DNA from: Limimaricola pyoseonensis
Lineage (GTDB): Bacteria > Pseudomonadota > Alphaproteobacteria > Rhodobacterales > Rhodobacteraceae
DNA: 61,119 nt
Assembly (NCBI RefSeq): GCF_900102015.1
Contig: NZ_FNAT01000013.1
Span: 1 to 61,119, forward strand
Direction: 5' to 3'
Each line of letters begins with the position of its first letter. Within the stretch, counting starts at the first letter, position 1. The translations under genes were made by a program, and so were the position numbers. Below, piece after piece: positions 1-61,119 of the stretch. The notes under the pieces are model-generated. The model did not search any database. It was not told the origin of the DNA and was given only the letters and a program-made list of their open reading frames with translations.

Positions 1-1400
1 TAGCCGGTGCCCTGGCCGCGCTTGGAGACGAAGACCTGCTTGGCCTTCCAGACCTCGAGCACCGGCATGCCGGCGATGGGCGAGTTCGGGTCGTCCTGCG
101 CGGCGGGGTTCACGATGTCGTTCGAGCCGATGACGATGGCGACGTCCGTGGTGGGGAAGTCGTCGTTGATCTCGTCCATCTCGAGCACGATGTCGTAGGG
201 CACCCGCGCCTCCGCGAGCAGCACGTTCATGTGGCCGGGCAGCCGCCCCGCCACCGGGTGGATCGCGAAGCGCACGGTCTTGCCCTGCGCCCTGAGCCGG
301 CGGGTCAGCTCGGAGACCGACTGCTGCGCCTGCGCCACGGCCATGCCGTAGCCCGGCACGATCACCACGCTCTCGGCCTCGTCGAGCGCCTGCGCCACGC
401 CCTCGGCGTCGATCGCCACCTGCTCGCCCTCGACCTCCATCGCGGGTCCCGTGCTGCCGCCGAAGCCGCCGAGGATGACCGAGACGAACTTGCGGTTCAT
501 CGCCTTGCACATGATGTAGGACAGGATCGCGCCCGAGGCGCCCACCAGCGCGCCGGTGACGATCAGCAGGTCGTTGCCCAGCGTGAAGCCGATCGCGGCG
601 GCGGCCCAGCCCGAGTAGGAGTTCAGCATCGAGACGACCACCGGCATGTCGGCGCCGCCGATGCCCATGATCAGGTGCCAGCCGATGAAGCCGGCGATGA
701 CAGTGACCAGCACCATGGTCCAGATGCCGGCCCCGGTGAGGTAGAGAAGCCCCAGCGCCACGCAGAGCGCCAGTGCCGCGGCGTTGAGCATGTGGCCGCC
801 GGGCAGCTTCTTCGGCTTGCCGTCGACCCGGCCGGCGAGTTTGCCGAAGGCCACCACGGAGCCGGTGAAGGTGACCGCGCCGATGAAGATGCCCAGGGCC
901 ACCTCGGCCTTCAGGATCGCGATCTCGGCCGCGTCCTTCAGCGCCAGCTTCTTGCCGAAGCCGGTGAGCTCGCCGAAGAAGCCGCCGCCCGCGGCCTGAA
1001 GCTCGTCGGGGTCCAGGAGCGCCAGCGCCGCGCGGTCGAGCCCGAGCCCGGCCAGCGTCGCCTCGATGTCGGCGAGCATGATGTCGGCGTTGAGCCCGAT
1101 GAACACCGCGGCCAAACCGACGAAGCTGTGCAGCGCCGCCACCAGCTGCGGCATCTCGGTCATCTGCACCCGGCCGGCGACGACCCAGCCGGCGAAGCCG
1201 CCGGCGATCACCGCGATCAGGATCAGGAAGAGGTTGTGCACGCCGGGGCCGAACACGGTGGCGGCGACCGCCACCGCCATGCCCGCGATGCCGTACCAGA
1301 CCGCGCGCTTGGCGCTTTCCTGGTTCGACAAGCCGCCCAGCGACAGGATGAAGAGAATGGCCGCGACGATATAGGCGGCCGAGACGATGCCGATGCTCAC
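1..1400 (-). CDS. pntB: NAD(P) transhydrogenase subunit beta, C-terminus cut by window edge
   Basis: Reading the minus strand from a GTG at 1400 gives about 466 residues of an open frame running off the left edge. The N-terminal half is hydrophobic with many membrane segments. The C-terminal half is the NADP(H)-binding domain, recognisable by [15 protein letters not shown] and by [13 protein letters not shown] with the following [17 protein letters not shown]. This is the beta subunit of proton-translocating transhydrogenase, which couples proton re-entry to hydride transfer from NADH to NADP+ in the inner membrane. Roughly the last 30-40 residues are missing. It lies 12 bases after the pntA stop and is certainly cotranscribed with it. 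The GTG start is supported by the typical [16 protein letters not shown]-terminus. Confidence 0.95.
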
Positions 1401-1412
1401 GATCCGGCCCCC

Positions 1413-2984
1413 TTACGACTTGCGGAACATGGCGAGCATCCGGCGCGTGACCAGGAAGCCGCCGACGATGTTGATCGAGGCGATCAGCACCGCGATGAAC
1501 GAAAGCAGCACCACGAGGAAACTGCCCGAGCCGATCTGCAGGAGCGCGCCGAGGATGACGATGCCCGAGATCGCGTTGGTGACCGCCATCAAGGGCGTGT
1601 GCAGCGAGTGGCTGACGTTCCAGATCACCTGGAAGCCGACGAAGCAGGCCAGCGCGAAGACGATGAAGTGGCTCATGAAGCTCGCCGGCGCCACCGCGCC
1701 CAAAAGCAGCATCACCGCGCCGCCGGCGGCCAAGAGCGTCACCTGGCTGCGGGTCTGGGCGCGGAAGGCCGCGACCTCCTGGCCGCGCTTTTCCTCGGCC
1801 GTCAGCTCGCGCGGCTTCTCCTTCTTCGGCGCCGCGGCGATGGCCGCGGTCCTGGGCTTGGGCGGCGGGTAGGTGATCTCGCCCGCATGGGTGGCAGTGG
1901 CGCCGCGGATCACGTCGTCGTCCATGTCGTGGTCGACGACGCCGTCCTTGCCCGGCGTGAGATCAGCCAGCATGTGGCGGATGTTGGTGGCGTAGAGCGT
2001 CGAGGACTGCGCCGCCATGCGCGAGGGGAAGTCGGTGTAGCCGACGATGGTGACGCCGCCCTCGGTGACGAACTTGTCGTCCGGCACGGTCAGCTCGCAA
2101 TTGCCGCCGCGCTCGGCGGCGAGATCGACGATCACCGAGCCGGGCTTCATCGCCTCGACCATGTCCTTCGTCCACAGCACCGGCGCGTCGCGGCCCGGGA
2201 TCAGCGCGGTGGTGATGACGATGTCGGTCTCGGGCGCGAGCTCGCGGAACTTGGCGAGCTGCTTTTCGCGGAACTCAGGCGAAGACGGCGCGGCGTAGCC
2301 GCCCGTCGCCGAGCTGTCCTGCGTGTCCTCGAAGTCGAGGAAGACGAACTCGGCGCCCATGCTCTCGATCTGCTCGGCCACCTCGGGGCGCACGTCGAAG
2401 GCCTGCACCTGCGCGCCGAGCGAGGTCGCGGTACCGATCGCGGCGAGGCCCGCCACGCCCGCGCCGATCACCAGCACGCGGGCGGGCGGCACCTTGCCCG
2501 CGGCCGTCACCTGCCCGGTGAAGAAGCGGCCGAAATTGTTGCCCGCCTCGATCACCGCGCGGTAGCCGGCGATGTTGGCCATCGACGACAGCGCGTCCAT
2601 CTTCTGCGCCCGGGAGATGCGCGGCACCATGTCCATCGCGATCACCGTGGCGCCGGCGTCCCTGGCGCGGCCCAGCGCTTCGGCGTTCTGGCCCGGGTAG
2701 AAGAAGGAAATGAGCGTCTGGCCCTCGCGCAGGCGGCCCAGCTCGTCCTCCAGCGGCGGCCGCACCTTGGTGACGATCTCCGCCTCGGCCCAGAGCGTCG
2801 CGGCATCCGCCACGACGGTGACACCGGCCGCCTCGTAGGCCGCGTCGGTGAACCCCGCCGCCAGGCCCGCCCCCGCCTCGACCAGGCAGTCATGCCCCAG
2901 CTTCTGCAAGTCCCGTGCCGAGGCCGGCGTCATCGCCACGCGCGACTCGCCGGCCGCCACTTCGCGTGGCGCTCCAATGATCAT
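1413..2984 (-). CDS. pntA: NAD(P) transhydrogenase subunit alpha (fused alpha1-alpha2 form)
   Basis: 523 residues. Residues 1-370 form the NAD(H)-binding domain I, with [17 protein letters not shown] at the N-terminus and the Rossmann motif [18 protein letters not shown]. The C-terminal 130 residues contain several hydrophobic segments, the membrane part that in some alphaproteobacteria is a separate PntAB chain. The fused length matches the E. coli PntA layout (about 510 residues). The start ATG at 2984 is preceded by GGGAGG about 12 bases upstream. The gene is first in a pntAB operon; a promoter lies in the AT-rich spacer upstream. NADPH made here is also the natural partner for the F420H2:NADP oxidoreductase encoded on the other side of that spacer, but a functional link is only inference. 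Confidence 0.95.
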
Positions 2985-3044
2985 CGTCCATGTCCTCCCG
3001 ATGCCCAGCGGCGCCCTCCCAAGCGCCGCGTGAAGCTTCCCAGG

Positions 3045-3074
3045 ACTATCCGCGTTGTTTTATCTAGTAGTCAA
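3045..3074 (-). promoter_or_regulatory. Predicted sigma70-type promoter for pntAB
   Basis: On the minus strand TTGACT (3074-3069) is followed after 18 bases by GATAGT (3050-3045), a five-of-six and a four-of-six match to the consensus boxes. Transcription would begin near 3038, giving a leader of about 55 bases to the pntA ATG at 2984. Prediction from sequence only. Confidence 0.45.
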
Positions 3075-3140
3075 TTATTTTGATGATGAAGGAATTCATG
3101 CTCCTCTTATGTGCATGTTATTGCTGTATAAAAAGTTGAT

Positions 3141-3163
3141 CATTAGGTTTTTTTGACCTGATG
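3141..3163. promoter_or_regulatory. Imperfect inverted repeat upstream of the F420 operon (candidate operator)
   Basis: CATTAGGT (3141-3148) and ACCTGATG (3156-3163) are inverted copies with one mismatch, separated by a 7-base T-rich centre. The repeat sits in an AT-rich spacer (about 3050-3181) that contrasts sharply with the surrounding GC-rich genes, 60 bases before the cofG start. It could be a regulator site or, in RNA, a short hairpin with a six-U loop. A TATAAA that could serve as a -10 box lies at 3127-3132, but I see no convincing -35 for it. Confidence 0.4.
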
Positions 3164-3222
3164 CTAAAAATAGTTTTGACAAGACGCGCCGGGATCGCTC
3201 AGCCTTGAGGCAGGAGGAGATC

Positions 3223-4365
3223 ATGACCAGCCACTTGCCCAGCACCGGCGGGATGCTTGCCGCTTCCGGGGATCTCGACGCCCTGATGGCCAGCGCCCGA
3301 CAGATCCGCGACGCGGCCTGGGGCCGCCGGGTCACCTATTCGCGCAAGGCCTTCGTGCCGCTGACCAACATGTGCCGCGACACCTGCGGCTACTGCACCT
3401 TCGTCAAGCACCCCTCATCGCCCGAGGCGCGGATCATGACCCCCGAACAGGTTCTGGCCGAGGCGCGGCGCGGCGAGCGCGAGGGCTGCAAGGAGCTGCT
3501 GTTCAGCCTCGGCGAGAAGCCCGAGCTGCGCTACGAGGCCGCCCGCAAGGGGCTGGAACGGCTGGGATACTCCAGGCTCACCGACTACCTGCGCGACATG
3601 TGCGCGCTGGTGCTGCGCGAGACCAGCCTCTTGCCGCATGTCAATGCCGGCACGCTGACCGACGACGAGATCGACCTGCTCAAGCCGGTTTCGGCCTCGA
3701 TGGGCATGATGCTCGAGACCGTGAGCCGCCGCCTGACCCGCAAGGGACAGGCGCATTTCGCCTGCCCCGACAAGACGCCGGTGCAGCGGCTGCGCACGCT
3801 GGAGCGCGCGGGCCAGAAGCGCGTGCCATTCACCACCGGGCTGCTGATCGGCATCGGCGAGACATGGGAGGAGCGGATCGAGGCGCTGCGGGCGATCGAG
3901 GCCGCGCACGCCCGGCACGGCCACGTGCAGGAGGTCATCATCCAGAATTTCCAGCGCAAGCCCGACATCGCCATGGCGCATCACCCCGAGCCCGAACTCG
4001 AGGACATGCTGCGCACCATCGCGGCGGCGCGGGTGATCCTGTCGCCCGAGATTAGCCTGCAGGCACCGCCGAACCTGAGCGCGCGCCACATCGCCTATCT
4101 CGATGCCGGCATCAACGACTGGGGCGGCATCTCGCCCGTCACCATCGACTTCATCAACCCGCAGCACGAATGGCCCGAGATCCGGGCGCTGGCCGAATCC
4201 TGCGAGACGGCCGGCTTCGCGCTGCGCGAGCGGCTCACCGTCTACCCCAGATACCTCGCCGGCGACGAGGGCTTCATCAACCCGGCCGTGCGGGCCCGGG
4301 CGCTCGGCATGGCCGGGGGCGAGGGGCTGGCGCGCGAGCAGCGGCACATCGGAGAGACAGCATGA
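3223..4365 (+). CDS. cofG: 7,8-didemethyl-8-hydroxy-5-deazariboflavin (FO) synthase subunit CofG
   Basis: 380 residues, radical SAM enzyme. The cluster motif CRDTCGYCTF places cysteines 51, 55 and 58 in the CxxxCxxC arrangement of the FO synthases. CofG performs the second radical step of forming the deazaflavin chromophore FO of coenzyme F420, acting on the tyrosine-ribityl-uracil adduct made by CofH. The start at ATG 3223 is chosen over an upstream in-frame TTG at 3205 because AGGAGG lies at 3212-3217 with ideal spacing. The stop overlaps cofH as ATGA (4362-4365). Separate cofG and cofH genes, rather than a fused fbiC as in actinobacteria, is the arrangement of archaea, cyanobacteria and proteobacteria. 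Confidence 0.95.
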   Translation: MTSHLPSTGGMLAASGDLDALMASARQIRDAAWGRRVTYSRKAFVPLTNMCRDTCGYCTFVKHPSSPEARIMTPEQVLAEARRGEREGCKELLFSLGEKPELRYEAARKGLERLGYSRLTDYLRDMCALVLRETSLLPHVNAGTLTDDEIDLLKPVSASMGMMLETVSRRLTRKGQAHFACPDKTPVQRLRTLERAGQKRVPFTTGLLIGIGETWEERIEALRAIEAAHARHGHVQEVIIQNFQRKPDIAMAHHPEPELEDMLRTIAAARVILSPEISLQAPPNLSARHIAYLDAGINDWGGISPVTIDFINPQHEWPEIRALAESCETAGFALRERLTVYPRYLAGDEGFINPAVRARALGMAGGEGLAREQRHIGETA

Positions 4366-5633
4366 CCTACCAGTCGAAGACCCGGCAGTTCGCCCGTGAC
4401 CCCGCCGCCCCGGCCGGGGCCTCGCCCGCCATCCGCGCCATCCTCGACAAGGCGCTTGCGGGCGGCGAGGTGAGCGTTGAGGAAGGCGTCGCGCTGTTCC
4501 GCGCCGAGGCAGGCGACATCGACGCGATCTACCGCACCGCCGATGAACTGCGCCGCCGCGCCAATGGCGACCGCGTGAGCTTCGTCGTCAACCGCAACAT
4601 CAACTTCACCAACATCTGCTACATGGGCTGCCGGTTCTGCGGCTTCGCCAAGCGGGCCGAGGACAAGGCCGCCGAGTGGCTCGAGCCCGAACAGATCGTC
4701 GCGCGCGCGCAGCAGGCCTGGGATCGCGGCGCCACCGAGGTCTGCATTCAGGGCGGGCTGCATCCGAAGATGGAAGGCACCTACTACCGGGAGATCATCC
4801 GCGCCATCAAGACGGCGCTGCCGGGCATGCACATCCACGCCTTCTCGCCCTTCGAGATCTGGTACGGCGCGTCCAAGACCAAGATGTCCTACCGCGACTT
4901 CCTGACCGACCTGAAGGAGGCGGGGCTCGATTCCATGCCCGGCACCGCGGCCGAGATCCTCGACACCGAGGTCCGGATGCAGCTCACCACCAACAAGCTC
5001 TCGGCCGAGCGCTGGGTCGAGATCATCCGCACCGCGCACGAGGTCGGCATCCCGACCACCGCCACCATCATGTACGGCCATGTCGACGCGCCCGAGCACT
5101 GGGCCGCGCATATCGCGCTCCTGCGCGACATCCAGAAGGACACCGGCGGCTTCACCGAGCTGGTGCCGCTGTCGTTCGTGCATACCGACTCACCGCTCTA
5201 CGCCCAGATCCCCGACAAGGTCCGCCCCGGCCCGACCGCGCGCGAGGTCGACCTGATGCACGCGGTGTCGCGGATCATGCTGCATGGCTGGATCGACAAC
5301 ATCCAGGTGAGCTGGACCAAGCTCGGCGCCGCGCGAGCGCAGGAGATGCTGACGCGCGGGGTCAACGACCTCGGCGGCACGCTGATGAACGAGAGCATCT
5401 CGCGCGCGGCCGGATCCGACCACGGGCAGGAGATCACGGCGCGCGAGCTGGTGCGGATGATCCGCGCCGCCGGCCGTGTGCCTGTGCGCCGCAACACGGT
5501 CTACGAGACGCGCGAGGTGTTCGAGCATCACGACCCCGAGGAGCTGGCGCCGCTGGTGGACCGCAAGGGCCGCGACCCGCTGGCCTTCCTCGAGATGTTC
5601 CCCGAACCTGCCCCGGCGGAGGCGGCCCGATGA
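4362..5633 (+). CDS. cofH: FO synthase subunit CofH (5-amino-6-(D-ribitylamino)uracil-L-tyrosine 4-hydroxyphenyl transferase)
   Basis: 423 residues, radical SAM enzyme with CYMGCRFCGF (Cys86, 90, 93) as the 4Fe-4S/SAM motif, preceded by NRNINFTNIC as in known CofH and FbiC C-halves. It joins a tyrosine-derived fragment to the riboflavin precursor 5-amino-6-ribitylaminouracil, the first step of FO synthesis. The ATG at 4362 overlaps the cofG stop by four bases, implying translational coupling. It also overlaps cofD by four bases at its end. An open frame extends upstream inside cofG, but conserved similarity begins only after this ATG. Confidence 0.95.
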   Translation: MTYQSKTRQFARDPAAPAGASPAIRAILDKALAGGEVSVEEGVALFRAEAGDIDAIYRTADELRRRANGDRVSFVVNRNINFTNICYMGCRFCGFAKRAEDKAAEWLEPEQIVARAQQAWDRGATEVCIQGGLHPKMEGTYYREIIRAIKTALPGMHIHAFSPFEIWYGASKTKMSYRDFLTDLKEAGLDSMPGTAAEILDTEVRMQLTTNKLSAERWVEIIRTAHEVGIPTTATIMYGHVDAPEHWAAHIALLRDIQKDTGGFTELVPLSFVHTDSPLYAQIPDKVRPGPTAREVDLMHAVSRIMLHGWIDNIQVSWTKLGAARAQEMLTRGVNDLGGTLMNESISRAAGSDHGQEITARELVRMIRAAGRVPVRRNTVYETREVFEHHDPEELAPLVDRKGRDPLAFLEMFPEPAPAEAAR

Positions 5634-6586
5634 GCCCGCGCAAGGTCTGCCTGATCGCCGGCGGGGTCGGCGGCGCCAAGATGGCCGAGGGGCTCGCGGC
5701 CCATGACGACGTGGCGCTGTCGGTGATCGGCAACGTCGCCGACGACGACAGCTTCCACGGGCTCTGGGTCTCGCCCGACATCGACACGCTGACCTACAGC
5801 CTCGCCGGGCGGATCGACCGCGCGCAGGGCTGGGGCGTGGCCGACGAGGGGCACCGGGCACTGGAAACGCTGAAGCTCTTTGGCGCCGACACCTGGATGT
5901 CGCTGGGCGACCGCGATTTCGGGCTGCACATCCACCGCACCATGCGGCGCGCGCGCGGCGACCGGCCCTCCGACATCGCCCGCGACGTGGCGCGCGCCTT
6001 CGGCGTGAGGCCCGCGATCCTGCTGCCGACCGACGACGTGGTGCAAACCAGGATGCGCACCACCGACGGCCGCTGGCTGCGGTTCCAGGAATACTTCGTG
6101 CGCGAGCGCTGCGCCCCCGAGATCCGCGAGATCGCCTTCACCGGCCTCGACATGGCGCGGCCCACGCCAGAGGCGCTGGCCGCCATCGCCGCGGCCGATC
6201 TGATCGTCATCGCGCCGTCGAACCCGCTGGTCAGCATCGCGCCGATCCTCGGCGTGCCGGGGATAGGCGACGCGCTGCGCGCCGCCACCGCGCGCAAGGT
6301 CGCGGTCAGCCCCTTCATCGATGGCCGGGTGGTCAAGGGCCCGGCCGACCGGATGATGGCCGCGCTCGGGCTGCGGGCCGATGCGCTCGGCGTGGCGCGG
6401 CGCTACCGCACGCTGGTCGACCGGCTGGTCATCGACCATGCCGACGCGGCGCTGAGCGCCGAGATCGCCGCCGAGGGCCCTACCCCGCATTGCAGCGACA
6501 TCATGATGCAGACCCAGGCCGACAAGGCCCGGCTGGCGCGCGAGATCATCGATCTGGCCTTCGCCCCGGCGGAGGCGGCGGCATGA
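5630..6586 (+). CDS. cofD: 2-phospho-L-lactate transferase CofD (FbiA-type)
   Basis: 318 residues, normal family length. The N-terminal GGVGGAKM (11-18) and the following NVADDDSFHGLWVSPDIDT are the hallmark nucleotide and FO binding segments. GDRDFGLHIHRT and IAPSNPLVSIAPIL are also typical. The enzyme transfers a phospho-lactyl, phosphoenolpyruvyl or 3-phosphoglyceryl group from the GDP-activated donor made by CofC onto FO, giving F420-0 or a variant of it. Which donor is used cannot be read with confidence from sequence. Four-base ATGA overlaps on both sides (5630-5633 and 6583-6586) keep it tightly coupled to cofH and cofC. Confidence 0.95.
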   Translation: MSPRKVCLIAGGVGGAKMAEGLAAHDDVALSVIGNVADDDSFHGLWVSPDIDTLTYSLAGRIDRAQGWGVADEGHRALETLKLFGADTWMSLGDRDFGLHIHRTMRRARGDRPSDIARDVARAFGVRPAILLPTDDVVQTRMRTTDGRWLRFQEYFVRERCAPEIREIAFTGLDMARPTPEALAAIAAADLIVIAPSNPLVSIAPILGVPGIGDALRAATARKVAVSPFIDGRVVKGPADRMMAALGLRADALGVARRYRTLVDRLVIDHADAALSAEIAAEGPTPHCSDIMMQTQADKARLAREIIDLAFAPAEAAA

Positions 6587-7230
6587 GCGGCGCGGGCAAG
6601 CGCCTCGCGGTGATCCCCATGAAGGATCCGCGCCACGCCAAGACCCGGCTGAGCTTCGCCCTGTCGGACGGGCAGCGCGCGCGGCTGGCGCTCGGGTTGT
6701 TCCGGGCCACCGCGGCGCGGCTGCGCGAGGCGGCCGACGGGCTGGAGGCGCAGGTGGACCTCGCCGTCGTCACCGGCAGCCCGGTCATCCGCGACGTCGC
6801 CGCCGCGCTCGGGCTTCGGGTGATCGACGATGACGGCGCGGGCGCGCTGTCGGGCGCGGTCGAGACCGCCGCCCGCTGGGCCGAGCGGCGCGGCTACGAG
6901 GCGCTCTGCGTCCTGCCGGGAGACCTGGCCGACCCCGATCCGGCCGAGCTGGCGCGGCTGCTGGCCTTCCCGATCGGGGGCGATGCGGCGGTGATCTGCC
7001 CGGCCAAGGATCTCGGGACCAACGCGCTGATGGTGCCGCTGCCCTGCCCCTTCGGCTTCGCCTACGGGCCGAAATCCACCGTCGCGCATCGTCGCGCGGC
7101 CGAGGCGGCGGGGCTGCGGCCGGTGGTGATGCCGCTGGCGAGCCTGCGCGTCGACATCGACACGGCCGCCGACCTGCACCACCTGCCCGCGGGCCATCTG
7201 GGCCGGCGGCGGCTGGAGGGCGCGCAATGA
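6583..7230 (+). CDS. cofC: 2-phospho-L-lactate (or related 3-carbon acid) guanylyltransferase CofC/FbiD
   Basis: 215 residues. The N-terminal [14 protein letters not shown] (11-24) is the nucleotide-binding loop of the CofC family and [10 protein letters not shown] is the metal/nucleotide site. The enzyme guanylylates the three-carbon phosphoacid to give the donor used by CofD. Family members from different bacteria use 2-phospholactate, phosphoenolpyruvate or 3-phosphoglycerate; the choice here is unknown. The gene overlaps cofD and cofE by ATGA at each end. Residue content (very rich in Ala and Arg) is like its neighbours, so nothing suggests recent import of this gene alone. Confidence 0.92.
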
Positions 7231-8000
7231 GCCTTTCCGTCTCGCTGACCGCCATCCCCGGCATCCCCGACATAAGCGAGGGCGACGACCTCGCCGCGAT
7301 CATCGGCGACCGGCTCGAGGCGGCGGGCCTCGGGCTCTGCCACGGCGACATCCTCTGCGTCGCGCAGAAAGTGTTCTCCAAGGCCGAGGGCTGCATCATC
7401 CCGCTCGATACGGTCACGCCCTCGGACGAGGCGCTGCGCTACGCCGAAGAGCTCAACAAGGACGCCCGCAAGGTCGAGGTGGTGCTGCGCGAAAGCAGCC
7501 GCGTGGTGCGCGCCTTCCGCCGCCCCGACCAGAACGAGGGCACGATGATCTGCGAGCACCGGCTCGGCTTCATCTCGGCCAATGCCGCGGTGGACGAGTC
7601 GAATTTCGGCGAGGAGAGCGCCGTGATGGTGCTGCCGCCCGACCCGGATGCCAGCTGCGCGGCGCTGCGCGTGGCGCTGGCCGAGCGCTTCGGCGCGCAG
7701 ATCGGCGTGGTGATGACCGACACCTTCGGCCGGCCCTGGCGGCTGGGCCAGGTCAACGTCGCGATCGGGCTGTCCCAGGTGCCCGCCACGATCCGCGAGC
7801 AGGGCAAGACCGACGCCTGGGGCCGGCCGCTGCAGGTGACCGAGCCCGCGCTCGCCGACGAGATCGCCGCCGCCTCGGGGCTGGTGGTGCGCAAGGACGG
7901 CAAGACCCCGGCGGTGCTGCTGCGCGGGCTCGACTGGACGCCGGCCGAGAGCCGCGGCGCCGACATCCTACGCCAGAAACAAGAGGACATGTTCAGATGA
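7227..8000 (+). CDS. cofE: Coenzyme F420-0:L-glutamate ligase CofE
   Basis: 257 residues, the single-domain form. [11 protein letters not shown] near the N-terminus, the central [16 protein letters not shown] and [21 protein letters not shown] are diagnostic. It adds glutamate residues to F420-0 using GTP. In mycobacteria this domain is fused to a nitroreductase-like domain (FbiB) that reduces the dehydro form of F420-0; no such domain is present here. If this organism uses phosphoenolpyruvate as donor, a reductase would have to be encoded elsewhere; alternatively the donor is saturated (3-phosphoglycerate or 2-phospholactate). ATGA overlaps with cofC and npdG. Confidence 0.95.
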
Positions 8001-8665
8001 CAATCGCGATCATTGGCGGCACCGGGCCGCAGGGCCAGGGTCTCGCGCTGCGCTTCGCGCGCGCCGGCGTCGAGGTGGTGCTGGGCGGCCGCGACGGCGT
8101 GCGCGCCGCCGCCATCGCCGAGGAGCTGCAGGCGCAGCTGCCCGCAGACGCCGCGAAGATCCGCGGCCTCGACAACGAAGGCGCCACCGCCGCCGCCGAG
8201 GAAATGGTGATCCTCGCCGTCCCCTTCTCGGCCCACAACGCGACGCTTCAAGCGCTCAAGCCCGCGCTGGCCGGCAAGATCCTCGTCGACATCGTGGTGC
8301 CGCTGGCCGAAGGCGACCCCAAGAAGGTCGCCATGCCGCCCGAGGGCTCGGCCACCGAGGCGGCGCAGGCGCTTCTGGGCCCCGAGATCCCGGTGATCGG
8401 CGCGCTGCACAACGTCTCGGCGGTGACGCTGAAGGCGCTCGACCAGACGATCAACTGCGACATCCTCGTCTGCGGCAACAGCTTGGATGCCCGCAAGAAG
8501 GTGATCGATCTGGTGCGCAAGCTCGGCGTCGAGGCCTACAACGCCGGCGACGCGCAATCGGCGCGCTGCATCGAGGCGATCACCCCGATCCTGATCCGGC
8601 TGAACATCTCGAAGGCCGTGCCTTTCAGCCATGCGGGCATCCGCATCTGCCCGCCCGACCACTGA
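7997..8665 (+). CDS. npdG: F420H2:NADP oxidoreductase (NpdG/Fno type)
   Basis: 222 residues. The Rossmann motif [11 protein letters not shown] (7-17) followed by GGRD is the NADP-binding start of the Fno family, and [11 protein letters not shown] with the C-terminal [20 protein letters not shown] fits the F420-binding part. It moves hydride between NADPH and F420, so it would supply reduced F420 to the oxidoreductase encoded next. Its ATG overlaps the cofE stop (7997-8000), which is the fifth ATGA junction in a row. Presence in the synthesis operon means cofactor production and reduction are made together. Confidence 0.93.
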
Positions 8666-8706
8666 TCCACAACAACAACATCAATTCTCTAGGGAGGAGA
8701 AATCAC

Positions 8707-9747
8707 ATGGAATTCGGCATCTGCTTCAAGGGCTTCGTCGAGCCCGAGCGCGCCCGCGCGCTGGTCCGCCAGGCCGAGAACGCCGGCTTCGACTATTGCT
8801 GGTTCTACGACAGCCACATCCTGTGGCGCGAGAGCTTCGTCGCCATGGCGATGTGCATGGAGCACACCACCCGCATGCGCTTCGGCCCGCTGGTGACCAA
8901 CCCCAACTCGCGCGAATGGTCGGTCGCGGCCTCGCTGTTCGGCTCGCTCGCCAAGCAGTCGAATGGCCGCTTCGACATCGGCCTCGGCCGCGGCGACAGC
9001 GCGGTGCGCGTCATGGGCAAGAAGCCGTCCACGCTGAAGCGCCTCGAGGAGTTCACCCATGTGGTGAAGGCGCTCATTCGCGGCGAGGAGGTGCAGTACG
9101 GCGAATGCCCCGAGCCGGTGAAGTTCCCCTGGGCCGACGGCTACGAGCTGCCCGTCTGGATCGGCGCCTACGGCCCGAAGGCGCTGGCCTCCGCGGGCCG
9201 GGTCGGCGACGGCGTGGTGCTGCAGATCGCCGAGCCCAAGATCGTCAAATGGTTGGCCGACCAGGCCAAGACCGCCGGGACCGAGGCCGGGCTCGACATG
9301 TCGGGCTACAAGGTGATGGCCGCGGCCCCCGCCCATACCGGGCCGATCGACGAGGCGATCGAGAAGGTGAAGTGGTTCCCCGCCATGGTCGGCAACCACG
9401 TCGCCGACATCGTCGAGAAATACGGCGCCGACAGCGACCAGGTGCCCTCCTCGCTCACCTCCTACATCGAGAACCGCAAGGGCTACGACTACTCCAAGCA
9501 CGGCCAGAGCGATAACCCGTATCTCGACTTCATCACCGAGGACATCATCAAGAGCTTCTGCGTGCTGGGCACGCCTGAAGAGCACGTCGCCAAGATCCGC
9601 GAGCTCGAGGAGGCCGGCACGACGCAGTTCAACATCTATCTCGACAGCGGCGACGAGGAGAAGATCATCGCCGATTACGGCCAGACGGTGATCCCCGCCT
9701 TCCGCGAGAAGGCCGGCAACGTCACGCCGCTCAAGGCCGCCTCCTGA
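8707..9747 (+). CDS. Putative F420-dependent luciferase-like (LLM) oxidoreductase, CPS_4043-like family
   Basis: 346 residues, TIM-barrel fold of the luciferase-like superfamily, related to methylene-tetrahydromethanopterin reductase. Visible features are the N-terminal FGICFKGFVEPERA, the FDYCWFYDSH segment, GRFDIGLGRGDSAVRVMGKKP (phosphate-binding part of the cofactor site) and the C-terminal GTPEEHVAKIRELEEAGTTQFNIY. From memory it fits the family named after Colwellia CPS_4043, described as often the only F420-dependent LLM protein in proteobacteria and of unknown function. It starts 41 bases after npdG behind GGGAGGAGA, so it is probably in the same transcript and is the likely client of the cofactor. 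Substrate unknown. Confidence 0.85.
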   Translation: MEFGICFKGFVEPERARALVRQAENAGFDYCWFYDSHILWRESFVAMAMCMEHTTRMRFGPLVTNPNSREWSVAASLFGSLAKQSNGRFDIGLGRGDSAVRVMGKKPSTLKRLEEFTHVVKALIRGEEVQYGECPEPVKFPWADGYELPVWIGAYGPKALASAGRVGDGVVLQIAEPKIVKWLADQAKTAGTEAGLDMSGYKVMAAAPAHTGPIDEAIEKVKWFPAMVGNHVADIVEKYGADSDQVPSSLTSYIENRKGYDYSKHGQSDNPYLDFITEDIIKSFCVLGTPEEHVAKIRELEEAGTTQFNIYLDSGDEEKIIADYGQTVIPAFREKAGNVTPLKAAS

Positions 9748-9930
9748 GGCCTCCCCCGCGCGTCAGAACGCCGACCGGCGGGCAGCCCACCCTGCCCGCC
9801 GGGACCGCCGGCCCGGACCGTGCACGCCCGATCCGCACACCGGACGCGTCATGGCCGCCGCTCTGGCCTTGCCCTTGCAGTTGTGCGATAGGGCACCCGG
9901 ATTGACCCATAGGCGGGAGCTGGACGGCGC

Positions 9931-10554
9931 ATGGCACGCATGGCGGGGACCAAACCCAAGACCCGGATCCAGCGCAAGAACACCGAGCAGATCCTTGGCG
10001 CCGCGCTCGAGGTCTTCGCCCAGCACGGCTCCTCCGGCGCCTCGATCAACATGATCGCCAAGACCGCCGGGCTGACCACGCCGAACCTGCTCTATTACTT
10101 CGAAAGCAAGGACGCGATCCGGCGCGAGCTTCTGTCGCGCACGCTGCAGCTGTGGATGTCGCCGCTCAACATGCTCAGCCCCAATGGCGAGCCGGTCGAG
10201 GAGATCTGCCAGTACATCCGGCGCAAGCTCGACATCTCCAAGAACTTCCCCAAGGAGAGCAAGTTCTTCGCCAACGAGATCCTGAGCGGCCTGCCGCAGT
10301 CCCGCAGCGAGATCTTCGAGCCGCTGAAGGAGCTCTACAACGCCAAGATCGCGGTGCTCGAGAACTGGATCGCCGAGGGCCGCATCGCGCCGGTCGACCC
10401 GCATCACCTGCTCTACTCGATCTGGGCGACGACCCAGCACTACGCCGATTTCGACGTGCAGATCGAGGAGATCGCGCCCGAGAAGTCGAAGGACCGCTTC
10501 GCCGAGGCCGAGGCCTTCCTGATCGAGATGTACCGCAAGCTTCTCGCGGTCTGA
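9931..10554 (+). CDS. TetR-family regulator, RutR-like
   Basis: 207 residues. The helix-turn-helix lies at about 39-57 (INMIAKTAGLTTPNLLYYF). The C-terminal domain closely resembles that of RutR, the pyrimidine regulator of E. coli: WMSPLNML, YIRRKLDISKNFPKESKFF and IAPVDPHHLLYSIWATTQHYADF match the same places. RutR senses uracil or thymine, so this protein may sense a pyrimidine or related ring compound. ATG 9931 is chosen (GGGAG at 9915-9919); a second ATG at 9943 is possible. It lies 183 bases after the LLM gene on the same strand, with no clear promoter or operator visible in between. It converges on the next minus-strand gene after 16 bases. Confidence 0.88.
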   Translation: MARMAGTKPKTRIQRKNTEQILGAALEVFAQHGSSGASINMIAKTAGLTTPNLLYYFESKDAIRRELLSRTLQLWMSPLNMLSPNGEPVEEICQYIRRKLDISKNFPKESKFFANEILSGLPQSRSEIFEPLKELYNAKIAVLENWIAEGRIAPVDPHHLLYSIWATTQHYADFDVQIEEIAPEKSKDRFAEAEAFLIEMYRKLLAV

Positions 10555-10570
10555 GCAGCGCGGCGCCGGC

Positions 10571-11617
10571 TCAGCAGCCGATCGCGGCGCAGATCTGGCG
10601 GCGGTAGACGGCGTTGGCCTCGCTGGCCGGCCCCGGGCCCGCCATGGCCGGCGGCGTGCATTCGAGGCTGTAATCCGAGGCCAGCCCGAGATTGACGCAG
10701 GCGCCGATCTCCCAGCCCGGCGGGATGTCGGTCAGGTCGACCTGCTGCCACTTCGGATGGCCGGTCTCCTTGAGATCGGCGAAGCGAGTGAAGATCAGGT
10801 TGGCCATGTCGCGCACCGCGTCGCAGCTGGCCCGGTGATAGGCGTTGCGCCGGGCGTCGTATTCATAGGTCATCAGCACCGCCTTCACCGCGATCGCCGG
10901 CACCTCCTCGGACTGGAACGGGTAGGTGTCCGCGGCAATCCGCGTCGGCTGGTAGACCGCGCCCAGCACGTCGTCCTCGACCGGCAGAAGGTGCCAGCGC
11001 CCGGCGTCGATGCGGTCGTCCTGAAACAGCCGCGTCGGCGCGCCGGCCACGTAGAACAGCGCGTCGATCTCGCCGGCCAGCAGCGCCTCGAGCGCCGCGT
11101 CGGGGCCGATCAGCGCGCGTTCGGCCGGCTGGACGCCGACGATGTCGAGCACCAGCGACGCGGTGAGGAAGGTGCCGCTGTCCTCGACGCCGACCGCGAC
11201 GCGGGCGCCGTCGAGGTCGCCGAGCCCGCCGATCTCGCGCCGGGCGAGGACGTGGATCTCCTCGTTGTAGAGCGGGAAGGCGATCCGCACGCCGCGGATG
11301 GCGCGGGCGATGGCCGGATCGTCGGCGGAATAGGTCTTGAGATATTCCAGCACGTCGCTCTGCACGATGCCGAACTGGGTGTGCGGCCGCTGCCGCACCC
11401 CGATGAAGTTCTCGAGCGAACCCGCGCTTTCGCGCACGTTGAGCGTCAGCCCGCAATTCTGCGCGAGGCCGGCGATGTTGTTGCCGAACTGGATGTAGGT
11501 GCCCGAGGGGCCGCCCGTCAGGATGTTCTTCTCGAACTCCTGAGCCTGCACCGCAAGCGCGGCGCAGGCCAGTCCGGCGGCCGCCACCAGCACGCGGCAG
11601 ATCGAAAGACAGGTCAC
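10571..11617 (-). CDS. TAXI-family TRAP transporter solute-binding protein (orphan)
   Basis: 348 residues with a signal peptide (cleavage near VQAQE, residue 25-26). The mature start ILTGGPSGTYIQFGNNIAGL is the hallmark of the TAXI class of TRAP binding proteins, and GVEDSGTFLTA and AGEIDALFYVAGAP fit the ligand lobes. The C-terminal part carries several cysteines (NLGLASDYSLEC, RRQICAAIGC), unusual for the class. The start is GTG at 11617 with AAGGAG nine bases upstream. No TRAP membrane subunit is nearby, so it either works with a distant one or has a non-transport sensory role. It follows the coiled-coil gene by 16 bases and is surely cotranscribed with it. Confidence 0.85.
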   Translation of the reverse strand: MTCLSICRVLVAAAGLACAALAVQAQEFEKNILTGGPSGTYIQFGNNIAGLAQNCGLTLNVRESAGSLENFIGVRQRPHTQFGIVQSDVLEYLKTYSADDPAIARAIRGVRIAFPLYNEEIHVLARREIGGLGDLDGARVAVGVEDSGTFLTASLVLDIVGVQPAERALIGPDAALEALLAGEIDALFYVAGAPTRLFQDDRIDAGRWHLLPVEDDVLGAVYQPTRIAADTYPFQSEEVPAIAVKAVLMTYEYDARRNAYHRASCDAVRDMANLIFTRFADLKETGHPKWQQVDLTDIPPGWEIGACVNLGLASDYSLECTPPAMAGPGPASEANAVYRRQICAAIGC

Positions 11618-11633
11618 GGTCTGGGCTCCTTCG

Positions 11634-13274
11634 TCATTGGGCGGCCCCGCCCTCGCAGGGGCCGAGATCTCGGATCAGCGACACGAGGGTCTGCCGGTTG
11701 ACCGCGCCCAGCGCCTCGCGCAGCGCGTCGGCGGGGCAAACCCCGGCGCGCAGCCGCGCGGCCAGCCCGGCCCGCGCCTCGGAGCCGGCGGCCGCGAGAC
11801 CGGGGGCGGCGTCGAGCGCGGCGTCGATCCGGTCCGGCACGGATTCGGGTTCGGGCACAGGGGCCGCGGCGCGGCTCGCGGGGGCGGCGGCTGGCGCGGC
11901 GGGTGACAGGTCGGGCGCGGCCGGATCGGCCGACGGTGCGGGCGCGGCCGCAGCGGCCGACTGGGCCGCGACCGCGGCGCGCAGCGCGACCAGCCTGTCG
12001 GCATTGGCCATCAGCTGGGCCGTGACGACTGCGTTGCGCCGCAGCGTCTCGGCCACCTCCTCCTGCATCCGCTTGCGGATGACGGCGAGCGCGGTCTCGG
12101 CCTCGTCACGCTTGAGGGTGGCGCGGTCGCGCGCGGCGCGGGCCTCCTCGGCCTCGGCCTCGGCCTGCGCCGCGCCGGCCGCCAGCCGTTCGAGCCGCGA
12201 CACCGCCCGCCCCGCCTCGGCCTCGAGCGCGCGCAGGCGCATGGCGACGGCCTGCGTATCGTCGCCCAGCGCGGCGCGCTCAACCCGCGCCGCGCGGATG
12301 TCGGCCTGCATCCGCGCCGTGAGCGTCGCCAGCTCGGCCTCGGCCGCGCGGCGCCGGGCGGCGCCGTCGGCCACCGTCCGCTCGGCTTCGCCGAGCCGGT
12401 CGCCCAACAGCGCGATCTCGGCGTCGAGCGTCGATCTGCGGGCGTTCGCCGTCTCGATCTCCTGTTGCAGTCGGCGCAGCGTCGCGGCCTGGCGGTCCAC
12501 CTCCTGGACCACACGGTCGCGGCCCGAGGCGACCAGCGCCGCCTGCCGCCCGGTGGTGGCGAGGTCGCGCCGCGCCCGCTCCACCGCCGGCGCGAGCGAG
12601 GCGAGTTCGGATTGCAGCTCGCTCCGCATCCGTTCGCCGGTGTCGAGCGCCGCACTCAGCGTCTCGAGCCGGGCGGCCTGCGCGGCCACCTCGGTGTCGA
12701 GCCCGTCATGCTCGCGCCGCAGCGTGACCAGCGCCGCCTCCATGCGCTGCAGCTCGGCCGCCGCGACCTGCCGGGCCTGACGGGCCGCGTCCTCGGCCTG
12801 CGCCAGCCGCGCGATCTCGGCCCGGTGTTTCGCCTCGGCCTCCGCATGCAGCTTGAGCCGGCCGGCCAGCGCGGCCTGATGCACGAGGTCCCGGTCGCGG
12901 CGGCCGCGCAGCTCGGCGATCTCCGCCTCGAGCCGGGCCGCGCTCTGCGCGCCCGCGACCCGCTCCGCGGCGAGGCGCCGGCCCAGCGCGGCCCGTTCGT
13001 CGCGCAGCAGCGCCACGGCGGGAGGTGCGGCGTCGGTCGCCGTCTGCGCATCGGTCGCGAATGTGCCGGGATCCTTGCGCAGCAGCGCGAGACGGGCTGT
13101 CTCGAGGGCGATCTGTTCGCGCAGGCGGGCAAGCTCGGCTTCGGCGGCGGCGCGGCCGAGGCCCGGCCCCGCGATCATGTCCGCCTCTTCCGCCACGGAT
13201 TCAGCCGGAACGGGCGAAGCCTGGGCGCCAAGGGCGCAGACCAGGCCGATCATCGCAAACCACTCATACCGCAT
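11634..13274 (-). CDS. Exported coiled-coil protein of unknown function
   Basis: 546 residues. A hydrophobic N-terminus (MRYEWFAMIGLVCALGAQA) looks like a signal peptide. Residues about 40-420 are an almost continuous Ala/Glu/Arg-rich heptad region, predicted to be a long coiled coil. Then follows an Ala/Pro-rich linker and a compact C-terminal domain of about 65 residues with two cysteines (AGVCPADAL, DLGPCEGG). No enzyme motif is visible. The upstream in-frame start at 13340 is rejected because the signal peptide begins at ATG 13274, although neither has a strong ribosome site. Its partner is the downstream TAXI binding protein, only 16 bases away; a periplasmic scaffold-plus-sensor pair is one possibility. 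Confidence 0.75.
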   Translation of the reverse strand: MRYEWFAMIGLVCALGAQASPVPAESVAEEADMIAGPGLGRAAAEAELARLREQIALETARLALLRKDPGTFATDAQTATDAAPPAVALLRDERAALGRRLAAERVAGAQSAARLEAEIAELRGRRDRDLVHQAALAGRLKLHAEAEAKHRAEIARLAQAEDAARQARQVAAAELQRMEAALVTLRREHDGLDTEVAAQAARLETLSAALDTGERMRSELQSELASLAPAVERARRDLATTGRQAALVASGRDRVVQEVDRQAATLRRLQQEIETANARRSTLDAEIALLGDRLGEAERTVADGAARRRAAEAELATLTARMQADIRAARVERAALGDDTQAVAMRLRALEAEAGRAVSRLERLAAGAAQAEAEAEEARAARDRATLKRDEAETALAVIRKRMQEEVAETLRRNAVVTAQLMANADRLVALRAAVAAQSAAAAAPAPSADPAAPDLSPAAPAAAPASRAAAPVPEPESVPDRIDAALDAAPGLAAAGSEARAGLAARLRAGVCPADALREALGAVNRQTLVSLIRDLGPCEGGAAQ

Positions 13275-13386
13275 CAGAAACCCAACCCGAGCCGGCGAGT
13301 TATCCGATGTCCGACACCGCCGGACAATCACCAAGAACATTAACGATTGTCCACGAAGCGGCGTCTTCAGGCAAGAATTTCCGAAC

Positions 13387-13409
13387 CGGGCGGGTCAAGA
13401 CCGCCCGCC
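13387..13409 (-). terminator. GC-rich hairpin just after the MFS gene
   Basis: An inverted repeat (CGGGCGG with a bulged G, centre AA, then CCGCCCG) lies a few bases beyond the stop codon of the minus-strand MFS gene. It has no following T-run, as is common for terminators in GC-rich alphaproteobacteria. The remaining spacer up to 13413 separates this gene from the coiled-coil gene start. Confidence 0.4.
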
Positions 13410-13413
13410 GGCC

Positions 13414-14709
13414 TCAGCGCGACGTCGCTTCCTCGCCGGTTTCGGCCGCCTCGGCGGCCTCGGCCTCGTCGGCGCGCTCGGCCTCCTCGGCATACCATTC
13501 CTGCGCCGCCTCGACCGCGACGGGCGAGGCGGTCGGCACCACGCCGAGATAGGCGCGGCTCTCCTCGGCGGTGACCGGGCGCCGGGTCATCCGCCACGCG
13601 GCGTAAAGGGTGATCGCGGCGAAGACCGCGCCGAGGAAGGCCCAGAACCCGTCCGGCCCGACCAGCTCCATGATCTGGCCCGTTGCCAGCGGCCCGACGA
13701 TCGCGCCGAGACCGTAGATGAAGACCAGCCCGCCCGAGGCGGCCGGCATGTCCTCGACCTCGAGATAGTCGTTGGTGTAGGCGATCAGCAGCGAATAGAG
13801 CGGGCTCGCCATGCCGCCCATCAGGAAGGCGGCCACGAGCAGCGGCCCGAAGCCGCCGCCCAGCAGGAGCCCGCCCAGGCAGGCGGCCGCGCCCAGCGCG
13901 CTGACGCCGAGGATCAGCCCCCGCCGGTCGAGCCGGTCCGACAGCCAGCCGATCGGGAACTGCAGCACCAGCGCGCCCGCGAAGATCGCCGCCACGAAGA
14001 GCGAAACCTCGCGCAGGCCGAAGCCCGCGGCGGTGCCGTAGACCGAGGCCATGCCGAGCTGGGCCGAGAAGACGCCGCCCAACAGGAAGGTGCCGACCGT
14101 GCCCAGCGGCGAGCGGTCGTAGAGCTGCCTGAGCGACATCGGCTTGGCGACCTGCGTCGGCGGGCCGGGCTGCGCCGAGAGCAGGATCGGCGCGAAGGAC
14201 AGCGAGACCAGCACGGAGGAGAGGATGAACAGCGCGAAGCCGCCCGCATCCGCGAGGTTGAGCGCGCCCTGCGCCGCGATCATGCCCAGCATCTGCGCCA
14301 CCATGTAGGCCGAGAGCACCGTGCCGCGCGTGCGGTTGCTGGCCGCGTTGTTCAGCCAGCTCTCGGCGGTGACGTAGACCCCCGACAGGCAGAAGCCGAG
14401 CCCGACCCGCAGCAGGGTCCAGAGCCACGGCTCGACGATCAGCGGAAACAGGATCAGACCGGCCGACATGAAGGAGCCGAGCGCCGCGAAGACGCGGACA
14501 TGCCCGACATGGCGGATCATCAGCGGCGCGATGCGCGAGCCGGCGAGGAAGCCCACGAAATAGCCCGAGGTGATGATCGACAGCGAAAGGGTGGAGAACC
14601 CCTCGGGGCCGCCGCGCACGCCCATCAGCGTGGACTGCATGCCGTTGCCGATCATGATCAGGACCATGCCCAGCAGCAGCGCCCAGACGCCTCCCAAAAC
14701 CTGCAGCAT
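13414..14709 (-). CDS. MFS transporter, YcaD-like
   Basis: 431 residues with about 12 membrane segments, beginning MLQVLGGVWALLLGMVLIMIG. The first loop motif GSRIAPLMIRHVGHVRVF and the mid motif IGWLSDRLDRRGLILG are the two major-facilitator signature loops. RTRGTVLSAYMVAQMLGM and YTNDYLEVEDMPAASGGLVFIYGLGAIVGP are typical of the YcaD/MFS_1 group. The C-terminal tail is strongly acidic and Ala-rich. The start ATG at 14709 (GGGGAG nine bases upstream) is preferred to an in-frame ATG at 14820, whose extension lacks conservation and reads through a hairpin. Substrate unknown. Confidence 0.85.
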   Translation of the reverse strand: MLQVLGGVWALLLGMVLIMIGNGMQSTLMGVRGGPEGFSTLSLSIITSGYFVGFLAGSRIAPLMIRHVGHVRVFAALGSFMSAGLILFPLIVEPWLWTLLRVGLGFCLSGVYVTAESWLNNAASNRTRGTVLSAYMVAQMLGMIAAQGALNLADAGGFALFILSSVLVSLSFAPILLSAQPGPPTQVAKPMSLRQLYDRSPLGTVGTFLLGGVFSAQLGMASVYGTAAGFGLREVSLFVAAIFAGALVLQFPIGWLSDRLDRRGLILGVSALGAAACLGGLLLGGGFGPLLVAAFLMGGMASPLYSLLIAYTNDYLEVEDMPAASGGLVFIYGLGAIVGPLATGQIMELVGPDGFWAFLGAVFAAITLYAAWRMTRRPVTAEESRAYLGVVPTASPVAVEAAQEWYAEEAERADEAEAAEAAETGEEATSR

Positions 14710-14784
14710 GTCCGGGTCTCCCCATCGCGTGGTTTCGGTCGGCATGCGGTATGCCGGCGGGCCGCGGCGCAGGAATGGCCGCTT

Positions 14785-14812
14785 GCCCGGGCAGGTGGGT
14801 CCCTGCCCGGGC
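14785..14812. terminator. Perfect 11-bp GC hairpin after spo0M-like gene
   Basis: GCCCGGGCAGG (14785-14795) and its exact complement (14802-14812) flank a 6-base loop. It lies between the stop of the Spo0M-like gene and the start of the MFS gene, both on the minus strand, so termination of the first is the likely job. No T-run follows on either strand. Confidence 0.55.
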
Positions 14813-14877
14813 CCGGTCAAGGCCGCGCCGGAAATTTCCCGGCTACGAAGTTGGCCCCTGCCCCGTCGCCGGCGCCG

Positions 14878-15612
14878 TCAGCGCAGGCGGTCGATCGCGC
14901 GGCGCAGTTCGCTCGCCATGTCGATGCGGCTCGCCTCGGCGTGCGCGATGCGGATGCGCGCCGCGCGCTCGCCGCCGCCGAAGAACAGGCCGCCGCGGTT
15001 GTCCACGGTGAGCAGCACCTCGACCCCGCCGGGCGCGGGCGCGAAGGAGATCTCGACCTCCTCGATGCCGAGATCGCCGAAGCCCGAGGGCCGGAAGTCG
15101 AACTCCTGCACGAAGGGCGCGCGCCGCCGCGGGTCGTATTCGACCTCGGTCTCGACCAGCCGGAAGCCGGCCTGCGCGATGCCGTCGAGCACCGCCGTCA
15201 TGGTCGGGTTCGGCACGATCTCGACGAGGTCGCTATCCTTCGGGTCGATCGCGCCGGGCACGTCGAGCCTCGTGCGCAGATGGGTCCGGGTCGAGCCGAT
15301 GCTGATCGGCGCGGAGGCCGGCACGTCCATCTCGACCGGGATCGCCAGTTCCTCGCCCGGCGCGACCTGCCCGATCGCGACCTCGCCCGAGACGAGGACG
15401 ATGTCGCCATGCGCCTTCGCGCCGCCCGGACCTTCCACCAGGCAGTGAGTCACCAGCTCGAGCCGCGCGCTCCGGATCTCCTGGGCGGTGGTGCCGCCTT
15501 TGACCCGGATCTCGGCCTTCAGGGTGCCGCCCACCTCGACGCGGTCGTCCTCGAGCACCGCGTCCACGGTGGCGCCGCCGATGCCGAGGCTGGTGAGAAC
15601 CTTGCCAAACAT
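14878..15612 (-). CDS. Spo0M-like (SpoOM family) arrestin-fold protein
   Basis: 244 residues. The N-terminus MFGKVLTSLGIGGATVDAVLEDDRVEVGG and the following KAEIRVKGGTTAQEI match the sporulation-control protein Spo0M family, soluble beta-sandwich proteins related to arrestins that are widespread in non-sporulating bacteria. No catalytic residues are expected. The C-terminal part with GLFFGGGERAARI also fits. The start at ATG 15612 is chosen because similarity starts there; an in-frame ATG at 15681 would add an Arg/Pro-rich extension without support. Function in this organism is unknown; the family has been linked to envelope or cytoskeletal processes. Confidence 0.8.
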   Translation of the reverse strand: MFGKVLTSLGIGGATVDAVLEDDRVEVGGTLKAEIRVKGGTTAQEIRSARLELVTHCLVEGPGGAKAHGDIVLVSGEVAIGQVAPGEELAIPVEMDVPASAPISIGSTRTHLRTRLDVPGAIDPKDSDLVEIVPNPTMTAVLDGIAQAGFRLVETEVEYDPRRRAPFVQEFDFRPSGFGDLGIEEVEISFAPAPGGVEVLLTVDNRGGLFFGGGERAARIRIAHAEASRIDMASELRRAIDRLR

Positions 15613-15839
15613 TGTCTTCGCTCCGTCATGTCGTTCGCGCTGCAATCTGGGGGCTCGGCCGGGCGGCCGAAAGGGCCGCACCGCGCCTTAACGAAAGGGA
15701 ACCCGGCCGGCGCGGCGCCGGGGCGCCGCCATGCCGATGCCGCGCCGCGGCGCGCGAAAGCCCGCCGATCTTCGGAGCCCAAGCGGCATCGCGACGTTGG
15801 GCCCGTGCAGCACACCGAAGCCATTCGCGGAGGACCGAC

Positions 15840-17387
15840 ATGCCGCTTCAACGCAGCCTTTGCCTGATCGCCGCCGGACTGCTCGTCACGGCCCCCCAAG
15901 CCCAGGCCCGGGAGGTCGAGCCGGCGGGCAATCTCGGGGCGCTGGCCGAGCGGATCGCGGAGGAGGACGCGGCCGCGCGCGGCGACGGCGAGGTGCTGGT
16001 CGACGCGATACTGGCGCCCGAGACCGGCGGCCTGCCGCAGATGCGCGAGCGCGGCTACCTGCGCATGGCGGTGCCGCCCGACCCGCTGATGATCGCCTTC
16101 GACGGCGAAAACGCCGTCGGCGTGGCGATGGAGATCGCGCGCGAGTTCGAGCTCTACCTCGCCAGCCTCGAGGACGCGTCGAACACGCCCACCGTGGTCG
16201 TGCCGACGCCGATGCCGCGGGCCGAGATCCTGCCGGCCGTGCTGGGCGGGCGCAGCGACTTCACCACGCTCACCGCGACCCGCGCCGAGGAGACCGACGG
16301 GCTGGCCTACACCCGGCCGCTGATCGAGGACGTCAACGACGTGCCGGTGCTCGCGCCCGGCCTCGACGGGGTGGAGAGCGTCGACAACCTCGTGGGCCTG
16401 CCGCTCTACGTCGCCGAGGGCAGCCGCTACGCCGCCAATCTCGAACGGCTGAACGCGGCGCGCGAGGCGGAGGGCCGGCCGGCGCTGGATGTGCGGCTGG
16501 TCGACGGGCGGCTCGACGATTACGACCTGATCGAACTGGTCGAGATCGGCGTGATCCCGGCCACGGTCGTCACCGACTTCAAGGCGCGGTTCTGGTCCTC
16601 CGCCTATCCTTCGGTCGTCATCCACGAGGCGGTGGAGCTGACCGAGGACGGGCGCATCGCATGGGCGATGCGGCAGGCCAATCCCGAGCTGCGCCGCGCG
16701 CTCGAGGGCTTCGCCGAGGTCGCCCGCGAGGGCACGCTTCTGGGCAACGTCGTGCTGGAGCGCTACGCCAACTCGGCCGACTGGATCGAGAATCTCGGCA
16801 CCGACGCGGCGCAGCTTCGGATCGACGAGGTCGAGCCCGTGATCGAGAAATACTCCGAGCAGTACGATTTCGACCCCGATCTCGTGCTGGCGCAGGCCTA
16901 CCAGGAATCCCGGCTCGATCAGGACGCGCGCAGCCATGTCGGCGCGGTGGGCGTGATGCAGGTCATGCCGACCACCGCCGCCGACCCGGTGGTGGGGATC
17001 CCCGACGTCTCGTCGCTCGACGCCAACGTCCATGCCGGGCTGCGCTACCTGCGCTGGCTGCGCGACAGCTTCTTCGACGCGCCCGAGATCGCGCCGCTCG
17101 ACCAGACGCTGCTGGCCTTCGCGGCCTACAATGCCGGGCCCGGCGGCGTCGCGAAGGCGCGCCGCCGCGCCGAGGCGATGGGGCTCGACCCCGATGTCTG
17201 GTTCGAGAATGTCGAGATCGCGATCCAGGAGGCGGTGAGCCGCGAACCGGCGATCTACGTGCGCAACATCTTCAAGTACTACGTCTCCTACCGGTTGCTC
17301 GCCGATCTCGAGGCCGAGGCCGCGGGCCTGCGCGAGCGCATCGAGGAGATCGCCGAGGAGCGGCGCGCCGCCCCCGCCCGGCCCTGA
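15840..17387 (+). CDS. MltF-like lytic transglycosylase with binding-protein domain
   Basis: 515 residues. A signal peptide (1-23) is followed by a family-3 solute-binding domain (about 65-310; LRMAVPPDPLMIAF, then VVTDFKARFW) and a lysozyme-like SLT domain (about 335-490). The SLT core is LAQAYQESRLDQDARSHVGAV with Glu356 as the catalytic acid, followed by GVMQVMPTTA. This is the layout of MltF, which cleaves peptidoglycan strands in the periplasm and senses muropeptides through the binding domain. GGAGG at 15829-15833 fixes the start. It diverges from the Spo0M-like gene across 227 bases without an obvious palindrome. Confidence 0.88.
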   Translation: MPLQRSLCLIAAGLLVTAPQAQAREVEPAGNLGALAERIAEEDAAARGDGEVLVDAILAPETGGLPQMRERGYLRMAVPPDPLMIAFDGENAVGVAMEIAREFELYLASLEDASNTPTVVVPTPMPRAEILPAVLGGRSDFTTLTATRAEETDGLAYTRPLIEDVNDVPVLAPGLDGVESVDNLVGLPLYVAEGSRYAANLERLNAAREAEGRPALDVRLVDGRLDDYDLIELVEIGVIPATVVTDFKARFWSSAYPSVVIHEAVELTEDGRIAWAMRQANPELRRALEGFAEVAREGTLLGNVVLERYANSADWIENLGTDAAQLRIDEVEPVIEKYSEQYDFDPDLVLAQAYQESRLDQDARSHVGAVGVMQVMPTTAADPVVGIPDVSSLDANVHAGLRYLRWLRDSFFDAPEIAPLDQTLLAFAAYNAGPGGVAKARRRAEAMGLDPDVWFENVEIAIQEAVSREPAIYVRNIFKYYVSYRLLADLEAEAAGLRERIEEIAEERRAAPARP

Positions 17388-17461
17388 GCCTTGCGCCCGG
17401 GCGCGGCCCGTCGCGGCCGCGCCCGGCTTGATGGCGGGCGGTGATCGGGTAACGTCGCGAC

Positions 17462-18511
17462 ATGCCGAAGCCGAACCCGCACCGCCCCTTCACGCCGGAC
17501 CCCGCCCAGATGGCCCTGGCCCCCGCCGTCTCGGGCAACGAGATCAACGGCATGGACCTCGACGCGCCGCGGCCGCCGCGGATGGTCTACTGGGCGCCCG
17601 ACCCCGACGAGATCCCGCATGGCGGGATGCAGCGCTGGTTCTACACCGTGCGCCCCGACGCGCCGGCGCTGGTGGCCGAGCGTGCCGCCCGGCAGGCGAT
17701 CCTCGAAGCCCCCCTGCCCGATGTCGCGCCCGAGCGCCGCGAGGCCGCGCCGGAGGAATGGACCGCCGAGCTGGACGGCTTCGTCGCAAGCGGGCTCTGC
17801 GAGAAGGCGGGCGTGGCCGAGATGCGGTCCGAATGGTGCTACGAGGGCCACAGCGTGCCGCAGTCGCGGGTGATCCTGCTCGGCGTCCGCCACGACTACG
17901 ACCGGCTGCGGCAGGCCCCCGAGGTCGAGGCCGGCGCCGAGGTGGTGCGGCAATACGGCCGCGCCGCGCATGCCGCCAAGCAGGTCGCGGGCTGGCTGCG
18001 CCGAGCCGGCTGGGCGGCCGAGCCGGTCACCGGGCCGATGACCGGCGCCTTCACGCTGATCCCGCCGGCGCTGGCTTGCGGCTTCGGCGAGCTGGGCAAG
18101 CACGGCTCGATCATCGACCGCGACCTCGGCGCCAATTTCCGCCTCTCGGCGGTGCTGACCGACGCGCCCTTCGCGCCGACGCCGCCGCGCGCGCATGGCA
18201 TCGACGCCTTCTGCGCCAGCTGCCGGATCTGCGAGGATGCCTGCCCGCCACTGGCGATCCAGCCCGAGAAGCGGCGCGTGCGCGGGGTGCGGAAATGGTA
18301 CGTGGATTTCGACCGCTGCCTGCCCTTCTTCAACGAGCATCACGGCTGCGCCATCTGCATCGCGGTCTGCCCGTGGTCGCGTCCGGGCGTGGGGCCGAAC
18401 CTCGCGGCCAAGCTGGCCCGGCGCGCCGGGCGCGACCCGCAGGAGGCGGCAGCGGCCGGGCCGGGCGATGCGCGCGACGCCCCGAGCCGCCCGGCCGGCC
18501 CGCCGCGATGA
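17462..18511 (+). CDS. Short reductive-dehalogenase-like (RdhA superfamily) double 4Fe-4S protein
   Basis: 349 residues. Two ferredoxin-type motifs are visible: C251, C254, C257, C261 followed by Pro, and C286 with C296, C299, C303 followed by Pro-Trp. The intervening KWYVDFDRCLPFF and the earlier ALACGFGELGKHGSII with VLTDAPFAP closely follow reductive dehalogenases, more so than epoxyqueuosine reductase QueG. Respiratory RdhA proteins are longer (about 500) and carry a Tat signal; this one has none and is probably cytoplasmic. A corrinoid-binding N-terminus is possible but cannot be confirmed. No RdhB anchor or corrinoid genes are nearby. The C-terminal 40 residues are Ala/Pro-rich. Confidence 0.72.
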   Translation: MPKPNPHRPFTPDPAQMALAPAVSGNEINGMDLDAPRPPRMVYWAPDPDEIPHGGMQRWFYTVRPDAPALVAERAARQAILEAPLPDVAPERREAAPEEWTAELDGFVASGLCEKAGVAEMRSEWCYEGHSVPQSRVILLGVRHDYDRLRQAPEVEAGAEVVRQYGRAAHAAKQVAGWLRRAGWAAEPVTGPMTGAFTLIPPALACGFGELGKHGSIIDRDLGANFRLSAVLTDAPFAPTPPRAHGIDAFCASCRICEDACPPLAIQPEKRRVRGVRKWYVDFDRCLPFFNEHHGCAICIAVCPWSRPGVGPNLAAKLARRAGRDPQEAAAAGPGDARDAPSRPAGPPR

Positions 18512-18567
18512 GGGCCGGGCCACCGGGCTTTCCGAGCGATCGCCGCCGCCCGCGCCCCGGCGGCCGG

Positions 18568-18590
18568 CCCGCCCCGGTCTCCGGGGCGGG
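18568..18590. terminator. Bidirectional hairpin between convergent genes
   Basis: A perfect 10-bp stem (CCCGCCCCGG and its complement) with a TCT loop lies between the end of the RdhA-like gene (plus) and the end of metY (minus). The position suggests shared termination for both. Confidence 0.6.
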
Positions 18591-18603
18591 ATCATCCTGA
18601 GCG

Positions 18604-19899
18604 TCAGCTCGCGGTCGCGATGTCCAGCGCCTGGTCGAGATCGGCGATCAGGTCTTCGGGGTCCTCGATCCCGATCGACAGCCGCACCAGGTCCGGCTCG
18701 GCGCCCGCCGCCATCTGCTGGTCGACGGTCAGCTGCCGGTGCGTGGTCGAGGCGGGGTGGATGATCAGCGACCGGGTGTCGCCGAGATTGGCGACGTGGC
18801 TGAAGAGCTTCAGGCTGTCGACGAGCTTCACGCAGGCCTCGTAGCCGCCCTTCACGCCGACCGTGAACAGCGCGCCCGCCCCCTTCGGCGTGACCTTCGC
18901 CACGCGTCCGTGCCAGGGCGAGGACGGCAGGCCGGCCCAGGTCACGCGGTCGATGCGCGGATCCTTCTCGAGCCAGTTCGCCACGCGCTCGGTGTTGGCG
19001 ACGTGCCGCGCCATGCGCAGGCTCAGCGTCTCGATCCCCATCAGCGCGTAATGCGCGGCCTGCGGGTTCAGCGTCATGCCGAGGTCGCGCAGCCCCACCG
19101 CGATCGAGTGGAAGGTGAAGGCCATCGGCCCCAGCGCCTCGTGGAAGTTGAGCCCGTGATAGGCGGGCTCCGGTGCGGCGAGCGAGGGGAACTTGCCCGA
19201 GGCGGACCAGTCGAACTTGCCGCTGTCAACCACCACGCCCGCGGTGATCGTGCCATTGCCGGTCAGGTATTTCGTGGCCGAATGCACGACCAGCGTCGCG
19301 CCCTGCGCGATCGGGTTGCAGAGATATGGCGTGGCCAGCGTGTTGTCGACGATCAGCGGCAGCCCGACCCGGTCGGCGAGCGCGGCCACCTCGGGCAGGT
19401 CGGTGATGTAGCCGCCCGGGTTCGAGATCGACTCGCAGAAGATGGCGCGGGTGTCGTCGTCCACCGCCGCCTCGATCGCGGCGAGATCGTCGAAGTCGAC
19501 GAAGCGCGCCGACCAGCCGAAGCGCTTGATGGTCTGGCTGAACTGGGTGACGGAGCCGCCATAGAGCCGGGTCGAGACCACCACGTTGCAGCCCGGCCCC
19601 ATCAGCGGGAACAGCGCCATGATCTGCGCCGCGTGGCCCGAAGAGCAGCAGACCGCCCCCGCCCCGCCCTCGAGCGCGGCGACGCGGTCGGCCAGCGCGG
19701 TGACGGTCGGGTTGGTCAGGCGCGAATAGATGTAGCCCACCTCCTGCAGCCCGAACAGCCGCGCGGCGTGGTCGGCATCCTTGAAGACGTAGGAGGTCGA
19801 CTGGTAGATCGGCACCTGTCGCGCGCCGGTCGCCGGATCGGGCGACGCCCCGGCATGAATCTGCAACGTGTCGAAGCCGAGCGTGCGCTGGTCGGTCAT
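18604..19899 (-). CDS. metY: O-acetylhomoserine (thiol)-lyase MetY
   Basis: 431 residues, the usual length of the MetY branch of the Cys/Met PLP enzymes. The PLP lysine is K210 in VVHSATKYLTGNG. The N-terminal LGFDTLQIHAGASPDPATGARQVPIYQSTSYVF and the IIHPASTTHRQL segment near the C-terminus are typical. It makes homocysteine from O-acetylhomoserine and sulfide in methionine synthesis and cytoplasmic sulfur assimilation. I looked upstream for a SAM-II riboswitch, which often precedes this gene in alphaproteobacteria, and did not find its conserved core. It stands alone, with a terminator hairpin after its stop. Confidence 0.93.
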   Translation of the reverse strand: MTDQRTLGFDTLQIHAGASPDPATGARQVPIYQSTSYVFKDADHAARLFGLQEVGYIYSRLTNPTVTALADRVAALEGGAGAVCCSSGHAAQIMALFPLMGPGCNVVVSTRLYGGSVTQFSQTIKRFGWSARFVDFDDLAAIEAAVDDDTRAIFCESISNPGGYITDLPEVAALADRVGLPLIVDNTLATPYLCNPIAQGATLVVHSATKYLTGNGTITAGVVVDSGKFDWSASGKFPSLAAPEPAYHGLNFHEALGPMAFTFHSIAVGLRDLGMTLNPQAAHYALMGIETLSLRMARHVANTERVANWLEKDPRIDRVTWAGLPSSPWHGRVAKVTPKGAGALFTVGVKGGYEACVKLVDSLKLFSHVANLGDTRSLIIHPASTTHRQLTVDQQMAAGAEPDLVRLSIGIEDPEDLIADLDQALDIATAS

Positions 19900-20014
19900 G
19901 ATGTCCTCTTCCCTCCGATAGGCCGCCCGACGCTAGCCGCACGGGCCGGCACAGGCAACGCCCCGCGCCAACGCAAGTCGCGGGCCGTCGCGCGCCTCGG
20001 AAGGGAGCGGTGCC

Positions 20015-21250
20015 CTATCGCGCCCCGAGAGCCGCCTCGGGTTGCCTTGCGCCGTTTGGGTCGACCAGCGCGCCGGATGCGAGGAGCGCCGCGATCCGCT
20101 CGGACGGGTAGCCGATCTCTTCGAGCACCTCCCGCCCGTGCTGGCCCAGAAGCGGCGCGGGGCGCGCGTTCGGCGCCATGCCGGCCGAGTACTTGACCGG
20201 GTGGCCGATCCCCTGCACCGGCCCGGCCTGCGGGTGATCGGTCTCGACGATCATGCCGCGCGCCCGCGCCTGCGGGTCGGCCTGCATCTCGGGGATGCTC
20301 AGCACCGGCCCGGCCGGCAGGCCGGCCGCCTCCATGCGCGTGAGCCAGTCGGCGGTGTCGCGCGCCCGCAGGTGGCCGTTCAGGATCTCGACCAGCGCCG
20401 GCAGGTTCAGCATCCGGTCGCGGTTCGAGCCGAAGCGCGGGTCGGCGTCGAGCTCGGGCGCGCCGATCACCTGCAGCAGCCGCAGCCAGTTCTGCTGGTT
20501 GGCGGCGCCGACATTGATCCAGCCGTCGCGGGTCTCGAAGGCCTGGTAGGGCGCGTTGAGCGGATGCGCCGAGCCGACCGGCCCCGGCGTCTCGCCGGTG
20601 GCGAAGGCGATGGCGCTCTGCCAGTAGGTGAGCGTGATCCCGGCCTCGAACAGCGAGGTGTCGACCTTCTGCCCCTGCCCGGTCTCGCGGGCGCGGGCAT
20701 AGGCCGCGACGCAGCCCATCGCGGCGAGGATGCCGGCGGTGATGTCGGTGATCGGCGCGCCGGGCTTGACCGGCGGCCGGCCCGGCCCCTCGCCGGTGAT
20801 CGACATCAGCCCCGACATGCCCTGCGCGATCAGGTCGAAGCCGCCGCGGCTGGCATAGGGCCCGGTGCGGCCGAAGCCGGAGATCTCGCAATAGACCAGC
20901 CGCGGGTTGATCTCGCGCAGGCTCTCGTAGCTGAGGCCGAGCTTCTCCATCGTGCCCATGCGGTAGTTCTCGATCACCAAGTCGGCCCCGGCCAGCAGGT
21001 CGCGCAGCGCCTGCACCGCCTCGGGCCGCTTGAGGTCGAGCGCGATGCCGCGCTTGTTGCGGTTCATCATCAGGTAGGCGGCGCTCTCGCCCTCGATCTC
21101 GGGCGGCACGAAGCGGCGGCTGTCGTCGCCCGCGGGCTTCTCGACCTTGATCACGTCGGCGCCCATGTCCGCCAGCATCAGCCCGCAGGCGGGCCCGGCC
21201 ATGATATGCGCGAGCTCCACCACCTTCATGCCCGCCAGCGGTCCGCTCAT
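20015..21250 (-). CDS. CaiB/BaiF family CoA transferase
   Basis: 411 residues. PLAGMKVVELAHIMAGPACGLMLADMGADVIKVEKP at the start and the RNKRGIALDLKRPEAV segment are characteristic of family III CoA transferases; the catalytic aspartate is probably in ISGFGRTGPYASRGGFDLIAQ. It moves CoA between carboxylic acids. ATG 21250 overlaps the stop of the enoyl-CoA hydratase gene (ATGA, 21250-21247) behind GGAGGGG, so the longer frame from 21325 is rejected. It is the last gene of the operon that starts with the aminotransferase; with the hydratase it suggests that the imported acid, or a product of it, is processed as a CoA thioester. Confidence 0.9.
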   Translation of the reverse strand: MSGPLAGMKVVELAHIMAGPACGLMLADMGADVIKVEKPAGDDSRRFVPPEIEGESAAYLMMNRNKRGIALDLKRPEAVQALRDLLAGADLVIENYRMGTMEKLGLSYESLREINPRLVYCEISGFGRTGPYASRGGFDLIAQGMSGLMSITGEGPGRPPVKPGAPITDITAGILAAMGCVAAYARARETGQGQKVDTSLFEAGITLTYWQSAIAFATGETPGPVGSAHPLNAPYQAFETRDGWINVGAANQQNWLRLLQVIGAPELDADPRFGSNRDRMLNLPALVEILNGHLRARDTADWLTRMEAAGLPAGPVLSIPEMQADPQARARGMIVETDHPQAGPVQGIGHPVKYSAGMAPNARPAPLLGQHGREVLEEIGYPSERIAALLASGALVDPNGARQPEAALGAR

Positions 21251-22029
21251 CTGCCCCTCCATTCCGGCTTTCGCTTGGCGAGGAAGGCCTCCATCCCGTG
21301 GCGGAAATCCTCGCTCATGTAGCACAACTCGATCAGGTCCGCGTCTTCGACCGCGCGCGCCTCGCGGTTACGGCGCATCGCCTCCTTGGTGGCGCGCAGC
21401 GTCAACGGCGCCATGCCCGCGAGCGTCTCGGCGATCCCGTCCGCCCGCGCCATCAGCGCCGCCTCGTCGGGCAGCACCTCCGAGACGAGGCCGATGGCGT
21501 GCGCCTCGCCGGCCTCGATCAGCCGGGCGGTGAAGATGATCTCGCGCAGCCGCCCGGCGCCGACCAGCTCGGTCAGCCGCGCGAGGTTGCCGGCGGCGAG
21601 GCAGTTGCCCAGCGTCCGCGCGATCGGGAAGCCGAAGCGCAGGGTCTCGGAGGCGATGCGGATGTCGCAGGCCGCGGCGATCGCCGCGCCGCCGCCGGTG
21701 CAGGCGCCGTGGATCGCCGCCAGCGTCGGCAGCGGGCAGGTCTCGAGGTCGCGCAGCACCGAGGCGATCCGCGCCTCGTAGTCATGCGCGTCGCGCGCCG
21801 TCTCGAAGCCGCGGAACTGGGTCATGTCGGTGCCGGCCGCGAAGGCCCGGCCGCCGGCGCCAGAGATCACCACCGCGCGGACCGAGCCGTCGGTCGGCAC
21901 CGTGCGGCAGGCCTCGGCCAGCGCCTCGTACATGGAAAAGCTCAGCGCGTTGCGCGCCTCGGGGCGGTTGAAGACGAGGTGGAGCGTCGCACCGCGACGC
22001 TCCACGATCAGCTCATCGGTCGATGTCAT
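21247..22029 (-). CDS. Enoyl-CoA hydratase/isomerase family protein
   Basis: 260 residues, crotonase fold. FNRPEARNALSFSMYEAL, the oxyanion-hole segment GAGGRAFAAGTDMTQF and IHGACTGGGAAIAAACDIRIAS are clear. At the position where hydratases carry a catalytic glutamate (after CDIRIASETLRFGFP) the sequence runs IARTLGNCLAAG rather than the usual E-containing motif, so it may not be a simple enoyl-CoA hydratase; other crotonase reactions (racemase, lyase, dehydratase) are open. It overlaps dctM at its start and the CoA transferase at its end by four bases each, so it belongs to the TRAP operon. Confidence 0.88.
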   Translation of the reverse strand: MTSTDELIVERRGATLHLVFNRPEARNALSFSMYEALAEACRTVPTDGSVRAVVISGAGGRAFAAGTDMTQFRGFETARDAHDYEARIASVLRDLETCPLPTLAAIHGACTGGGAAIAAACDIRIASETLRFGFPIARTLGNCLAAGNLARLTELVGAGRLREIIFTARLIEAGEAHAIGLVSEVLPDEAALMARADGIAETLAGMAPLTLRATKEAMRRNREARAVEDADLIELCYMSEDFRHGMEAFLAKRKPEWRGR

Positions 22030-23306
22030 CTGTAGAAGTACTCCACCAGGAAGAGCGGCACGGCCGGCACGTAGGTGCACAGCATCAGCACCGCGAGCAG
22101 CACGCCGACGAAGCCGACATTGACCTTCGATACCTCCCAGATATTGGCCCGCGCCACCGCGCAGCTGGTGATCAGCACCGAGGCCACCGGCGGGGTCTGC
22201 TGCCCGATCGCAAGGTTCAGCGTCACCACGAGGCCGAAATGCACCGGGTCGATGCCGGCCTGCTGGATCAGCGGGATGACGATCGGCACCACAAGGATGA
22301 TCGCCGCCGCCGAGTGCAGGAAGAAGCCGATCACCAGGAAGAAGACGTTGAGGATCAGCAGGATCGCCCATTGCTCGGAGGTGATGGCGAGGATGCCCTG
22401 GGCCAGCTGCTGCGGGATCTGCGCCCGGGTCAGGAAGCCGCCCATCAGCACAGAGGCCGCGACCAGCAGCATCACCACCGCCGTCTGCATGCCGCCGTCG
22501 AGCATCGCCCGGCGCAGGTGCTTGAGATCGACGTTGCGATACCAGGCCGAGACGACGAGCGCCGCGATCACCGCGAGGCCCGCGGCCTCGGTGGCGGTGA
22601 CGAAGCCGCCGAAGATGCCGCCGAGGATGATCACCGGCAGCACGAAGGCCGGCAGCGCCTCGATGAAGGTGGCCTTGAGGCGCGGCACGTTGAACGCCTC
22701 CTCGGTCGGCAGGTTGTAGCGCCGCGCGAACCAGTAGGCGACGCCCATCAAACCGCCCGCACCGAGCAGGCCGGGCACGAGGCCCGCGACGAAGAGCTGC
22801 TCCACCGAGGTGTTGGCCGAGGCGGCGTAGAGGATCATCGGGATCGAGGGCGGGATGATGATCGCGAGCGAGGCCGAGGACGAGGTCACCGCCGCCGAGA
22901 GCGCGCCGGAATAGCCGCGCTTCTTCATCTGCGGGATCAAGATCGAGCCCATCGCCGCGACGTCGGCCACCGCCGAGCCGGAGATCTCGGCGAAGAACAG
23001 CGACACGCCGATGTTCACCATGGCGAGGCCGCCGCGGATGAAGCCGATCAGCGCCGAGACGAAGTTGATCAGCCGGTCGGTGATGCCGCCGGCGTTCATG
23101 ATCGCGCCGGCCAGCACGAACATCGGGATCGCGATCAGCGAGAACTTGGTCGCGCCGCCATACATGTCGAGCGCGATGGTCGCGAGCGAGTTGACCCCTT
23201 CCGTCGCCAAGAGGCCGATCACGCCGGCCATGGCCAGCGCCACGGCGATCGGCACGTTGATGCAGATCAGCGCCACCAGCGCCACGAAGATGAACAGCAT
23301 CAGCAT
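22026..23306 (-). CDS. dctM: TRAP transporter large membrane subunit (DctM)
   Basis: 426 residues, about 12 membrane segments, DctM family. Recognisable pieces are IAIPMFVLAGAIMNAGGITDRLI, SGSAVADVAAMGSILIPQMKKRGY, IIIPPSIPMILYA and LAIGQQTPPVASVL. It forms the ion-coupled translocation pathway for a small organic acid in the inner membrane. It starts at the base where dctQ ends (TGATG overlap at 23304-23308) and overlaps the downstream hydratase gene by ATGA. Confidence 0.95.
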   Translation of the reverse strand: MLMLFIFVALVALICINVPIAVALAMAGVIGLLATEGVNSLATIALDMYGGATKFSLIAIPMFVLAGAIMNAGGITDRLINFVSALIGFIRGGLAMVNIGVSLFFAEISGSAVADVAAMGSILIPQMKKRGYSGALSAAVTSSSASLAIIIPPSIPMILYAASANTSVEQLFVAGLVPGLLGAGGLMGVAYWFARRYNLPTEEAFNVPRLKATFIEALPAFVLPVIILGGIFGGFVTATEAAGLAVIAALVVSAWYRNVDLKHLRRAMLDGGMQTAVVMLLVAASVLMGGFLTRAQIPQQLAQGILAITSEQWAILLILNVFFLVIGFFLHSAAAIILVVPIVIPLIQQAGIDPVHFGLVVTLNLAIGQQTPPVASVLITSCAVARANIWEVSKVNVGFVGVLLAVLMLCTYVPAVPLFLVEYFYR

Positions 23307-23872
23307 CAGCGGACCTCCCCGACCACGTGGCCGGCGTTCTTGTGCATCTCGGTGTCGACCTCCTCCTCAATCTCGGCATGTTCGAGCGAGATGCCGCGCG
23401 CGGTCTTCGACCAGTAGTCCGGCAGGCTCAGAAGCTGCCCCGCGATGAACAGGATCGCGCCGACCGGGATCACCGACTGGGTCAGCTGCACCGGCACCCA
23501 TGTGAGCGAGACGAGGTAGGAGCCCTCGAGGATCGCCAGCACCTGGAAGCCGGCCTGCGCCATCAGCACGAAGAAGGTCAGCACCACCGCCTCGCCGAAG
23601 GCGAGCGCCGCCATGCGCCAGCGCGGCGGCAGCGCCAGCAGCACCGTGTCGAAGCCGATATGCCGCCGCTTCAGCGCCGCCAGCGCCGAGCCGTAATAGG
23701 TGATCCAGGCCAGCATGATCGCGGCGACCTCGTCGTACCACGAGAAGCTCTCGCCCAGGAGCCGGGCCAGCACGGCGACGATGACCACCCCGGTCAGCGC
23801 CACCATCAGCGCCACGGTGATCCATTCGAGCAGCAGCGCCATCACGGCGGATATTCGGTTCAAGATGTCCAT
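23306..23872 (-). CDS. dctQ: TRAP transporter small membrane subunit (DctQ)
   Basis: 188 residues with four hydrophobic segments. SWYDEVAAIMLAWITYYGSALAALKRRHIGFD is the DctQ hallmark. The C-terminal tail after LPDYWSK is hydrophilic and longer than usual (about 35 residues, acidic). ATG 23872 with AAGGGG upstream is preferred over 23947, which would add a Gly/Ala/Arg-rich stretch. It is separated from dctP by 179 bases that hold a strong hairpin, and is fused translationally to dctM by a one-base stop-start overlap. Confidence 0.9.
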   Translation of the reverse strand: MDILNRISAVMALLLEWITVALMVALTGVVIVAVLARLLGESFSWYDEVAAIMLAWITYYGSALAALKRRHIGFDTVLLALPPRWRMAALAFGEAVVLTFFVLMAQAGFQVLAILEGSYLVSLTWVPVQLTQSVIPVGAILFIAGQLLSLPDYWSKTARGISLEHAEIEEEVDTEMHKNAGHVVGEVR

Positions 23873-23969
23873 GGGCCCCTTGGTCCCTGCGGCCTGTGTG
23901 GGGCGGCGGGCCGCGCGCCCGGCGCCGATCGCGGCTGGCTGTGTCATCGTTCACTCGCTGGAGGGCTGG

Positions 23970-23994
23970 CCCCGCGCCCCGCGGGCGCGGGGCA
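23970..23994. terminator. Strong intra-operon hairpin between dctP and dctQ
   Basis: GCCCCGCGCCC (23970-23980), loop CGC, then the exact complement (23984-23994): an 11-bp all-GC stem downstream of the binding-protein gene and upstream of the membrane subunits. No T-run follows. It is more likely a 3' stabilising or partial-termination element that raises binding-protein expression than a full terminator, because the operon logic continues. Confidence 0.55.
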
Positions 23995-24051
23995 AGGGGG
24001 GGATCGGATGCGACCGGGGCGCCGCCCTTTTGGACGACGCCCCGGCCCCGT

Positions 24052-25032
24052 TCAGCTCGACCCGCCGCCGAGCGCGAGCACCTTGTCGATCAGATCGCCG
24101 CCGCCCTCGACCTCGGCGGCGAAGGCGTCGTAGATCGGCCGCGACGCCTCTATGAAGGCGGCCTTGTCGGCCTCGTTGACCTCGACCCCGGCGGCCTTGA
24201 TCTCCTCGAGCAGGTCCACCTCCATCTGCGCGGCGGTCTCGTAGGTGAAGTCCTGCGTCTGCGCCGCGCAGTCGCTCAGCACCGCGCGCACCTCCTCGGG
24301 CAGGTCGTCGAAATGCTTCTTCGAGGCGAGGATGTAGGCCGGCGTGTAGACGTGGCCGGTGATCGACAGGTAGTCCTGCACCTCCTGGAACTTGGCCGAG
24401 GCGATCTGGGCGTAGGGGTTCTCCTGGCCGTCGATCACCCCGGTCTGCAGCGCGGTGAACACATCCGAGAAGGACATCGGCGTCGGGTTGGCGCCGTAAT
24501 GCTGGAACATCTTCACCCGCCAGGCGCCGTTCGGCGTGCGCAGCTTCACCCCGTCGAGATCGGCGGGCACGTTGACCGGCCGGACGTTGTTGGTGATGTG
24601 GCGAAAGCCGTTCTCGGCCAGGCCGACGATGGTGTAGCCGTTCTCGTTGGCCGCGCCCTCGAACACATCCATCATCTCGCCCTGGACCCGGCGCATGTGG
24701 TCGCGGTCCTGGATGATGTAGGGCATCTCGAACACCCCGAAGCGGTCGTCGACCGAGGACATCACCGACGAGGGCAGCGCGAAATGCACCTGCCCGAGCT
24801 TCAGCTTCTGCAGCAGCTCCTGGTCCTTGCCGAGCTGCGACGAGCCGAAGGCCTGGACCTCGGCCGCGTCGCCCAGCTCGGCATTGGCGCATTCGGCGAA
24901 GTGGTTCGCGGTCGCCTCGAACAGCGAGCCGGGATTTCCGACATGGCCGAAGCGCAGCGTCATGTCGGCGGCCATGGCCTGGCCGGCGATCAGCGCGGAC
25001 AGCGCCGCACCGGCGAGAATCTTGGTGTTCAT
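24052..25032 (-). CDS. dctP: TRAP transporter substrate-binding protein (DctP family)
   Basis: 326 residues with a signal peptide (1-21, ending GQAMA). MTLRFGHVGNPGSLFEATANHFAE starts the mature protein. The ligand-binding DctP core is seen in NVPADLDGVKLRTPNGAW and TALQTGVIDGQENPYAQI, where an Arg (in KLRTP) usually binds a substrate carboxylate. It captures an organic acid in the periplasm for dctQM. GGAGGAGGAACCC precedes ATG 25032. Neighbours (2-hydroxyacid dehydrogenase, glyoxylate-type aminotransferase, CoA enzymes) suggest a hydroxy- or keto-acid ligand, which is inference. Confidence 0.93.
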   Translation of the reverse strand: MNTKILAGAALSALIAGQAMAADMTLRFGHVGNPGSLFEATANHFAECANAELGDAAEVQAFGSSQLGKDQELLQKLKLGQVHFALPSSVMSSVDDRFGVFEMPYIIQDRDHMRRVQGEMMDVFEGAANENGYTIVGLAENGFRHITNNVRPVNVPADLDGVKLRTPNGAWRVKMFQHYGANPTPMSFSDVFTALQTGVIDGQENPYAQIASAKFQEVQDYLSITGHVYTPAYILASKKHFDDLPEEVRAVLSDCAAQTQDFTYETAAQMEVDLLEEIKAAGVEVNEADKAAFIEASRPIYDAFAAEVEGGGDLIDKVLALGGGSS

Positions 25033-25149
25033 GGGTTCCTCCTCCCTATGGACCCGTCGTCCCGGAGGGGGGCGGCGGCCGGCCGTTCCGGCTCTGTCCG
25101 CCGCTCCCCTCGCCCGCGTCGCGCACCCGCCGCCGCCCTGCCCCTCGGG

Positions 25150-25168
25150 GGCGCGCGGCGGGCGCGCC
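25150..25168 (-). terminator. Hairpin after the aminotransferase gene
   Basis: GGCGCGC and GCGCGCC flank a 5-base loop a few bases past the stop of the class V aminotransferase, inside the 139-base gap to dctP. Weak candidate for partial termination or an mRNA-stabilising stem. Confidence 0.35.
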
Positions 25169-25171
25169 GAC

Positions 25172-26359
25172 TCACTCGGCGGCGGCCCTGAGCGCGGACT
25201 GGCCGCCCCCGAGCACCTGCATCGCCGCCTGCACGCCGCCCTTGCGATGCGGCACGCCCGCATCCGAGAGCGCCATCTCCACCCCCGCCAGCGTGCCGCA
25301 GAGCATGAGGTCGTTGAAATCGCCCAGATGCCCGATCCGGAACACCCGGTCGGCCACCTTGCTCAGCCCGTTGCCGAAGGAGATGTCGTAATTCTCGAGC
25401 GCGATCGCCCGGAACCGGTCGGCCGAATGCCCCTCGGGCATCATCACCGCGGTCAGCACGCCCGAGCGGTCCTCGGGCCGGGCGCAGAGCACCTCGAGCC
25501 CCCAGGCCTCGACCGCCGCGCGGGCGGCCTCGCCATGCCGGGTGTGGCGGGCGAAGACGTTCTCGAGCCCCTCCTCGCGCAGCATCGCGATCGCCTCGTT
25601 CAGCCCGTAGAGCAGGTTGGTCGCGGGCGTGTAGGGGAAGTAGCCGGTGTCGTTCGGCCCCATCATGTCGTCCCAGGCCCAGTAGGCCTTCGGCAGGCCT
25701 GCGGTCTTCGATGCGGCCACGGCCTTCTCGCTGACCGCGTTGAAGGACAGGCCCGGCGGCAGCATCAGCCCCTTCTGCGAGCCCGAGACCGTGACGTCGA
25801 CGCCCCATTCGTCATGGCGGTAGTCGATCGAGGCCAGCCCCGAGATCGTGTCGACCATGAACAGCGCCGGGTGGCCGGCGGCGTCGATGGCGCGGCGGAT
25901 CGCGGCGATGGGCGAGACGGCGCCGGTCGAGGTCTCGTTGTGGACCACGCAGACCGCCTTGATCTCGTGGGCCTCGTCCTCCTTCAGCCGGGCCGCGATC
26001 GCGTCGGGGTCGGCGCCGCGGCGCCAGTCGCCCTCGATGAAGACCGGCTTCAGCCCCAGCCGCTCGGCCAGCTTCTTCCACAGCGTCGCGAAATGGCCGG
26101 TCTCGTACATCAGCACGGTGTCGCCGGGCGACAGCGTGTTGACCAACGCCGCCTCCCAGGCGCCGGTGCCGGAGGACGGGTAGATGATCACCCGGTTCTC
26201 GGTGCCGAACACCCATTTCGCGCCCTCCAGCGCGGCGCGGCCGACCTCGGCGAAGGCCGGGCCGCGATGATCCATGGTCGGGTAGTCCATCGCCCGCAGG
26301 ATGCGGTCTGGCACGTTGGACGGGCCGGGGATCTGCAGAAAATGACGGCCAGCAGGCAT
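25172..26359 (-). CDS. Class V aminotransferase (serine/alanine/aspartate-glyoxylate type)
   Basis: 395 residues. LQIPGPSNVPDRILRAMDYPTMDHRGPAF at the start is the classic glyoxylate aminotransferase N-terminus; the PLP lysine is in VTVSGSQKGLMLPPG, and VDTISGLASIDYRHDEWGVD holds the PLP-contacting Asp. The family makes glycine from glyoxylate using serine, alanine or aspartate as amino donor. BhcA of the beta-hydroxyaspartate cycle is a relative, but the other genes of that cycle are not here. ATG 26359 has AGGGAG upstream; a longer start at 26380 overlaps that site. Divergent from the GlcD-GlcF fusion, which could make its glyoxylate or keto-acid substrate. Confidence 0.9.
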   Translation of the reverse strand: MPAGRHFLQIPGPSNVPDRILRAMDYPTMDHRGPAFAEVGRAALEGAKWVFGTENRVIIYPSSGTGAWEAALVNTLSPGDTVLMYETGHFATLWKKLAERLGLKPVFIEGDWRRGADPDAIAARLKEDEAHEIKAVCVVHNETSTGAVSPIAAIRRAIDAAGHPALFMVDTISGLASIDYRHDEWGVDVTVSGSQKGLMLPPGLSFNAVSEKAVAASKTAGLPKAYWAWDDMMGPNDTGYFPYTPATNLLYGLNEAIAMLREEGLENVFARHTRHGEAARAAVEAWGLEVLCARPEDRSGVLTAVMMPEGHSADRFRAIALENYDISFGNGLSKVADRVFRIGHLGDFNDLMLCGTLAGVEMALSDAGVPHRKGGVQAAMQVLGGGQSALRAAAE

Positions 26360-26430
26360 CTGGGACGCTCCCTTGATCATTGGCCGCCGCGTCGGGCGCC
26401 CCCTTCCGGCGGGGGCCTCGGGCCTTTCGG

Positions 26431-26469
26431 TTGACCTGAATTGAATTCTGAATTCATAATTCCTGTCAA
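26431..26469. promoter_or_regulatory. Face-to-face overlapping promoters within a 39-bp inverted repeat
   Basis: Plus strand: TTGACC (26431-26436), 18 bases, CATAAT (26455-26460), pointing to the GlcD-GlcF fusion. Minus strand: TTGACA (26469-26464), 18 bases, TTCAAT (26445-26440), pointing to the aminotransferase operon. Both -35 boxes sit in the arms of an inverted repeat (26431-26442 and 26458-26469, 10 of 12 positions matching). The centre carries tandem GAATTC/TGAATTC. RNA polymerase could occupy only one orientation at a time, and a regulator such as the GntR protein at 29.4 kb could bind the centre. Confidence 0.55.
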
Positions 26470-26506
26470 GGAACAATATGTCGGACGGGGCGGGGAGAGC
26501 GACAGG

Positions 26507-29446
26507 ATGCTGCGCGAGGGGCTGAGGCGTCGGCTGGCCGACGAGTTCGAGGGCGAGGTGCTGTTCGATGCCTTCTCCCGCGGGCGCTACGCGACGGATG
26601 CGTCGCATTACCAGATCATGCCCGCCGGGGTGGCGGTGCCGAAAAGCGCGGCCGACGTGGCCCGCGCGCTGGCCGCGGCCCGCGAGGACGGCGTGCCCGT
26701 CACCATGCGCGGCGGCGGCACCTCGCAATGCGGCCAGACCATCAACACCGGGCTGATCCTCGACGGCTCGCGCCATCTCAACCGGATCCTCGACCTCGAC
26801 GTGGCGGGGCGCCGCGCGCTGGTGCAGCCGGGCATCGTGCTCGACGAGCTGAACCGCCAGCTCAGGCCGCACGGGCTGTGGTTTCCGGTTGATGTCTCGA
26901 CCGCCTCGCGCGCCACCATCGGCGGCATGGTCGGCAACAATTCCTGCGGCGCGCGCTCGCTGCGCTACGGCACCACGCGCGACAACGTGATCTCGATCCA
27001 GGGGCTGCTCGCCGACGGCAGCGAGTTCGACTTCGGTCCCGGCTCGGGCAATAGCGTGCCCGAGCCGCTGCTGCACCGGCTGCTCGGCATCGGCGAACGC
27101 GAGGCTCGCGAGATCGCCCGCCGCTTCCCGCAGGTGCAGCGCCGGGTCGGCGGCTACAACATCGACGCGCTGGTGCCGAACGGCCAGCCGGTCAACCTCG
27201 CGCATCTGCTGGTGGGCTCCGAGGGCACGCTCGCCGTCTCGACCGCGATCGAGATCAAACTCTCCCCCCTGCCCGCGCAGCAGAAGGCGCAAGGGGTGTG
27301 CCACTTCCCGACCTTCCGCGCGGCGATGGAGGCGGCGCAGCACCTCGTGAAGCTCGACCCCACGCAGGTCGAGCTGGTCGACCGCACCATGCTGAACCTC
27401 GCCCGCGAGATCCCGGTCTTCGTGCCGACCCTCGATGCCTTTGTGAAAGGCGACCCTGCGGCGCTGCTGTTCGTCGAGTTCGACGACCCCGACACCAATG
27501 CCGAGCGGATCGCCGAGCTGCACGACACCATGTCCGATCTCGGCTACGGCTTCGGCCGGGGCGGCGCGCAGGAGGGCGGCGTGGTCGAGGTCTGGGACGC
27601 GAAGCTCATGGCCGATATCGGCGAGCTCAGGAAGTCGGGCCTCAACATCATGATGTCGATGAAGGAGGCCGGGAAGCCCGTCTCATTCGTCGAGGACGCG
27701 GCGGTGCCGCTCGAGCACCTCGCCGACTACACCGACCGGCTGACGGACGTGTTCCGCAAACACGGCACCGAGGGCACGTGGTACGCCCATGCCTCCGAAG
27801 GCTGCCTGCATGTCCGCCCGGTCCTGAACCTGCGGCTCGAGAAGGACGTGAAGGCGATGCGCGCCATCGCCGAGGAAGCCTTCGACATGGTGCGCGACTA
27901 CAAGGGCTCGCATTCGGGCGAGCATGGCGACGGCATCGTGCGCTCGGAGTTTCACGTGAAGATGTTCGGGCCGCGCCTCGTGCGCGCCTTCGAGGAGGTG
28001 AAGGACGCCTTCGACCCGGAGCGGCGCTTCAACCCCAACAAGATCGTCGAGCCGCCGCGCATGGATGACCGGTCGCTCCTGCGCTACCCCGAGGGCTACC
28101 GCTTCGACGATCTGCAGACCGGTCTCGACTGGTCGGCCTGGTCCGGCGCCTCGGGCGGCTTCCAGGGCGCGATCGAGATGTGCAACAACAACGGCGCCTG
28201 CCGCAAGCTCTCGGGCGGGGTGATGTGCCCGAGCTACCGGGTGACCCGCAACGAACGGGACGTCACCCGCGGCCGCGCCAACGCGCTGCGGCTGGCGCTG
28301 TCGGGCAGGCTCGGGCGCGACGCGCTCTTCTCCGACGAGATGGCCGAGACCTTGAAGCTCTGCGTCGGCTGCAAGGCCTGCCAGCGCGAATGCCCGACCG
28401 GCGTCGACATGGCGAAGATGAAGACCGAAGTGCTGCACCAGCGCGGCAAGAAGCTGGGCTTCTCGCTGAAGGACCGGCTGATCGCCGAGATGCCGCGCTA
28501 CGCCCGCCTCGCCGCGCGGGCCGGCCCGCTCTTCGCGCTGCGCGAGCGCGTGCCGGCGGTGGCGAAGCTGGCCGAGCGGATCACCGGCATATCGGCCCGC
28601 CGGACCCTGCCCCGCTTCCGCCGCGACGCCTTCCGCGAGGCCGAGATCACCGCCGCGCCGGCGGGTAGTGCGGGCGAGGTCGTGCTCTTCGCCGACAGCT
28701 TCAACCGCTGGATGGAGCCGGAAATTCCCCGCGCCGCGCTCAGGGTGCTGACCCGCGCCGGCTACACCGTGCATTCGGCGATGCCCGGTGGCGAGCGGCC
28801 GCTCTGCTGCGGGCGCACCTACCTCGCCGCCGGGATGCTCGGCCGCGCGCGCGCCGAGGCGCGGCGCACGCTCGAGGCGCTCTTGCCGCATGTCGAGGCG
28901 GGCCGCCCGGTGATCGGGCTGGAGCCGTCCTGCCTGCTCACCCTGCGCGACGAGTTCAAGGCGCTGCTGCCGGGCGAGGAAGCCGAGCGGCTGGCCAGGC
29001 ATGCCCTGCTCTTCGAGGAGTTCGTCGCCCGCGAGACGGCGGCCGGGCGGATGCAACTGCCCTTCTCCTCCGGGGCCGCGACGGCGCATGTGCACGGCCA
29101 TTGTCACCAGAAGGCCGCCGGCGCGATGGGCGATATGGAACGCGCGCTGGCGGCGATTCCCGGGCTCGACGCCAGCGTGATACAATCGTCCTGCTGCGGC
29201 ATGGCCGGCGCCTTCGGCTACGGCGCCGACACGATCGACGTGTCGCTCGCCATGGGCGAGGCCGAGCTGCTGCCCGCGGTGCGCCGCGCCGCGCCCGATG
29301 CGCTGATCATTGCCAACGGCACGTCCTGCAGGCATCAGATCGCCGACGGCACGAGGCGGCGGGCGCTGCACATCGCCGAGGTCTTCGACCGCATGACCTC
29401 GGACGCGAAAGGAGACCGGCATGACGGCCAATCCGCAGATCCCTGA
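26507..29446 (+). CDS. GlcD-GlcF type fusion: FAD-linked, Fe-S 2-hydroxyacid dehydrogenase (YdiJ-like)
   Basis: 979 residues. An FAD-binding-4 domain (about 35-220; TMRGGGTSQCGQT, MVGNNSCGARSLRYGTTRDNV) and FAD-oxidase C domain (to about 540; HSGEHGDG) are followed by an iron-sulfur and CCG part. The Fe-S cysteines are C559, C565, C574 and C619, C622, C625, C629, and CCG motifs occur in RPLCCGRTY and SSCCGMAGAFGYG. Relatives oxidise D-2-hydroxyacids (glycolate, D-lactate, D-2-hydroxyglutarate) and pass electrons to quinone. ATG 26507 is chosen with GGGGAG 10 bases upstream; an earlier in-frame TTG at 26441 lies inside the promoter. Its end overlaps the GntR gene by 26 bases. Confidence 0.9.
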   Translation: MLREGLRRRLADEFEGEVLFDAFSRGRYATDASHYQIMPAGVAVPKSAADVARALAAAREDGVPVTMRGGGTSQCGQTINTGLILDGSRHLNRILDLDVAGRRALVQPGIVLDELNRQLRPHGLWFPVDVSTASRATIGGMVGNNSCGARSLRYGTTRDNVISIQGLLADGSEFDFGPGSGNSVPEPLLHRLLGIGEREAREIARRFPQVQRRVGGYNIDALVPNGQPVNLAHLLVGSEGTLAVSTAIEIKLSPLPAQQKAQGVCHFPTFRAAMEAAQHLVKLDPTQVELVDRTMLNLAREIPVFVPTLDAFVKGDPAALLFVEFDDPDTNAERIAELHDTMSDLGYGFGRGGAQEGGVVEVWDAKLMADIGELRKSGLNIMMSMKEAGKPVSFVEDAAVPLEHLADYTDRLTDVFRKHGTEGTWYAHASEGCLHVRPVLNLRLEKDVKAMRAIAEEAFDMVRDYKGSHSGEHGDGIVRSEFHVKMFGPRLVRAFEEVKDAFDPERRFNPNKIVEPPRMDDRSLLRYPEGYRFDDLQTGLDWSAWSGASGGFQGAIEMCNNNGACRKLSGGVMCPSYRVTRNERDVTRGRANALRLALSGRLGRDALFSDEMAETLKLCVGCKACQRECPTGVDMAKMKTEVLHQRGKKLGFSLKDRLIAEMPRYARLAARAGPLFALRERVPAVAKLAERITGISARRTLPRFRRDAFREAEITAAPAGSAGEVVLFADSFNRWMEPEIPRAALRVLTRAGYTVHSAMPGGERPLCCGRTYLAAGMLGRARAEARRTLEALLPHVEAGRPVIGLEPSCLLTLRDEFKALLPGEEAERLARHALLFEEFVARETAAGRMQLPFSSGAATAHVHGHCHQKAAGAMGDMERALAAIPGLDASVIQSSCCGMAGAFGYGADTIDVSLAMGEAELLPAVRRAAPDALIIANGTSCRHQIADGTRRRALHIAEVFDRMTSDAKGDRHDGQSADP

Positions 29447-30113
29447 CCCGGCCGGGCTGCTGGCCCGCCCTGCCCTCGCGGTGCAGGTGGCCGACGTGCT
29501 GCGCGGGCTGATCCTCGAGGGCGAGCTGAAGGGCGGCGAGAAGATCCGCGAGCGCGAGCTGACCGAGCGCTTCGGCGTCTCGCGCACGCCGCTGCGCGAG
29601 GCGATGAAGATCCTCGCCTCGGAGGGTCTGATCGACCTGATCCCGAACCGCGGCGCGGTGGTGGCGCGGCGCAGCGACGCCGAGCTGGCCGACGCCTTCC
29701 CGGTGCTCGCAGCGCTTGAGGGCATCGCCGGGCGGCAGGCGGCCGAGCGCGCGAGCGACGCCGAGATCGCCGAGATCGCGCGGCTGACCGGGGCGCTGCG
29801 CGACGCGGTCGGCGCCGGCGACCGGCCGCTCTACTTCGAGATCAACCAGAAGATCCACGCCGCCATCCTCGCCGCCAGCCGCAACGAGATGCTGGCCCGG
29901 ACCCACGCCACCGTCGCCGGGCAGATCCACCGCGCCCGCTACCAGGCCAACCTGACCCGCAGCCGCTGGGAAAAGGCGCTGGCCGAGCACGAGCGCATCG
30001 CCGAGGCGCTGGCGGCGCGCGACGGCGCGGCGCTGGGGACGCTGCTTCACGACCACATGATGGCCAAGCTCACCGCGATCCTCGAGGCGCGGCGCAGCGG
30101 CGCGGCGGGCTGA
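29421..30113 (+). CDS. GntR-family regulator with FCD domain
   Basis: 230 residues. Winged helix-turn-helix at about 20-85 (IRERELTERFGVSRTPLREAMKILASEGL) and an FCD ligand domain at about 95-225, where the metal-binding His residues are expected in FEINQKIHAAIL and in LLHDHMMAKL. FCD regulators usually sense small organic acids. Its ATG lies inside the end of the GlcD-GlcF gene, behind GGAG, so the two are co-expressed; it most likely controls the symmetric promoter at 26.4 kb and so both the dehydrogenase and the TRAP/aminotransferase operon. This link is inference. Confidence 0.92.
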   Translation: MTANPQIPDPAGLLARPALAVQVADVLRGLILEGELKGGEKIRERELTERFGVSRTPLREAMKILASEGLIDLIPNRGAVVARRSDAELADAFPVLAALEGIAGRQAAERASDAEIAEIARLTGALRDAVGAGDRPLYFEINQKIHAAILAASRNEMLARTHATVAGQIHRARYQANLTRSRWEKALAEHERIAEALAARDGAALGTLLHDHMMAKLTAILEARRSGAAG

Positions 30114-30120
30114 GCCGCGC

Positions 30121-31623
30121 TCAGCCGCCGAAGCGGTCGCGCAGCTGGTTCTTCTGCACCTTGCCCATGGCGTTGCGCGGCAGCTCGCCTACGATCTCCA
30201 GCCGCCTGGGCTGCTTGAAGCGCGCGAGGCTGCCTTGCATCGCCGCCATCACCGCGTCCGTGTCGATGCGCGCGCCCGGCTTCGGCACCAGCACGCCCAG
30301 CACCGCCTCGCCGAAATCAGCGTCCTTCACACCGATCACCGCGCTTTCCAGCACGCCGGGCTGCGCGTCGAGCAGCAGCTCGATCTCCTTGGGGTAGATG
30401 TTGTAGCCGCCCGAGATGATCAGGTCCTTGTCGCGACCGACGATGGTGACGTAGCCGTCCGCGTCGATCCGGCCGAGATCGCCGGTGATGAAGAAGCCGT
30501 CCGCGCGCAGCTCGGCCGCGGTCTTCTCGGGCATCTGCCAGTAGCCCTTGAAGACGTTGCGCCCGCGCACCTCGATGATCCCGACCTCGCCCTGCGGCAG
30601 CGGCTCGCCGGTCTCGCGGCCGGTGATCTTCAGCTCGACCCCGGGCAGCGGGAAGCCGACCGTGCCGGCGCGGCGCTCGCCGTCATGCGGGTTCGAGGTC
30701 GACATGTTGGTCTCGGTCATGCCGTAGCGCTCGAGGATTCGGTGGCCGGTGCGCGCCTCGAACTCGAGATGCGTCTCGGCCAGGAGCGGCGCCGAGCCGG
30801 AGATGAAGAGCCGCATGTTGCGCGCGGTCTCGGCGGTGAAGCGCTCGTCGCCCAGAAGCCGCGTGTAGAAGGTCGGCACGCCCATCATCGTCGTGGCCCG
30901 CGGCATCAGCTCGATCACCCGGTCGAGGTCGAACTTCGGCAGGAAGATCATCGACCCGCCCGCCAGCGCCAGCGTGTTGGTCGCCACGAAGAGCCCGTGG
31001 GTGTGGAAGATCGGCAGCGCGTGCAGCAGCACGTCGTCCTCGGTGAAGCGCCAGTGATCGACCAGAACCCCGGCGTTGGACAGCAGGTTGTCCTGCGTCA
31101 GCATCGCTCCCTTGGAGCGCCCCGTCGTACCCGAGGTGTAGAGAAAGGCGGCAAGATCGTCGGCGCTCCGCGCGGCGGTGTCGTAGTTCTCGGGCATCGC
31201 GCCCGCGCGCTGCATCAGCGTGCCCGACCCGTCGGGGCCGAGCGTCAGCAGCGCCGCGCCGAGCCGGTCGCAGAGCGGGGCCAGCGCGCCCTGCGCGCCG
31301 GGGTCGCAAACGAGGATCCGCGCGCCGCTGTCCTCGACGAAATAGCTCAGCTCTTCGGTGGTGTAGGCGGTGTTGAGCGGCAGGAAGACGAAACCGCCCT
31401 GCACGCAGGCGGCATAGAGCGCCAGCGCCTCGGGCGACTTGGCAACCTGCGCGGCCAGCCGGTCGCCCGGTCGCAGCCCGGCGGCGGAGAGGGCATGCGC
31501 GATCTTCGCCGCCATGGCGAGAAAGCCGTCATAGCCGATCTCGCGCCCGTCCTGCAGGTGCAGGAACGTCCTGCCCTGCCCGGCATGGCGTCCGAAGATC
31601 GTGTCGTAGAGCGGGTTGGCCAT
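30121..31623 (-). CDS. matB: Malonyl-CoA synthetase-like acyl-CoA ligase (MatB type)
   Basis: 500 residues, ANL superfamily. The P-loop LYTSGTTGRSKGA is at 162-173, the core motif ERYGMTETNMS lies centrally, the hinge region is FFITGDLGRID, and the catalytic C-terminal lysine is K488 (MGKVQK). The length and the ALPIFHTHGLFVATNTLALAG segment match MatB, which makes malonyl-CoA from malonate, ATP and CoA; related methylmalonate ligases cannot be excluded. GGAGGA precedes ATG 31623. No malonyl-CoA decarboxylase (matA) or malonate carrier is adjacent; the TRAP and CoA genes of the preceding operon are close but separately transcribed. Confidence 0.85.
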   Translation of the reverse strand: MANPLYDTIFGRHAGQGRTFLHLQDGREIGYDGFLAMAAKIAHALSAAGLRPGDRLAAQVAKSPEALALYAACVQGGFVFLPLNTAYTTEELSYFVEDSGARILVCDPGAQGALAPLCDRLGAALLTLGPDGSGTLMQRAGAMPENYDTAARSADDLAAFLYTSGTTGRSKGAMLTQDNLLSNAGVLVDHWRFTEDDVLLHALPIFHTHGLFVATNTLALAGGSMIFLPKFDLDRVIELMPRATTMMGVPTFYTRLLGDERFTAETARNMRLFISGSAPLLAETHLEFEARTGHRILERYGMTETNMSTSNPHDGERRAGTVGFPLPGVELKITGRETGEPLPQGEVGIIEVRGRNVFKGYWQMPEKTAAELRADGFFITGDLGRIDADGYVTIVGRDKDLIISGGYNIYPKEIELLLDAQPGVLESAVIGVKDADFGEAVLGVLVPKPGARIDTDAVMAAMQGSLARFKQPRRLEIVGELPRNAMGKVQKNQLRDRFGG

Positions 31624-31663
31624 TCTCGATCCTCCTCCTCGCGCGCCGCCACGCTGCGCGGGA

Positions 31664-31714
31664 TTGCATGCAGTGTCAAGTTTTCGTATACAATTTGGCA
31701 TCAACTGCATATGC
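31664..31714. promoter_or_regulatory. Promoter and nested palindromes between matB-like and gntR genes
   Basis: On the plus strand TTGCAT (31664-31669), 17 bases, TATACA (31687-31692) is a good sigma70-type promoter for the GntR gene. A GTATAC palindrome (31686-31691) overlaps the -10 box. Flanking ATGCAGT (31668-31674) and ACTGCAT (31704-31710) form an inverted repeat centred on the same point, and TGCATGCA and GCATATGC are themselves palindromes. As I recall, the Rhizobium MatR operator is also built on a GTATAC core. This is the likely autoregulatory site of the GntR protein. Confidence 0.5.
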
Positions 31715-31725
31715 GAGGGGGCGCG

Positions 31726-32379
31726 ATGAGCGGCAGCCGCAGCGACCTGATCGCCGAAACGCTCGAGCAGGACATCCTGCGCGGCCGCTTCGCGCCCGGC
31801 ACCCGTCTCGACGAGACCCGGCTGGCCAAGGAGCACGGCGTGTCGCGCACGCCGATCCGCGAGGCGTTCCAGAGGCTGTCGGCCGCCGGGCTGGTCGAGC
31901 AGGTGCCGCGCCGCGGCGTCTTCGTGCGCGAGATCGGCACGGTCGAACTGCTCGAGATGTTCGAGGTCATGGCGGAGCTCGAGGCCGCCTGCGGCCGCCT
32001 TGCCGCGCGGCGCATCGCGGACGCGGCGCTGGACGAGCTGGAGGCCGCCAATGCCGGTTGCCGCGCGGCGATGGAAGCGGGCGACATCGACGGCTATTAC
32101 CTCGAGAACGAGCGCTTCCATCACCGGCTCTATGCGGAGTCGGGCAATGCCTTCCTGTGCGGCGAGGCGCGGCGCCTGCATCGCCGGCTCCGGCCGTTCC
32201 GCCGGATGCAGCTGCAGCTGCGCGGCCGGATCCCGCAATCGATGAACGAGCACGAGGCGATCATGGCGGCGCTGCGCGAGGGCGATGCCGAGCGCGCGGC
32301 ATCGCTGCTACGCGACCACGTGGCGATCCAGGGCGAGAAGTTCCGGCTGCTGGTCGCGGGCCTGCGGACGGCCGGCTGA
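31726..32379 (+). CDS. GntR-family regulator with FCD domain, divergent from matB-like gene
   Basis: 217 residues. The winged helix (about 8-70) has LDETRLAKEHGVSRTPIREAFQRLSAAGL, and the FCD domain runs to the end with LENERFHHRLYAESGNAFL carrying the expected metal-site residues. ATG 31726 with AGGGGG five bases upstream is preferred over ATG 31711, which has no ribosome site. The divergent arrangement with an acyl-CoA ligase parallels MatR-MatB of rhizobia, so a malonate-responsive regulator is a reasonable guess. Confidence 0.9.
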   Translation: MSGSRSDLIAETLEQDILRGRFAPGTRLDETRLAKEHGVSRTPIREAFQRLSAAGLVEQVPRRGVFVREIGTVELLEMFEVMAELEAACGRLAARRIADAALDELEAANAGCRAAMEAGDIDGYYLENERFHHRLYAESGNAFLCGEARRLHRRLRPFRRMQLQLRGRIPQSMNEHEAIMAALREGDAERAASLLRDHVAIQGEKFRLLVAGLRTAG

Positions 32380-32397
32380 CGCCGGCCCGCCCCCTGT

Positions 32398-33093
32398 TCA
32401 GACCGAGACCTCGGCCAGCAGCCGCTCGCGCGGAAGTGCCGCGCGCGCCCCCGACAGCGTCACCGCGCCGCGCCGCATCACCACCACCCGGTCCGCCAGC
32501 TCGACCGCGAAGTCGAAATACTGCTCGACCAGCACGATCGCCATGTCGCCGCGCTCGCGCAGGCGGCCGATCACCCGGCCGATCTGCTGGATGATGTTGG
32601 GCTGGATGCCCTCGGTCGGCTCGTCGAGCAGCAGGAGCTTCGGGCGCAGCACCAGCGCCCGGCCGATGGCGAGCTGCTGCTGCTGCCCGCCCGAGAGGTC
32701 GCCGCCGCGCCGGTGGCGCATCTCGTGCAGCACCGGGAACAGCTCGTAGATCTCGTCGGGCACGCTGCGCTCGGCCCGCGGCAGGCCGGCATAGGCGGTC
32801 TCGAGGTTCTCGCGCACCGTCAGCAGCGGGAAGATCTCGCGCCCCTGCGGCACGTAGCCCAGGCCGCGCCGCGCCTTGCCATGCGCCGAAAGCGCGGTGA
32901 TGTCCTCGCCGCCCAGCCGGATCGTCCCGGCGCTGGGCCGGTGCCGGCCCGACAGCGCCCGCAGCAGGCTGGTCTTGCCGACGCCGTTGGTGCCCATCAC
33001 GCAGGTCACCTCGCCCGGCCGCGCCGAAAGGCCGACCCCGTGCAGGATCCGGCTGTGCCCGTAATGCAGGTCGAGCCCGTCCACGTCCAGCAT
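32398..33093 (-). CDS. urtE: Urea ABC transporter ATP-binding protein UrtE
   Basis: 231 residues. Walker A GTNGVGKTS, signature LSGGQQQQLAIGRAL and Walker B LLLLDEPTEGIQPNIIQQIG; the last phrase is characteristic of UrtE within the branched-chain amino acid type ATPases. It powers urea import together with UrtD. It starts two bases after the urtD stop and is the last gene of urtABCDE. Confidence 0.95.
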   Translation of the reverse strand: MLDVDGLDLHYGHSRILHGVGLSARPGEVTCVMGTNGVGKTSLLRALSGRHRPSAGTIRLGGEDITALSAHGKARRGLGYVPQGREIFPLLTVRENLETAYAGLPRAERSVPDEIYELFPVLHEMRHRRGGDLSGGQQQQLAIGRALVLRPKLLLLDEPTEGIQPNIIQQIGRVIGRLRERGDMAIVLVEQYFDFAVELADRVVVMRRGAVTLSGARAALPRERLLAEVSV

Positions 33094-33095
33094 GC

Positions 33096-33836
33096 TCACC
33101 TCCCCAGATAGACGTCGATGACGTCCTTGTTCGACGTCACGTGATCGAGGCTGCCCTCGGCCAGCACCGAGCCCTCGTGCAGCACCGTCACGCGGCAGTT
33201 CAGCCGCCGCACGAACTCCATGTCGTGCTCGACCACCACCACCGCGCGGGTCTTCGCCGCCTCGACAAGGATCTCGGTGGTCTTCTCGCGCTCGGCGGGC
33301 GTCATGCCGGCCGCAGGCTCGTCGACCAGCAGGAGCTTCGGCTCCTGCGCCAAGAGCATGCCGATCTCCAGCCACTGCTTCTGGCCGTGGCTCAGCTCGC
33401 CGGCCTTGCGCGCCAGATGCGCCGACAGCCCGATCGTGCCCGCCAGCTCGCGCATCCGCTCCATCTCGGCAGGCTTCGGCCGCCAGATCAGCGCCGCGAA
33501 GGGCCCGCGCCGGTTCTTCAGCGCCATCAGCAGGTTGGTCTCGACGCTCTGGTCCTCGAACACGGTGGGCTTCTGGAACTTGCGCCCCACCCCCTCGCGG
33601 GCGATCCGCGCCTCGGAGAGCCCCGTGAGCGACAGCCCCTTCTCGCCCCAGCGCACCGTGCCGCTGTCGGCCCGGGTCTTGCCGGTGACGATGTCCATGA
33701 AGGTGGTCTTGCCCGCGCCGTTCGGCCCGATCACCGCGCGCAGCTCGGCCGGGCCGATGCGGAAGGAGAGGTTGTTGATGGCGCGGAAGCCGTCGAAGCT
33801 CACCGACACGCCGGACACTTCCAGAAGCGACGTCAT
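33096..33836 (-). CDS. urtD: Urea ABC transporter ATP-binding protein UrtD
   Basis: 246 residues. Walker A GPNGAGKTTFMDIVTGKTR, the UrtD-type RKFQKPTVFEDQSVETNLLMAL, signature LSHGQKQWLEIGMLL and Walker B LLLVDEPAAGM are all present. The SHGQKQWLEI form of the signature separates UrtD from LivG. ATG 33836 overlaps the urtC stop by four bases (ATGA). Confidence 0.95.
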   Translation of the reverse strand: MTSLLEVSGVSVSFDGFRAINNLSFRIGPAELRAVIGPNGAGKTTFMDIVTGKTRADSGTVRWGEKGLSLTGLSEARIAREGVGRKFQKPTVFEDQSVETNLLMALKNRRGPFAALIWRPKPAEMERMRELAGTIGLSAHLARKAGELSHGQKQWLEIGMLLAQEPKLLLVDEPAAGMTPAEREKTTEILVEAAKTRAVVVVEHDMEFVRRLNCRVTVLHEGSVLAEGSLDHVTSNKDVIDVYLGR

Positions 33837-35062
33837 GCCTCGGCCTCCTGTTCGCGCAGCGCGCCCGCATCGGGGCCCAGATCCGCGCCGTGCCGGTCGG
33901 CGCCGCGGCGGCGCGACCACAAGTCCACCAGACCGCCCAGCCCCTTCGGCGCCAGGAGCGTCACCGCGACGAAGCCCGCGCCGAGCATCACCAGCCACCA
34001 GTCGACCCAGACCAGCCGGACGGGGCCGAGATCGAGGTCGGGCAGCCGCCCGGAGGTGAAGAAGGACGACACGAGGCTCACCGCCACCGCGCCGATCACC
34101 GCGCCGTAGAGCCGCCCGCGCCCGCCGATCGCCACCCAGACCGCGAGGTAGATCGACGCGATCGGCATCATCTCGGCCGGGTTCACGATCCCGGCCTGCG
34201 GGTAGTAGAGCGCGCCCGCCACGCCGGTGATCGCGGCCGAGAGCGTGAAGATCGCGAGCTTGTAGCCCTCGACCGGGTAGCCGAGGAAGCGCACCCGGCT
34301 CTCGTTGTCGCGGATGCCGCGCAGCACCGCGCCGAACTTGCCCGAGACCAGCCACGCGGACAGCAGATAGCCGAGCGCCAGCGCCGCGGCCGAACCCCAG
34401 AGGAACCACAGCGCCACCTCGGCCTGCGGCACGCCCTCCGCGCCGGGGATGTTCTGCAGCCCCGAGAGCCCGTTGTTGCCCCTGAGCCCGCTGTCGTTCT
34501 GAAACAGCCACAGCGCCAGCGCCAGCGTCATCGCCTGCGTCAGGATCGACAGGTAGACCCCGGTCACGCGCGCCCGGAAGGCGAGCCAGCCGAAGACCGC
34601 CGCCAACGCCGCCGGCACCAGCACCACCAGCGCGAGCTGCGCGGCCAGGCTGCCCGAGAAGGCCCAGACCAGCGGGAAGCTGTCAGAGCCCACCACGCCG
34701 AAGATCTGCCCGGCCACGGCGGCGTCGATCTCCGAAGGCGTCGGCGGGATCGGCTGCGCGGCGAGGTTCGCGGTCACCACGTCGCGGGTCCGCGCCGCCA
34801 TCAGCCACATGCCGATCATGTAGCCGCCCAGGCCGAAGAAGGCGATGTTGCCGAGCGACAGGATGCCCGCGTAGCCCCAGACGAGGTCCATGGCGAGCGC
34901 GGCCAGCGCGAGGCAGAGCGTCATGCCCAGCGTCTTGACGAAGCTGGTCGAGAGCCCGCCGCCCATCGCCTCGGAGAAGACCGTGACGGCGAAGACCAGC
35001 GCGAGGATCGCGCCCAGCATCACCGGGACGGAGGGGTTGCGGGAGAGGAACGAGCCGGTCAT
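33833..35062 (-). CDS. urtC: Urea ABC transporter permease UrtC
   Basis: 409 residues, LivM-type membrane protein with about 10 segments. ALAALAMDLVWGYAGILSLGNIAFFGLGGYMIGMWLM is typical, as are RVRFLGYPVEGYKLAIFTLSA and YPQAGIVNPAEMMPIASIYLAVWVAIGGRG. The C-terminal tail is hydrophilic. It pairs with UrtB to form the urea channel. The 31-base gap to urtB has GAGG shortly before the start. Confidence 0.95.
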   Translation of the reverse strand: MTGSFLSRNPSVPVMLGAILALVFAVTVFSEAMGGGLSTSFVKTLGMTLCLALAALAMDLVWGYAGILSLGNIAFFGLGGYMIGMWLMAARTRDVVTANLAAQPIPPTPSEIDAAVAGQIFGVVGSDSFPLVWAFSGSLAAQLALVVLVPAALAAVFGWLAFRARVTGVYLSILTQAMTLALALWLFQNDSGLRGNNGLSGLQNIPGAEGVPQAEVALWFLWGSAAALALGYLLSAWLVSGKFGAVLRGIRDNESRVRFLGYPVEGYKLAIFTLSAAITGVAGALYYPQAGIVNPAEMMPIASIYLAVWVAIGGRGRLYGAVIGAVAVSLVSSFFTSGRLPDLDLGPVRLVWVDWWLVMLGAGFVAVTLLAPKGLGGLVDLWSRRRGADRHGADLGPDAGALREQEAEA

Positions 35063-35093
35063 GCGGCCTCCGCTTGGTTGAGGGGGGACATGC

Positions 35094-37025
35094 TCAGTCC
35101 CCCGCCGCCCGGCCCCTGAGCGCGACGATGCCGCGCGGCCGGAACTGGATGAAGAGGATCACGACGAGGATCATGTAGGTCTGCGCCGCCAGCGTGTTCG
35201 ACGGGTTGGCGGTCTCGATCGCCTTCTGCAGCCCGCCGATCATCGCCGCGCCAGCCAGCGTGCCCCAGATGTTGCCGACGCCGCCCACGACCACGGTCAT
35301 GAAGCTCTGCACGATGTAGTCGGCGCCCATCTCGGAGGTGACCTTGGCGTAGAGCCCGATGGCGACGCCGGCGATCCCGGCGATGCCCGAGCCGAGCCCG
35401 AAGGTCAGCATGTTGACCCGGCCCGGATCGATCCCGGCCGAGGCCGCCATGCCCGGGTTCTGCGTCACCGCGCGGGTCTCGAGCCCGAGCCGGGTGCGCT
35501 TCATCAGGAACAGGAAGAAGCCGAGGAACATCAGCGCCAGCACGAAGATCGCGATGCGGATATGGCTGATGCCGACCACGTCGTTCATGATCCACGCGCC
35601 GCCGAGCCAGTCCGGCGCAGTCAGCGGCCGGGCCTGCGTGCCGAAGGCGATCTTGGCGAGCTGCTGCAGCGCGATCGAGATGCCGAAGGTGGCGAGCAGC
35701 GTCTCCAGCGGCCGGTGGTAGAGATGCCGGATCACCAGCCGCTCCATCGCAACGCCGGCGGCGAATGTCACCACGAAGGCCGCCGGCAGCGCCGCGATCA
35801 GCGACAGCGTCCGGTCGGGCACGAGCTGCTGCACCAGATAGGCGGTGTAGGCGCCCATCATGATGAACTCGCCATGCGCCATGTTGATCACGCCCATCAC
35901 CCCGAAGGTGACGGCCAGCCCGATCGCGGCAAGAAAGTAGATCGATGCGAGCGACAGCGCGTCGAGCCCGAGATCGACGCCCTTCATCGCCGTCACCTTG
36001 GTGTCGATCGCCGCCAGCGCCCGGCGCGCCGCGTCGGTGACGGCGGCGGAGGGCTCGAGGTAGATCTCGTGGAAGCCGTGCGCGGCGAGCGCTGCCTCGA
36101 CCTGCGCCTCGTCCACCCGCGGCGGCACGAGGCCCTGCCCGGCCAGCGCGTCATAGGCCGCGGCCCGCCTGCCCGGATCGCCGAGCTGCGCCACCGGCAC
36201 GCCCGCCACCCTGCCCGCCTCGATATTCGCGGCAAGCGCGTCGCGGATCTGCGCGTCGGTCGGGCGCGGCGGCGCCAGCCCGGCATCGACCAGCATCGCG
36301 TAGGCCGCGGCATGGCCGAAGCCGTCCGCGCCGGGCACCAGCCTTGCGGCGAGATTGCCCTCGGGCGTCTCGCCCGCCGGGCCCGCCACGCGCCGCGTTG
36401 CCAGAAGCGGGTTCAGCGCGCCGCGCGCCTCGACCGAGATGTCGCCCGAGAGCGCCTCGATCGCCGCGACCCGCGCCGCCTCGTCTTCGCCGAAGCGCAT
36501 GGTCAGCAGCCGCTCCAGCCGTTCCTTGCGGGCGGCGATGGCCGGGTCGGTCTCGCCCGCCATCGAGGCGCGCAGCGGCGCCAGCAATTCAGGTTCGGGA
36601 TCGCGCAGGATCGAGTCGAGCCCGGCCATCCGCCTGGCCGGGTCCGGGTCGGTGAGCTGGAAGCTGACCAGCGCCGTGCCCAGAAGCGCCCGGATGCCGC
36701 TGTTGGGCTTGATGCGGTCGAGATCGCCCTCGGGCGCGGCTAGCTCGCCCTCGGGGTCGAGCGGCGCGCCTTCGCCCGCGATCCAGAACCGCCCGGCCGC
36801 GTCGATCGCCAGCGCCTTGTCCTGCCAGGCCCGCAGCACCTGCTGCGCCTGCGGCAGCCCGCTCGTCGCCACCGCCTCGATCGCCGGGGCGATGGTGCGG
36901 CGCGAGCTTTCCTCGATCAGCGCCCGGTTCCGCTGCAGCAGGTCCTGCATCGGCCCGGCCGCCGCCGTTCCGGCGCAGAGCGCCAGCGCCAGCACGCCGA
37001 GCGCGCGCCTCGTCATCCGTCTCAT
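35094..37025 (-). CDS. urtB: Urea ABC transporter permease UrtB with long N-terminal domain
   Basis: 643 residues, longer than many UrtB proteins (about 520-550). A signal peptide (1-24) precedes a helical, soluble N-terminal domain of about 330 residues; the LivH-like permease core runs from about 355 to the end (FGVMGVINMAHGEFIMMGAYTAYLVQQ, TLLATFGISIALQQLAK, VTQNPGMAASAGID). Within the N-terminal domain, residues about 239-267 and 288-316 are related copies at a 49-residue period (the pairs GLAPPRPTDAQI and GLVPPRVDEAQV). It forms the inner-membrane urea pathway with UrtC. Start ATG 37025 is the first Met of the signal peptide. Confidence 0.93.
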   Translation of the reverse strand: MRRMTRRALGVLALALCAGTAAAGPMQDLLQRNRALIEESSRRTIAPAIEAVATSGLPQAQQVLRAWQDKALAIDAAGRFWIAGEGAPLDPEGELAAPEGDLDRIKPNSGIRALLGTALVSFQLTDPDPARRMAGLDSILRDPEPELLAPLRASMAGETDPAIAARKERLERLLTMRFGEDEAARVAAIEALSGDISVEARGALNPLLATRRVAGPAGETPEGNLAARLVPGADGFGHAAAYAMLVDAGLAPPRPTDAQIRDALAANIEAGRVAGVPVAQLGDPGRRAAAYDALAGQGLVPPRVDEAQVEAALAAHGFHEIYLEPSAAVTDAARRALAAIDTKVTAMKGVDLGLDALSLASIYFLAAIGLAVTFGVMGVINMAHGEFIMMGAYTAYLVQQLVPDRTLSLIAALPAAFVVTFAAGVAMERLVIRHLYHRPLETLLATFGISIALQQLAKIAFGTQARPLTAPDWLGGAWIMNDVVGISHIRIAIFVLALMFLGFFLFLMKRTRLGLETRAVTQNPGMAASAGIDPGRVNMLTFGLGSGIAGIAGVAIGLYAKVTSEMGADYIVQSFMTVVVGGVGNIWGTLAGAAMIGGLQKAIETANPSNTLAAQTYMILVVILFIQFRPRGIVALRGRAAGD

Positions 37026-37046
37026 GGCATGTCCCGCCCGTTCTGG

Positions 37047-37073
37047 GGCCGGGGACGCGACGCGCCCCCGGCC
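37047..37073. terminator. Hairpin between urtA and urtB
   Basis: GGCCGGGG (37047-37054) and its exact complement (37066-37073) form an 8-bp GC stem with an 11-base loop in the short gap after the urtA stop. As in the other importers of this window, it probably protects the binding-protein mRNA or partly stops transcription. Confidence 0.5.
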
Positions 37074-37082
37074 GGTCGCGCG

Positions 37083-38369
37083 TCAGTAGTTCGACTTGAT
37101 CTGCACGCAGGTCTCGGTTTGGGTGTTGTACATCCCGCATTCCAGCGCCTGCCAATCGGCCTCGAGCACGGCGCTTTCGGGCAGGTAGTCGGTCCAGGCG
37201 TCGCCCGGCACCGGGTCGGTCTGGCTCAGGATGTCGAACTGCCCCTCGCCGGTGATCTCGCCGATCAGCACCGGCTTGGTCAGGTGGTGGTTCGGCAGCA
37301 TCTCGGCGGTGCCGCCGGTCAGGTTCGGGAAGGTCTGGCCGTACATCGCGGCGCGCACGGCATCCACTTCGGTGGTGCCGGCCTGTTCGACCGCCTGCGC
37401 CCACATGTTGAAGCCGATGTAATGCGCCTCCATCGGGTCGTTGGTCACCCGCTCCTCGCCCATCTTCGCCTTCCACTTGGCGACGAACTCGGCATTGGCC
37501 TCGCCCTCGGCCGACTGGAAGTAGTTCCAGGCCGCGAGGTGGCCTTCGAGGTTCGAGGTGTCGAGGCCCGACAGCTCCTCCTCGCCGACCGAGAAGGCGA
37601 CGACGGGGATGTCCTCGGCCGAGATGCCCTGCGCGGCGAGTTCCTTGTAGAAGCCGATATTGGCGTCGCCGTTGATGGTCGAGATCACGCCGACCTTCTT
37701 GCCGTCGGCGCCGAGCGCCTTCACGTCGGCGACGATCTTCGACCAGTCGGAATGGCCGAAGGGGGTGTAGTTGACGAAGATGTCGCCCTCGGCCACGCCC
37801 TGATCCTTGAGGTAGCTCTCGAGGATGTTGTTGGTGGTGCGCGGGTAGACGTAGTCGGTGCCCAGAAGCGCGAACTTCTCGACGCCCAGCTCCTCGAGGA
37901 AGTAGTCGGTCGCCGGGATCGCCTGCTGGTTCGGCGCGGCGCCGGTGTAGAACACGTTGCGCGAGCTTTCCTCGCCCTCGTACTGGACGGGGTAGAACAG
38001 CAGACCGTTCAGCTCCTCGATCACCGGCAGCACCGACTTGCGGCTGACGCTGGTCCAGTTGCCGAAGATCACGTCGACCTCGTGCACGGTCAGCAGCTCG
38101 CGCGCCTTCTCGGCGAAGAGCGGCCAGTCCGAGGCCGGGTCGACCACCACCGCCTCGAGCTCGCAGCCCAGAAGGCCGCCGGCGGCGTTCTGGTCCTCGA
38201 CCAGCATCAGCACCGTGTCCTTCAGCGTGGTCTCCGAGATCGCCATCGTGCCCGAGAGCGAATGCAGCACGCCGACCTTGATCGGGCAAGCGGCGTCCTG
38301 CGCCAGGGCCGGGGCGGCCGAAAGGCCGAGGCCCGCCGCGAGGGCGAGGCTGGAAATGCGCGTCTTCAT
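37083..38369 (-). CDS. urtA: Urea ABC transporter substrate-binding protein UrtA
   Basis: 428 residues with a signal peptide (1-23, ending PALAQ). The mature start CPIKVGVLHSLSGTMAISETTLKDTVLMLVEDQNAAGG is diagnostic for UrtA, as are FGNWTSVSRKSVLPVIEE and GLLFYPVQYEGEESS. It binds urea (or short amides) in the periplasm. Start ATG 38369; a longer frame from 38423 has no support. It is the first gene of urtABCDE, divergent from urease across 380 bases. Confidence 0.96.
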   Translation of the reverse strand: MKTRISSLALAAGLGLSAAPALAQDAACPIKVGVLHSLSGTMAISETTLKDTVLMLVEDQNAAGGLLGCELEAVVVDPASDWPLFAEKARELLTVHEVDVIFGNWTSVSRKSVLPVIEELNGLLFYPVQYEGEESSRNVFYTGAAPNQQAIPATDYFLEELGVEKFALLGTDYVYPRTTNNILESYLKDQGVAEGDIFVNYTPFGHSDWSKIVADVKALGADGKKVGVISTINGDANIGFYKELAAQGISAEDIPVVAFSVGEEELSGLDTSNLEGHLAAWNYFQSAEGEANAEFVAKWKAKMGEERVTNDPMEAHYIGFNMWAQAVEQAGTTEVDAVRAAMYGQTFPNLTGGTAEMLPNHHLTKPVLIGEITGEGQFDILSQTDPVPGDAWTDYLPESAVLEADWQALECGMYNTQTETCVQIKSNY

Positions 38370-38749
38370 GTCACTGTCTCCCGCGGGACGCGCCGTCGGC
38401 ATTGCCACGCAGGGCCGCCGCAACTAACTCATGTCCCGCAACTTCTGTTGCACCCGGTGGCGGCCGTCGTCAGCGCCAACTTTCGCGGCCGTCACCACCC
38501 TCTCCCCCGCACCGGGTCTGCGCCGCGTTCGCCGGGGACGCCTCCTGCATCCGGAATGCCGCACCCGACGGCAACCGCCACGCCGCAGCGCGGGGCGCCC
38601 CGTCGCGCATTGCCCGATCTTTGGGCGCTTCGCCCCGCCCCTGCCGAATTTCGCGCCAGTCGCCGCCGGAACGGGCGGCCGCCCGGCGCGACTCGTGGCG
38701 TTTCGCGCCCCGCCGCCTGTAGCCCGGTGTCGACAAGGGAGGACGCACC
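38370..38749. other. Divergent urt/ure intergenic region
   Basis: 380 bases between urtA and ureD with no convincing gene. It must hold the promoters for both operons. I found no good sigma70 or sigma54 match. The one symmetric element I see is GCAAC-TTCT-GTTGC (38438-38451), about 70 bases before the urtA start, with another GCAAC at 38420-38424. Nitrogen control of urea genes is usual in this group, so an NtrC-type site is worth testing. The rest is GC-rich with many short complementary runs. Confidence 0.5.
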
Positions 38750-39586
38750 ATCCTGCACGAGACCGCATCGACCGCCGCCGCGACCCCGCACGCGCCGCAA
38801 CGCGCCAGGGGCAGCCTGCGCATCGCCGCGCATCACGCCGCGGGCGACAGCCGCGTGGCGCTCTTGCGCGCCGAGGGGTCGTTGCGCGCGCTCTTCGCCC
38901 GCCGCCCCGGCCGGGTCGAGGCGATCGTGCTCAACACCGCCGGCGGCGCGACCGGCGGCGACGCCTTCTCGATCGCGGCCGAGGCCCGCGAGGGCGCGCA
39001 TCTGCGCCTCACCACCCAGGCCGCCGAGCGCGCCTACCGCGCCACCGGCCCCGCGCCCGCGCGCATCCGCAACCGGCTGGTGGCGCGGCACGGCGCCCGG
39101 ATCGACTGGCTGCCGCAGGAGACCATCCTCTACGAGGGCTGCGATCTCGACCGCCGCCTGACGCTCGACCTCGACCCCGGCGCCCGCGCGCTGGTGGTCG
39201 AGCCGATCATTTTCGGCCGTACCGCCATGGGCGAGCGGCTCCGCGCCGCGCGCTTCCGCGACCGGATCGAGATCCGCCGCGACGGCGCGCCGCTCTATCT
39301 CGACGCGCTGCGCCTCGAGGGCGACATCGCCGCCCATCTCGCCCGCCCCGCCGTGGCGAACGGCGCCGGAGCCATGGCCAGCGTGATCCTCGCCGACCCC
39401 TCGGCCGAAGCGCATCTCGCGCCGATCCGCGCTCTGCTGCCCGCCAGTGCCGGGGCCTCGCTGATGGCCCCCGACCTTCTGGTGCTGCGCCTGCTGGCCC
39501 GCGACGGCCATGCGCTGCGCGCCACGCTTCTGCCCGTGCTCGACCGGCTCACCGGCGACACGCTCCCCGCCTCATGGAGACTCTGA
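38750..39586 (+). CDS. ureD: Urease accessory protein UreD, apparent non-AUG start (ATC 38750 or CTG 38753)
   Basis: 278 residues from ATC 38750. UreD works with UreF and UreG to load nickel into urease. [38 protein letters not shown] and [16 protein letters not shown] are diagnostic. The only standard start is GTG 38855, but family-like sequence ([21 protein letters not shown]) continues upstream of it and it has no ribosome site. Reading upstream, the frame closes at a TAG at 38720 without any ATG, GTG or TTG. GGGAGG at 38737-38742 is ideally spaced for ATC 38750 (or CTG 38753). Either a rare start codon or a sequence error (ATC for ATG) explains this. Confidence 0.85.
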
Positions 39587-39587
39587 G

Positions 39588-39890
<303 letters not shown>

Positions 39891-39902
39891 AAGGAGCCCG
39901 CC

Positions 39903-40064
39903 ATGATGACCCGCATCCTGCTCGCCGCCCCGGCCCTGCTGCCCGCCCCGGCGCTGGCCCATGCCGGCCACCCGCACGGCCAGCCCGGCTGGACCGGCCC
40001 GCTCGCGGCCTTCGCGCTGATCGGCCTCGCCGGTCTCGCGGCATGGCGGAGGGCGCGGTCGTGA
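39903..40064 (+). CDS. Small exported or membrane protein between ureA and ureB
   Basis: 53 residues. A signal-peptide-like start ([21 protein letters not shown]) is followed by a short His-containing stretch ([11 protein letters not shown]), one membrane helix ([16 protein letters not shown]) and an Arg-rich end. AAGGAG at 39891-39896 supports the start. Its stop TGA (40062-40064) overlaps the ureB GTG start, so it is translated within the operon. The layout resembles the small His-rich ends of HupE/UreJ-type nickel proteins, but it is much shorter, and I would not assign a function. A role in metal supply is a guess from place and His content. Confidence 0.7.
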
Positions 40065-40366
40065 TCCCCGGCGAGACCTTCCCCGCCCCGGGCGAGATCG
40101 AGTTGAACCCGGGCCGCGCCGCGATCACCCTGATGGTCGCCAACACCGGCGACCGCCCCGTTCAGGTCGGCAGCCACTACCACTTCGCCGAGGCCAACGC
40201 CGCGCTCGACTTCGACCGCGCCGCCGCGCGCGGCCGCCGGCTCGACATCGCGTCCGGCACCGCCGTGCGCTTCGAACCCGGCCAGCGCCGCGAGGTGCGG
40301 CTGATCGAGATACACGGAGACCGAAAGGTCTTCGGCTTCCAGGGCGACGTGATGGGGGATCTGTGA
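40061..40366 (+). CDS. ureB: Urease beta subunit UreB
   Basis: 101 residues from GTG 40061. The mature-type start (V/M)[18 protein letters not shown] and [18 protein letters not shown] with [14 protein letters not shown] identify it. ATG 40043 is in frame, but UreB proteins start at MIPGE, GGAGGG lies 8 bases before the GTG, and the GTGA overlap with the preceding small gene supports coupling. Confidence 0.95.
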
Positions 40367-40432
40367 TGCGCCCGCATCGGGAGAATCGACGAGCCATGCT
40401 AACCTTCCGCGAGACACCCCCGGAGGTTTGCC

Positions 40433-40789
40433 ATGCGTTACGTTTTCCTGTTCCCGCTCCTTCTCCTGCCACCCCTGCCCGCCTCGGCGCAGGAGGACGG
40501 GCCCCGCTGCGACCCCTCGCACCAGATGGGCATCAACTTCTGCGCCTACGAGGAATGGATGGCCGCCGACGCCGAGCTGAACCGCCTGTGGCGCGTGGTG
40601 AAGCCGCGCGCGGATGCGCGGGGATCCGGACAGGCGCTGCTGAACGAGCAGCGCGCCTGGCTCGCGCGGCGCGATGCGACCTGCGAACCCGAGCAGAGAT
40701 CGGGCGGCAGCGCCGCGCCGATGTTCTACTGGAACTGCATGGAAGAGCTGACCCTGCGCCGCAACGCGGAGCTGCGCGCGATGCGCTGA
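40433..40789 (+). CDS. LprI-like (DUF1311) exported protein inside urease operon
   Basis: 118 residues with a signal peptide (1-20, ending PASAQ). The mature part has four cysteines and the LprI/DUF1311 pattern: [23 protein letters not shown], then [17 protein letters not shown] and [18 protein letters not shown]. LprI of mycobacteria inhibits lysozyme; most members are of unknown role. GGAGG at 40420-40424 supports ATG 40433. It sits between ureB and ureC on the same strand, 66 bases after ureB, so it is expressed with urease subunits although it has no known link to ureolysis. Confidence 0.82.
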
Positions 40790-40841
40790 CGCCCCGGCCC
40801 TCCATGAAACCCCGACCGACCGTTTTCATGGAGGCCACCCG

Positions 40842-42551
40842 ATGCCGGTGAACATCCCCCGCGCCGACTACGCCGCGATGTACGGCCCGACCACCGGCGA
40901 CCGCGTCCGCCTCGCCGACACCGAGCTGGTGATCGAGGTCGAGCGCGACCTCACCCGCTACGGCGAGGAGGTGAAGTTCGGCGGCGGCAAGACCATCCGC
41001 GACGGCATGGGCCAGAGCCAGCGCACCCGCGCCGAGGGCGCGGTCGACACGCTGGTCACCAACGCGCTGATCCTCGACCACACCGGCATCTTCAAGGCCG
41101 ATGTCGGCCTGAAGGACGGCCGCATCCATGCCATCGGCAAGGCCGGCAACCCCGACACCCAGCCCGGCGTCGACATCGTGATCGGCCCCGGCACGGAGGT
41201 GATCGCCGGCGAGGGCCGCATCCTCACCGCCGGCGGCATGGATAGCCACATCCACTACATCTGCCCCCAACAGATCGAGGAGGCGCTGGCCTCCGGCGTC
41301 ACCACCATGCTCGGCGGCGGCACCGGCCCGGCGCATGGCACGCTCGCCACCACCTGCACGCCCGGGCCGTGGCACCTTTCGCGGATGCTGCAATCGGCCG
41401 ATGCCTTCCCGATGAACCTCGCCTTCGCCGGCAAGGGCAACGCCTCGCTCCCGGGCGCGCTGCACGAGCAGGTGCGCGCCGGGGCCTGCGCGCTGAAGCT
41501 GCACGAGGACTGGGGCACCACCCCGGCCTCCATCGACTGCTGCCTGCGCGTCGCCGACGAGACCGGCGTGCAGGTGATGATCCACACCGACACGCTCAAC
41601 GAGAGCGGCTTCGTCGAGCGCACCGTCGCCGCCATCGCCGGCCGCACCATCCACGCCTTCCACACCGAGGGCGCGGGCGGCGGCCACGCGCCCGACATCA
41701 TCAAGATCTGCGGCGAGATGAACGTGCTCCCGGCCTCGACCAACCCGACCCGGCCCTACACCGTCAACACGGTCGAGGAGCATCTCGACATGCTGATGGT
41801 CTGCCATCACCTCGACAAGCGCGTGCCAGAGGACATCGCCTTCGCCGAGAGCCGGATCCGGCGCGAGACCATCGCCGCCGAGGACATCCTGCACGACATC
41901 GGCGCCTTCTCGATCATCGCGTCGGACAGCCAGGCGATGGGGCGCGTGGGCGAGGTGCTGATCCGCACCTGGCAGACCGCCGACAAGATGAAGCGCCAGC
42001 GCGGGCGGCTTTCGGAAGAGACCGGCGAGAACGACAACCTCCGCGCCCGGCGCTACGTCGCGAAATACACCATCAACCCCGCCATCGCGCATGGGCTGGC
42101 CGCCGAGATCGGCTCGATCGAGCCCGGCAAGCGCGCCGACCTCGTGCTCTGGCACCCGGCCTTCTTCGGCGTGAAGCCCGAAATGGTGCTCTTGGGCGGC
42201 CAGATCGTCATGGCGCAGATGGGCGACCCGAACGCCTCGATCCCCACCCCGCAGCCGGTGCATCTGCGGCCGATGTTCGGCGCCTATGGCCGCGCGGTCG
42301 AGCATGCCAGCGTCACCTTCGTCAGCGCGGCGGCGCAGCAGGACGGGCTGCGCGAGCGGCTCGGCCTTGCCAAGGAGACCGTCGCCATCGGCGACACGCG
42401 CGGGCTCACGAAACGCGACATGCGCCTCAACGACGCGCTGCCCGCGATCGAGGTCGACCCAGAGACCTACGAGGTCCGCGCCGATGGCGAGCTGCTGACC
42501 TGCGAACCCGCCGAGACGCTGCCGATGGCGCAGCGCTACTTCCTGTTCTGA
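40842..42551 (+). CDS. ureC: Urease alpha (catalytic) subunit UreC
   Basis: 569 residues. Nickel ligands and active-site residues are all visible: H136 and H138 (HIHYICPQQ), the carbamylated lysine K219 (ALKLHEDWG), H248, H274, the mobile-flap C321 and H322-H323 (VCHHLDK), and D362 ([12 protein letters not shown]). It hydrolyses urea to ammonia and carbamate in the cytoplasm. Full length, so the enzyme should be active. Normal start with a GGAGG-like site before ATG 40842. Confidence 0.98.
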
Positions 42552-42560
42552 GGTGACCCG

Positions 42561-43031
42561 ATGACCGACCTCCCCACCGCCCGCACCCTGCACCGCAAGG
42601 GCCACTGGACCGGCCAGGCCGAGACCTGCGCGCTCGACTACGAGGGCCGCTTCCTGCGCCGCCGCGTGCTGGTCACGACCTCGGGCCTGTCGGTGCTCGT
42701 CGACCTGCCGCAGACCGTCTCGCTCGAGGCGGGCGACGCGCTGGAGCTGGGCGACGGCCGCCGCGTCGCCATCCTCGCCGCGCCCGAGGCGCTGACCGAG
42801 GTGCGCGGCGATCTCGCCCGCCTCGCCTGGCATGTCGGCAATCGCCACACGCCTTGCGAGATTCACGCCGACCGGCTGGTGATCCGCCGCGACAAGGTGA
42901 TCGCCCACATGCTCGACCATCTCGGCGCCGAGCTGCGCGACGTCACCGGGCCGTTTTCCCCCGAGGGCGGCGCCTACGGCCATGGTCGCACCCACGCCCA
43001 TGAGCACGGTCACTCCGCCCATGCTCACTGA
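42561..43031 (+). CDS. ureE: Urease accessory metallochaperone UreE
   Basis: 156 residues. The core DLPQTVSLEAGDALELGDGRRVAILAAPEAL and LAWHVGNRHTPCEIHADRLVI with HMLDHLGA are UreE. The C-terminal tail is His-rich ([17 protein letters not shown]), the nickel-storing end. It delivers nickel to the UreDFG-urease complex. Its end overlaps the ureF start. Confidence 0.96.
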   Translation: MTDLPTARTLHRKGHWTGQAETCALDYEGRFLRRRVLVTTSGLSVLVDLPQTVSLEAGDALELGDGRRVAILAAPEALTEVRGDLARLAWHVGNRHTPCEIHADRLVIRRDKVIAHMLDHLGAELRDVTGPFSPEGGAYGHGRTHAHEHGHSAHAH

Positions 43032-43668
43032 GACGCAGGCGCTCACCCTCGCGCGCTGGCTCTCGCCCGCCTACCCGGTCGGGGGCTTCGCCTATTCGCA
43101 CGGGCTGGAGACCGCCATCGCCGACGGCCACGTGACGGACGAGGCCAGTCTGCAGGATTGGCTCTCCGACCTGCTGGAGCACGGCGCGGGCCGCAACGAC
43201 GCGCTGTTCCTCGCCGCCGCCTTCCGCGCCACGGACGACGCCGAGCTTGCCCGGATAGACGCCACCGCCCGCGCCTTCGCCGCCGCCCGCGAACGCGTCA
43301 TCGAGGCCGAGCGGCAGGGCGCGGCCTTCGTCCGCACAGAGGCCGCCGTCTCGGGCGGCCCCGACACGCCGCTGCTGCACCCCGTCGCCATCGGCGCCCG
43401 CGCCGCGCGCCACGGCCTGCCGCTCCGGCCCACCGTCGCGCTCTACCTGCACGGCTTCATGGCCAACCTCGTCTCGGCGGCGCTGCGGCTGATGCCCTTG
43501 GGCCAGACCGGCGGCCAGCGCGTGCAGATCGCGCTCGCGCCCCTCTGCGAACGCCTCGCCGCCGAGGCCAAGACCGGCACGCTCGACGACCTCTCCTCCA
43601 CATCCTTTCTCGGCGACGTCACCGCGATGCGCCACGAAACCCAGCAACCGAGGATCTTCGCGACATGA
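43021..43668 (+). CDS. ureF: Urease accessory protein UreF
   Basis: 215 residues from ATG 43021, which overlaps the end of ureE by 11 bases. [27 protein letters not shown] is the conserved UreF N-terminus, and [23 protein letters not shown] is the central helix. In-frame ATGs at 42982 and 43000 are possible but would add residues encoded within the ureE His tail. UreF gates GTP hydrolysis by UreG during nickel insertion. The stop overlaps the ureG start by ATGA. Confidence 0.93.
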
Positions 43669-44309
43669 CCTCCATGAACGGACCCCTGCGCATCGGCATC
43701 GGCGGCCCGGTCGGCGCCGGCAAGACCACGCTCACCGCCGCGCTGGCCCGCGCGCTCGCCCCCGACCATTCCATCGGCGTCATCACCAACGACATCTACA
43801 CGCAGGAGGACGCCGAGGCGCTGATGCGGATGCAGATCCTGCCCGGCGACCGGGTGATCGGTGTCGAGACGGGCGGCTGCCCGCACACCGCGATCCGCGA
43901 GGATGCCAGCCTCAACCTCGCCGCCGTCGCCGAGCTTGAGCGCCGTCATCCCGGCATCGAGGTGGTGCTGATCGAGAGCGGCGGCGACAACCTCTCCGCC
44001 ACCTTCAGCCCGGAGCTCGCCGACCTCACCGTCTACGTCATCGACGTCGCGGCCGGCGAGGAGATCCCGCGCAAGGGCGGCCCGGCGATCACCCGCTCGG
44101 ACCTGCTGGTGATCAACAAGACCGACCTCGCGCCGCATGTCGGCGCTTCGCTCGAGGTGATGGCGCGCGACGCGGCGCGGATGCGGGGCGAGCGTCCCGT
44201 CGCGTTCTGCGCCCTGCGCCATGGCGAGGGCGTGGCCGAGGTGCTGGGCCAGCTGCGGCGCATGGGCGGGCTGGCGGCGCCGCAACGCGAACCCGCGACC
44301 CCGGCCTGA
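43665..44309 (+). CDS. ureG: Urease accessory GTPase UreG
   Basis: 214 residues. P-loop [11 protein letters not shown], nickel-binding [15 protein letters not shown] and [14 protein letters not shown] (G4 motif) are diagnostic. It couples GTP hydrolysis to nickel insertion. ATG 43665 overlaps ureF; a second ATG at 43674 is possible. It ends the operon, 43 bases from the converging LysR gene. Confidence 0.97.
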
Positions 44310-44352
44310 CCCCCTGCGCCGCCTCAGGCCCGCCGGGTCCGGACGGCCGCCG

Positions 44353-45228
44353 TCACGCGTCGGTGGCGATCTCGCCGAGCCAGTCGATCATCGCGCGCAC
44401 GCCGTGCCGGTTGCGGTCGGAATGCGCCGGCACGACGATGAAATGCCCGTGCCGCGCCTCGAGGTTGCGGTCGCAGGACCGCACCAGCCGCCCCGACTCG
44501 AGATAGGGCGCGGCGAAGATGTCGGCGACCAGCGCATGGCCGAGGCCGCGCTCCGCCAGCTCCAGCGCCATCAGCGAGGTGTCGACGACGTAGTCGGGCG
44601 ATGGCGGCCGGGTCTCGGGCAGGTGCAGCCGGAAGAAATGGCGCCAGGTGTCCACGACACCGGCCATCTCGATCAGCGGCCCGCGCTCGAGCGCCGGCAT
44701 CCCGCCCGCCAGATCCGGCGCGCAGACCGGCTGCACGCCGTGGCGCATCAGCGGGATCACCTCGCCGTCGGACCACAGCCCCTCGCCGTAGCGGATGTCG
44801 AGATCGATCAGCGCGCTGTCGCCGCCCTCGGCCCATGAGGCCGAGAGCAGGCTGAGCGCGATGTCGGGATGGCGGGCGCGGAACGCCTCGATCCGCGGCA
44901 CCAGCCACAGCATGTTGAGCGAGTTCATGCAGCGCAGCGTCACCCGCTCGCCGCCCATGCGCCCGAACACCCCCGCCGTGCTGGCATCGATGTCGGCGAA
45001 GGCCTTGCTGACCACCGGCAGGTAGGACTGCGCCAGCCGGGTCATCACCAGCGTCCGGCGGCGGCGCTCGAACAGCTTGTGGCCGAGCCGCGCCTCCAAG
45101 GCCCGGATCTGGTAGCTGACCGCCGAGGGCGTCAGGTTCAGCTCCTCGGCGGCGCGGGTGAAGTTGCCGAGCCGGGCGGTCGCCTCGAAGGCCCGCAGCC
45201 AGCTTAGCGGGGGAAGCTCGTCGAACAT
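44353..45228 (-). CDS. LysR-family regulator, GcvA-like
   Basis: 291 residues. DNA-binding domain 1-65 (PPLSWLRAFEATARLGNFTRAAEELNLTPSAVSYQIRALEARLGHKLFERR) is very like GcvA/AmpR-type LysR proteins; the effector domain includes LDIRYGEGLWSDGEVIPLM. It is divergent from the GMC oxidoreductase gene, so it probably controls that catabolic operon through the repeats in the 102-base spacer. Ligand unknown. Confidence 0.92.
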   Translation of the reverse strand: MFDELPPLSWLRAFEATARLGNFTRAAEELNLTPSAVSYQIRALEARLGHKLFERRRRTLVMTRLAQSYLPVVSKAFADIDASTAGVFGRMGGERVTLRCMNSLNMLWLVPRIEAFRARHPDIALSLLSASWAEGGDSALIDLDIRYGEGLWSDGEVIPLMRHGVQPVCAPDLAGGMPALERGPLIEMAGVVDTWRHFFRLHLPETRPPSPDYVVDTSLMALELAERGLGHALVADIFAAPYLESGRLVRSCDRNLEARHGHFIVVPAHSDRNRHGVRAMIDWLGEIATDA

Positions 45229-45250
45229 GCCGGCAGGATAGCGCCTGTGA

Positions 45251-45285
45251 CGAAATTTTTTAAGGTTGCTGCGAATTTTTTTTCG
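45251..45285. promoter_or_regulatory. A-tract direct repeats in LysR/GMC intergenic spacer
   Basis: CGAAATTTTTT (45251-45261) and CGAATTTTTTTT (45272-45283) are direct repeats exactly 21 bases apart (two helical turns). The second is also symmetric (CGAA, six T, TTCG at 72-75 and 82-85 of this hundred). In a spacer this GC-rich such A/T tracts stand out and suit a LysR binding and bending site. Confidence 0.45.
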
Positions 45286-45330
45286 TTAGGAGGTTGCGGG
45301 CGCGATCTGACAGGCTGCGCGCGACATCGA

Positions 45331-46959
45331 ATGCAAGGCAGGCCCGGATTGGCAAGCTACGACTACATCATCATCGGCGCCGGCTCGGCCGGCTGCGTTC
45401 TGGCCGATCGGCTGAGCGCCTCGGGCCGGCACAGCGTGCTGGTGCTCGAGGCCGGTTCGCGCGACCGCTCGCCCTGGGTGCGGCTGCCGCTGGGCTACGG
45501 CAAGACCTTCTTCCATCCGCAGATGAACTGGCGCTACCAGAGCGAGCCCGATGCCGGGCTCGGCGGGCGCAGCGACTACTGGCCGCGCGGCAAGGTGGTC
45601 GGCGGATCGAGCTCGATCAACGCGCTGGTCTGGGCCCGCGGCCTGCCGCACGACTTCGACGACTGGGCCGAGGCCGGCGCCACCGGCTGGAACTGGGACG
45701 TCGCGCGCCGCACCTACGAGGCGATGGAGACCCGCGTCGCCGCCGACGGCCGGCGCGAGGGCCATGGGCCGCTGCACGTGCAGGACGTCTCGGACCAGAT
45801 CCACAAGGTGAACCGCCACTTCTTCGCCGGCATCGACGAGGCCGGGCTGCCGCGCACCGCCGATTGCAACGGCGCCGAGGCCGAGGGCGCCACCGCCTAT
45901 CGCATCACCACCCGCGACGGGCTGCGCCATTCGGCGGCGCGCGCCTATCTCGCCCCCGCGCTGAAGCGGCCCAACGTCACGCTGCGCACCGGCGTCACGG
46001 TCGAGCGGATCGGCTTCGAGGGCCGCCGCGCCAGCGAGGTGCACCTGTGCACGAAAAGCGGCGCCGAGGTGCTGCGCGCCGGGCGCGAGATCATCCTCTC
46101 GGCCGGGGCCGTCACCTCGCCGCGGCTCCTGCAGCTTTCGGGCATCGGCCCGGCCGACCTCTTGCGCGCGCACGGCATCGAGGTGCGGGCCGACGCGCCG
46201 CATGTCGGCGGCAACCTGCAGGACCATCTCGGGCTGAACTACTACTTCAAGGCCAACGAGCCGACGCTGAACAACCAGCTGCGCCCGCTCTGGGGCAAGG
46301 CGATGGCGGCGATCCGCTACGCGCTGACGCGGCGCGGGCCGCTGGCGCTTTCGGTCAACCAATGCGGCGGCTTCTTCCGCTCGAGGCCCGATCAGGCGCA
46401 TCCCGACCAGCAGATCTACTTCAACCCGGTAAGCTACACCACGACGCCCTCGGGCACCCGCAACGTGGTCAACCCCGACCCCTTCCCCGGCTTCATCATC
46501 GGCTACCAGCCGGCGCGCCCGACCAGCCGCGGCCGGATCGACATCTCCTCGGCCGATCCCGGCGCCGCGCCGCGGATCCGGCCGAACTCGCTTGCGACCG
46601 AAGAGGACCGGCAGGCGGTGATCGCCGGCGGCGCGCTGTGCCGCCGGATCATGCAGACCCCTGCGCTGCAGGGGCTGGTCGAGAGCGCGCTCGACCCCGA
46701 CCTGCGCCAGCTCGACGGCGAGGCGATCCTCGAGGATTTCCGCGCCCGCTGCGGCACGGTGTTCCACCCGGTCGGCACCTGCCGGATGGGCGACGACCCG
46801 GCGCAGTCTGTGGTCGATCCCTATCTCAGGCTGCACGGCTTCGCCGGGCTGCGCGTGGTCGACGCCTCGATCTTCCCGAACATCACCTCGGGCAACACCA
46901 ACGCCCCCACCATGATGGCCGCGCACCGCGCCGCCGATCTGATCCTGGAGTCCGCATGA
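45331..46959 (+). CDS. GMC-family FAD oxidoreductase (choline dehydrogenase-like)
   Basis: 542 residues from ATG 45331. The ADP-binding fold YDYIIIGAGSAGCVLADRL starts the protein; GKVVGGSSSINALVWARG and SAGAVTSPRLLQLSGIGP are the two GMC signatures. The active-site pair is H479 (FHPVGTCRMG) and N522 (SGNTNAPTMM). It oxidises an alcohol to an aldehyde. TTG 45349 is a possible alternative start nearer the fold; GTG 45247 lies in the repeats and is rejected. Translationally coupled to the next gene by ATGA. The aldehyde dehydrogenase two genes on could oxidise its product. Confidence 0.88.
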   Translation: MQGRPGLASYDYIIIGAGSAGCVLADRLSASGRHSVLVLEAGSRDRSPWVRLPLGYGKTFFHPQMNWRYQSEPDAGLGGRSDYWPRGKVVGGSSSINALVWARGLPHDFDDWAEAGATGWNWDVARRTYEAMETRVAADGRREGHGPLHVQDVSDQIHKVNRHFFAGIDEAGLPRTADCNGAEAEGATAYRITTRDGLRHSAARAYLAPALKRPNVTLRTGVTVERIGFEGRRASEVHLCTKSGAEVLRAGREIILSAGAVTSPRLLQLSGIGPADLLRAHGIEVRADAPHVGGNLQDHLGLNYYFKANEPTLNNQLRPLWGKAMAAIRYALTRRGPLALSVNQCGGFFRSRPDQAHPDQQIYFNPVSYTTTPSGTRNVVNPDPFPGFIIGYQPARPTSRGRIDISSADPGAAPRIRPNSLATEEDRQAVIAGGALCRRIMQTPALQGLVESALDPDLRQLDGEAILEDFRARCGTVFHPVGTCRMGDDPAQSVVDPYLRLHGFAGLRVVDASIFPNITSGNTNAPTMMAAHRAADLILESA

Positions 46960-48131
46960 CCGCCACCCCCTACTCCGCCTCCGGCGCGATGCCGAAAGCC
47001 GGGCGAGGCGCGGCCGACACCGGGCCGCGCATCACCGCGTTCGAGACCTTCGCCACGCCGCTGGTGGGCTTCGTGCGGCTGACCACCGAGGACGGCGCGC
47101 AGGGCTGGGGCCAGGTCTCGACCTACAACGCCGACATCACCGCGCAGGTGTTCCACCGCCAGGTCGCGCCATGGGCGCTGGGGCGCGGCATCGACGCGCT
47201 CGAGGAGATCGTCGCCGAGATCCCCGAGCGCGAGCACAAGTACCCCGGCACCTACCTGATGCGGGCGCTGGCCGGGCTCGACACCGCCGCCTGGGACTGG
47301 CGCGGCAAGGCGCTGGGCAAGCCGGTGGCCGAGCTGCTGGGCGGCTCGGCCGGCGAGATCCGCGCCTATGCCTCCTCGATGCGGCGCGACATCACCCCCG
47401 AGGCCGAGGCCGAGCGGATGCTGCGGCTGCGCGACGCGCATGGCTTCGACGCCTTCAAGGTCCGGGTCGGCGCGGAATGCGGCCATGACGTCGACGAGTG
47501 GCCCGGCCGCACCGAGGCGATCGTGCCGGCGATGCGCCGCGCGATGGGGGCCGGGGCGGCGCTGCTGGTCGACGGCAATTCCGGCTTCTCGCCCGCCCGC
47601 GCGATCGAGGTCGGGCGGATGCTCGAGGCCGAGGGCTACGAGCATTTCGAGGAGCCCTGCCGCTACTGGAAACTCGAGGAGACCGCCGAGGTCGCCCGCG
47701 CGCTCGACATAGACGTGGCCGGCGGCGAGCAGGACTGGGATCTCGAGAACTGGCGCCGGATGATCGAGATGCGCGCGGTCGACATCGTGCAGCCCGACAT
47801 CCTCTATCTCGGCGGCATGACCCGCTCGATGCAGGTCGCCCGGATGGGCGCCGAGGCCGGTCTGCCCTGCACGCCCCACGCCGCCAACCTGTCGCTGGTG
47901 ACGCTGTTCACCATGCACCTGATGCGCGCCCTGCCGCTGCCGGGGCGCTACCTGGAATTCTCGATCGAGGGTCCGGACTACTACCCCTGGCAGGACGAGC
48001 TCTTCGTCGAGAGCCCCTACGACATCACCGACGGCCGCGCCCGCGTCACCGACGCGCCCGGCTGGGGCGTCGAGATCGCCCCGGAATGGCTGTCGAAATC
48101 CACCTACCAGAAAAGCGAGGCCGACGCATGA
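46956..48131 (+). CDS. Enolase-superfamily enzyme (mandelate racemase/muconate lactonizing type)
   Basis: 391 residues. Catalytic and metal residues of the mandelate-racemase subgroup are visible: K168 and R170 (FKVRVG), metal ligands D206 (VDGNSG), E232 (FEEPCRYW) and E258 (GGEQD), and the His-Asp dyad D281 (QPDILYLGG) and H308 (TPHAANLS). Such enzymes dehydrate or epimerise hydroxy-acids, typically sugar acids. ATGA overlaps with the GMC gene before it and the aldehyde dehydrogenase after it put it in one operon. Exact reaction not predictable. Confidence 0.88.
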   Translation: MTATPYSASGAMPKAGRGAADTGPRITAFETFATPLVGFVRLTTEDGAQGWGQVSTYNADITAQVFHRQVAPWALGRGIDALEEIVAEIPEREHKYPGTYLMRALAGLDTAAWDWRGKALGKPVAELLGGSAGEIRAYASSMRRDITPEAEAERMLRLRDAHGFDAFKVRVGAECGHDVDEWPGRTEAIVPAMRRAMGAGAALLVDGNSGFSPARAIEVGRMLEAEGYEHFEEPCRYWKLEETAEVARALDIDVAGGEQDWDLENWRRMIEMRAVDIVQPDILYLGGMTRSMQVARMGAEAGLPCTPHAANLSLVTLFTMHLMRALPLPGRYLEFSIEGPDYYPWQDELFVESPYDITDGRARVTDAPGWGVEIAPEWLSKSTYQKSEADA

Positions 48132-49612
48132 TCGCCGATGCCCTGATCGCCACCTATTTCGAAACCGGCACCCTGCCCGACCTGCCGCAGGGCCACTTCA
48201 TCGACGGCGCCTTCGTGGCCCCCGCCGCGGGCGGCACGATGGAGAGCCTCGACCCCGGCACCGGCCGCGCCTTCGCCCGCTTCGCGGCGGGCGATGCCGA
48301 GGACGTGGACCGGGCGCTGGTCTCGGCCCGCAAGGGCTTCGAGACCTGGCGCCGCCGCGCCCCGGCCGAACGCTGCCGCGTGCTCAACGAGATCGCCCGC
48401 ACCCTGCGCGCCAATGCCGAGCGGCTGGCCGTGGTCGAGGCGCTCGACAGCGGCAAGACCCTGGCCGAGGCGCGCGGCGACGTCGCGGGCTCGGCCCGGC
48501 TGTTCGAGTACTACGCCGGCGCCGCCGACAAGCTCGACGGCCGCTCGGTCAATCTCGGCTCCGACGCCGCCGCCTTCACCCTGCGCGAGCCGGTCGGCGT
48601 GACCGCGCATATCGTGCCGTGGAACTACCCGACCTCGACGCTGGTGCGCGGCATCGCGCCGGCGCTGGCCGCCGGTTGCTCGGCCGTGGTCAAGCCGGCC
48701 GAGACCACGCCCTTCACCGCGCTGCTGATCGCCGAGCTGCTGGTCGAGGCCGGCCTGCCCGCGGGCGTCGTGAACGTCGTCACCGGCACCGGCACGGCCG
48801 CCGGCGCGCCGCTCGTTGCCGATGCCCGCGTGGCCCATGTCACCTTCACCGGCTCGGTCGCGACCGGCGTGAACGTGATGCGCGCGGTCGCCCCGAACGT
48901 CACCGGCCTGACGCTGGAGCTGGGCGGCAAGTCGCCGCTCGTCGCCTTCGAGGATGCCGACCCCGAGGCCGTGGCCGATGGCGCGCTCTGGGCGATCTTC
49001 TCGAATTCCGGGCAGATCTGCTCGGCCGGCTCGCGGCTGCTGATCCACAACGCGCTGCGCGACGCGGTACTGCCGAAGCTCGTGGAGAAGGCCCGCGCGC
49101 TGAAGTTCGGCCACGGGCTGCGCAACCCCGACATGGGCGCGATCAACTCGGCCGCGCATCTCGACAAGGTGGCGGGCTTCGTCGCCCGCGCCCGCGAGCG
49201 CGGCGTCGAGGTGCTCGCCGGCGGCAACCCGGCCACCGACCCCGAGACCGGCGAAGGCTGGTTCTTCGAGCCGACCATCCTCGACACGCCCGACGCGGCC
49301 GACGAGGCGGTGACGCAGGAGATCTTCGGCCCGGTGCTCGCGGTGCAGGGCTTCGACAGCGAGGAGCAGGCGATCGTGCTGGCCAACGGCACGGAATTCG
49401 CCTTGAACGCAGGCATCTACACGCGCGATACCGGCCGCGCATTGCGCGTCGCGCGCGCCATCGATGCCGGCCAGGTCACGGTCAACGACTACTGGGCCGG
49501 CGGCATCGAGCTGCCCTTCGGCGGCAACCGCAAGTCGGGCTTCGGCCGCGAAAAGGGTCTCGAGGGTCTCGACGCCTACACCCGCGCCAAGGCGATCACG
49601 CTCGCGGGCTGA
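48128..49612 (+). CDS. NAD(P)-dependent aldehyde dehydrogenase
   Basis: 494 residues. N166 (PWNYP), general base E264 (LELGGKSP) and nucleophile C298 (SGQICSAGSR) are present, with EIFGPVLAVQGFDSEEQAI and the C-terminal LPFGGNRKSGFGREKGLEGLDAYTRAKAI. It turns an aldehyde into an acid, probably the product of the GMC enzyme two genes upstream. Resembles betaine- and gamma-aminobutyraldehyde dehydrogenases. ATG overlaps the enolase-superfamily gene by four bases. Confidence 0.93.
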   Translation: MIADALIATYFETGTLPDLPQGHFIDGAFVAPAAGGTMESLDPGTGRAFARFAAGDAEDVDRALVSARKGFETWRRRAPAERCRVLNEIARTLRANAERLAVVEALDSGKTLAEARGDVAGSARLFEYYAGAADKLDGRSVNLGSDAAAFTLREPVGVTAHIVPWNYPTSTLVRGIAPALAAGCSAVVKPAETTPFTALLIAELLVEAGLPAGVVNVVTGTGTAAGAPLVADARVAHVTFTGSVATGVNVMRAVAPNVTGLTLELGGKSPLVAFEDADPEAVADGALWAIFSNSGQICSAGSRLLIHNALRDAVLPKLVEKARALKFGHGLRNPDMGAINSAAHLDKVAGFVARARERGVEVLAGGNPATDPETGEGWFFEPTILDTPDAADEAVTQEIFGPVLAVQGFDSEEQAIVLANGTEFALNAGIYTRDTGRALRVARAIDAGQVTVNDYWAGGIELPFGGNRKSGFGREKGLEGLDAYTRAKAITLAG

Positions 49613-49637
49613 GATGACGGGGCGGCGCGGCCGCCCG

Positions 49638-49676
49638 GGGCGCGCGTGAGCGTGCACACGCACGAGGCGCGCGCCC
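49638..49676. terminator. Large hairpin between the aldehyde dehydrogenase and ABC genes
   Basis: GGGCGCGCG (49638-49646) and its exact complement (49668-49676) form the outer stem, with GCGTG/CACGC able to pair inside. It lies in the 126-base gap before the binding-protein gene and may end or weaken the upstream transcript. Confidence 0.5.
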
Positions 49677-49738
49677 GACACGATCCCCCGGCAGCCGCGG
49701 GCCGCCGGGGCAGGCACTGAAACAGAGGAGGATACCAC

Positions 49739-51304
49739 TTGACCCAGTTCACCAGCTTCGCCGCCCCGAGCCGCCGCGGCTTCCTTGCCGGGTCCGCCGC
49801 CGCCGGCCTCGCGCTCGGCATGGGGCTCACCCCGGCCCGCGCCGCCGAGCCGCAGAAGGGCGGCACGCTGCGCGTCGGCTTCACCCAGGGCAGCACCTCG
49901 GACTCGCTCGACCCGGCGACCTATTCGAACGACTTCATGTTCGCCACGAGCTACGCCGTCTTCTCGACCCTGGTCGAGATCGCCCCCGACGGCAGCGCCA
50001 AGCCCGACCTCGCCGAAAGCTACGAGGCCACCCCCGACGCCGCGACCTGGACCTTCCGGCTGCGCGACGACGCCACCTTCTCGGACGGCAAGACCGTCGC
50101 GGCCAAGGACGTGGTCGCCTCGATCCGCCACCACATGGGCGAGCAGTCGAAATCCGGCGTGAAGCCGCTGCTCGAGCAGATCGCCGACATCAAGGCCGAC
50201 GGCGACAATGTGGTGGTCTTCACGCTGAAGTCCGGCAATGCCGACTTCCCCTTCATCTTCAACGACTACCACCTGACGATCCGGCAGGACCGCGGCGACG
50301 GCACGATCGATCCCGACAGCCGGATCGGCACCGGCGGCTACGTGATCGAGGCCTTCGAGCCGGGCGTGCGGATCGAGCTGGTGCGCCGCGACGACTACTG
50401 GAAGCAGGGCGCGGCGCATTTCGACAAGGTGGTGATCCTCAAGGTCGGCGACGCGGCGGCCCGGATGAACGCGCTGATGACCGGCGAGGTCGACCTGATC
50501 GACCGCCCGGACCTCAAGACCATCCACATGCTCGAGCGCAACCCCAACGTGCGGATCCACACCCAGGACGGCACGCTGCACTACACCATGCCGATGCATG
50601 TGAACACCGCGCCCTTCGACGACGTGAACGTGCGCATGGCGCTCAAGCACGCGATCGACCGCGAGGCGATCGTGCAGAAGGTGCTCAAGGGCTACGGCAC
50701 GGTCGGCAACGACCACCCGATCGCCAGCTCGATGCCGTTCTACAACGCCGATCTCGAGCAGCACGCCTACGACCCCGAGAAGGCCAGGCACTATCTCGGC
50801 AAGGCCGGCCTCGACAGCCTCGACGTGACGCTGCACACCGCCGACGCCGCCCTCAACGGCGCGGTCGACGCCTCGGTGCTGTTCTCCGAGGCCGCCAAGG
50901 CCGCCGGCATCAATGTCGGCGTCTCGCGCGAGCCCGATGACGGCTACTGGTCCAACGTCTGGCTGCAGAAGCCCTTCTGCACCAGCTACTGGGGCGGCCG
51001 CCCGACCCCGGACCTGATGTTCTCGGCCGGCTACGCCGCCGGCGCCGACTGGAACGACACCAACTGGCAGAACGAGCGCTTCAACGAGCTTCTGGTCGCG
51101 GCCCGCGCCGAGCTCGACCAGGGCCGCCGCGCCGAGATGTACGGCGAGATGCAGAAGCTGTGCCAGACCGATGGCGGCGCGCTGATCCCGGCCTTCGGCC
51201 AGTACGTCTCGGCGATGAACCAGAAGGTGCAGACGCCCGAGAAGGTCTCGGAGATGTGGGATCTCGACAGCCAGCGCTTCATCGAACGCTGGTGGCTCGC
51301 CTGA
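49739..51304 (+). CDS. Peptide/nickel-type ABC transporter binding protein with Tat signal
   Basis: 521 residues from TTG 49739, fixed by AGGAGG at 49726-49731. SRRGFLAGSAAAGLALGMG (11 onwards) is a twin-arginine signal, so it is exported folded. The mature start KGGTLRVGFTQGSTSDSLDPATYSNDF and VEIAPDGSAKPDLAESYEATPDAATWTFRLRDDATFSDG are family-5 (SBP_bac_5). Ligand unknown; with catabolic neighbours it may be a sugar acid, glycoside or opine-like compound rather than a peptide. Confidence 0.93.
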   Translation: MTQFTSFAAPSRRGFLAGSAAAGLALGMGLTPARAAEPQKGGTLRVGFTQGSTSDSLDPATYSNDFMFATSYAVFSTLVEIAPDGSAKPDLAESYEATPDAATWTFRLRDDATFSDGKTVAAKDVVASIRHHMGEQSKSGVKPLLEQIADIKADGDNVVVFTLKSGNADFPFIFNDYHLTIRQDRGDGTIDPDSRIGTGGYVIEAFEPGVRIELVRRDDYWKQGAAHFDKVVILKVGDAAARMNALMTGEVDLIDRPDLKTIHMLERNPNVRIHTQDGTLHYTMPMHVNTAPFDDVNVRMALKHAIDREAIVQKVLKGYGTVGNDHPIASSMPFYNADLEQHAYDPEKARHYLGKAGLDSLDVTLHTADAALNGAVDASVLFSEAAKAAGINVGVSREPDDGYWSNVWLQKPFCTSYWGGRPTPDLMFSAGYAAGADWNDTNWQNERFNELLVAARAELDQGRRAEMYGEMQKLCQTDGGALIPAFGQYVSAMNQKVQTPEKVSEMWDLDSQRFIERWWLA

Positions 51305-51324
51305 TCGATCCCGTGCCCTTCCCC

Positions 51325-51350
51325 GCGGCGGCCCGTTTCCGGGCCGCCGC
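51325..51350. terminator. Perfect 11-bp hairpin between binding-protein and permease genes
   Basis: GCGGCGGCCCG (51325-51335), loop TTTC, exact complement (51340-51350), located between the binding-protein stop and the first permease. Typical of stem-loops that stabilise the abundant binding-protein message in ABC operons. Confidence 0.6.
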
Positions 51351-51392
51351 TTCCCTGACCGGCCTGCCCCTCCGGGCCGCGGAGACCCACAC

Positions 51393-52349
51393 ATGACCCG
51401 CCTGCAAAAGCTGATCCTCAGCCGCCTGGCGCTGGGGGTCGTGACCCTGTTCGCCGTCTCGGCGCTGATGTTCGTCGGCATCGAGCTGCTGCCGGGCGAC
51501 CTCGCCCAGCAGATCCTCGGCCAGTCCGCCACCGCCGAGACCCTCGCCGCCTTCCGCGCCGAGCTCGGCCTCGACCAGCCGCCGCACCTGCGCTACCTCG
51601 ACTGGCTCTCGGGCGTGGTGCAGGGCGATTTCGGCCAGTCGCTCGCCTCGCGCCGCGACGTGGCCGAGCTGCTCTCGACCCGGCTCGCCAACACCATGTT
51701 CCTCGCCGCCTACGCCGCCGTGATCGCGGTGCCGATCGCCGTCGTGCTCGGCCTGCTGGCGGCGCTGTGGCGCAACACTCTGTTCGACCGCTCGGCCAAC
51801 ATCGGCGCGCTGAGCGCGATCTCGATGCCCGAGTTCTTCGTGGCCTACCTGCTGATCCTCGTCTTCTCGATCAAGCTGGGCTGGTTCCCGACGCTGGCGC
51901 GGATCGACTCGGTCGACACGCTGGGCGGCGCGCTGCACGCCACCTTCCTGCCGGCGCTGACGCTGATCCTCGTGGTGATCGCGCACATGATGCGGATGAC
52001 CCGCGCCGCGATCATCAACGTGCTCGCCGCCCCCTATATTGAGATGGCCCGCCTCAAGGGTGTGCCGCGCTGGCGGGTGGTGCTGCGCCACGCCCTGCCC
52101 AACGCGCTGGCGCCGATCATCAACGTCATCGCGCTCAACCTCGCCTACCTGATCGTCGGCGTGGTGGTGGTCGAGGTGGTGTTCTCCTATCCGGGCCTCG
52201 GCCAACTGCTGGTCGACGCGGTCGCGAGCCGCGACTTCCCGGTGGTGCAGGCGGTCGGGCTGTTCTTCGCCGGGACCTACATCCTGCTGAACGTCGCCGC
52301 CGACATCCTGTCGATCCTGTCGAACCCGCGCCTGCGGCACGGCCGCTGA
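51393..52349 (+). CDS. ABC transporter permease (DppB-like)
   Basis: 318 residues, six membrane segments. ARRDVAEL-type loop (SLASRRDVAELLSTRLANTM), ISMPEFFVAYLLILVFSI and the EAA-loop ARLKGVPRWRVVLRHALPNAL are typical of the DppB half of family-5 importers, and VVEVVFSYPGLGQLLVDAVASRDFPVVQ is highly conserved. Pairs with the following DppC-like permease. Confidence 0.94.
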   Translation: MTRLQKLILSRLALGVVTLFAVSALMFVGIELLPGDLAQQILGQSATAETLAAFRAELGLDQPPHLRYLDWLSGVVQGDFGQSLASRRDVAELLSTRLANTMFLAAYAAVIAVPIAVVLGLLAALWRNTLFDRSANIGALSAISMPEFFVAYLLILVFSIKLGWFPTLARIDSVDTLGGALHATFLPALTLILVVIAHMMRMTRAAIINVLAAPYIEMARLKGVPRWRVVLRHALPNALAPIINVIALNLAYLIVGVVVVEVVFSYPGLGQLLVDAVASRDFPVVQAVGLFFAGTYILLNVAADILSILSNPRLRHGR

Positions 52350-52361
52350 GAGGAGAGGACC

Positions 52362-53177
52362 ATGACGCTTCTCAGAACCGCCCCGCCCACCGCGATCTTC
52401 GGCCTGCTGGTGCTGGCCGCGACGCTGCTGATCGGCCTCTTCGCGCCGCTGGTCGCGCCCTATGGCGAGACCGAGATCGTCGGCGCCGAATACCTGCCCT
52501 GGAGCGCCGAGCACCCGCTCGGCACCGACAATCTCGGGCGCGACATGCTCTCGCGGATGATCTTCGGCGCGCGCAACACCGTGGGCCTCGCGCTCTTGAC
52601 CACCGGCATCGCCTTCTCGGTCGGCGCCGCGCTCGGCATGTTCGCGGCGCTCAAGGGCGGCTGGGTCGACCAGCTGATGTCGCGCGCCGTCGACGTGCTG
52701 ATGGCGGTGCCGCCGCTGATCCTCGCGCTGATGCTGCTGGCCATCATCGGCCCGTCGATACCCAACATGGTCGGCGTGATCGCGGTGATCTACCTCGCGC
52801 CGGTGTTCCGCCTGTCGCGCGCCGCCGCGATGAACGTGGTCGCGCTCGACTTCATCGGCGCGGCGCGGCTGCGCGGCGAGGGCACGGTCTGGCTCCTGCG
52901 CCGCGAGATCCTGCCCAACATCTCGTCCACTCTGGTGGCCGAGGCCGGGCTGCGCTTCTGCTTCGTGTTCCTGTTCATCGCGGCGCTGTCCTTCCTCGGC
53001 ATCGGCATCCAGCCGCCGACCGCCGACTGGGGCTCGATGGTCAAGGAGAACGCGACGCTGATCACCTTCGGCGACGTCACGCCGCTGATCCCCGCCGGCG
53101 CCATCGCGCTGCTGACCGTCTCGATCAACTTCATCGTCGACTGGATGCTGCACCGCGCCAGCGGGCTGAAGAGCTGA
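52362..53177 (+). CDS. ABC transporter permease (DppC-like)
   Basis: 271 residues. HPLGTDNLGRDMLSRMIFGARNTV is the DppC hallmark; ARLRGEGTVWLLRREILPNI is the EAA loop contacting the ATPase, and FLGIGIQPPTADWGSMVKEN is conserved. GAGGAGAGG precedes ATG 52362. Second half of the membrane channel. Confidence 0.94.
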   Translation: MTLLRTAPPTAIFGLLVLAATLLIGLFAPLVAPYGETEIVGAEYLPWSAEHPLGTDNLGRDMLSRMIFGARNTVGLALLTTGIAFSVGAALGMFAALKGGWVDQLMSRAVDVLMAVPPLILALMLLAIIGPSIPNMVGVIAVIYLAPVFRLSRAAAMNVVALDFIGAARLRGEGTVWLLRREILPNISSTLVAEAGLRFCFVFLFIAALSFLGIGIQPPTADWGSMVKENATLITFGDVTPLIPAGAIALLTVSINFIVDWMLHRASGLKS

Positions 53178-53187
53178 GGAGGAGAAC

Positions 53188-54813
<1,626 letters not shown>

Positions 54814-54822
54814 GCGCGCCGC

Positions 54823-55359
54823 TCAGCCGCCGAAGGCCGGGTGGTAGCGCACCCGGCCTTCGGGCGCGGGCCCCGCGAAACGGATCTGCTGGAAGTATTC
54901 CGGCGGCGCGCCCTCGAAGCCGACCCCGGGCCGCGCCGCGAAGCCGAAGCGCCCGTAATAGCCCGGATCGCCCAGCACCACGCAGCCGCTCGCGCCCGCG
55001 GCGCGCAGCCGCTCGAGCGCGGCGCGCACCAGCCGCGCGCCGATCCCGGCCTTCTGCCGCCCCGGCCGCACCGAGACCGGCCCGAGGCCGAACCAGCCCG
55101 GCCCGATCCCCTCGACCGGCGAGACCGCGACATGGCCGACCACCCGGCCCGCCTCCTCGGCCACCAGCGACAGCGTCAGCGCCCCGGCCTCGCGCAGCGC
55201 CGCGACGATCGCGGCCTCGGTGCCCGAGGCGTAGGGCACCTCCGAGAAGGCCGCGCGCGTCACCTCGCCGATCGCCGCCGCGTCGCCCGGCCGCTCGGCG
55301 CGGATCGCGGCGGCCGAGGGGCCGCCGCCCTCGCCCGGGCCGGGCGGCAGCGCGGTCAT
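54823..55359 (-). CDS. GNAT-family N-acetyltransferase
   Basis: 178 residues. IRAERPGDAAAIGEVTRAAF at the start, the acetyl-CoA loop VRPGRQKAGIGARLVRAALERL and VVLGDPGYYGRFGF are typical of the YhbS-like group. Substrate unknown. ATG 55359 overlaps the stop of the enolase-superfamily gene upstream (ATGA), so the two are coupled. Possible small-molecule acetylation linked to that pathway is inference. Confidence 0.88.
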   Translation of the reverse strand: MTALPPGPGEGGGPSAAAIRAERPGDAAAIGEVTRAAFSEVPYASGTEAAIVAALREAGALTLSLVAEEAGRVVGHVAVSPVEGIGPGWFGLGPVSVRPGRQKAGIGARLVRAALERLRAAGASGCVVLGDPGYYGRFGFAARPGVGFEGAPPEYFQQIRFAGPAPEGRVRYHPAFGG

Positions 55360-56588
55360 GCCTTCGGCGCCGGGGCGCCGCCCTCGAAGATGTTGCCGCG
55401 GGCGTAGTCGCAAGGCGCCTCGCTCATCTCCAGGTGCAGCCCCTCTCCCTCGTAGGGATGCGCCCGCGCCAGATCCTCGTCGATCTCGATGCCTAGGCCG
55501 GGCGCCTGCGGCGCCGACACGAAGCCCTCGTCGACCCGGATCGCTCCCTTGATCAGCCGGTCGTGGAACGGCGTCTCGATGGTCTCGGCCATCAGCAGGT
55601 TCGGGATCGAGGCGGCGAGATGGATGTTCGCGGCCCATTCGACCGGGCCGGCATAGAGATGCGGCGCGACCTGCGCGTTGAAGCTCTCGGCCAGCGCGGC
55701 GAGCTTGCGGGTCTCCCAGATGCCACCCGCGCGCCCCAGCGCCGGCTGCAGGATCTCGGCGCCGCCCGAACGCAGCAGCAGCGCGAATTCGGCCCGGGTC
55801 GAGAGCCGCTCGCCGGTCGCCACCGGCAGGCCGGTGGCGCGCGCCACCTCGGCGAATTCGAGCGGGTTGTCGGGCGGCAGCGGCTCCTCGTACCACAGCG
55901 GGTCATACTCGGCGATCGCCCGGCCGAGCCGGATCGCCCCGGCGGTGTTGAACTGGCCATGCGTGCCGAAGAGCAGGTCGGCCCGGTCGCCCACCGCCTC
56001 GCGGATCGCCCGGCAGAACGCCACCGAGCGGCTGATGTCCGACATCGCCGGCTGGTGGCCGCCGCGGATCGTGTAGGGCCCGGCCGGGTCGAACTTTACC
56101 GCCGTGTAGCCGCGCGCCACCGCGTCGGCTGCGGATTCGGCGGCCATCTCCGCGTCGACCCAGAACTCGGGCAGCGGGTGCTTTTCCAGCGGATAGAGGT
56201 AGGTGTAGGCGCGCACGCGTTCGTTCATCAGCCCGCCGAGCAGCGCCCAGACCGGCCGGTCGCGCGCCTTGCCGAGGATGTCCCAGCAGGCGATCTCGAG
56301 CCCGGAAAAGGCGCCCATCACCGTCGGGTCGGGGCGCTGGGTGAAGCCCGAGGAATAGGCGCGGCGGAACATCAGCTCGACGTTCTCGGCGCTCTCGCCC
56401 TCCATGTGGCGGGCGAAGACGTCGCGGATCACCGCCTCCATCGCCTTCGGCCCGACGGCGGAGGCGTAGCATTCGCCCCAGCCGGTGATGCCGTCATCGG
56501 TGGTCAGCTTCACCAGTATCCAGTAGCGCCCGCCCCAGCCCGGCGCGGGCGGAGCGACGGTCAGGATATCGAGATCTCTCAGTCGCAT
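55356..56588 (-). CDS. Enolase-superfamily protein, galactonate-dehydratase-like subgroup with altered active site
   Basis: 410 residues. Fold features: GWGECYASAVGPKAMEAVI, AVKFDPAGPYT (K165, D167), YEEPLPPDN (E234), ATGE (E260) and APHLYAGP (H310). At the first metal-ligand position, where most members have Asp, the sequence reads FGTHGQF (G208, H210), and the dyad Asp after QP is Ala (QPALGRAGG, A283). I recall similar GTHGQ proteins in rhizobia annotated as galactonate dehydratase-like. Chemistry therefore uncertain. ATG 56588; divergent from the nucleotidyltransferase gene. Confidence 0.82.
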   Translation of the reverse strand: MRLRDLDILTVAPPAPGWGGRYWILVKLTTDDGITGWGECYASAVGPKAMEAVIRDVFARHMEGESAENVELMFRRAYSSGFTQRPDPTVMGAFSGLEIACWDILGKARDRPVWALLGGLMNERVRAYTYLYPLEKHPLPEFWVDAEMAAESAADAVARGYTAVKFDPAGPYTIRGGHQPAMSDISRSVAFCRAIREAVGDRADLLFGTHGQFNTAGAIRLGRAIAEYDPLWYEEPLPPDNPLEFAEVARATGLPVATGERLSTRAEFALLLRSGGAEILQPALGRAGGIWETRKLAALAESFNAQVAPHLYAGPVEWAANIHLAASIPNLLMAETIETPFHDRLIKGAIRVDEGFVSAPQAPGLGIEIDEDLARAHPYEGEGLHLEMSEAPCDYARGNIFEGGAPAPKA

Positions 56589-56773
56589 GGATCGTTCCCT
56601 TGCTCGTCGGTCGGCGCAGACGACAACAGGATGGCCCGGCGATGTCCAGTTGATGTCGGCCCTGCCCGGCCGCCGCCGCGCCCGCCGCCGCGATGTGCGG
56701 TGGACGGCGGCCGCCGCACCGCTATTCATCGGGTGCGGGCCGACGCGCGCCGCGGATCGCGGGATGGAAAGGA

Positions 56774-57364
56774 ATGGCGAAGGAGATGATCGTCGGGCTG
56801 CTGCTGGCCGCGGGAAGATCGCGGCGCTTCGGGCCGCAGGACAAGCTGCGCGCGCCGTTTCGCGGCAGGCCGCTGGTGACGCATGCCGCCGCGGCGCTGC
56901 GGGCGTCGGGGCCGGACCGGCTGCTGGCCGTCTGCGCGGACCCGGCGGTGGCGGCAGTGCTCGACGGCTTCGAGATCGTGCCGACGGATCCCGAGGGCGG
57001 CCAGTCGGCCTCCCTGCGCGCAGGCGCGCGCCGGGCCCGCGCGCTCGGCGCCGCGAAGCTGCTGGTGGTGCTGGGCGACATGCCGCGGGTGCGGCCGGAG
57101 CTGCTGCGCGAGGTGGTCGCCGCCTGCGACGCCGCGCATCCGGCGGCGGCGCATGACGGGACGCGGATCATGCCGCCCGCCTGCTTCCCGGCCGCACTGC
57201 TGCCCGATCTCGAGGCGCTGGAGGGGGATCGCGGCGCGGCGGCGCTCCTGCGCGGCGGGGCCCCGGGGGCGGTGCGGCTCTGCCCGGCCGCACCCGGCCT
57301 GCTCATCGACATCGACACGCCCGAGGCGCTGCGCGCCGCCGAAGCCGACGCGCCGCACCGCTAG
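56774..57364 (+). CDS. MobA/MocA-like nucleotidyltransferase
   Basis: 196 residues. The N-terminal GLLLAAGRSRRFGPQDKLRAPFRGRPLV is the nucleotide-binding loop of the molybdopterin cytidylyl/guanylyltransferase family, and LLVVLGDMPRVRPELL carries the metal-binding Asp. In the family this step attaches CMP or GMP to molybdopterin for molybdenum hydroxylases or reductases; no molybdoenzyme or other moco gene is visible here, so the role is open. ATG 56774 is chosen; ATG 56786 next to AAGGAG is an alternative. Confidence 0.8.
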   Translation: MAKEMIVGLLLAAGRSRRFGPQDKLRAPFRGRPLVTHAAAALRASGPDRLLAVCADPAVAAVLDGFEIVPTDPEGGQSASLRAGARRARALGAAKLLVVLGDMPRVRPELLREVVAACDAAHPAAAHDGTRIMPPACFPAALLPDLEALEGDRGAAALLRGGAPGAVRLCPAAPGLLIDIDTPEALRAAEADAPHR

Positions 57365-57474
57365 GGCATAGACGCTTGCATGCAGTATCACGGCATCGAC
57401 GCCTCGCGGCCACGAGCCTCTCCCGTTCGATTAAGATCGTCCGCCCGCCGGCCATGCCCTGCTGCGGCGAACCT

Positions 57475-58032
57475 CTAGCCGAAGGCGGTCACCTCGCCGG
57501 GCAGCTCGATGGCATGGGCGATCTCGATAGCCTTCCCGATCAGGCCCGCCGCCTGCGCCACCAGCGCGAGGTCGCGGATGTCCATGGCGTGGATGCCCCC
57601 CGCACCGGGGGCCGCGCGCCAAGCCGCGCCATCGGTGACGAGCAGGAAGACCGGCGGTTGCAGCGTGGCCACCTCTTCTGCGCCGCTCGCCTGCAGCCGC
57701 GCAAGCGCCGCGAGCCGCTCCTCGGGGCGGCGCTGCCTGTCGTCGAGCTCCTGCCCCGCAGCCGCCCCGGCCCGCAGCAAGTGCAATGGCGGCGTGTGGC
57801 GATCGAGGAAGGCCGAGACCTCCCGCCCCTTCCGGCAATTCTGGCGCGAGGCGAAGAGATCGCGGATGGAGCCGAGGATGACGACATTCAGCGGCAGGTC
57901 GATCAGCAGGGACAGATGCCCCGAGATCCACAGGCTGTGAATGGGGGCGGGGTCGAGAACCAGCAGGCTTCCCGTGCCACCGCCCCGGCCGATGGCCTCG
58001 AGCAGCGCATCTCGAACCGTCGTGCCATCCAT
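57475..58032 (-). CDS. Hypothetical protein, 185 residues
   Basis: Not recognised. The protein starts MDGTTVRDALLEAIGRGGGTGSLLVLDPAPIHSLW. It has one mildly hydrophobic stretch (HLSLLIDLPLNVVILGSI), a single internal Cys and no signal peptide; the C-terminal third (VFLLVTDGAAWRA, then MDIRDLALVAQAAGLIGKAIEIAHAIELPG) looks like alternating strand and helix. Codon usage is as GC-rich as the neighbours, which supports it being real. No operon partner: it is flanked by 110 bases on one side and 342 on the other. Confidence 0.5.
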   Translation of the reverse strand: MDGTTVRDALLEAIGRGGGTGSLLVLDPAPIHSLWISGHLSLLIDLPLNVVILGSIRDLFASRQNCRKGREVSAFLDRHTPPLHLLRAGAAAGQELDDRQRRPEERLAALARLQASGAEEVATLQPPVFLLVTDGAAWRAAPGAGGIHAMDIRDLALVAQAAGLIGKAIEIAHAIELPGEVTAFG

Positions 58033-58374
58033 ACCCGACCTCGACCCAGACCCACCTGACGCTAGGTCAGCATAACGCGCCCATGCGCGATCGGAAGACC
58101 GTTTTCACCCCGATCCCCGACGCAGCGGCAGGACCTGCCGGATACCGCAGCGCCCGGCCCGCGGGTCGATCGCCGCCCGGTGGAATTGCCCCGCTGGTCG
58201 CTCGCCCCCTCGAATGCCCTGCCCGACGAGCGCTCGGCCGCGATGCCCGCGGCGGCGGGAAACAGACCGGGCCGAAACCGGCTCGGACGCCGCATGCCAT
58301 CCCCAGCCGCACGCGCCGGCCGCTCGGAGGCCGGCCCCTGCCCCGGAACCGGCCGCCCGATCGACCCTCAGCGA
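58033..58374. other. Intergenic region without a supported gene
   Basis: 342 bases between the hypothetical gene and the end of the RTX gene. A small stem CTGAC-gctag-GTCAG lies near 58060, and GGCCGG/CCGGCC pairs near 58330-58360 could form a weak terminator for the RTX gene on the minus strand. A 99-codon plus-strand frame (58083-58382) is Pro/Arg/Ala-rich without a ribosome site or conservation and I do not call it. Confidence 0.5.
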
Positions 58375-61119
58375 TCAGGTGAACAGGTAGTCGACGGTCG
58401 TGATCTCCGAAAGGCTGGTCCGCTCGAACGTCACCTGCACGCCCTGATCGGAGAACACGACGCCCGATCCCACGGCGCGCATGTGGTCGAGCGCGTCGGC
58501 GGCCTCGCTGTAGCCGAAATCGACGAAGCGCAGCGTGTCCCAAGTCTCGAGGTGCAGGACCCTGTTGGCGCCATCCTCGTCGGCGTCGAAGACGAAGGTG
58601 TCCGCCAGCAGGCTGCCGGCCAGGATGTCGTTGCCCGGCCCGCCGTTTAGCTCGTCTCCCTCCAGCGACGCCATGTAGGCCGCGAAGGGTGCTGCGGTCT
58701 TGTTGATCAGCTCCTGGCTCTGGGCGAAGCCCTGAACGACGCCCTCACGGGACATGCCGCCGTCCATCCGTGCCACCCAGTTCCGCAGGCCGGTCGCGTC
58801 GGGATTGCGGTCCAGCACGTTGTTGTAGAGCAGGGTGACGAAGGCCGGGCTGTCGACCGCGCCGTAGGTGCTGCGGAACTCGGCCGAGTTGGTGAAGCCG
58901 CCGGCGATGTTGACGTAGCTCTGGCCATCCGCGAGCCGGCCGGCCCAGTTGCCGAGCCCTTGGACATCCGGGGCCCGGTCAAGCGTCGCCTGGTAGAGGC
59001 GGAAGACGTCATCGGCATAGGTCGCCCTGAGATGGTCGGCCTGCGCCTCGGAATAGGCGCCGGCCTCCGGCAAGGTCTTGAGCTTGAACTCGCGGCTTTC
59101 CGAGAAGCCGAGCACCACCTCCTCGCGCGTCACCCCCGTGGCCAGCCGCCCCACCCAATTGGTCAGGCCCGTCGCATCGGGGGCGCGGTCGAGGACGTTG
59201 TTGTAGAGCAGCCGCACGAAGGCCGTGTCGTTCAGCGCCCCGTAGACGGCCTGGAACTCGCGGCTGGCGACGAAGCCGGTGACCACGCTCAGCAGCGGAT
59301 GGGTGCCCGCCTCCAGCCGGCCGGTCCAGCCGTCATAGCCCGTCGCATCCGGGGACCGGTCGAGCGTCGCGCGGTAGAGCCGGTAGACCTGCCCGCCCGC
59401 GACCGAGACGACGTTGGCCACCGCACCGCCGATCAGGAAGTCGTGCCCCGCCTCGCCGTGAAGGTCGTCGCTGCCCGCCCCGCCGATGATCATGTCCGAC
59501 CCGTTTCCGCCCCGGACGCTGTCATTGCCGCCAAGCCCGTCGAAATAGTCGTCGCCGGCGAGAAGGTTGATGTCGTCCGGGCCGGCTGTCCCCTCGAGGC
59601 GGTCGTCACCCGGTGTGGGGATGCGCGGCCCGTTGAGAATGGTGACCACGCCGACCGGTGTATTGCCCGCAAAGGGCGCGCCGCTCACGGGGGTGAGCGC
59701 CAAGCCGAAGGTCTCGGTCGCCTCGTCCAGCCCGTCGCCGAGGATGTCCACCGAGACGGCGGCGCGCGACTCCCCGACGCCGAAGGTGACGCGGCTGTCG
59801 ATGAGCCTGTAATCCTGCCCGGCGATGGCGCTCTGGTTCAGCGCCACCACGTCGAAGCTCAGCTCGGCCGTCGCGGGGCGGGACAGCGCCACCGGAATCT
59901 CGTAGCGCATCGCGTCCACGGCATGCTCGCGCGTGATGACCGGCTCGACCGCGATCGAGGTCTCGAGCCCGACGCCGTCATCGTCGCGGATGAAGCCCAA
60001 GGCGCTCGCGGTCGACGCGCCATCGGCAAAGGACCCGCCGACAAGAGCCGACAGCTGCAGCACCACGTGTTCATCGCGCTCGTCGATGTTGTCGCCGGAG
60101 ATGCGGATGACGATCTCCTTGGTGGTCTCGCCCGGCGCGAAGCTCAACCGGCCCGACGTCGCGGCGGAGTTCAGCCCGTGATAGAGATCCTCGTCCCCCG
60201 CCGTGCCGGCAAGCGTCCGGTAGTCGAACGACACCGCGTCCGAGGCCGCCTCCGACAGGCTGACGACGAAGGTCAGGTAGTGCAACGAGGACTCGGTGTT
60301 GGCGGCGGCGGCGATCGAGACCACCGGCCCCGGCGTGGTGTCGTCATCGAGGATGGTGGCCTCGCCCGCCAGCCCCTCCACCCCGATGCTGGGCGTCGAG
60401 GGCGGGTCGAGCACCAGCGCGAAGCTCTCGGTCGGCTCGGCCGCCGCGTCGCCGAAGACCGGCACCCGCACCGTCTTGACCTCTTCGCCGATGGCGAAGT
60501 TCAGCGTGCCGGTGCGCGGCGCGTAATCCTCGCCGGCCAGCGCGCTGATGTCGCGCGTGGCGTAGCCGACGCTGAAGGCTTCCTCCGCCGGGCGCGACAG
60601 CCGGACCTCGAACTCCGCCTCGCGGGTGCCGCTGTCGCCCTCGACCAGCACCGGGTCGGAGACGAACAGCGCGAGGTTGCTGCCGGTGCCGTCATCGTCG
60701 CGGATCACGCCGGTGGCGCGCAGCGTGGTCTCGCCGCCGGCGAAGCTGGCATTCGGCGTCAGCTCCGACAGCTGCATCACCACGCTCTCGTCGCGCTCGT
60801 CGAGACTGTCGCCGGAGATGCGGATGACGATCTCCTTGGTCGTCTCGCCCGGTGCGAAGCTCAGTTGGCCGGACGTCGCGGTGGAGTTCAGCCCGTGGTA
60901 GAGATCCTCGTCCTCCGCCGTGCCGGCGAGCGTCCGGTAATTGAACGACACCGCGTCCGCGGCCGCCTCGGACAGCCTGACGACGAAGGTCAGGTAGTGC
61001 AACGAGGACTCGGTATTGGCCGCGGCGGCGATCGAGACCACCGGCCCCGGCGTGGTGTCGTCATCGAGGATGGTGGCCTCGCCCGCCAGACCCTCCACCC
61101 CGATGCTCGGCGTCGAGGG
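58375..61119 (-). CDS. C-terminal part of giant Calx-beta / RTX / DUF4214 secreted protein
   Basis: About 914 residues visible, open to the right edge. From the N-terminal side: at least four Calx-beta-type domains (for example DFEVRLSRPAEEAFSVGY-like repeats and GLALTPVSGAPFAG), then RTX nonapeptides (GDDYFDGLGGNDSVRGG, about 59425-59620), two DUF4214 domain pairs (VYRLYRATLDRSPDATGY and VFRLYQATLDRAPDVQGL with LLYNNVLDR), a last RTX-like GGPGNDILAGS and a C-terminal tail (TTVDYLFT). The layout is that of calcium-binding surface or secreted proteins exported by a type I system through a C-terminal signal. Adhesion or surface-layer roles are likely but unproven. The secretion genes are not in the window. 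Confidence 0.85.
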   Translation of the reverse strand, partial: PSTPSIGVEGLAGEATILDDDTTPGPVVSIAAAANTESSLHYLTFVVRLSEAAADAVSFNYRTLAGTAEDEDLYHGLNSTATSGQLSFAPGETTKEIVIRISGDSLDERDESVVMQLSELTPNASFAGGETTLRATGVIRDDDGTGSNLALFVSDPVLVEGDSGTREAEFEVRLSRPAEEAFSVGYATRDISALAGEDYAPRTGTLNFAIGEEVKTVRVPVFGDAAAEPTESFALVLDPPSTPSIGVEGLAGEATILDDDTTPGPVVSIAAAANTESSLHYLTFVVSLSEAASDAVSFDYRTLAGTAGDEDLYHGLNSAATSGRLSFAPGETTKEIVIRISGDNIDERDEHVVLQLSALVGGSFADGASTASALGFIRDDDGVGLETSIAVEPVITREHAVDAMRYEIPVALSRPATAELSFDVVALNQSAIAGQDYRLIDSRVTFGVGESRAAVSVDILGDGLDEATETFGLALTPVSGAPFAGNTPVGVVTILNGPRIPTPGDDRLEGTAGPDDINLLAGDDYFDGLGGNDSVRGGNGSDMIIGGAGSDDLHGEAGHDFLIGGAVANVVSVAGGQVYRLYRATLDRSPDATGYDGWTGRLEAGTHPLLSVVTGFVASREFQAVYGALNDTAFVRLLYNNVLDRAPDATGLTNWVGRLATGVTREEVVLGFSESREFKLKTLPEAGAYSEAQADHLRATYADDVFRLYQATLDRAPDVQGLGNWAGRLADGQSYVNIAGGFTNSAEFRSTYGAVDSPAFVTLLYNNVLDRNPDATGLRNWVARMDGGMSREGVVQGFAQSQELINKTAAPFAAYMASLEGDELNGGPGNDILAGSLLADTFVFDADEDGANRVLHLETWDTLRFVDFGYSEAADALDHMRAVGSGVVFSDQGVQVTFERTSLSEITTVDYLFT
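60073..61119. repeat. Long direct repeat in the RTX gene, 717-bp period
   Basis: 60073-60402 and 60790-61119 are near-identical when offset by 717 bases (239 codons). The encoded residues (GVEGLAGEATILDDDT, then ISGDNIDERDE or ISGDSLDERDE) differ by a few substitutions. The second copy is cut by the window edge, so more copies may follow. Confidence 0.85.

Follow-up and report, generated by a model that had tools for sequence, protein, structure and literature searches.

A predicted F420H2-dependent pyrimidine reductase encoded with an F420 operon and a RutR-like regulator in Limimaricola and relatives

Related systems and the F420 locus

Reductive pyrimidine catabolism by PreTA, PydA or DPD offers the closest counterpart to the LLM protein described here, which has the same inferred pathway position, ahead of dihydropyrimidinase, and lies in clusters or regulons with RutR-like regulators. 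The proteins themselves differ. PreA is a dihydroorotate-dehydrogenase-type protein for which no sequence relation to the LLM was seen, and PydA is described as carrying FMN and [4Fe-4S] clusters (PMC7332683), whereas the LLM consists of one luciferase-fold protein, with F420H2 as its proposed hydride donor.

Two further reports are the nearest published work (PMC12507026, PMC10714638). The putative F420/FMN oxidoreductase NpsU/SSGG-03002, a dihydro-mureidomycin/napsamycin reductase, is genetically needed for uracil C5-C6 reduction; according to that account, knockout of SSGG-03002 stops this reduction in mureidomycins, and in-vitro assays of the protein failed (PMC10714638). It belongs to antibiotic biosynthesis and acts on a uridyl peptide or intermediate; the likeness to the LLM drawn here is one of description. 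The F420-dependent yanthine reductase of Chloroflexota is likewise a luciferase-family protein, described as replacing a flavin-type reductase in a reductive N-heterocycle pathway; it differs in serving a purine pathway in another phylum, and is itself presented as a proposal (PMC12507026). Among the matches listed by our literature search, which lay mostly outside subscription journals and preprints, no paper assigned uracil catabolism to the TIGR03842 family.

The window, that is, the whole stretch of DNA analysed (61,119 bp), makes up one complete contig, C19. The genome totals 3.9 Mb across 20 contigs, and its nearest named relatives belong to Limimaricola. It contains the following features.

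3..1400, minus strand: pntB, NAD(P) transhydrogenase beta subunit, truncated where the window and contig begin (open frame; tblastn 71% to Leisingera PntB)
1413..2984, minus strand: pntA, transhydrogenase alpha subunit (NF006942, 808 bits, cut-off 383)
3059..3074, no strand: candidate operator TTTATCTAGTAGTCAA in the pntA-cofG divergent promoter, proposed from the comparison of loci below
3153..3168, no strand: second candidate operator, about 70 bp 5' of cofG, a weak 11/14 match to the presumed RutR consensus
3223..4365, plus strand: cofG, FO synthase subunit (TIGR03550, 456 bits, cut-off 213, frame scored from 3205; start chosen by ribosome site)
4362..5633, plus strand: cofH, FO synthase subunit (TIGR03551, 510 bits, cut-off 374)
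5630..6586, plus strand: cofD, 2-phospho-L-lactate transferase (TIGR01819, 267 bits, cut-off 257)
6583..7230, plus strand: cofC, guanylyltransferase (TIGR03552, 137 bits, cut-off 105)
7227..8000, plus strand: cofE, F420-0:glutamate ligase (TIGR01916, 232 bits, cut-off 181)
7997..8665, plus strand: npdG, NADPH-dependent F420 reductase, proposed F420H2 source (TIGR01915, 189 bits, cut-off 150)
8707..9747, plus strand: LLM, 346 aa, proposed F420H2-dependent uracil/thymine reductase (TIGR03842, 504 bits, cut-off 295)
9931..10554, plus strand: RutR-like TetR regulator, 207 aa, proposed uracil-sensing repressor of the operon (TIGR03613, 200 bits, cut-off 368)

The truncated pntB and pntA are thus divergent from cofG-H-D-C-E-npdG, which is followed by the LLM and the TetR gene. 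Neighbouring frames from cofG to npdG overlap by 4 bases each, given ATG starts, and a gap of 41 bases leads to the LLM, whose ribosome site is GGGAGGAG. The original prediction had placed the LLM right after the F420 cofactor operon and ahead of a RutR-like regulator, an arrangement that profile scores and gene order confirmed. Elsewhere on the contig, a TAXI-family TRAP solute-binding protein gene lies right after the TetR gene on the opposite strand (10571-11617, minus). Genes for branched-chain-type ABC transport, including a Peripla_BP_5 binding protein (33833-38423, minus), and a urease alpha subunit gene (40842-42551, plus), on the same contig as the F420 operon, probably represent another nitrogen-scavenging system. 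The gene at the contig end (58375-61098, minus) encodes 907 aa and combines Calx-beta, DUF4214 and RTX calcium-binding repeats.

The LLM exceeded the curated cut-off of TIGR03842 (F420_CPS_4043) by a wide margin. The original prediction took the proteobacterial clade of this family to lack an assigned function, and the family's NCBI model is a 'hypothetical equivalog' that names no reaction. All other matches of the LLM were to LLM/Mer-type and Bac_luciferase models, and no homology to PreA was seen among them. A PF00296 profile search of the window's genome returned five proteins including the LLM; the matched stretches of the other four fit best to alkanesulfonate-, Atu2307-, MupA- and MsnO8-type models, the first two scoring below those cut-offs. 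The view that the LLM is the only F420-type oxidoreductase visible therefore holds among the genome's luciferase-family proteins, the class that this search covered.

The best solved relative of the LLM, by sequence and by fold, is Mer (8qpl; predicted LLM structure with pLDDT 86, 28% identity, TM ~0.8). Mer requires its catalytic Glu6, as the E6Q variant is reported to retain 0.4% of kcat (PMC11094777). That position is occupied in the LLM family by Cys (41/70), Thr (28/70) or Val (1/70), and the window's protein falls below the Mer cut-offs (TIGR03555, 129 versus 349 bits; NF002619, 135 versus 276 bits). The absence of Glu6 in all 70 proteins, together with these scores, ruled out a Mer-like C1 function. 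Two other residues are invariant across the 70 proteins: D97, aligned with Mer Asp96, and Q173, aligned with position 178. In a modelled ternary complex, Asp96 is described as touching the pyrimidine part of the pterin; the residue given there as Gln178 (PMC11094777) is Asn by our count along the jMer chain, both being carboxamides. It is plausible that D97 and Q173 hold a free pyrimidine ring against the deazaflavin.

Gene neighbourhoods and co-occurrence with PreA and hydA

To compare the settings of the LLM we used the best 80 of 330 loci with relatives of it. At least three cof genes were present in 75 of these 80 loci, npdG in 72 and a RutR-like gene in 46, and 40 carried one or more genes for HydA, a Zn hydrolase, an NCS1 permease or an aminotransferase in the examined flank. 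Orthologues were thus often found near dihydropyrimidinase, NCS1 and Zn-hydrolase genes, the neighbourhood expected from the original prediction. On Leisingera plasmids, the genes pntA-pntB-aminotransferase-Zn hydrolase-dihydropyrimidinase-NCS1-DUF1330 (as annotated) are divergent from cofGHDCE-npdG-LLM-TetR, and in Limimaricola cinnabarinus the aminotransferase-to-DUF1330 genes are contiguous with the F420 operon with no pntAB between. The HydA, omega-aminotransferase (AptA), NCS1 and carbamoylase-family proteins all scored above their model cut-offs. A small DUF1330 gene repeatedly accompanies the F420/pyrimidine genes, in Leisingera, Limimaricola and Paracoccus alcaliphilus (L036 5193-5486, L137 12475-12762, L038 14083-14373).

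The layout varies by lineage, being upstream and divergent or downstream and co-directional, with or without the aminotransferase, which argues against inheritance of a single layout alone. On a Streptomyces plasmid, an LLM 45% identical to that of the window begins 11 bases downstream of a dihydropyrimidinase gene (554 bits, cut-off 393), and an aminotransferase and a carbon-nitrogen-hydrolase-type amidase are encoded a few kb upstream. Since this amidase is not the proteobacterial Zn enzyme, the cluster appears to be an independent assembly of this pathway.

In the Roseibium cluster examined (Roseibium aggregatum, L157), which has a different gene order and no npdG match, an FGD above its cut-off replaces npdG (4159-5193, minus); only L157 was examined for this gene, and a similar cof order occurs in L085, L087, L103, L111, L118 and L122. 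A Caballeronia sp. SBC2 plasmid (L040 12001-16000) has only LLM residues 205-336 (74% identical), adjoining a Zn hydrolase, an alanine dehydrogenase and pntB, and is probably a decayed copy of the set. A record titled Nocardioides marinus DP1N28-1 (L054) contains an F420/LLM/TetR set resembling that of Leisingera (67-99% identity by gene, 99% for the LLM), and its organism label or assembly looks wrong.

We then profiled the presence of PreA and hydA at the genome level; the tables for the window's-family, 15-kb hydA linkage and Marinomonas counts were entered by hand from listings. Across 198 genomes of the window's family, TIGR03842 was above cut-off in 9, PreA was found in 168 (E <=1e-80; 165 of them above the curated cut-off) and hydA in 177. 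PreA occurred in 2 of the 9 LLM genomes versus 166 of the 189 others (Fisher 2.8e-5, kinship ignored), and both of the former belong to the window's genus. Fourteen genomes had hydA without PreA, six of which carry the LLM; the remaining eight have neither PreA nor LLM and include four that are less than 90% complete (G008, G068, G119, G157) and four at 95% or above (G102, G150, G160, G176). Given such genomes, another first step may exist.

A second set comprised 48 LLM genomes from 50 chosen of the 80 loci (L104 and L121 absent), mostly named isolates and including three MAGs (L067, L092, L093). PreA was absent from 33 of the 48 and hydA was present in 47, lying within 15 kb of the LLM in 28. 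The 15 that do have PreA comprise Limimaricola, Leisingera and other roseobacter genomes plus one Roseibium, and the F420 set is a second set there. Ten of the 33 PreA-lacking genomes had no hydA within 15 kb of the LLM. Eight of these were examined at hydA, and all eight place a RutR-like gene and a Zn hydrolase with hydA, some also an aminotransferase; preTA was not found within 20 kb around hydA, and these regions are PreA-less pyrimidine clusters. One LLM genome (L122) has neither hydA nor PreA. Paracoccus denitrificans DSM 413 carries the F420/LLM cluster, and PreA was not found in its genome. A Rut-type oxidative route was dropped because RutA was detected in only 1 of 49 LLM genomes.

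The strongest pattern came from 48 genomes of one genus (the family of G342), judged to be Marinomonas by coordinates identical to those of the Marinomonas genomes in the set of LLM genomes. PreA was found in 0/48, and the LLM in 24; hydA was present in all 24 genomes with the LLM versus 1 of the 24 without it (Fisher 1.6e-12, kinship ignored), one hydA match (G628/G661) being partial. The lone exception (G648) has a contig that begins at cofC of the same cluster, and cofE, npdG and LLM would lie past its end. For this genus, these searches reveal no candidate other than the F420 cluster for supplying dihydrouracil to HydA. The genome sets overlap (G107=G586, G108=G609, G042=G624), and Marinomonas genomes recur in both. 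Overall, LLM and PreA tend to exclude each other, and the distribution points to the LLM as a non-orthologous replacement of PreTA/PydA in the reductive pyrimidine pathway.

Regulator and candidate operators

The TetR gene product has a TetR_C_3/YcdC domain, and its best NCBIfam models were the two RutR models, both of whose cut-offs it missed (200 and 166 bits against 368 and 230). The regulator's ligand domain had been said to match RutR, the uracil/thymine sensor; the protein proved RutR-like, with the uracil contacts intact, and the missed cut-offs led us to drop the reading as a plain RutR orthologue. RutR of Escherichia coli is described as holding uracil by Q171, Y97 (via water), W167, W77 and Q179 of the other subunit, and its operator as a 16-bp palindrome (PMC10891134). 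W77, Y97, W167, Q171 and Q179 were all kept in 68 of 68 RutR-like proteins beside LLM or hydA clusters, including that of the window, in a sample picked by similarity, with repeated genomes and no negative control set. In 20 of the 68, again including the window, Lys52 of the DNA-reading helix is replaced by Thr; these are from Limimaricola and Leisingera loci, L054, Thalassovita, Tritonibacter, Epibacterium, Paracoccus denitrificans and L141.

For the operator search we scored 14 positions of what we take to be the RutR consensus. Sites matching at least 13 of the 14 positions numbered 30 in 2.08 Mb of loci (26 with each genome position counted once) versus none in the control, which was one mononucleotide shuffle per locus. 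They lay 5' of cofG (12), cofD (3), the LLM (1), RutR-like genes (9) or Zn hydrolases (3), with 2 elsewhere. Lowering the threshold to 12/14 gave 81 sites, 22 of them elsewhere, versus 4 in the shuffle. The E. coli rut region contained only one site, with 3 mismatches, no more than expected by chance. In two MAGs (L092 and L093) the F420 operon is unlinked to hydA, yet perfect RutR-type sites lie 5' of cofG, and the regulon thus joins what the gene map leaves apart.

The RutR-type candidate site of the window itself is the weak 11/14 match listed above. With up to 3 mismatches allowed, the window has more sites than chance predicts, in coding DNA too (6 seen versus 0.49 expected). Similar versions of the 3059-3074 motif occur, about equally far from cofG, in most loci of Limimaricola and Leisingera. 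Together with the Lys52 change, this recurrence suggests that the operator is shifted in these two genera, a further likely difference from RutR.

Proposed pathway and alternative readings

We consider it very likely, from the sequence comparisons above, that the LLM is an F420H2-dependent pyrimidine reductase catalysing the first step of uracil catabolism. The original prediction that the F420 investment serves a pyrimidine-related reaction gained support from the neighbourhoods, the co-occurrence, the regulator residues and the operators, and can be sharpened to a proposed reduction of uracil and thymine. Uracil, and probably thymine too, would enter via the NCS1 permease, and the LLM would reduce the 5,6 double bond with a hydride taken from F420H2, giving dihydrouracil. 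HydA would open the dihydrouracil ring, the carbamoylase-family Zn hydrolase would cleave N-carbamoyl-beta-alanine, and the omega-aminotransferase would take beta-alanine. PntAB would make NADPH, likely as the supply for NpdG, which would spend it in reducing F420. The RutR-like repressor would free the F420 operon when uracil is present, providing the cofactor on demand. The chemistry and its direction, the substrate of each enzyme and the induction are all predictions from gene content. The reported dependence of uracil C5-C6 reduction in mureidomycins on SSGG-03002 offers a genetic precedent for this chemistry (PMC10714638). NpdG is reported to run mainly towards F420 reduction in bacteria (PMC8498797). 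Because NpdG (or FGD in Roseibium) would make F420H2 and the genome has no other F420-type LLM, the LLM should be a reductase.

Another ring could be the substrate within the same catabolic cluster, for example hydantoin, a 5-substituted uracil, a dihydropyrimidine or a purine-derived dioxo ring, with HydA acting as a hydantoinase and the Zn hydrolase as a carbamoylase. HydA scores as TIGR02033 (named D-hydantoinase), and the top model of the Zn hydrolase is named allantoate amidohydrolase, its hydantoinase/carbamoylase model also being passed. The Chloroflexota luciferase-family protein is proposed as an F420-dependent reductase of 2,8-dioxopurine (PMC12507026), and the presence of both PreA and the F420 set in some roseobacters would fit different substrates. 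We nevertheless regard another ring as unlikely, as the regulator retains the uracil-binding site and most LLM genomes keep hydA without PreA, no other uracil reductase being visible to these searches.

It is still less probable, to the point of being very doubtful, that F420 and the LLM serve an unrelated reduction of a xenobiotic or in stress, the pyrimidine link being a matter of regulation alone, given that F420 derives from a pyrimidine precursor. This would account for the 40 of the 80 loci (best 80 of 330) that have no pyrimidine gene in the examined flank; part of them, not all, reach contig ends early, and others lack any such gene across 10 kb to either side. Against it stand the near-strict co-occurrence of hydA and the LLM in the 48 Marinomonas genomes and the linkage in several layouts, Streptomyces included. 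The luciferase superfamily is described as containing both FMN and F420 enzymes (PMC6279831), but an LLM that uses FMN and follows the cof genes incidentally is highly improbable and was dropped on the cof linkage of the 75 loci, the best family and fold relatives of the LLM also being F420 enzymes.

The window's own genus counts against the proposed uracil/thymine reduction by the LLM. The window's genome (G000) encodes its dihydropyrimidinase and Zn hydrolase sets on contigs C13 and C18, with the hydA copies off the window's contig. Contig C13 carries aminotransferase, Zn hydrolase, hydA, NCS1 and DUF1330 genes 81-89% identical to those of Leisingera. Contig C18 encodes a further set of the standard kind, preT-preA-TetR-Zn hydrolase-hydA, with a 13/14 RutR operator (L138 3143-10360); the two HydA copies are 72% identical. 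PreA was also found in all five other Limimaricola genomes examined, which makes the F420 route redundant there. The F420 set in the window's genome may serve thymine, another pyrimidine or another condition.

More broadly, it is probable that an Fe-S-free, F420H2-dependent dihydropyrimidine reductase forms a further class of first-step enzyme and chiefly accounts for F420 production in many alpha- and gammaproteobacteria, with a uracil-sensing repressor switching that production on and off and an actinobacterial branch doing likewise. If true, this would give the TIGR03842 family a function and F420 a metabolic role in aerobic Proteobacteria, and a basic nitrogen-scavenging pathway would run on a single hydride-transfer enzyme instead of a complex iron-sulfur flavoprotein.
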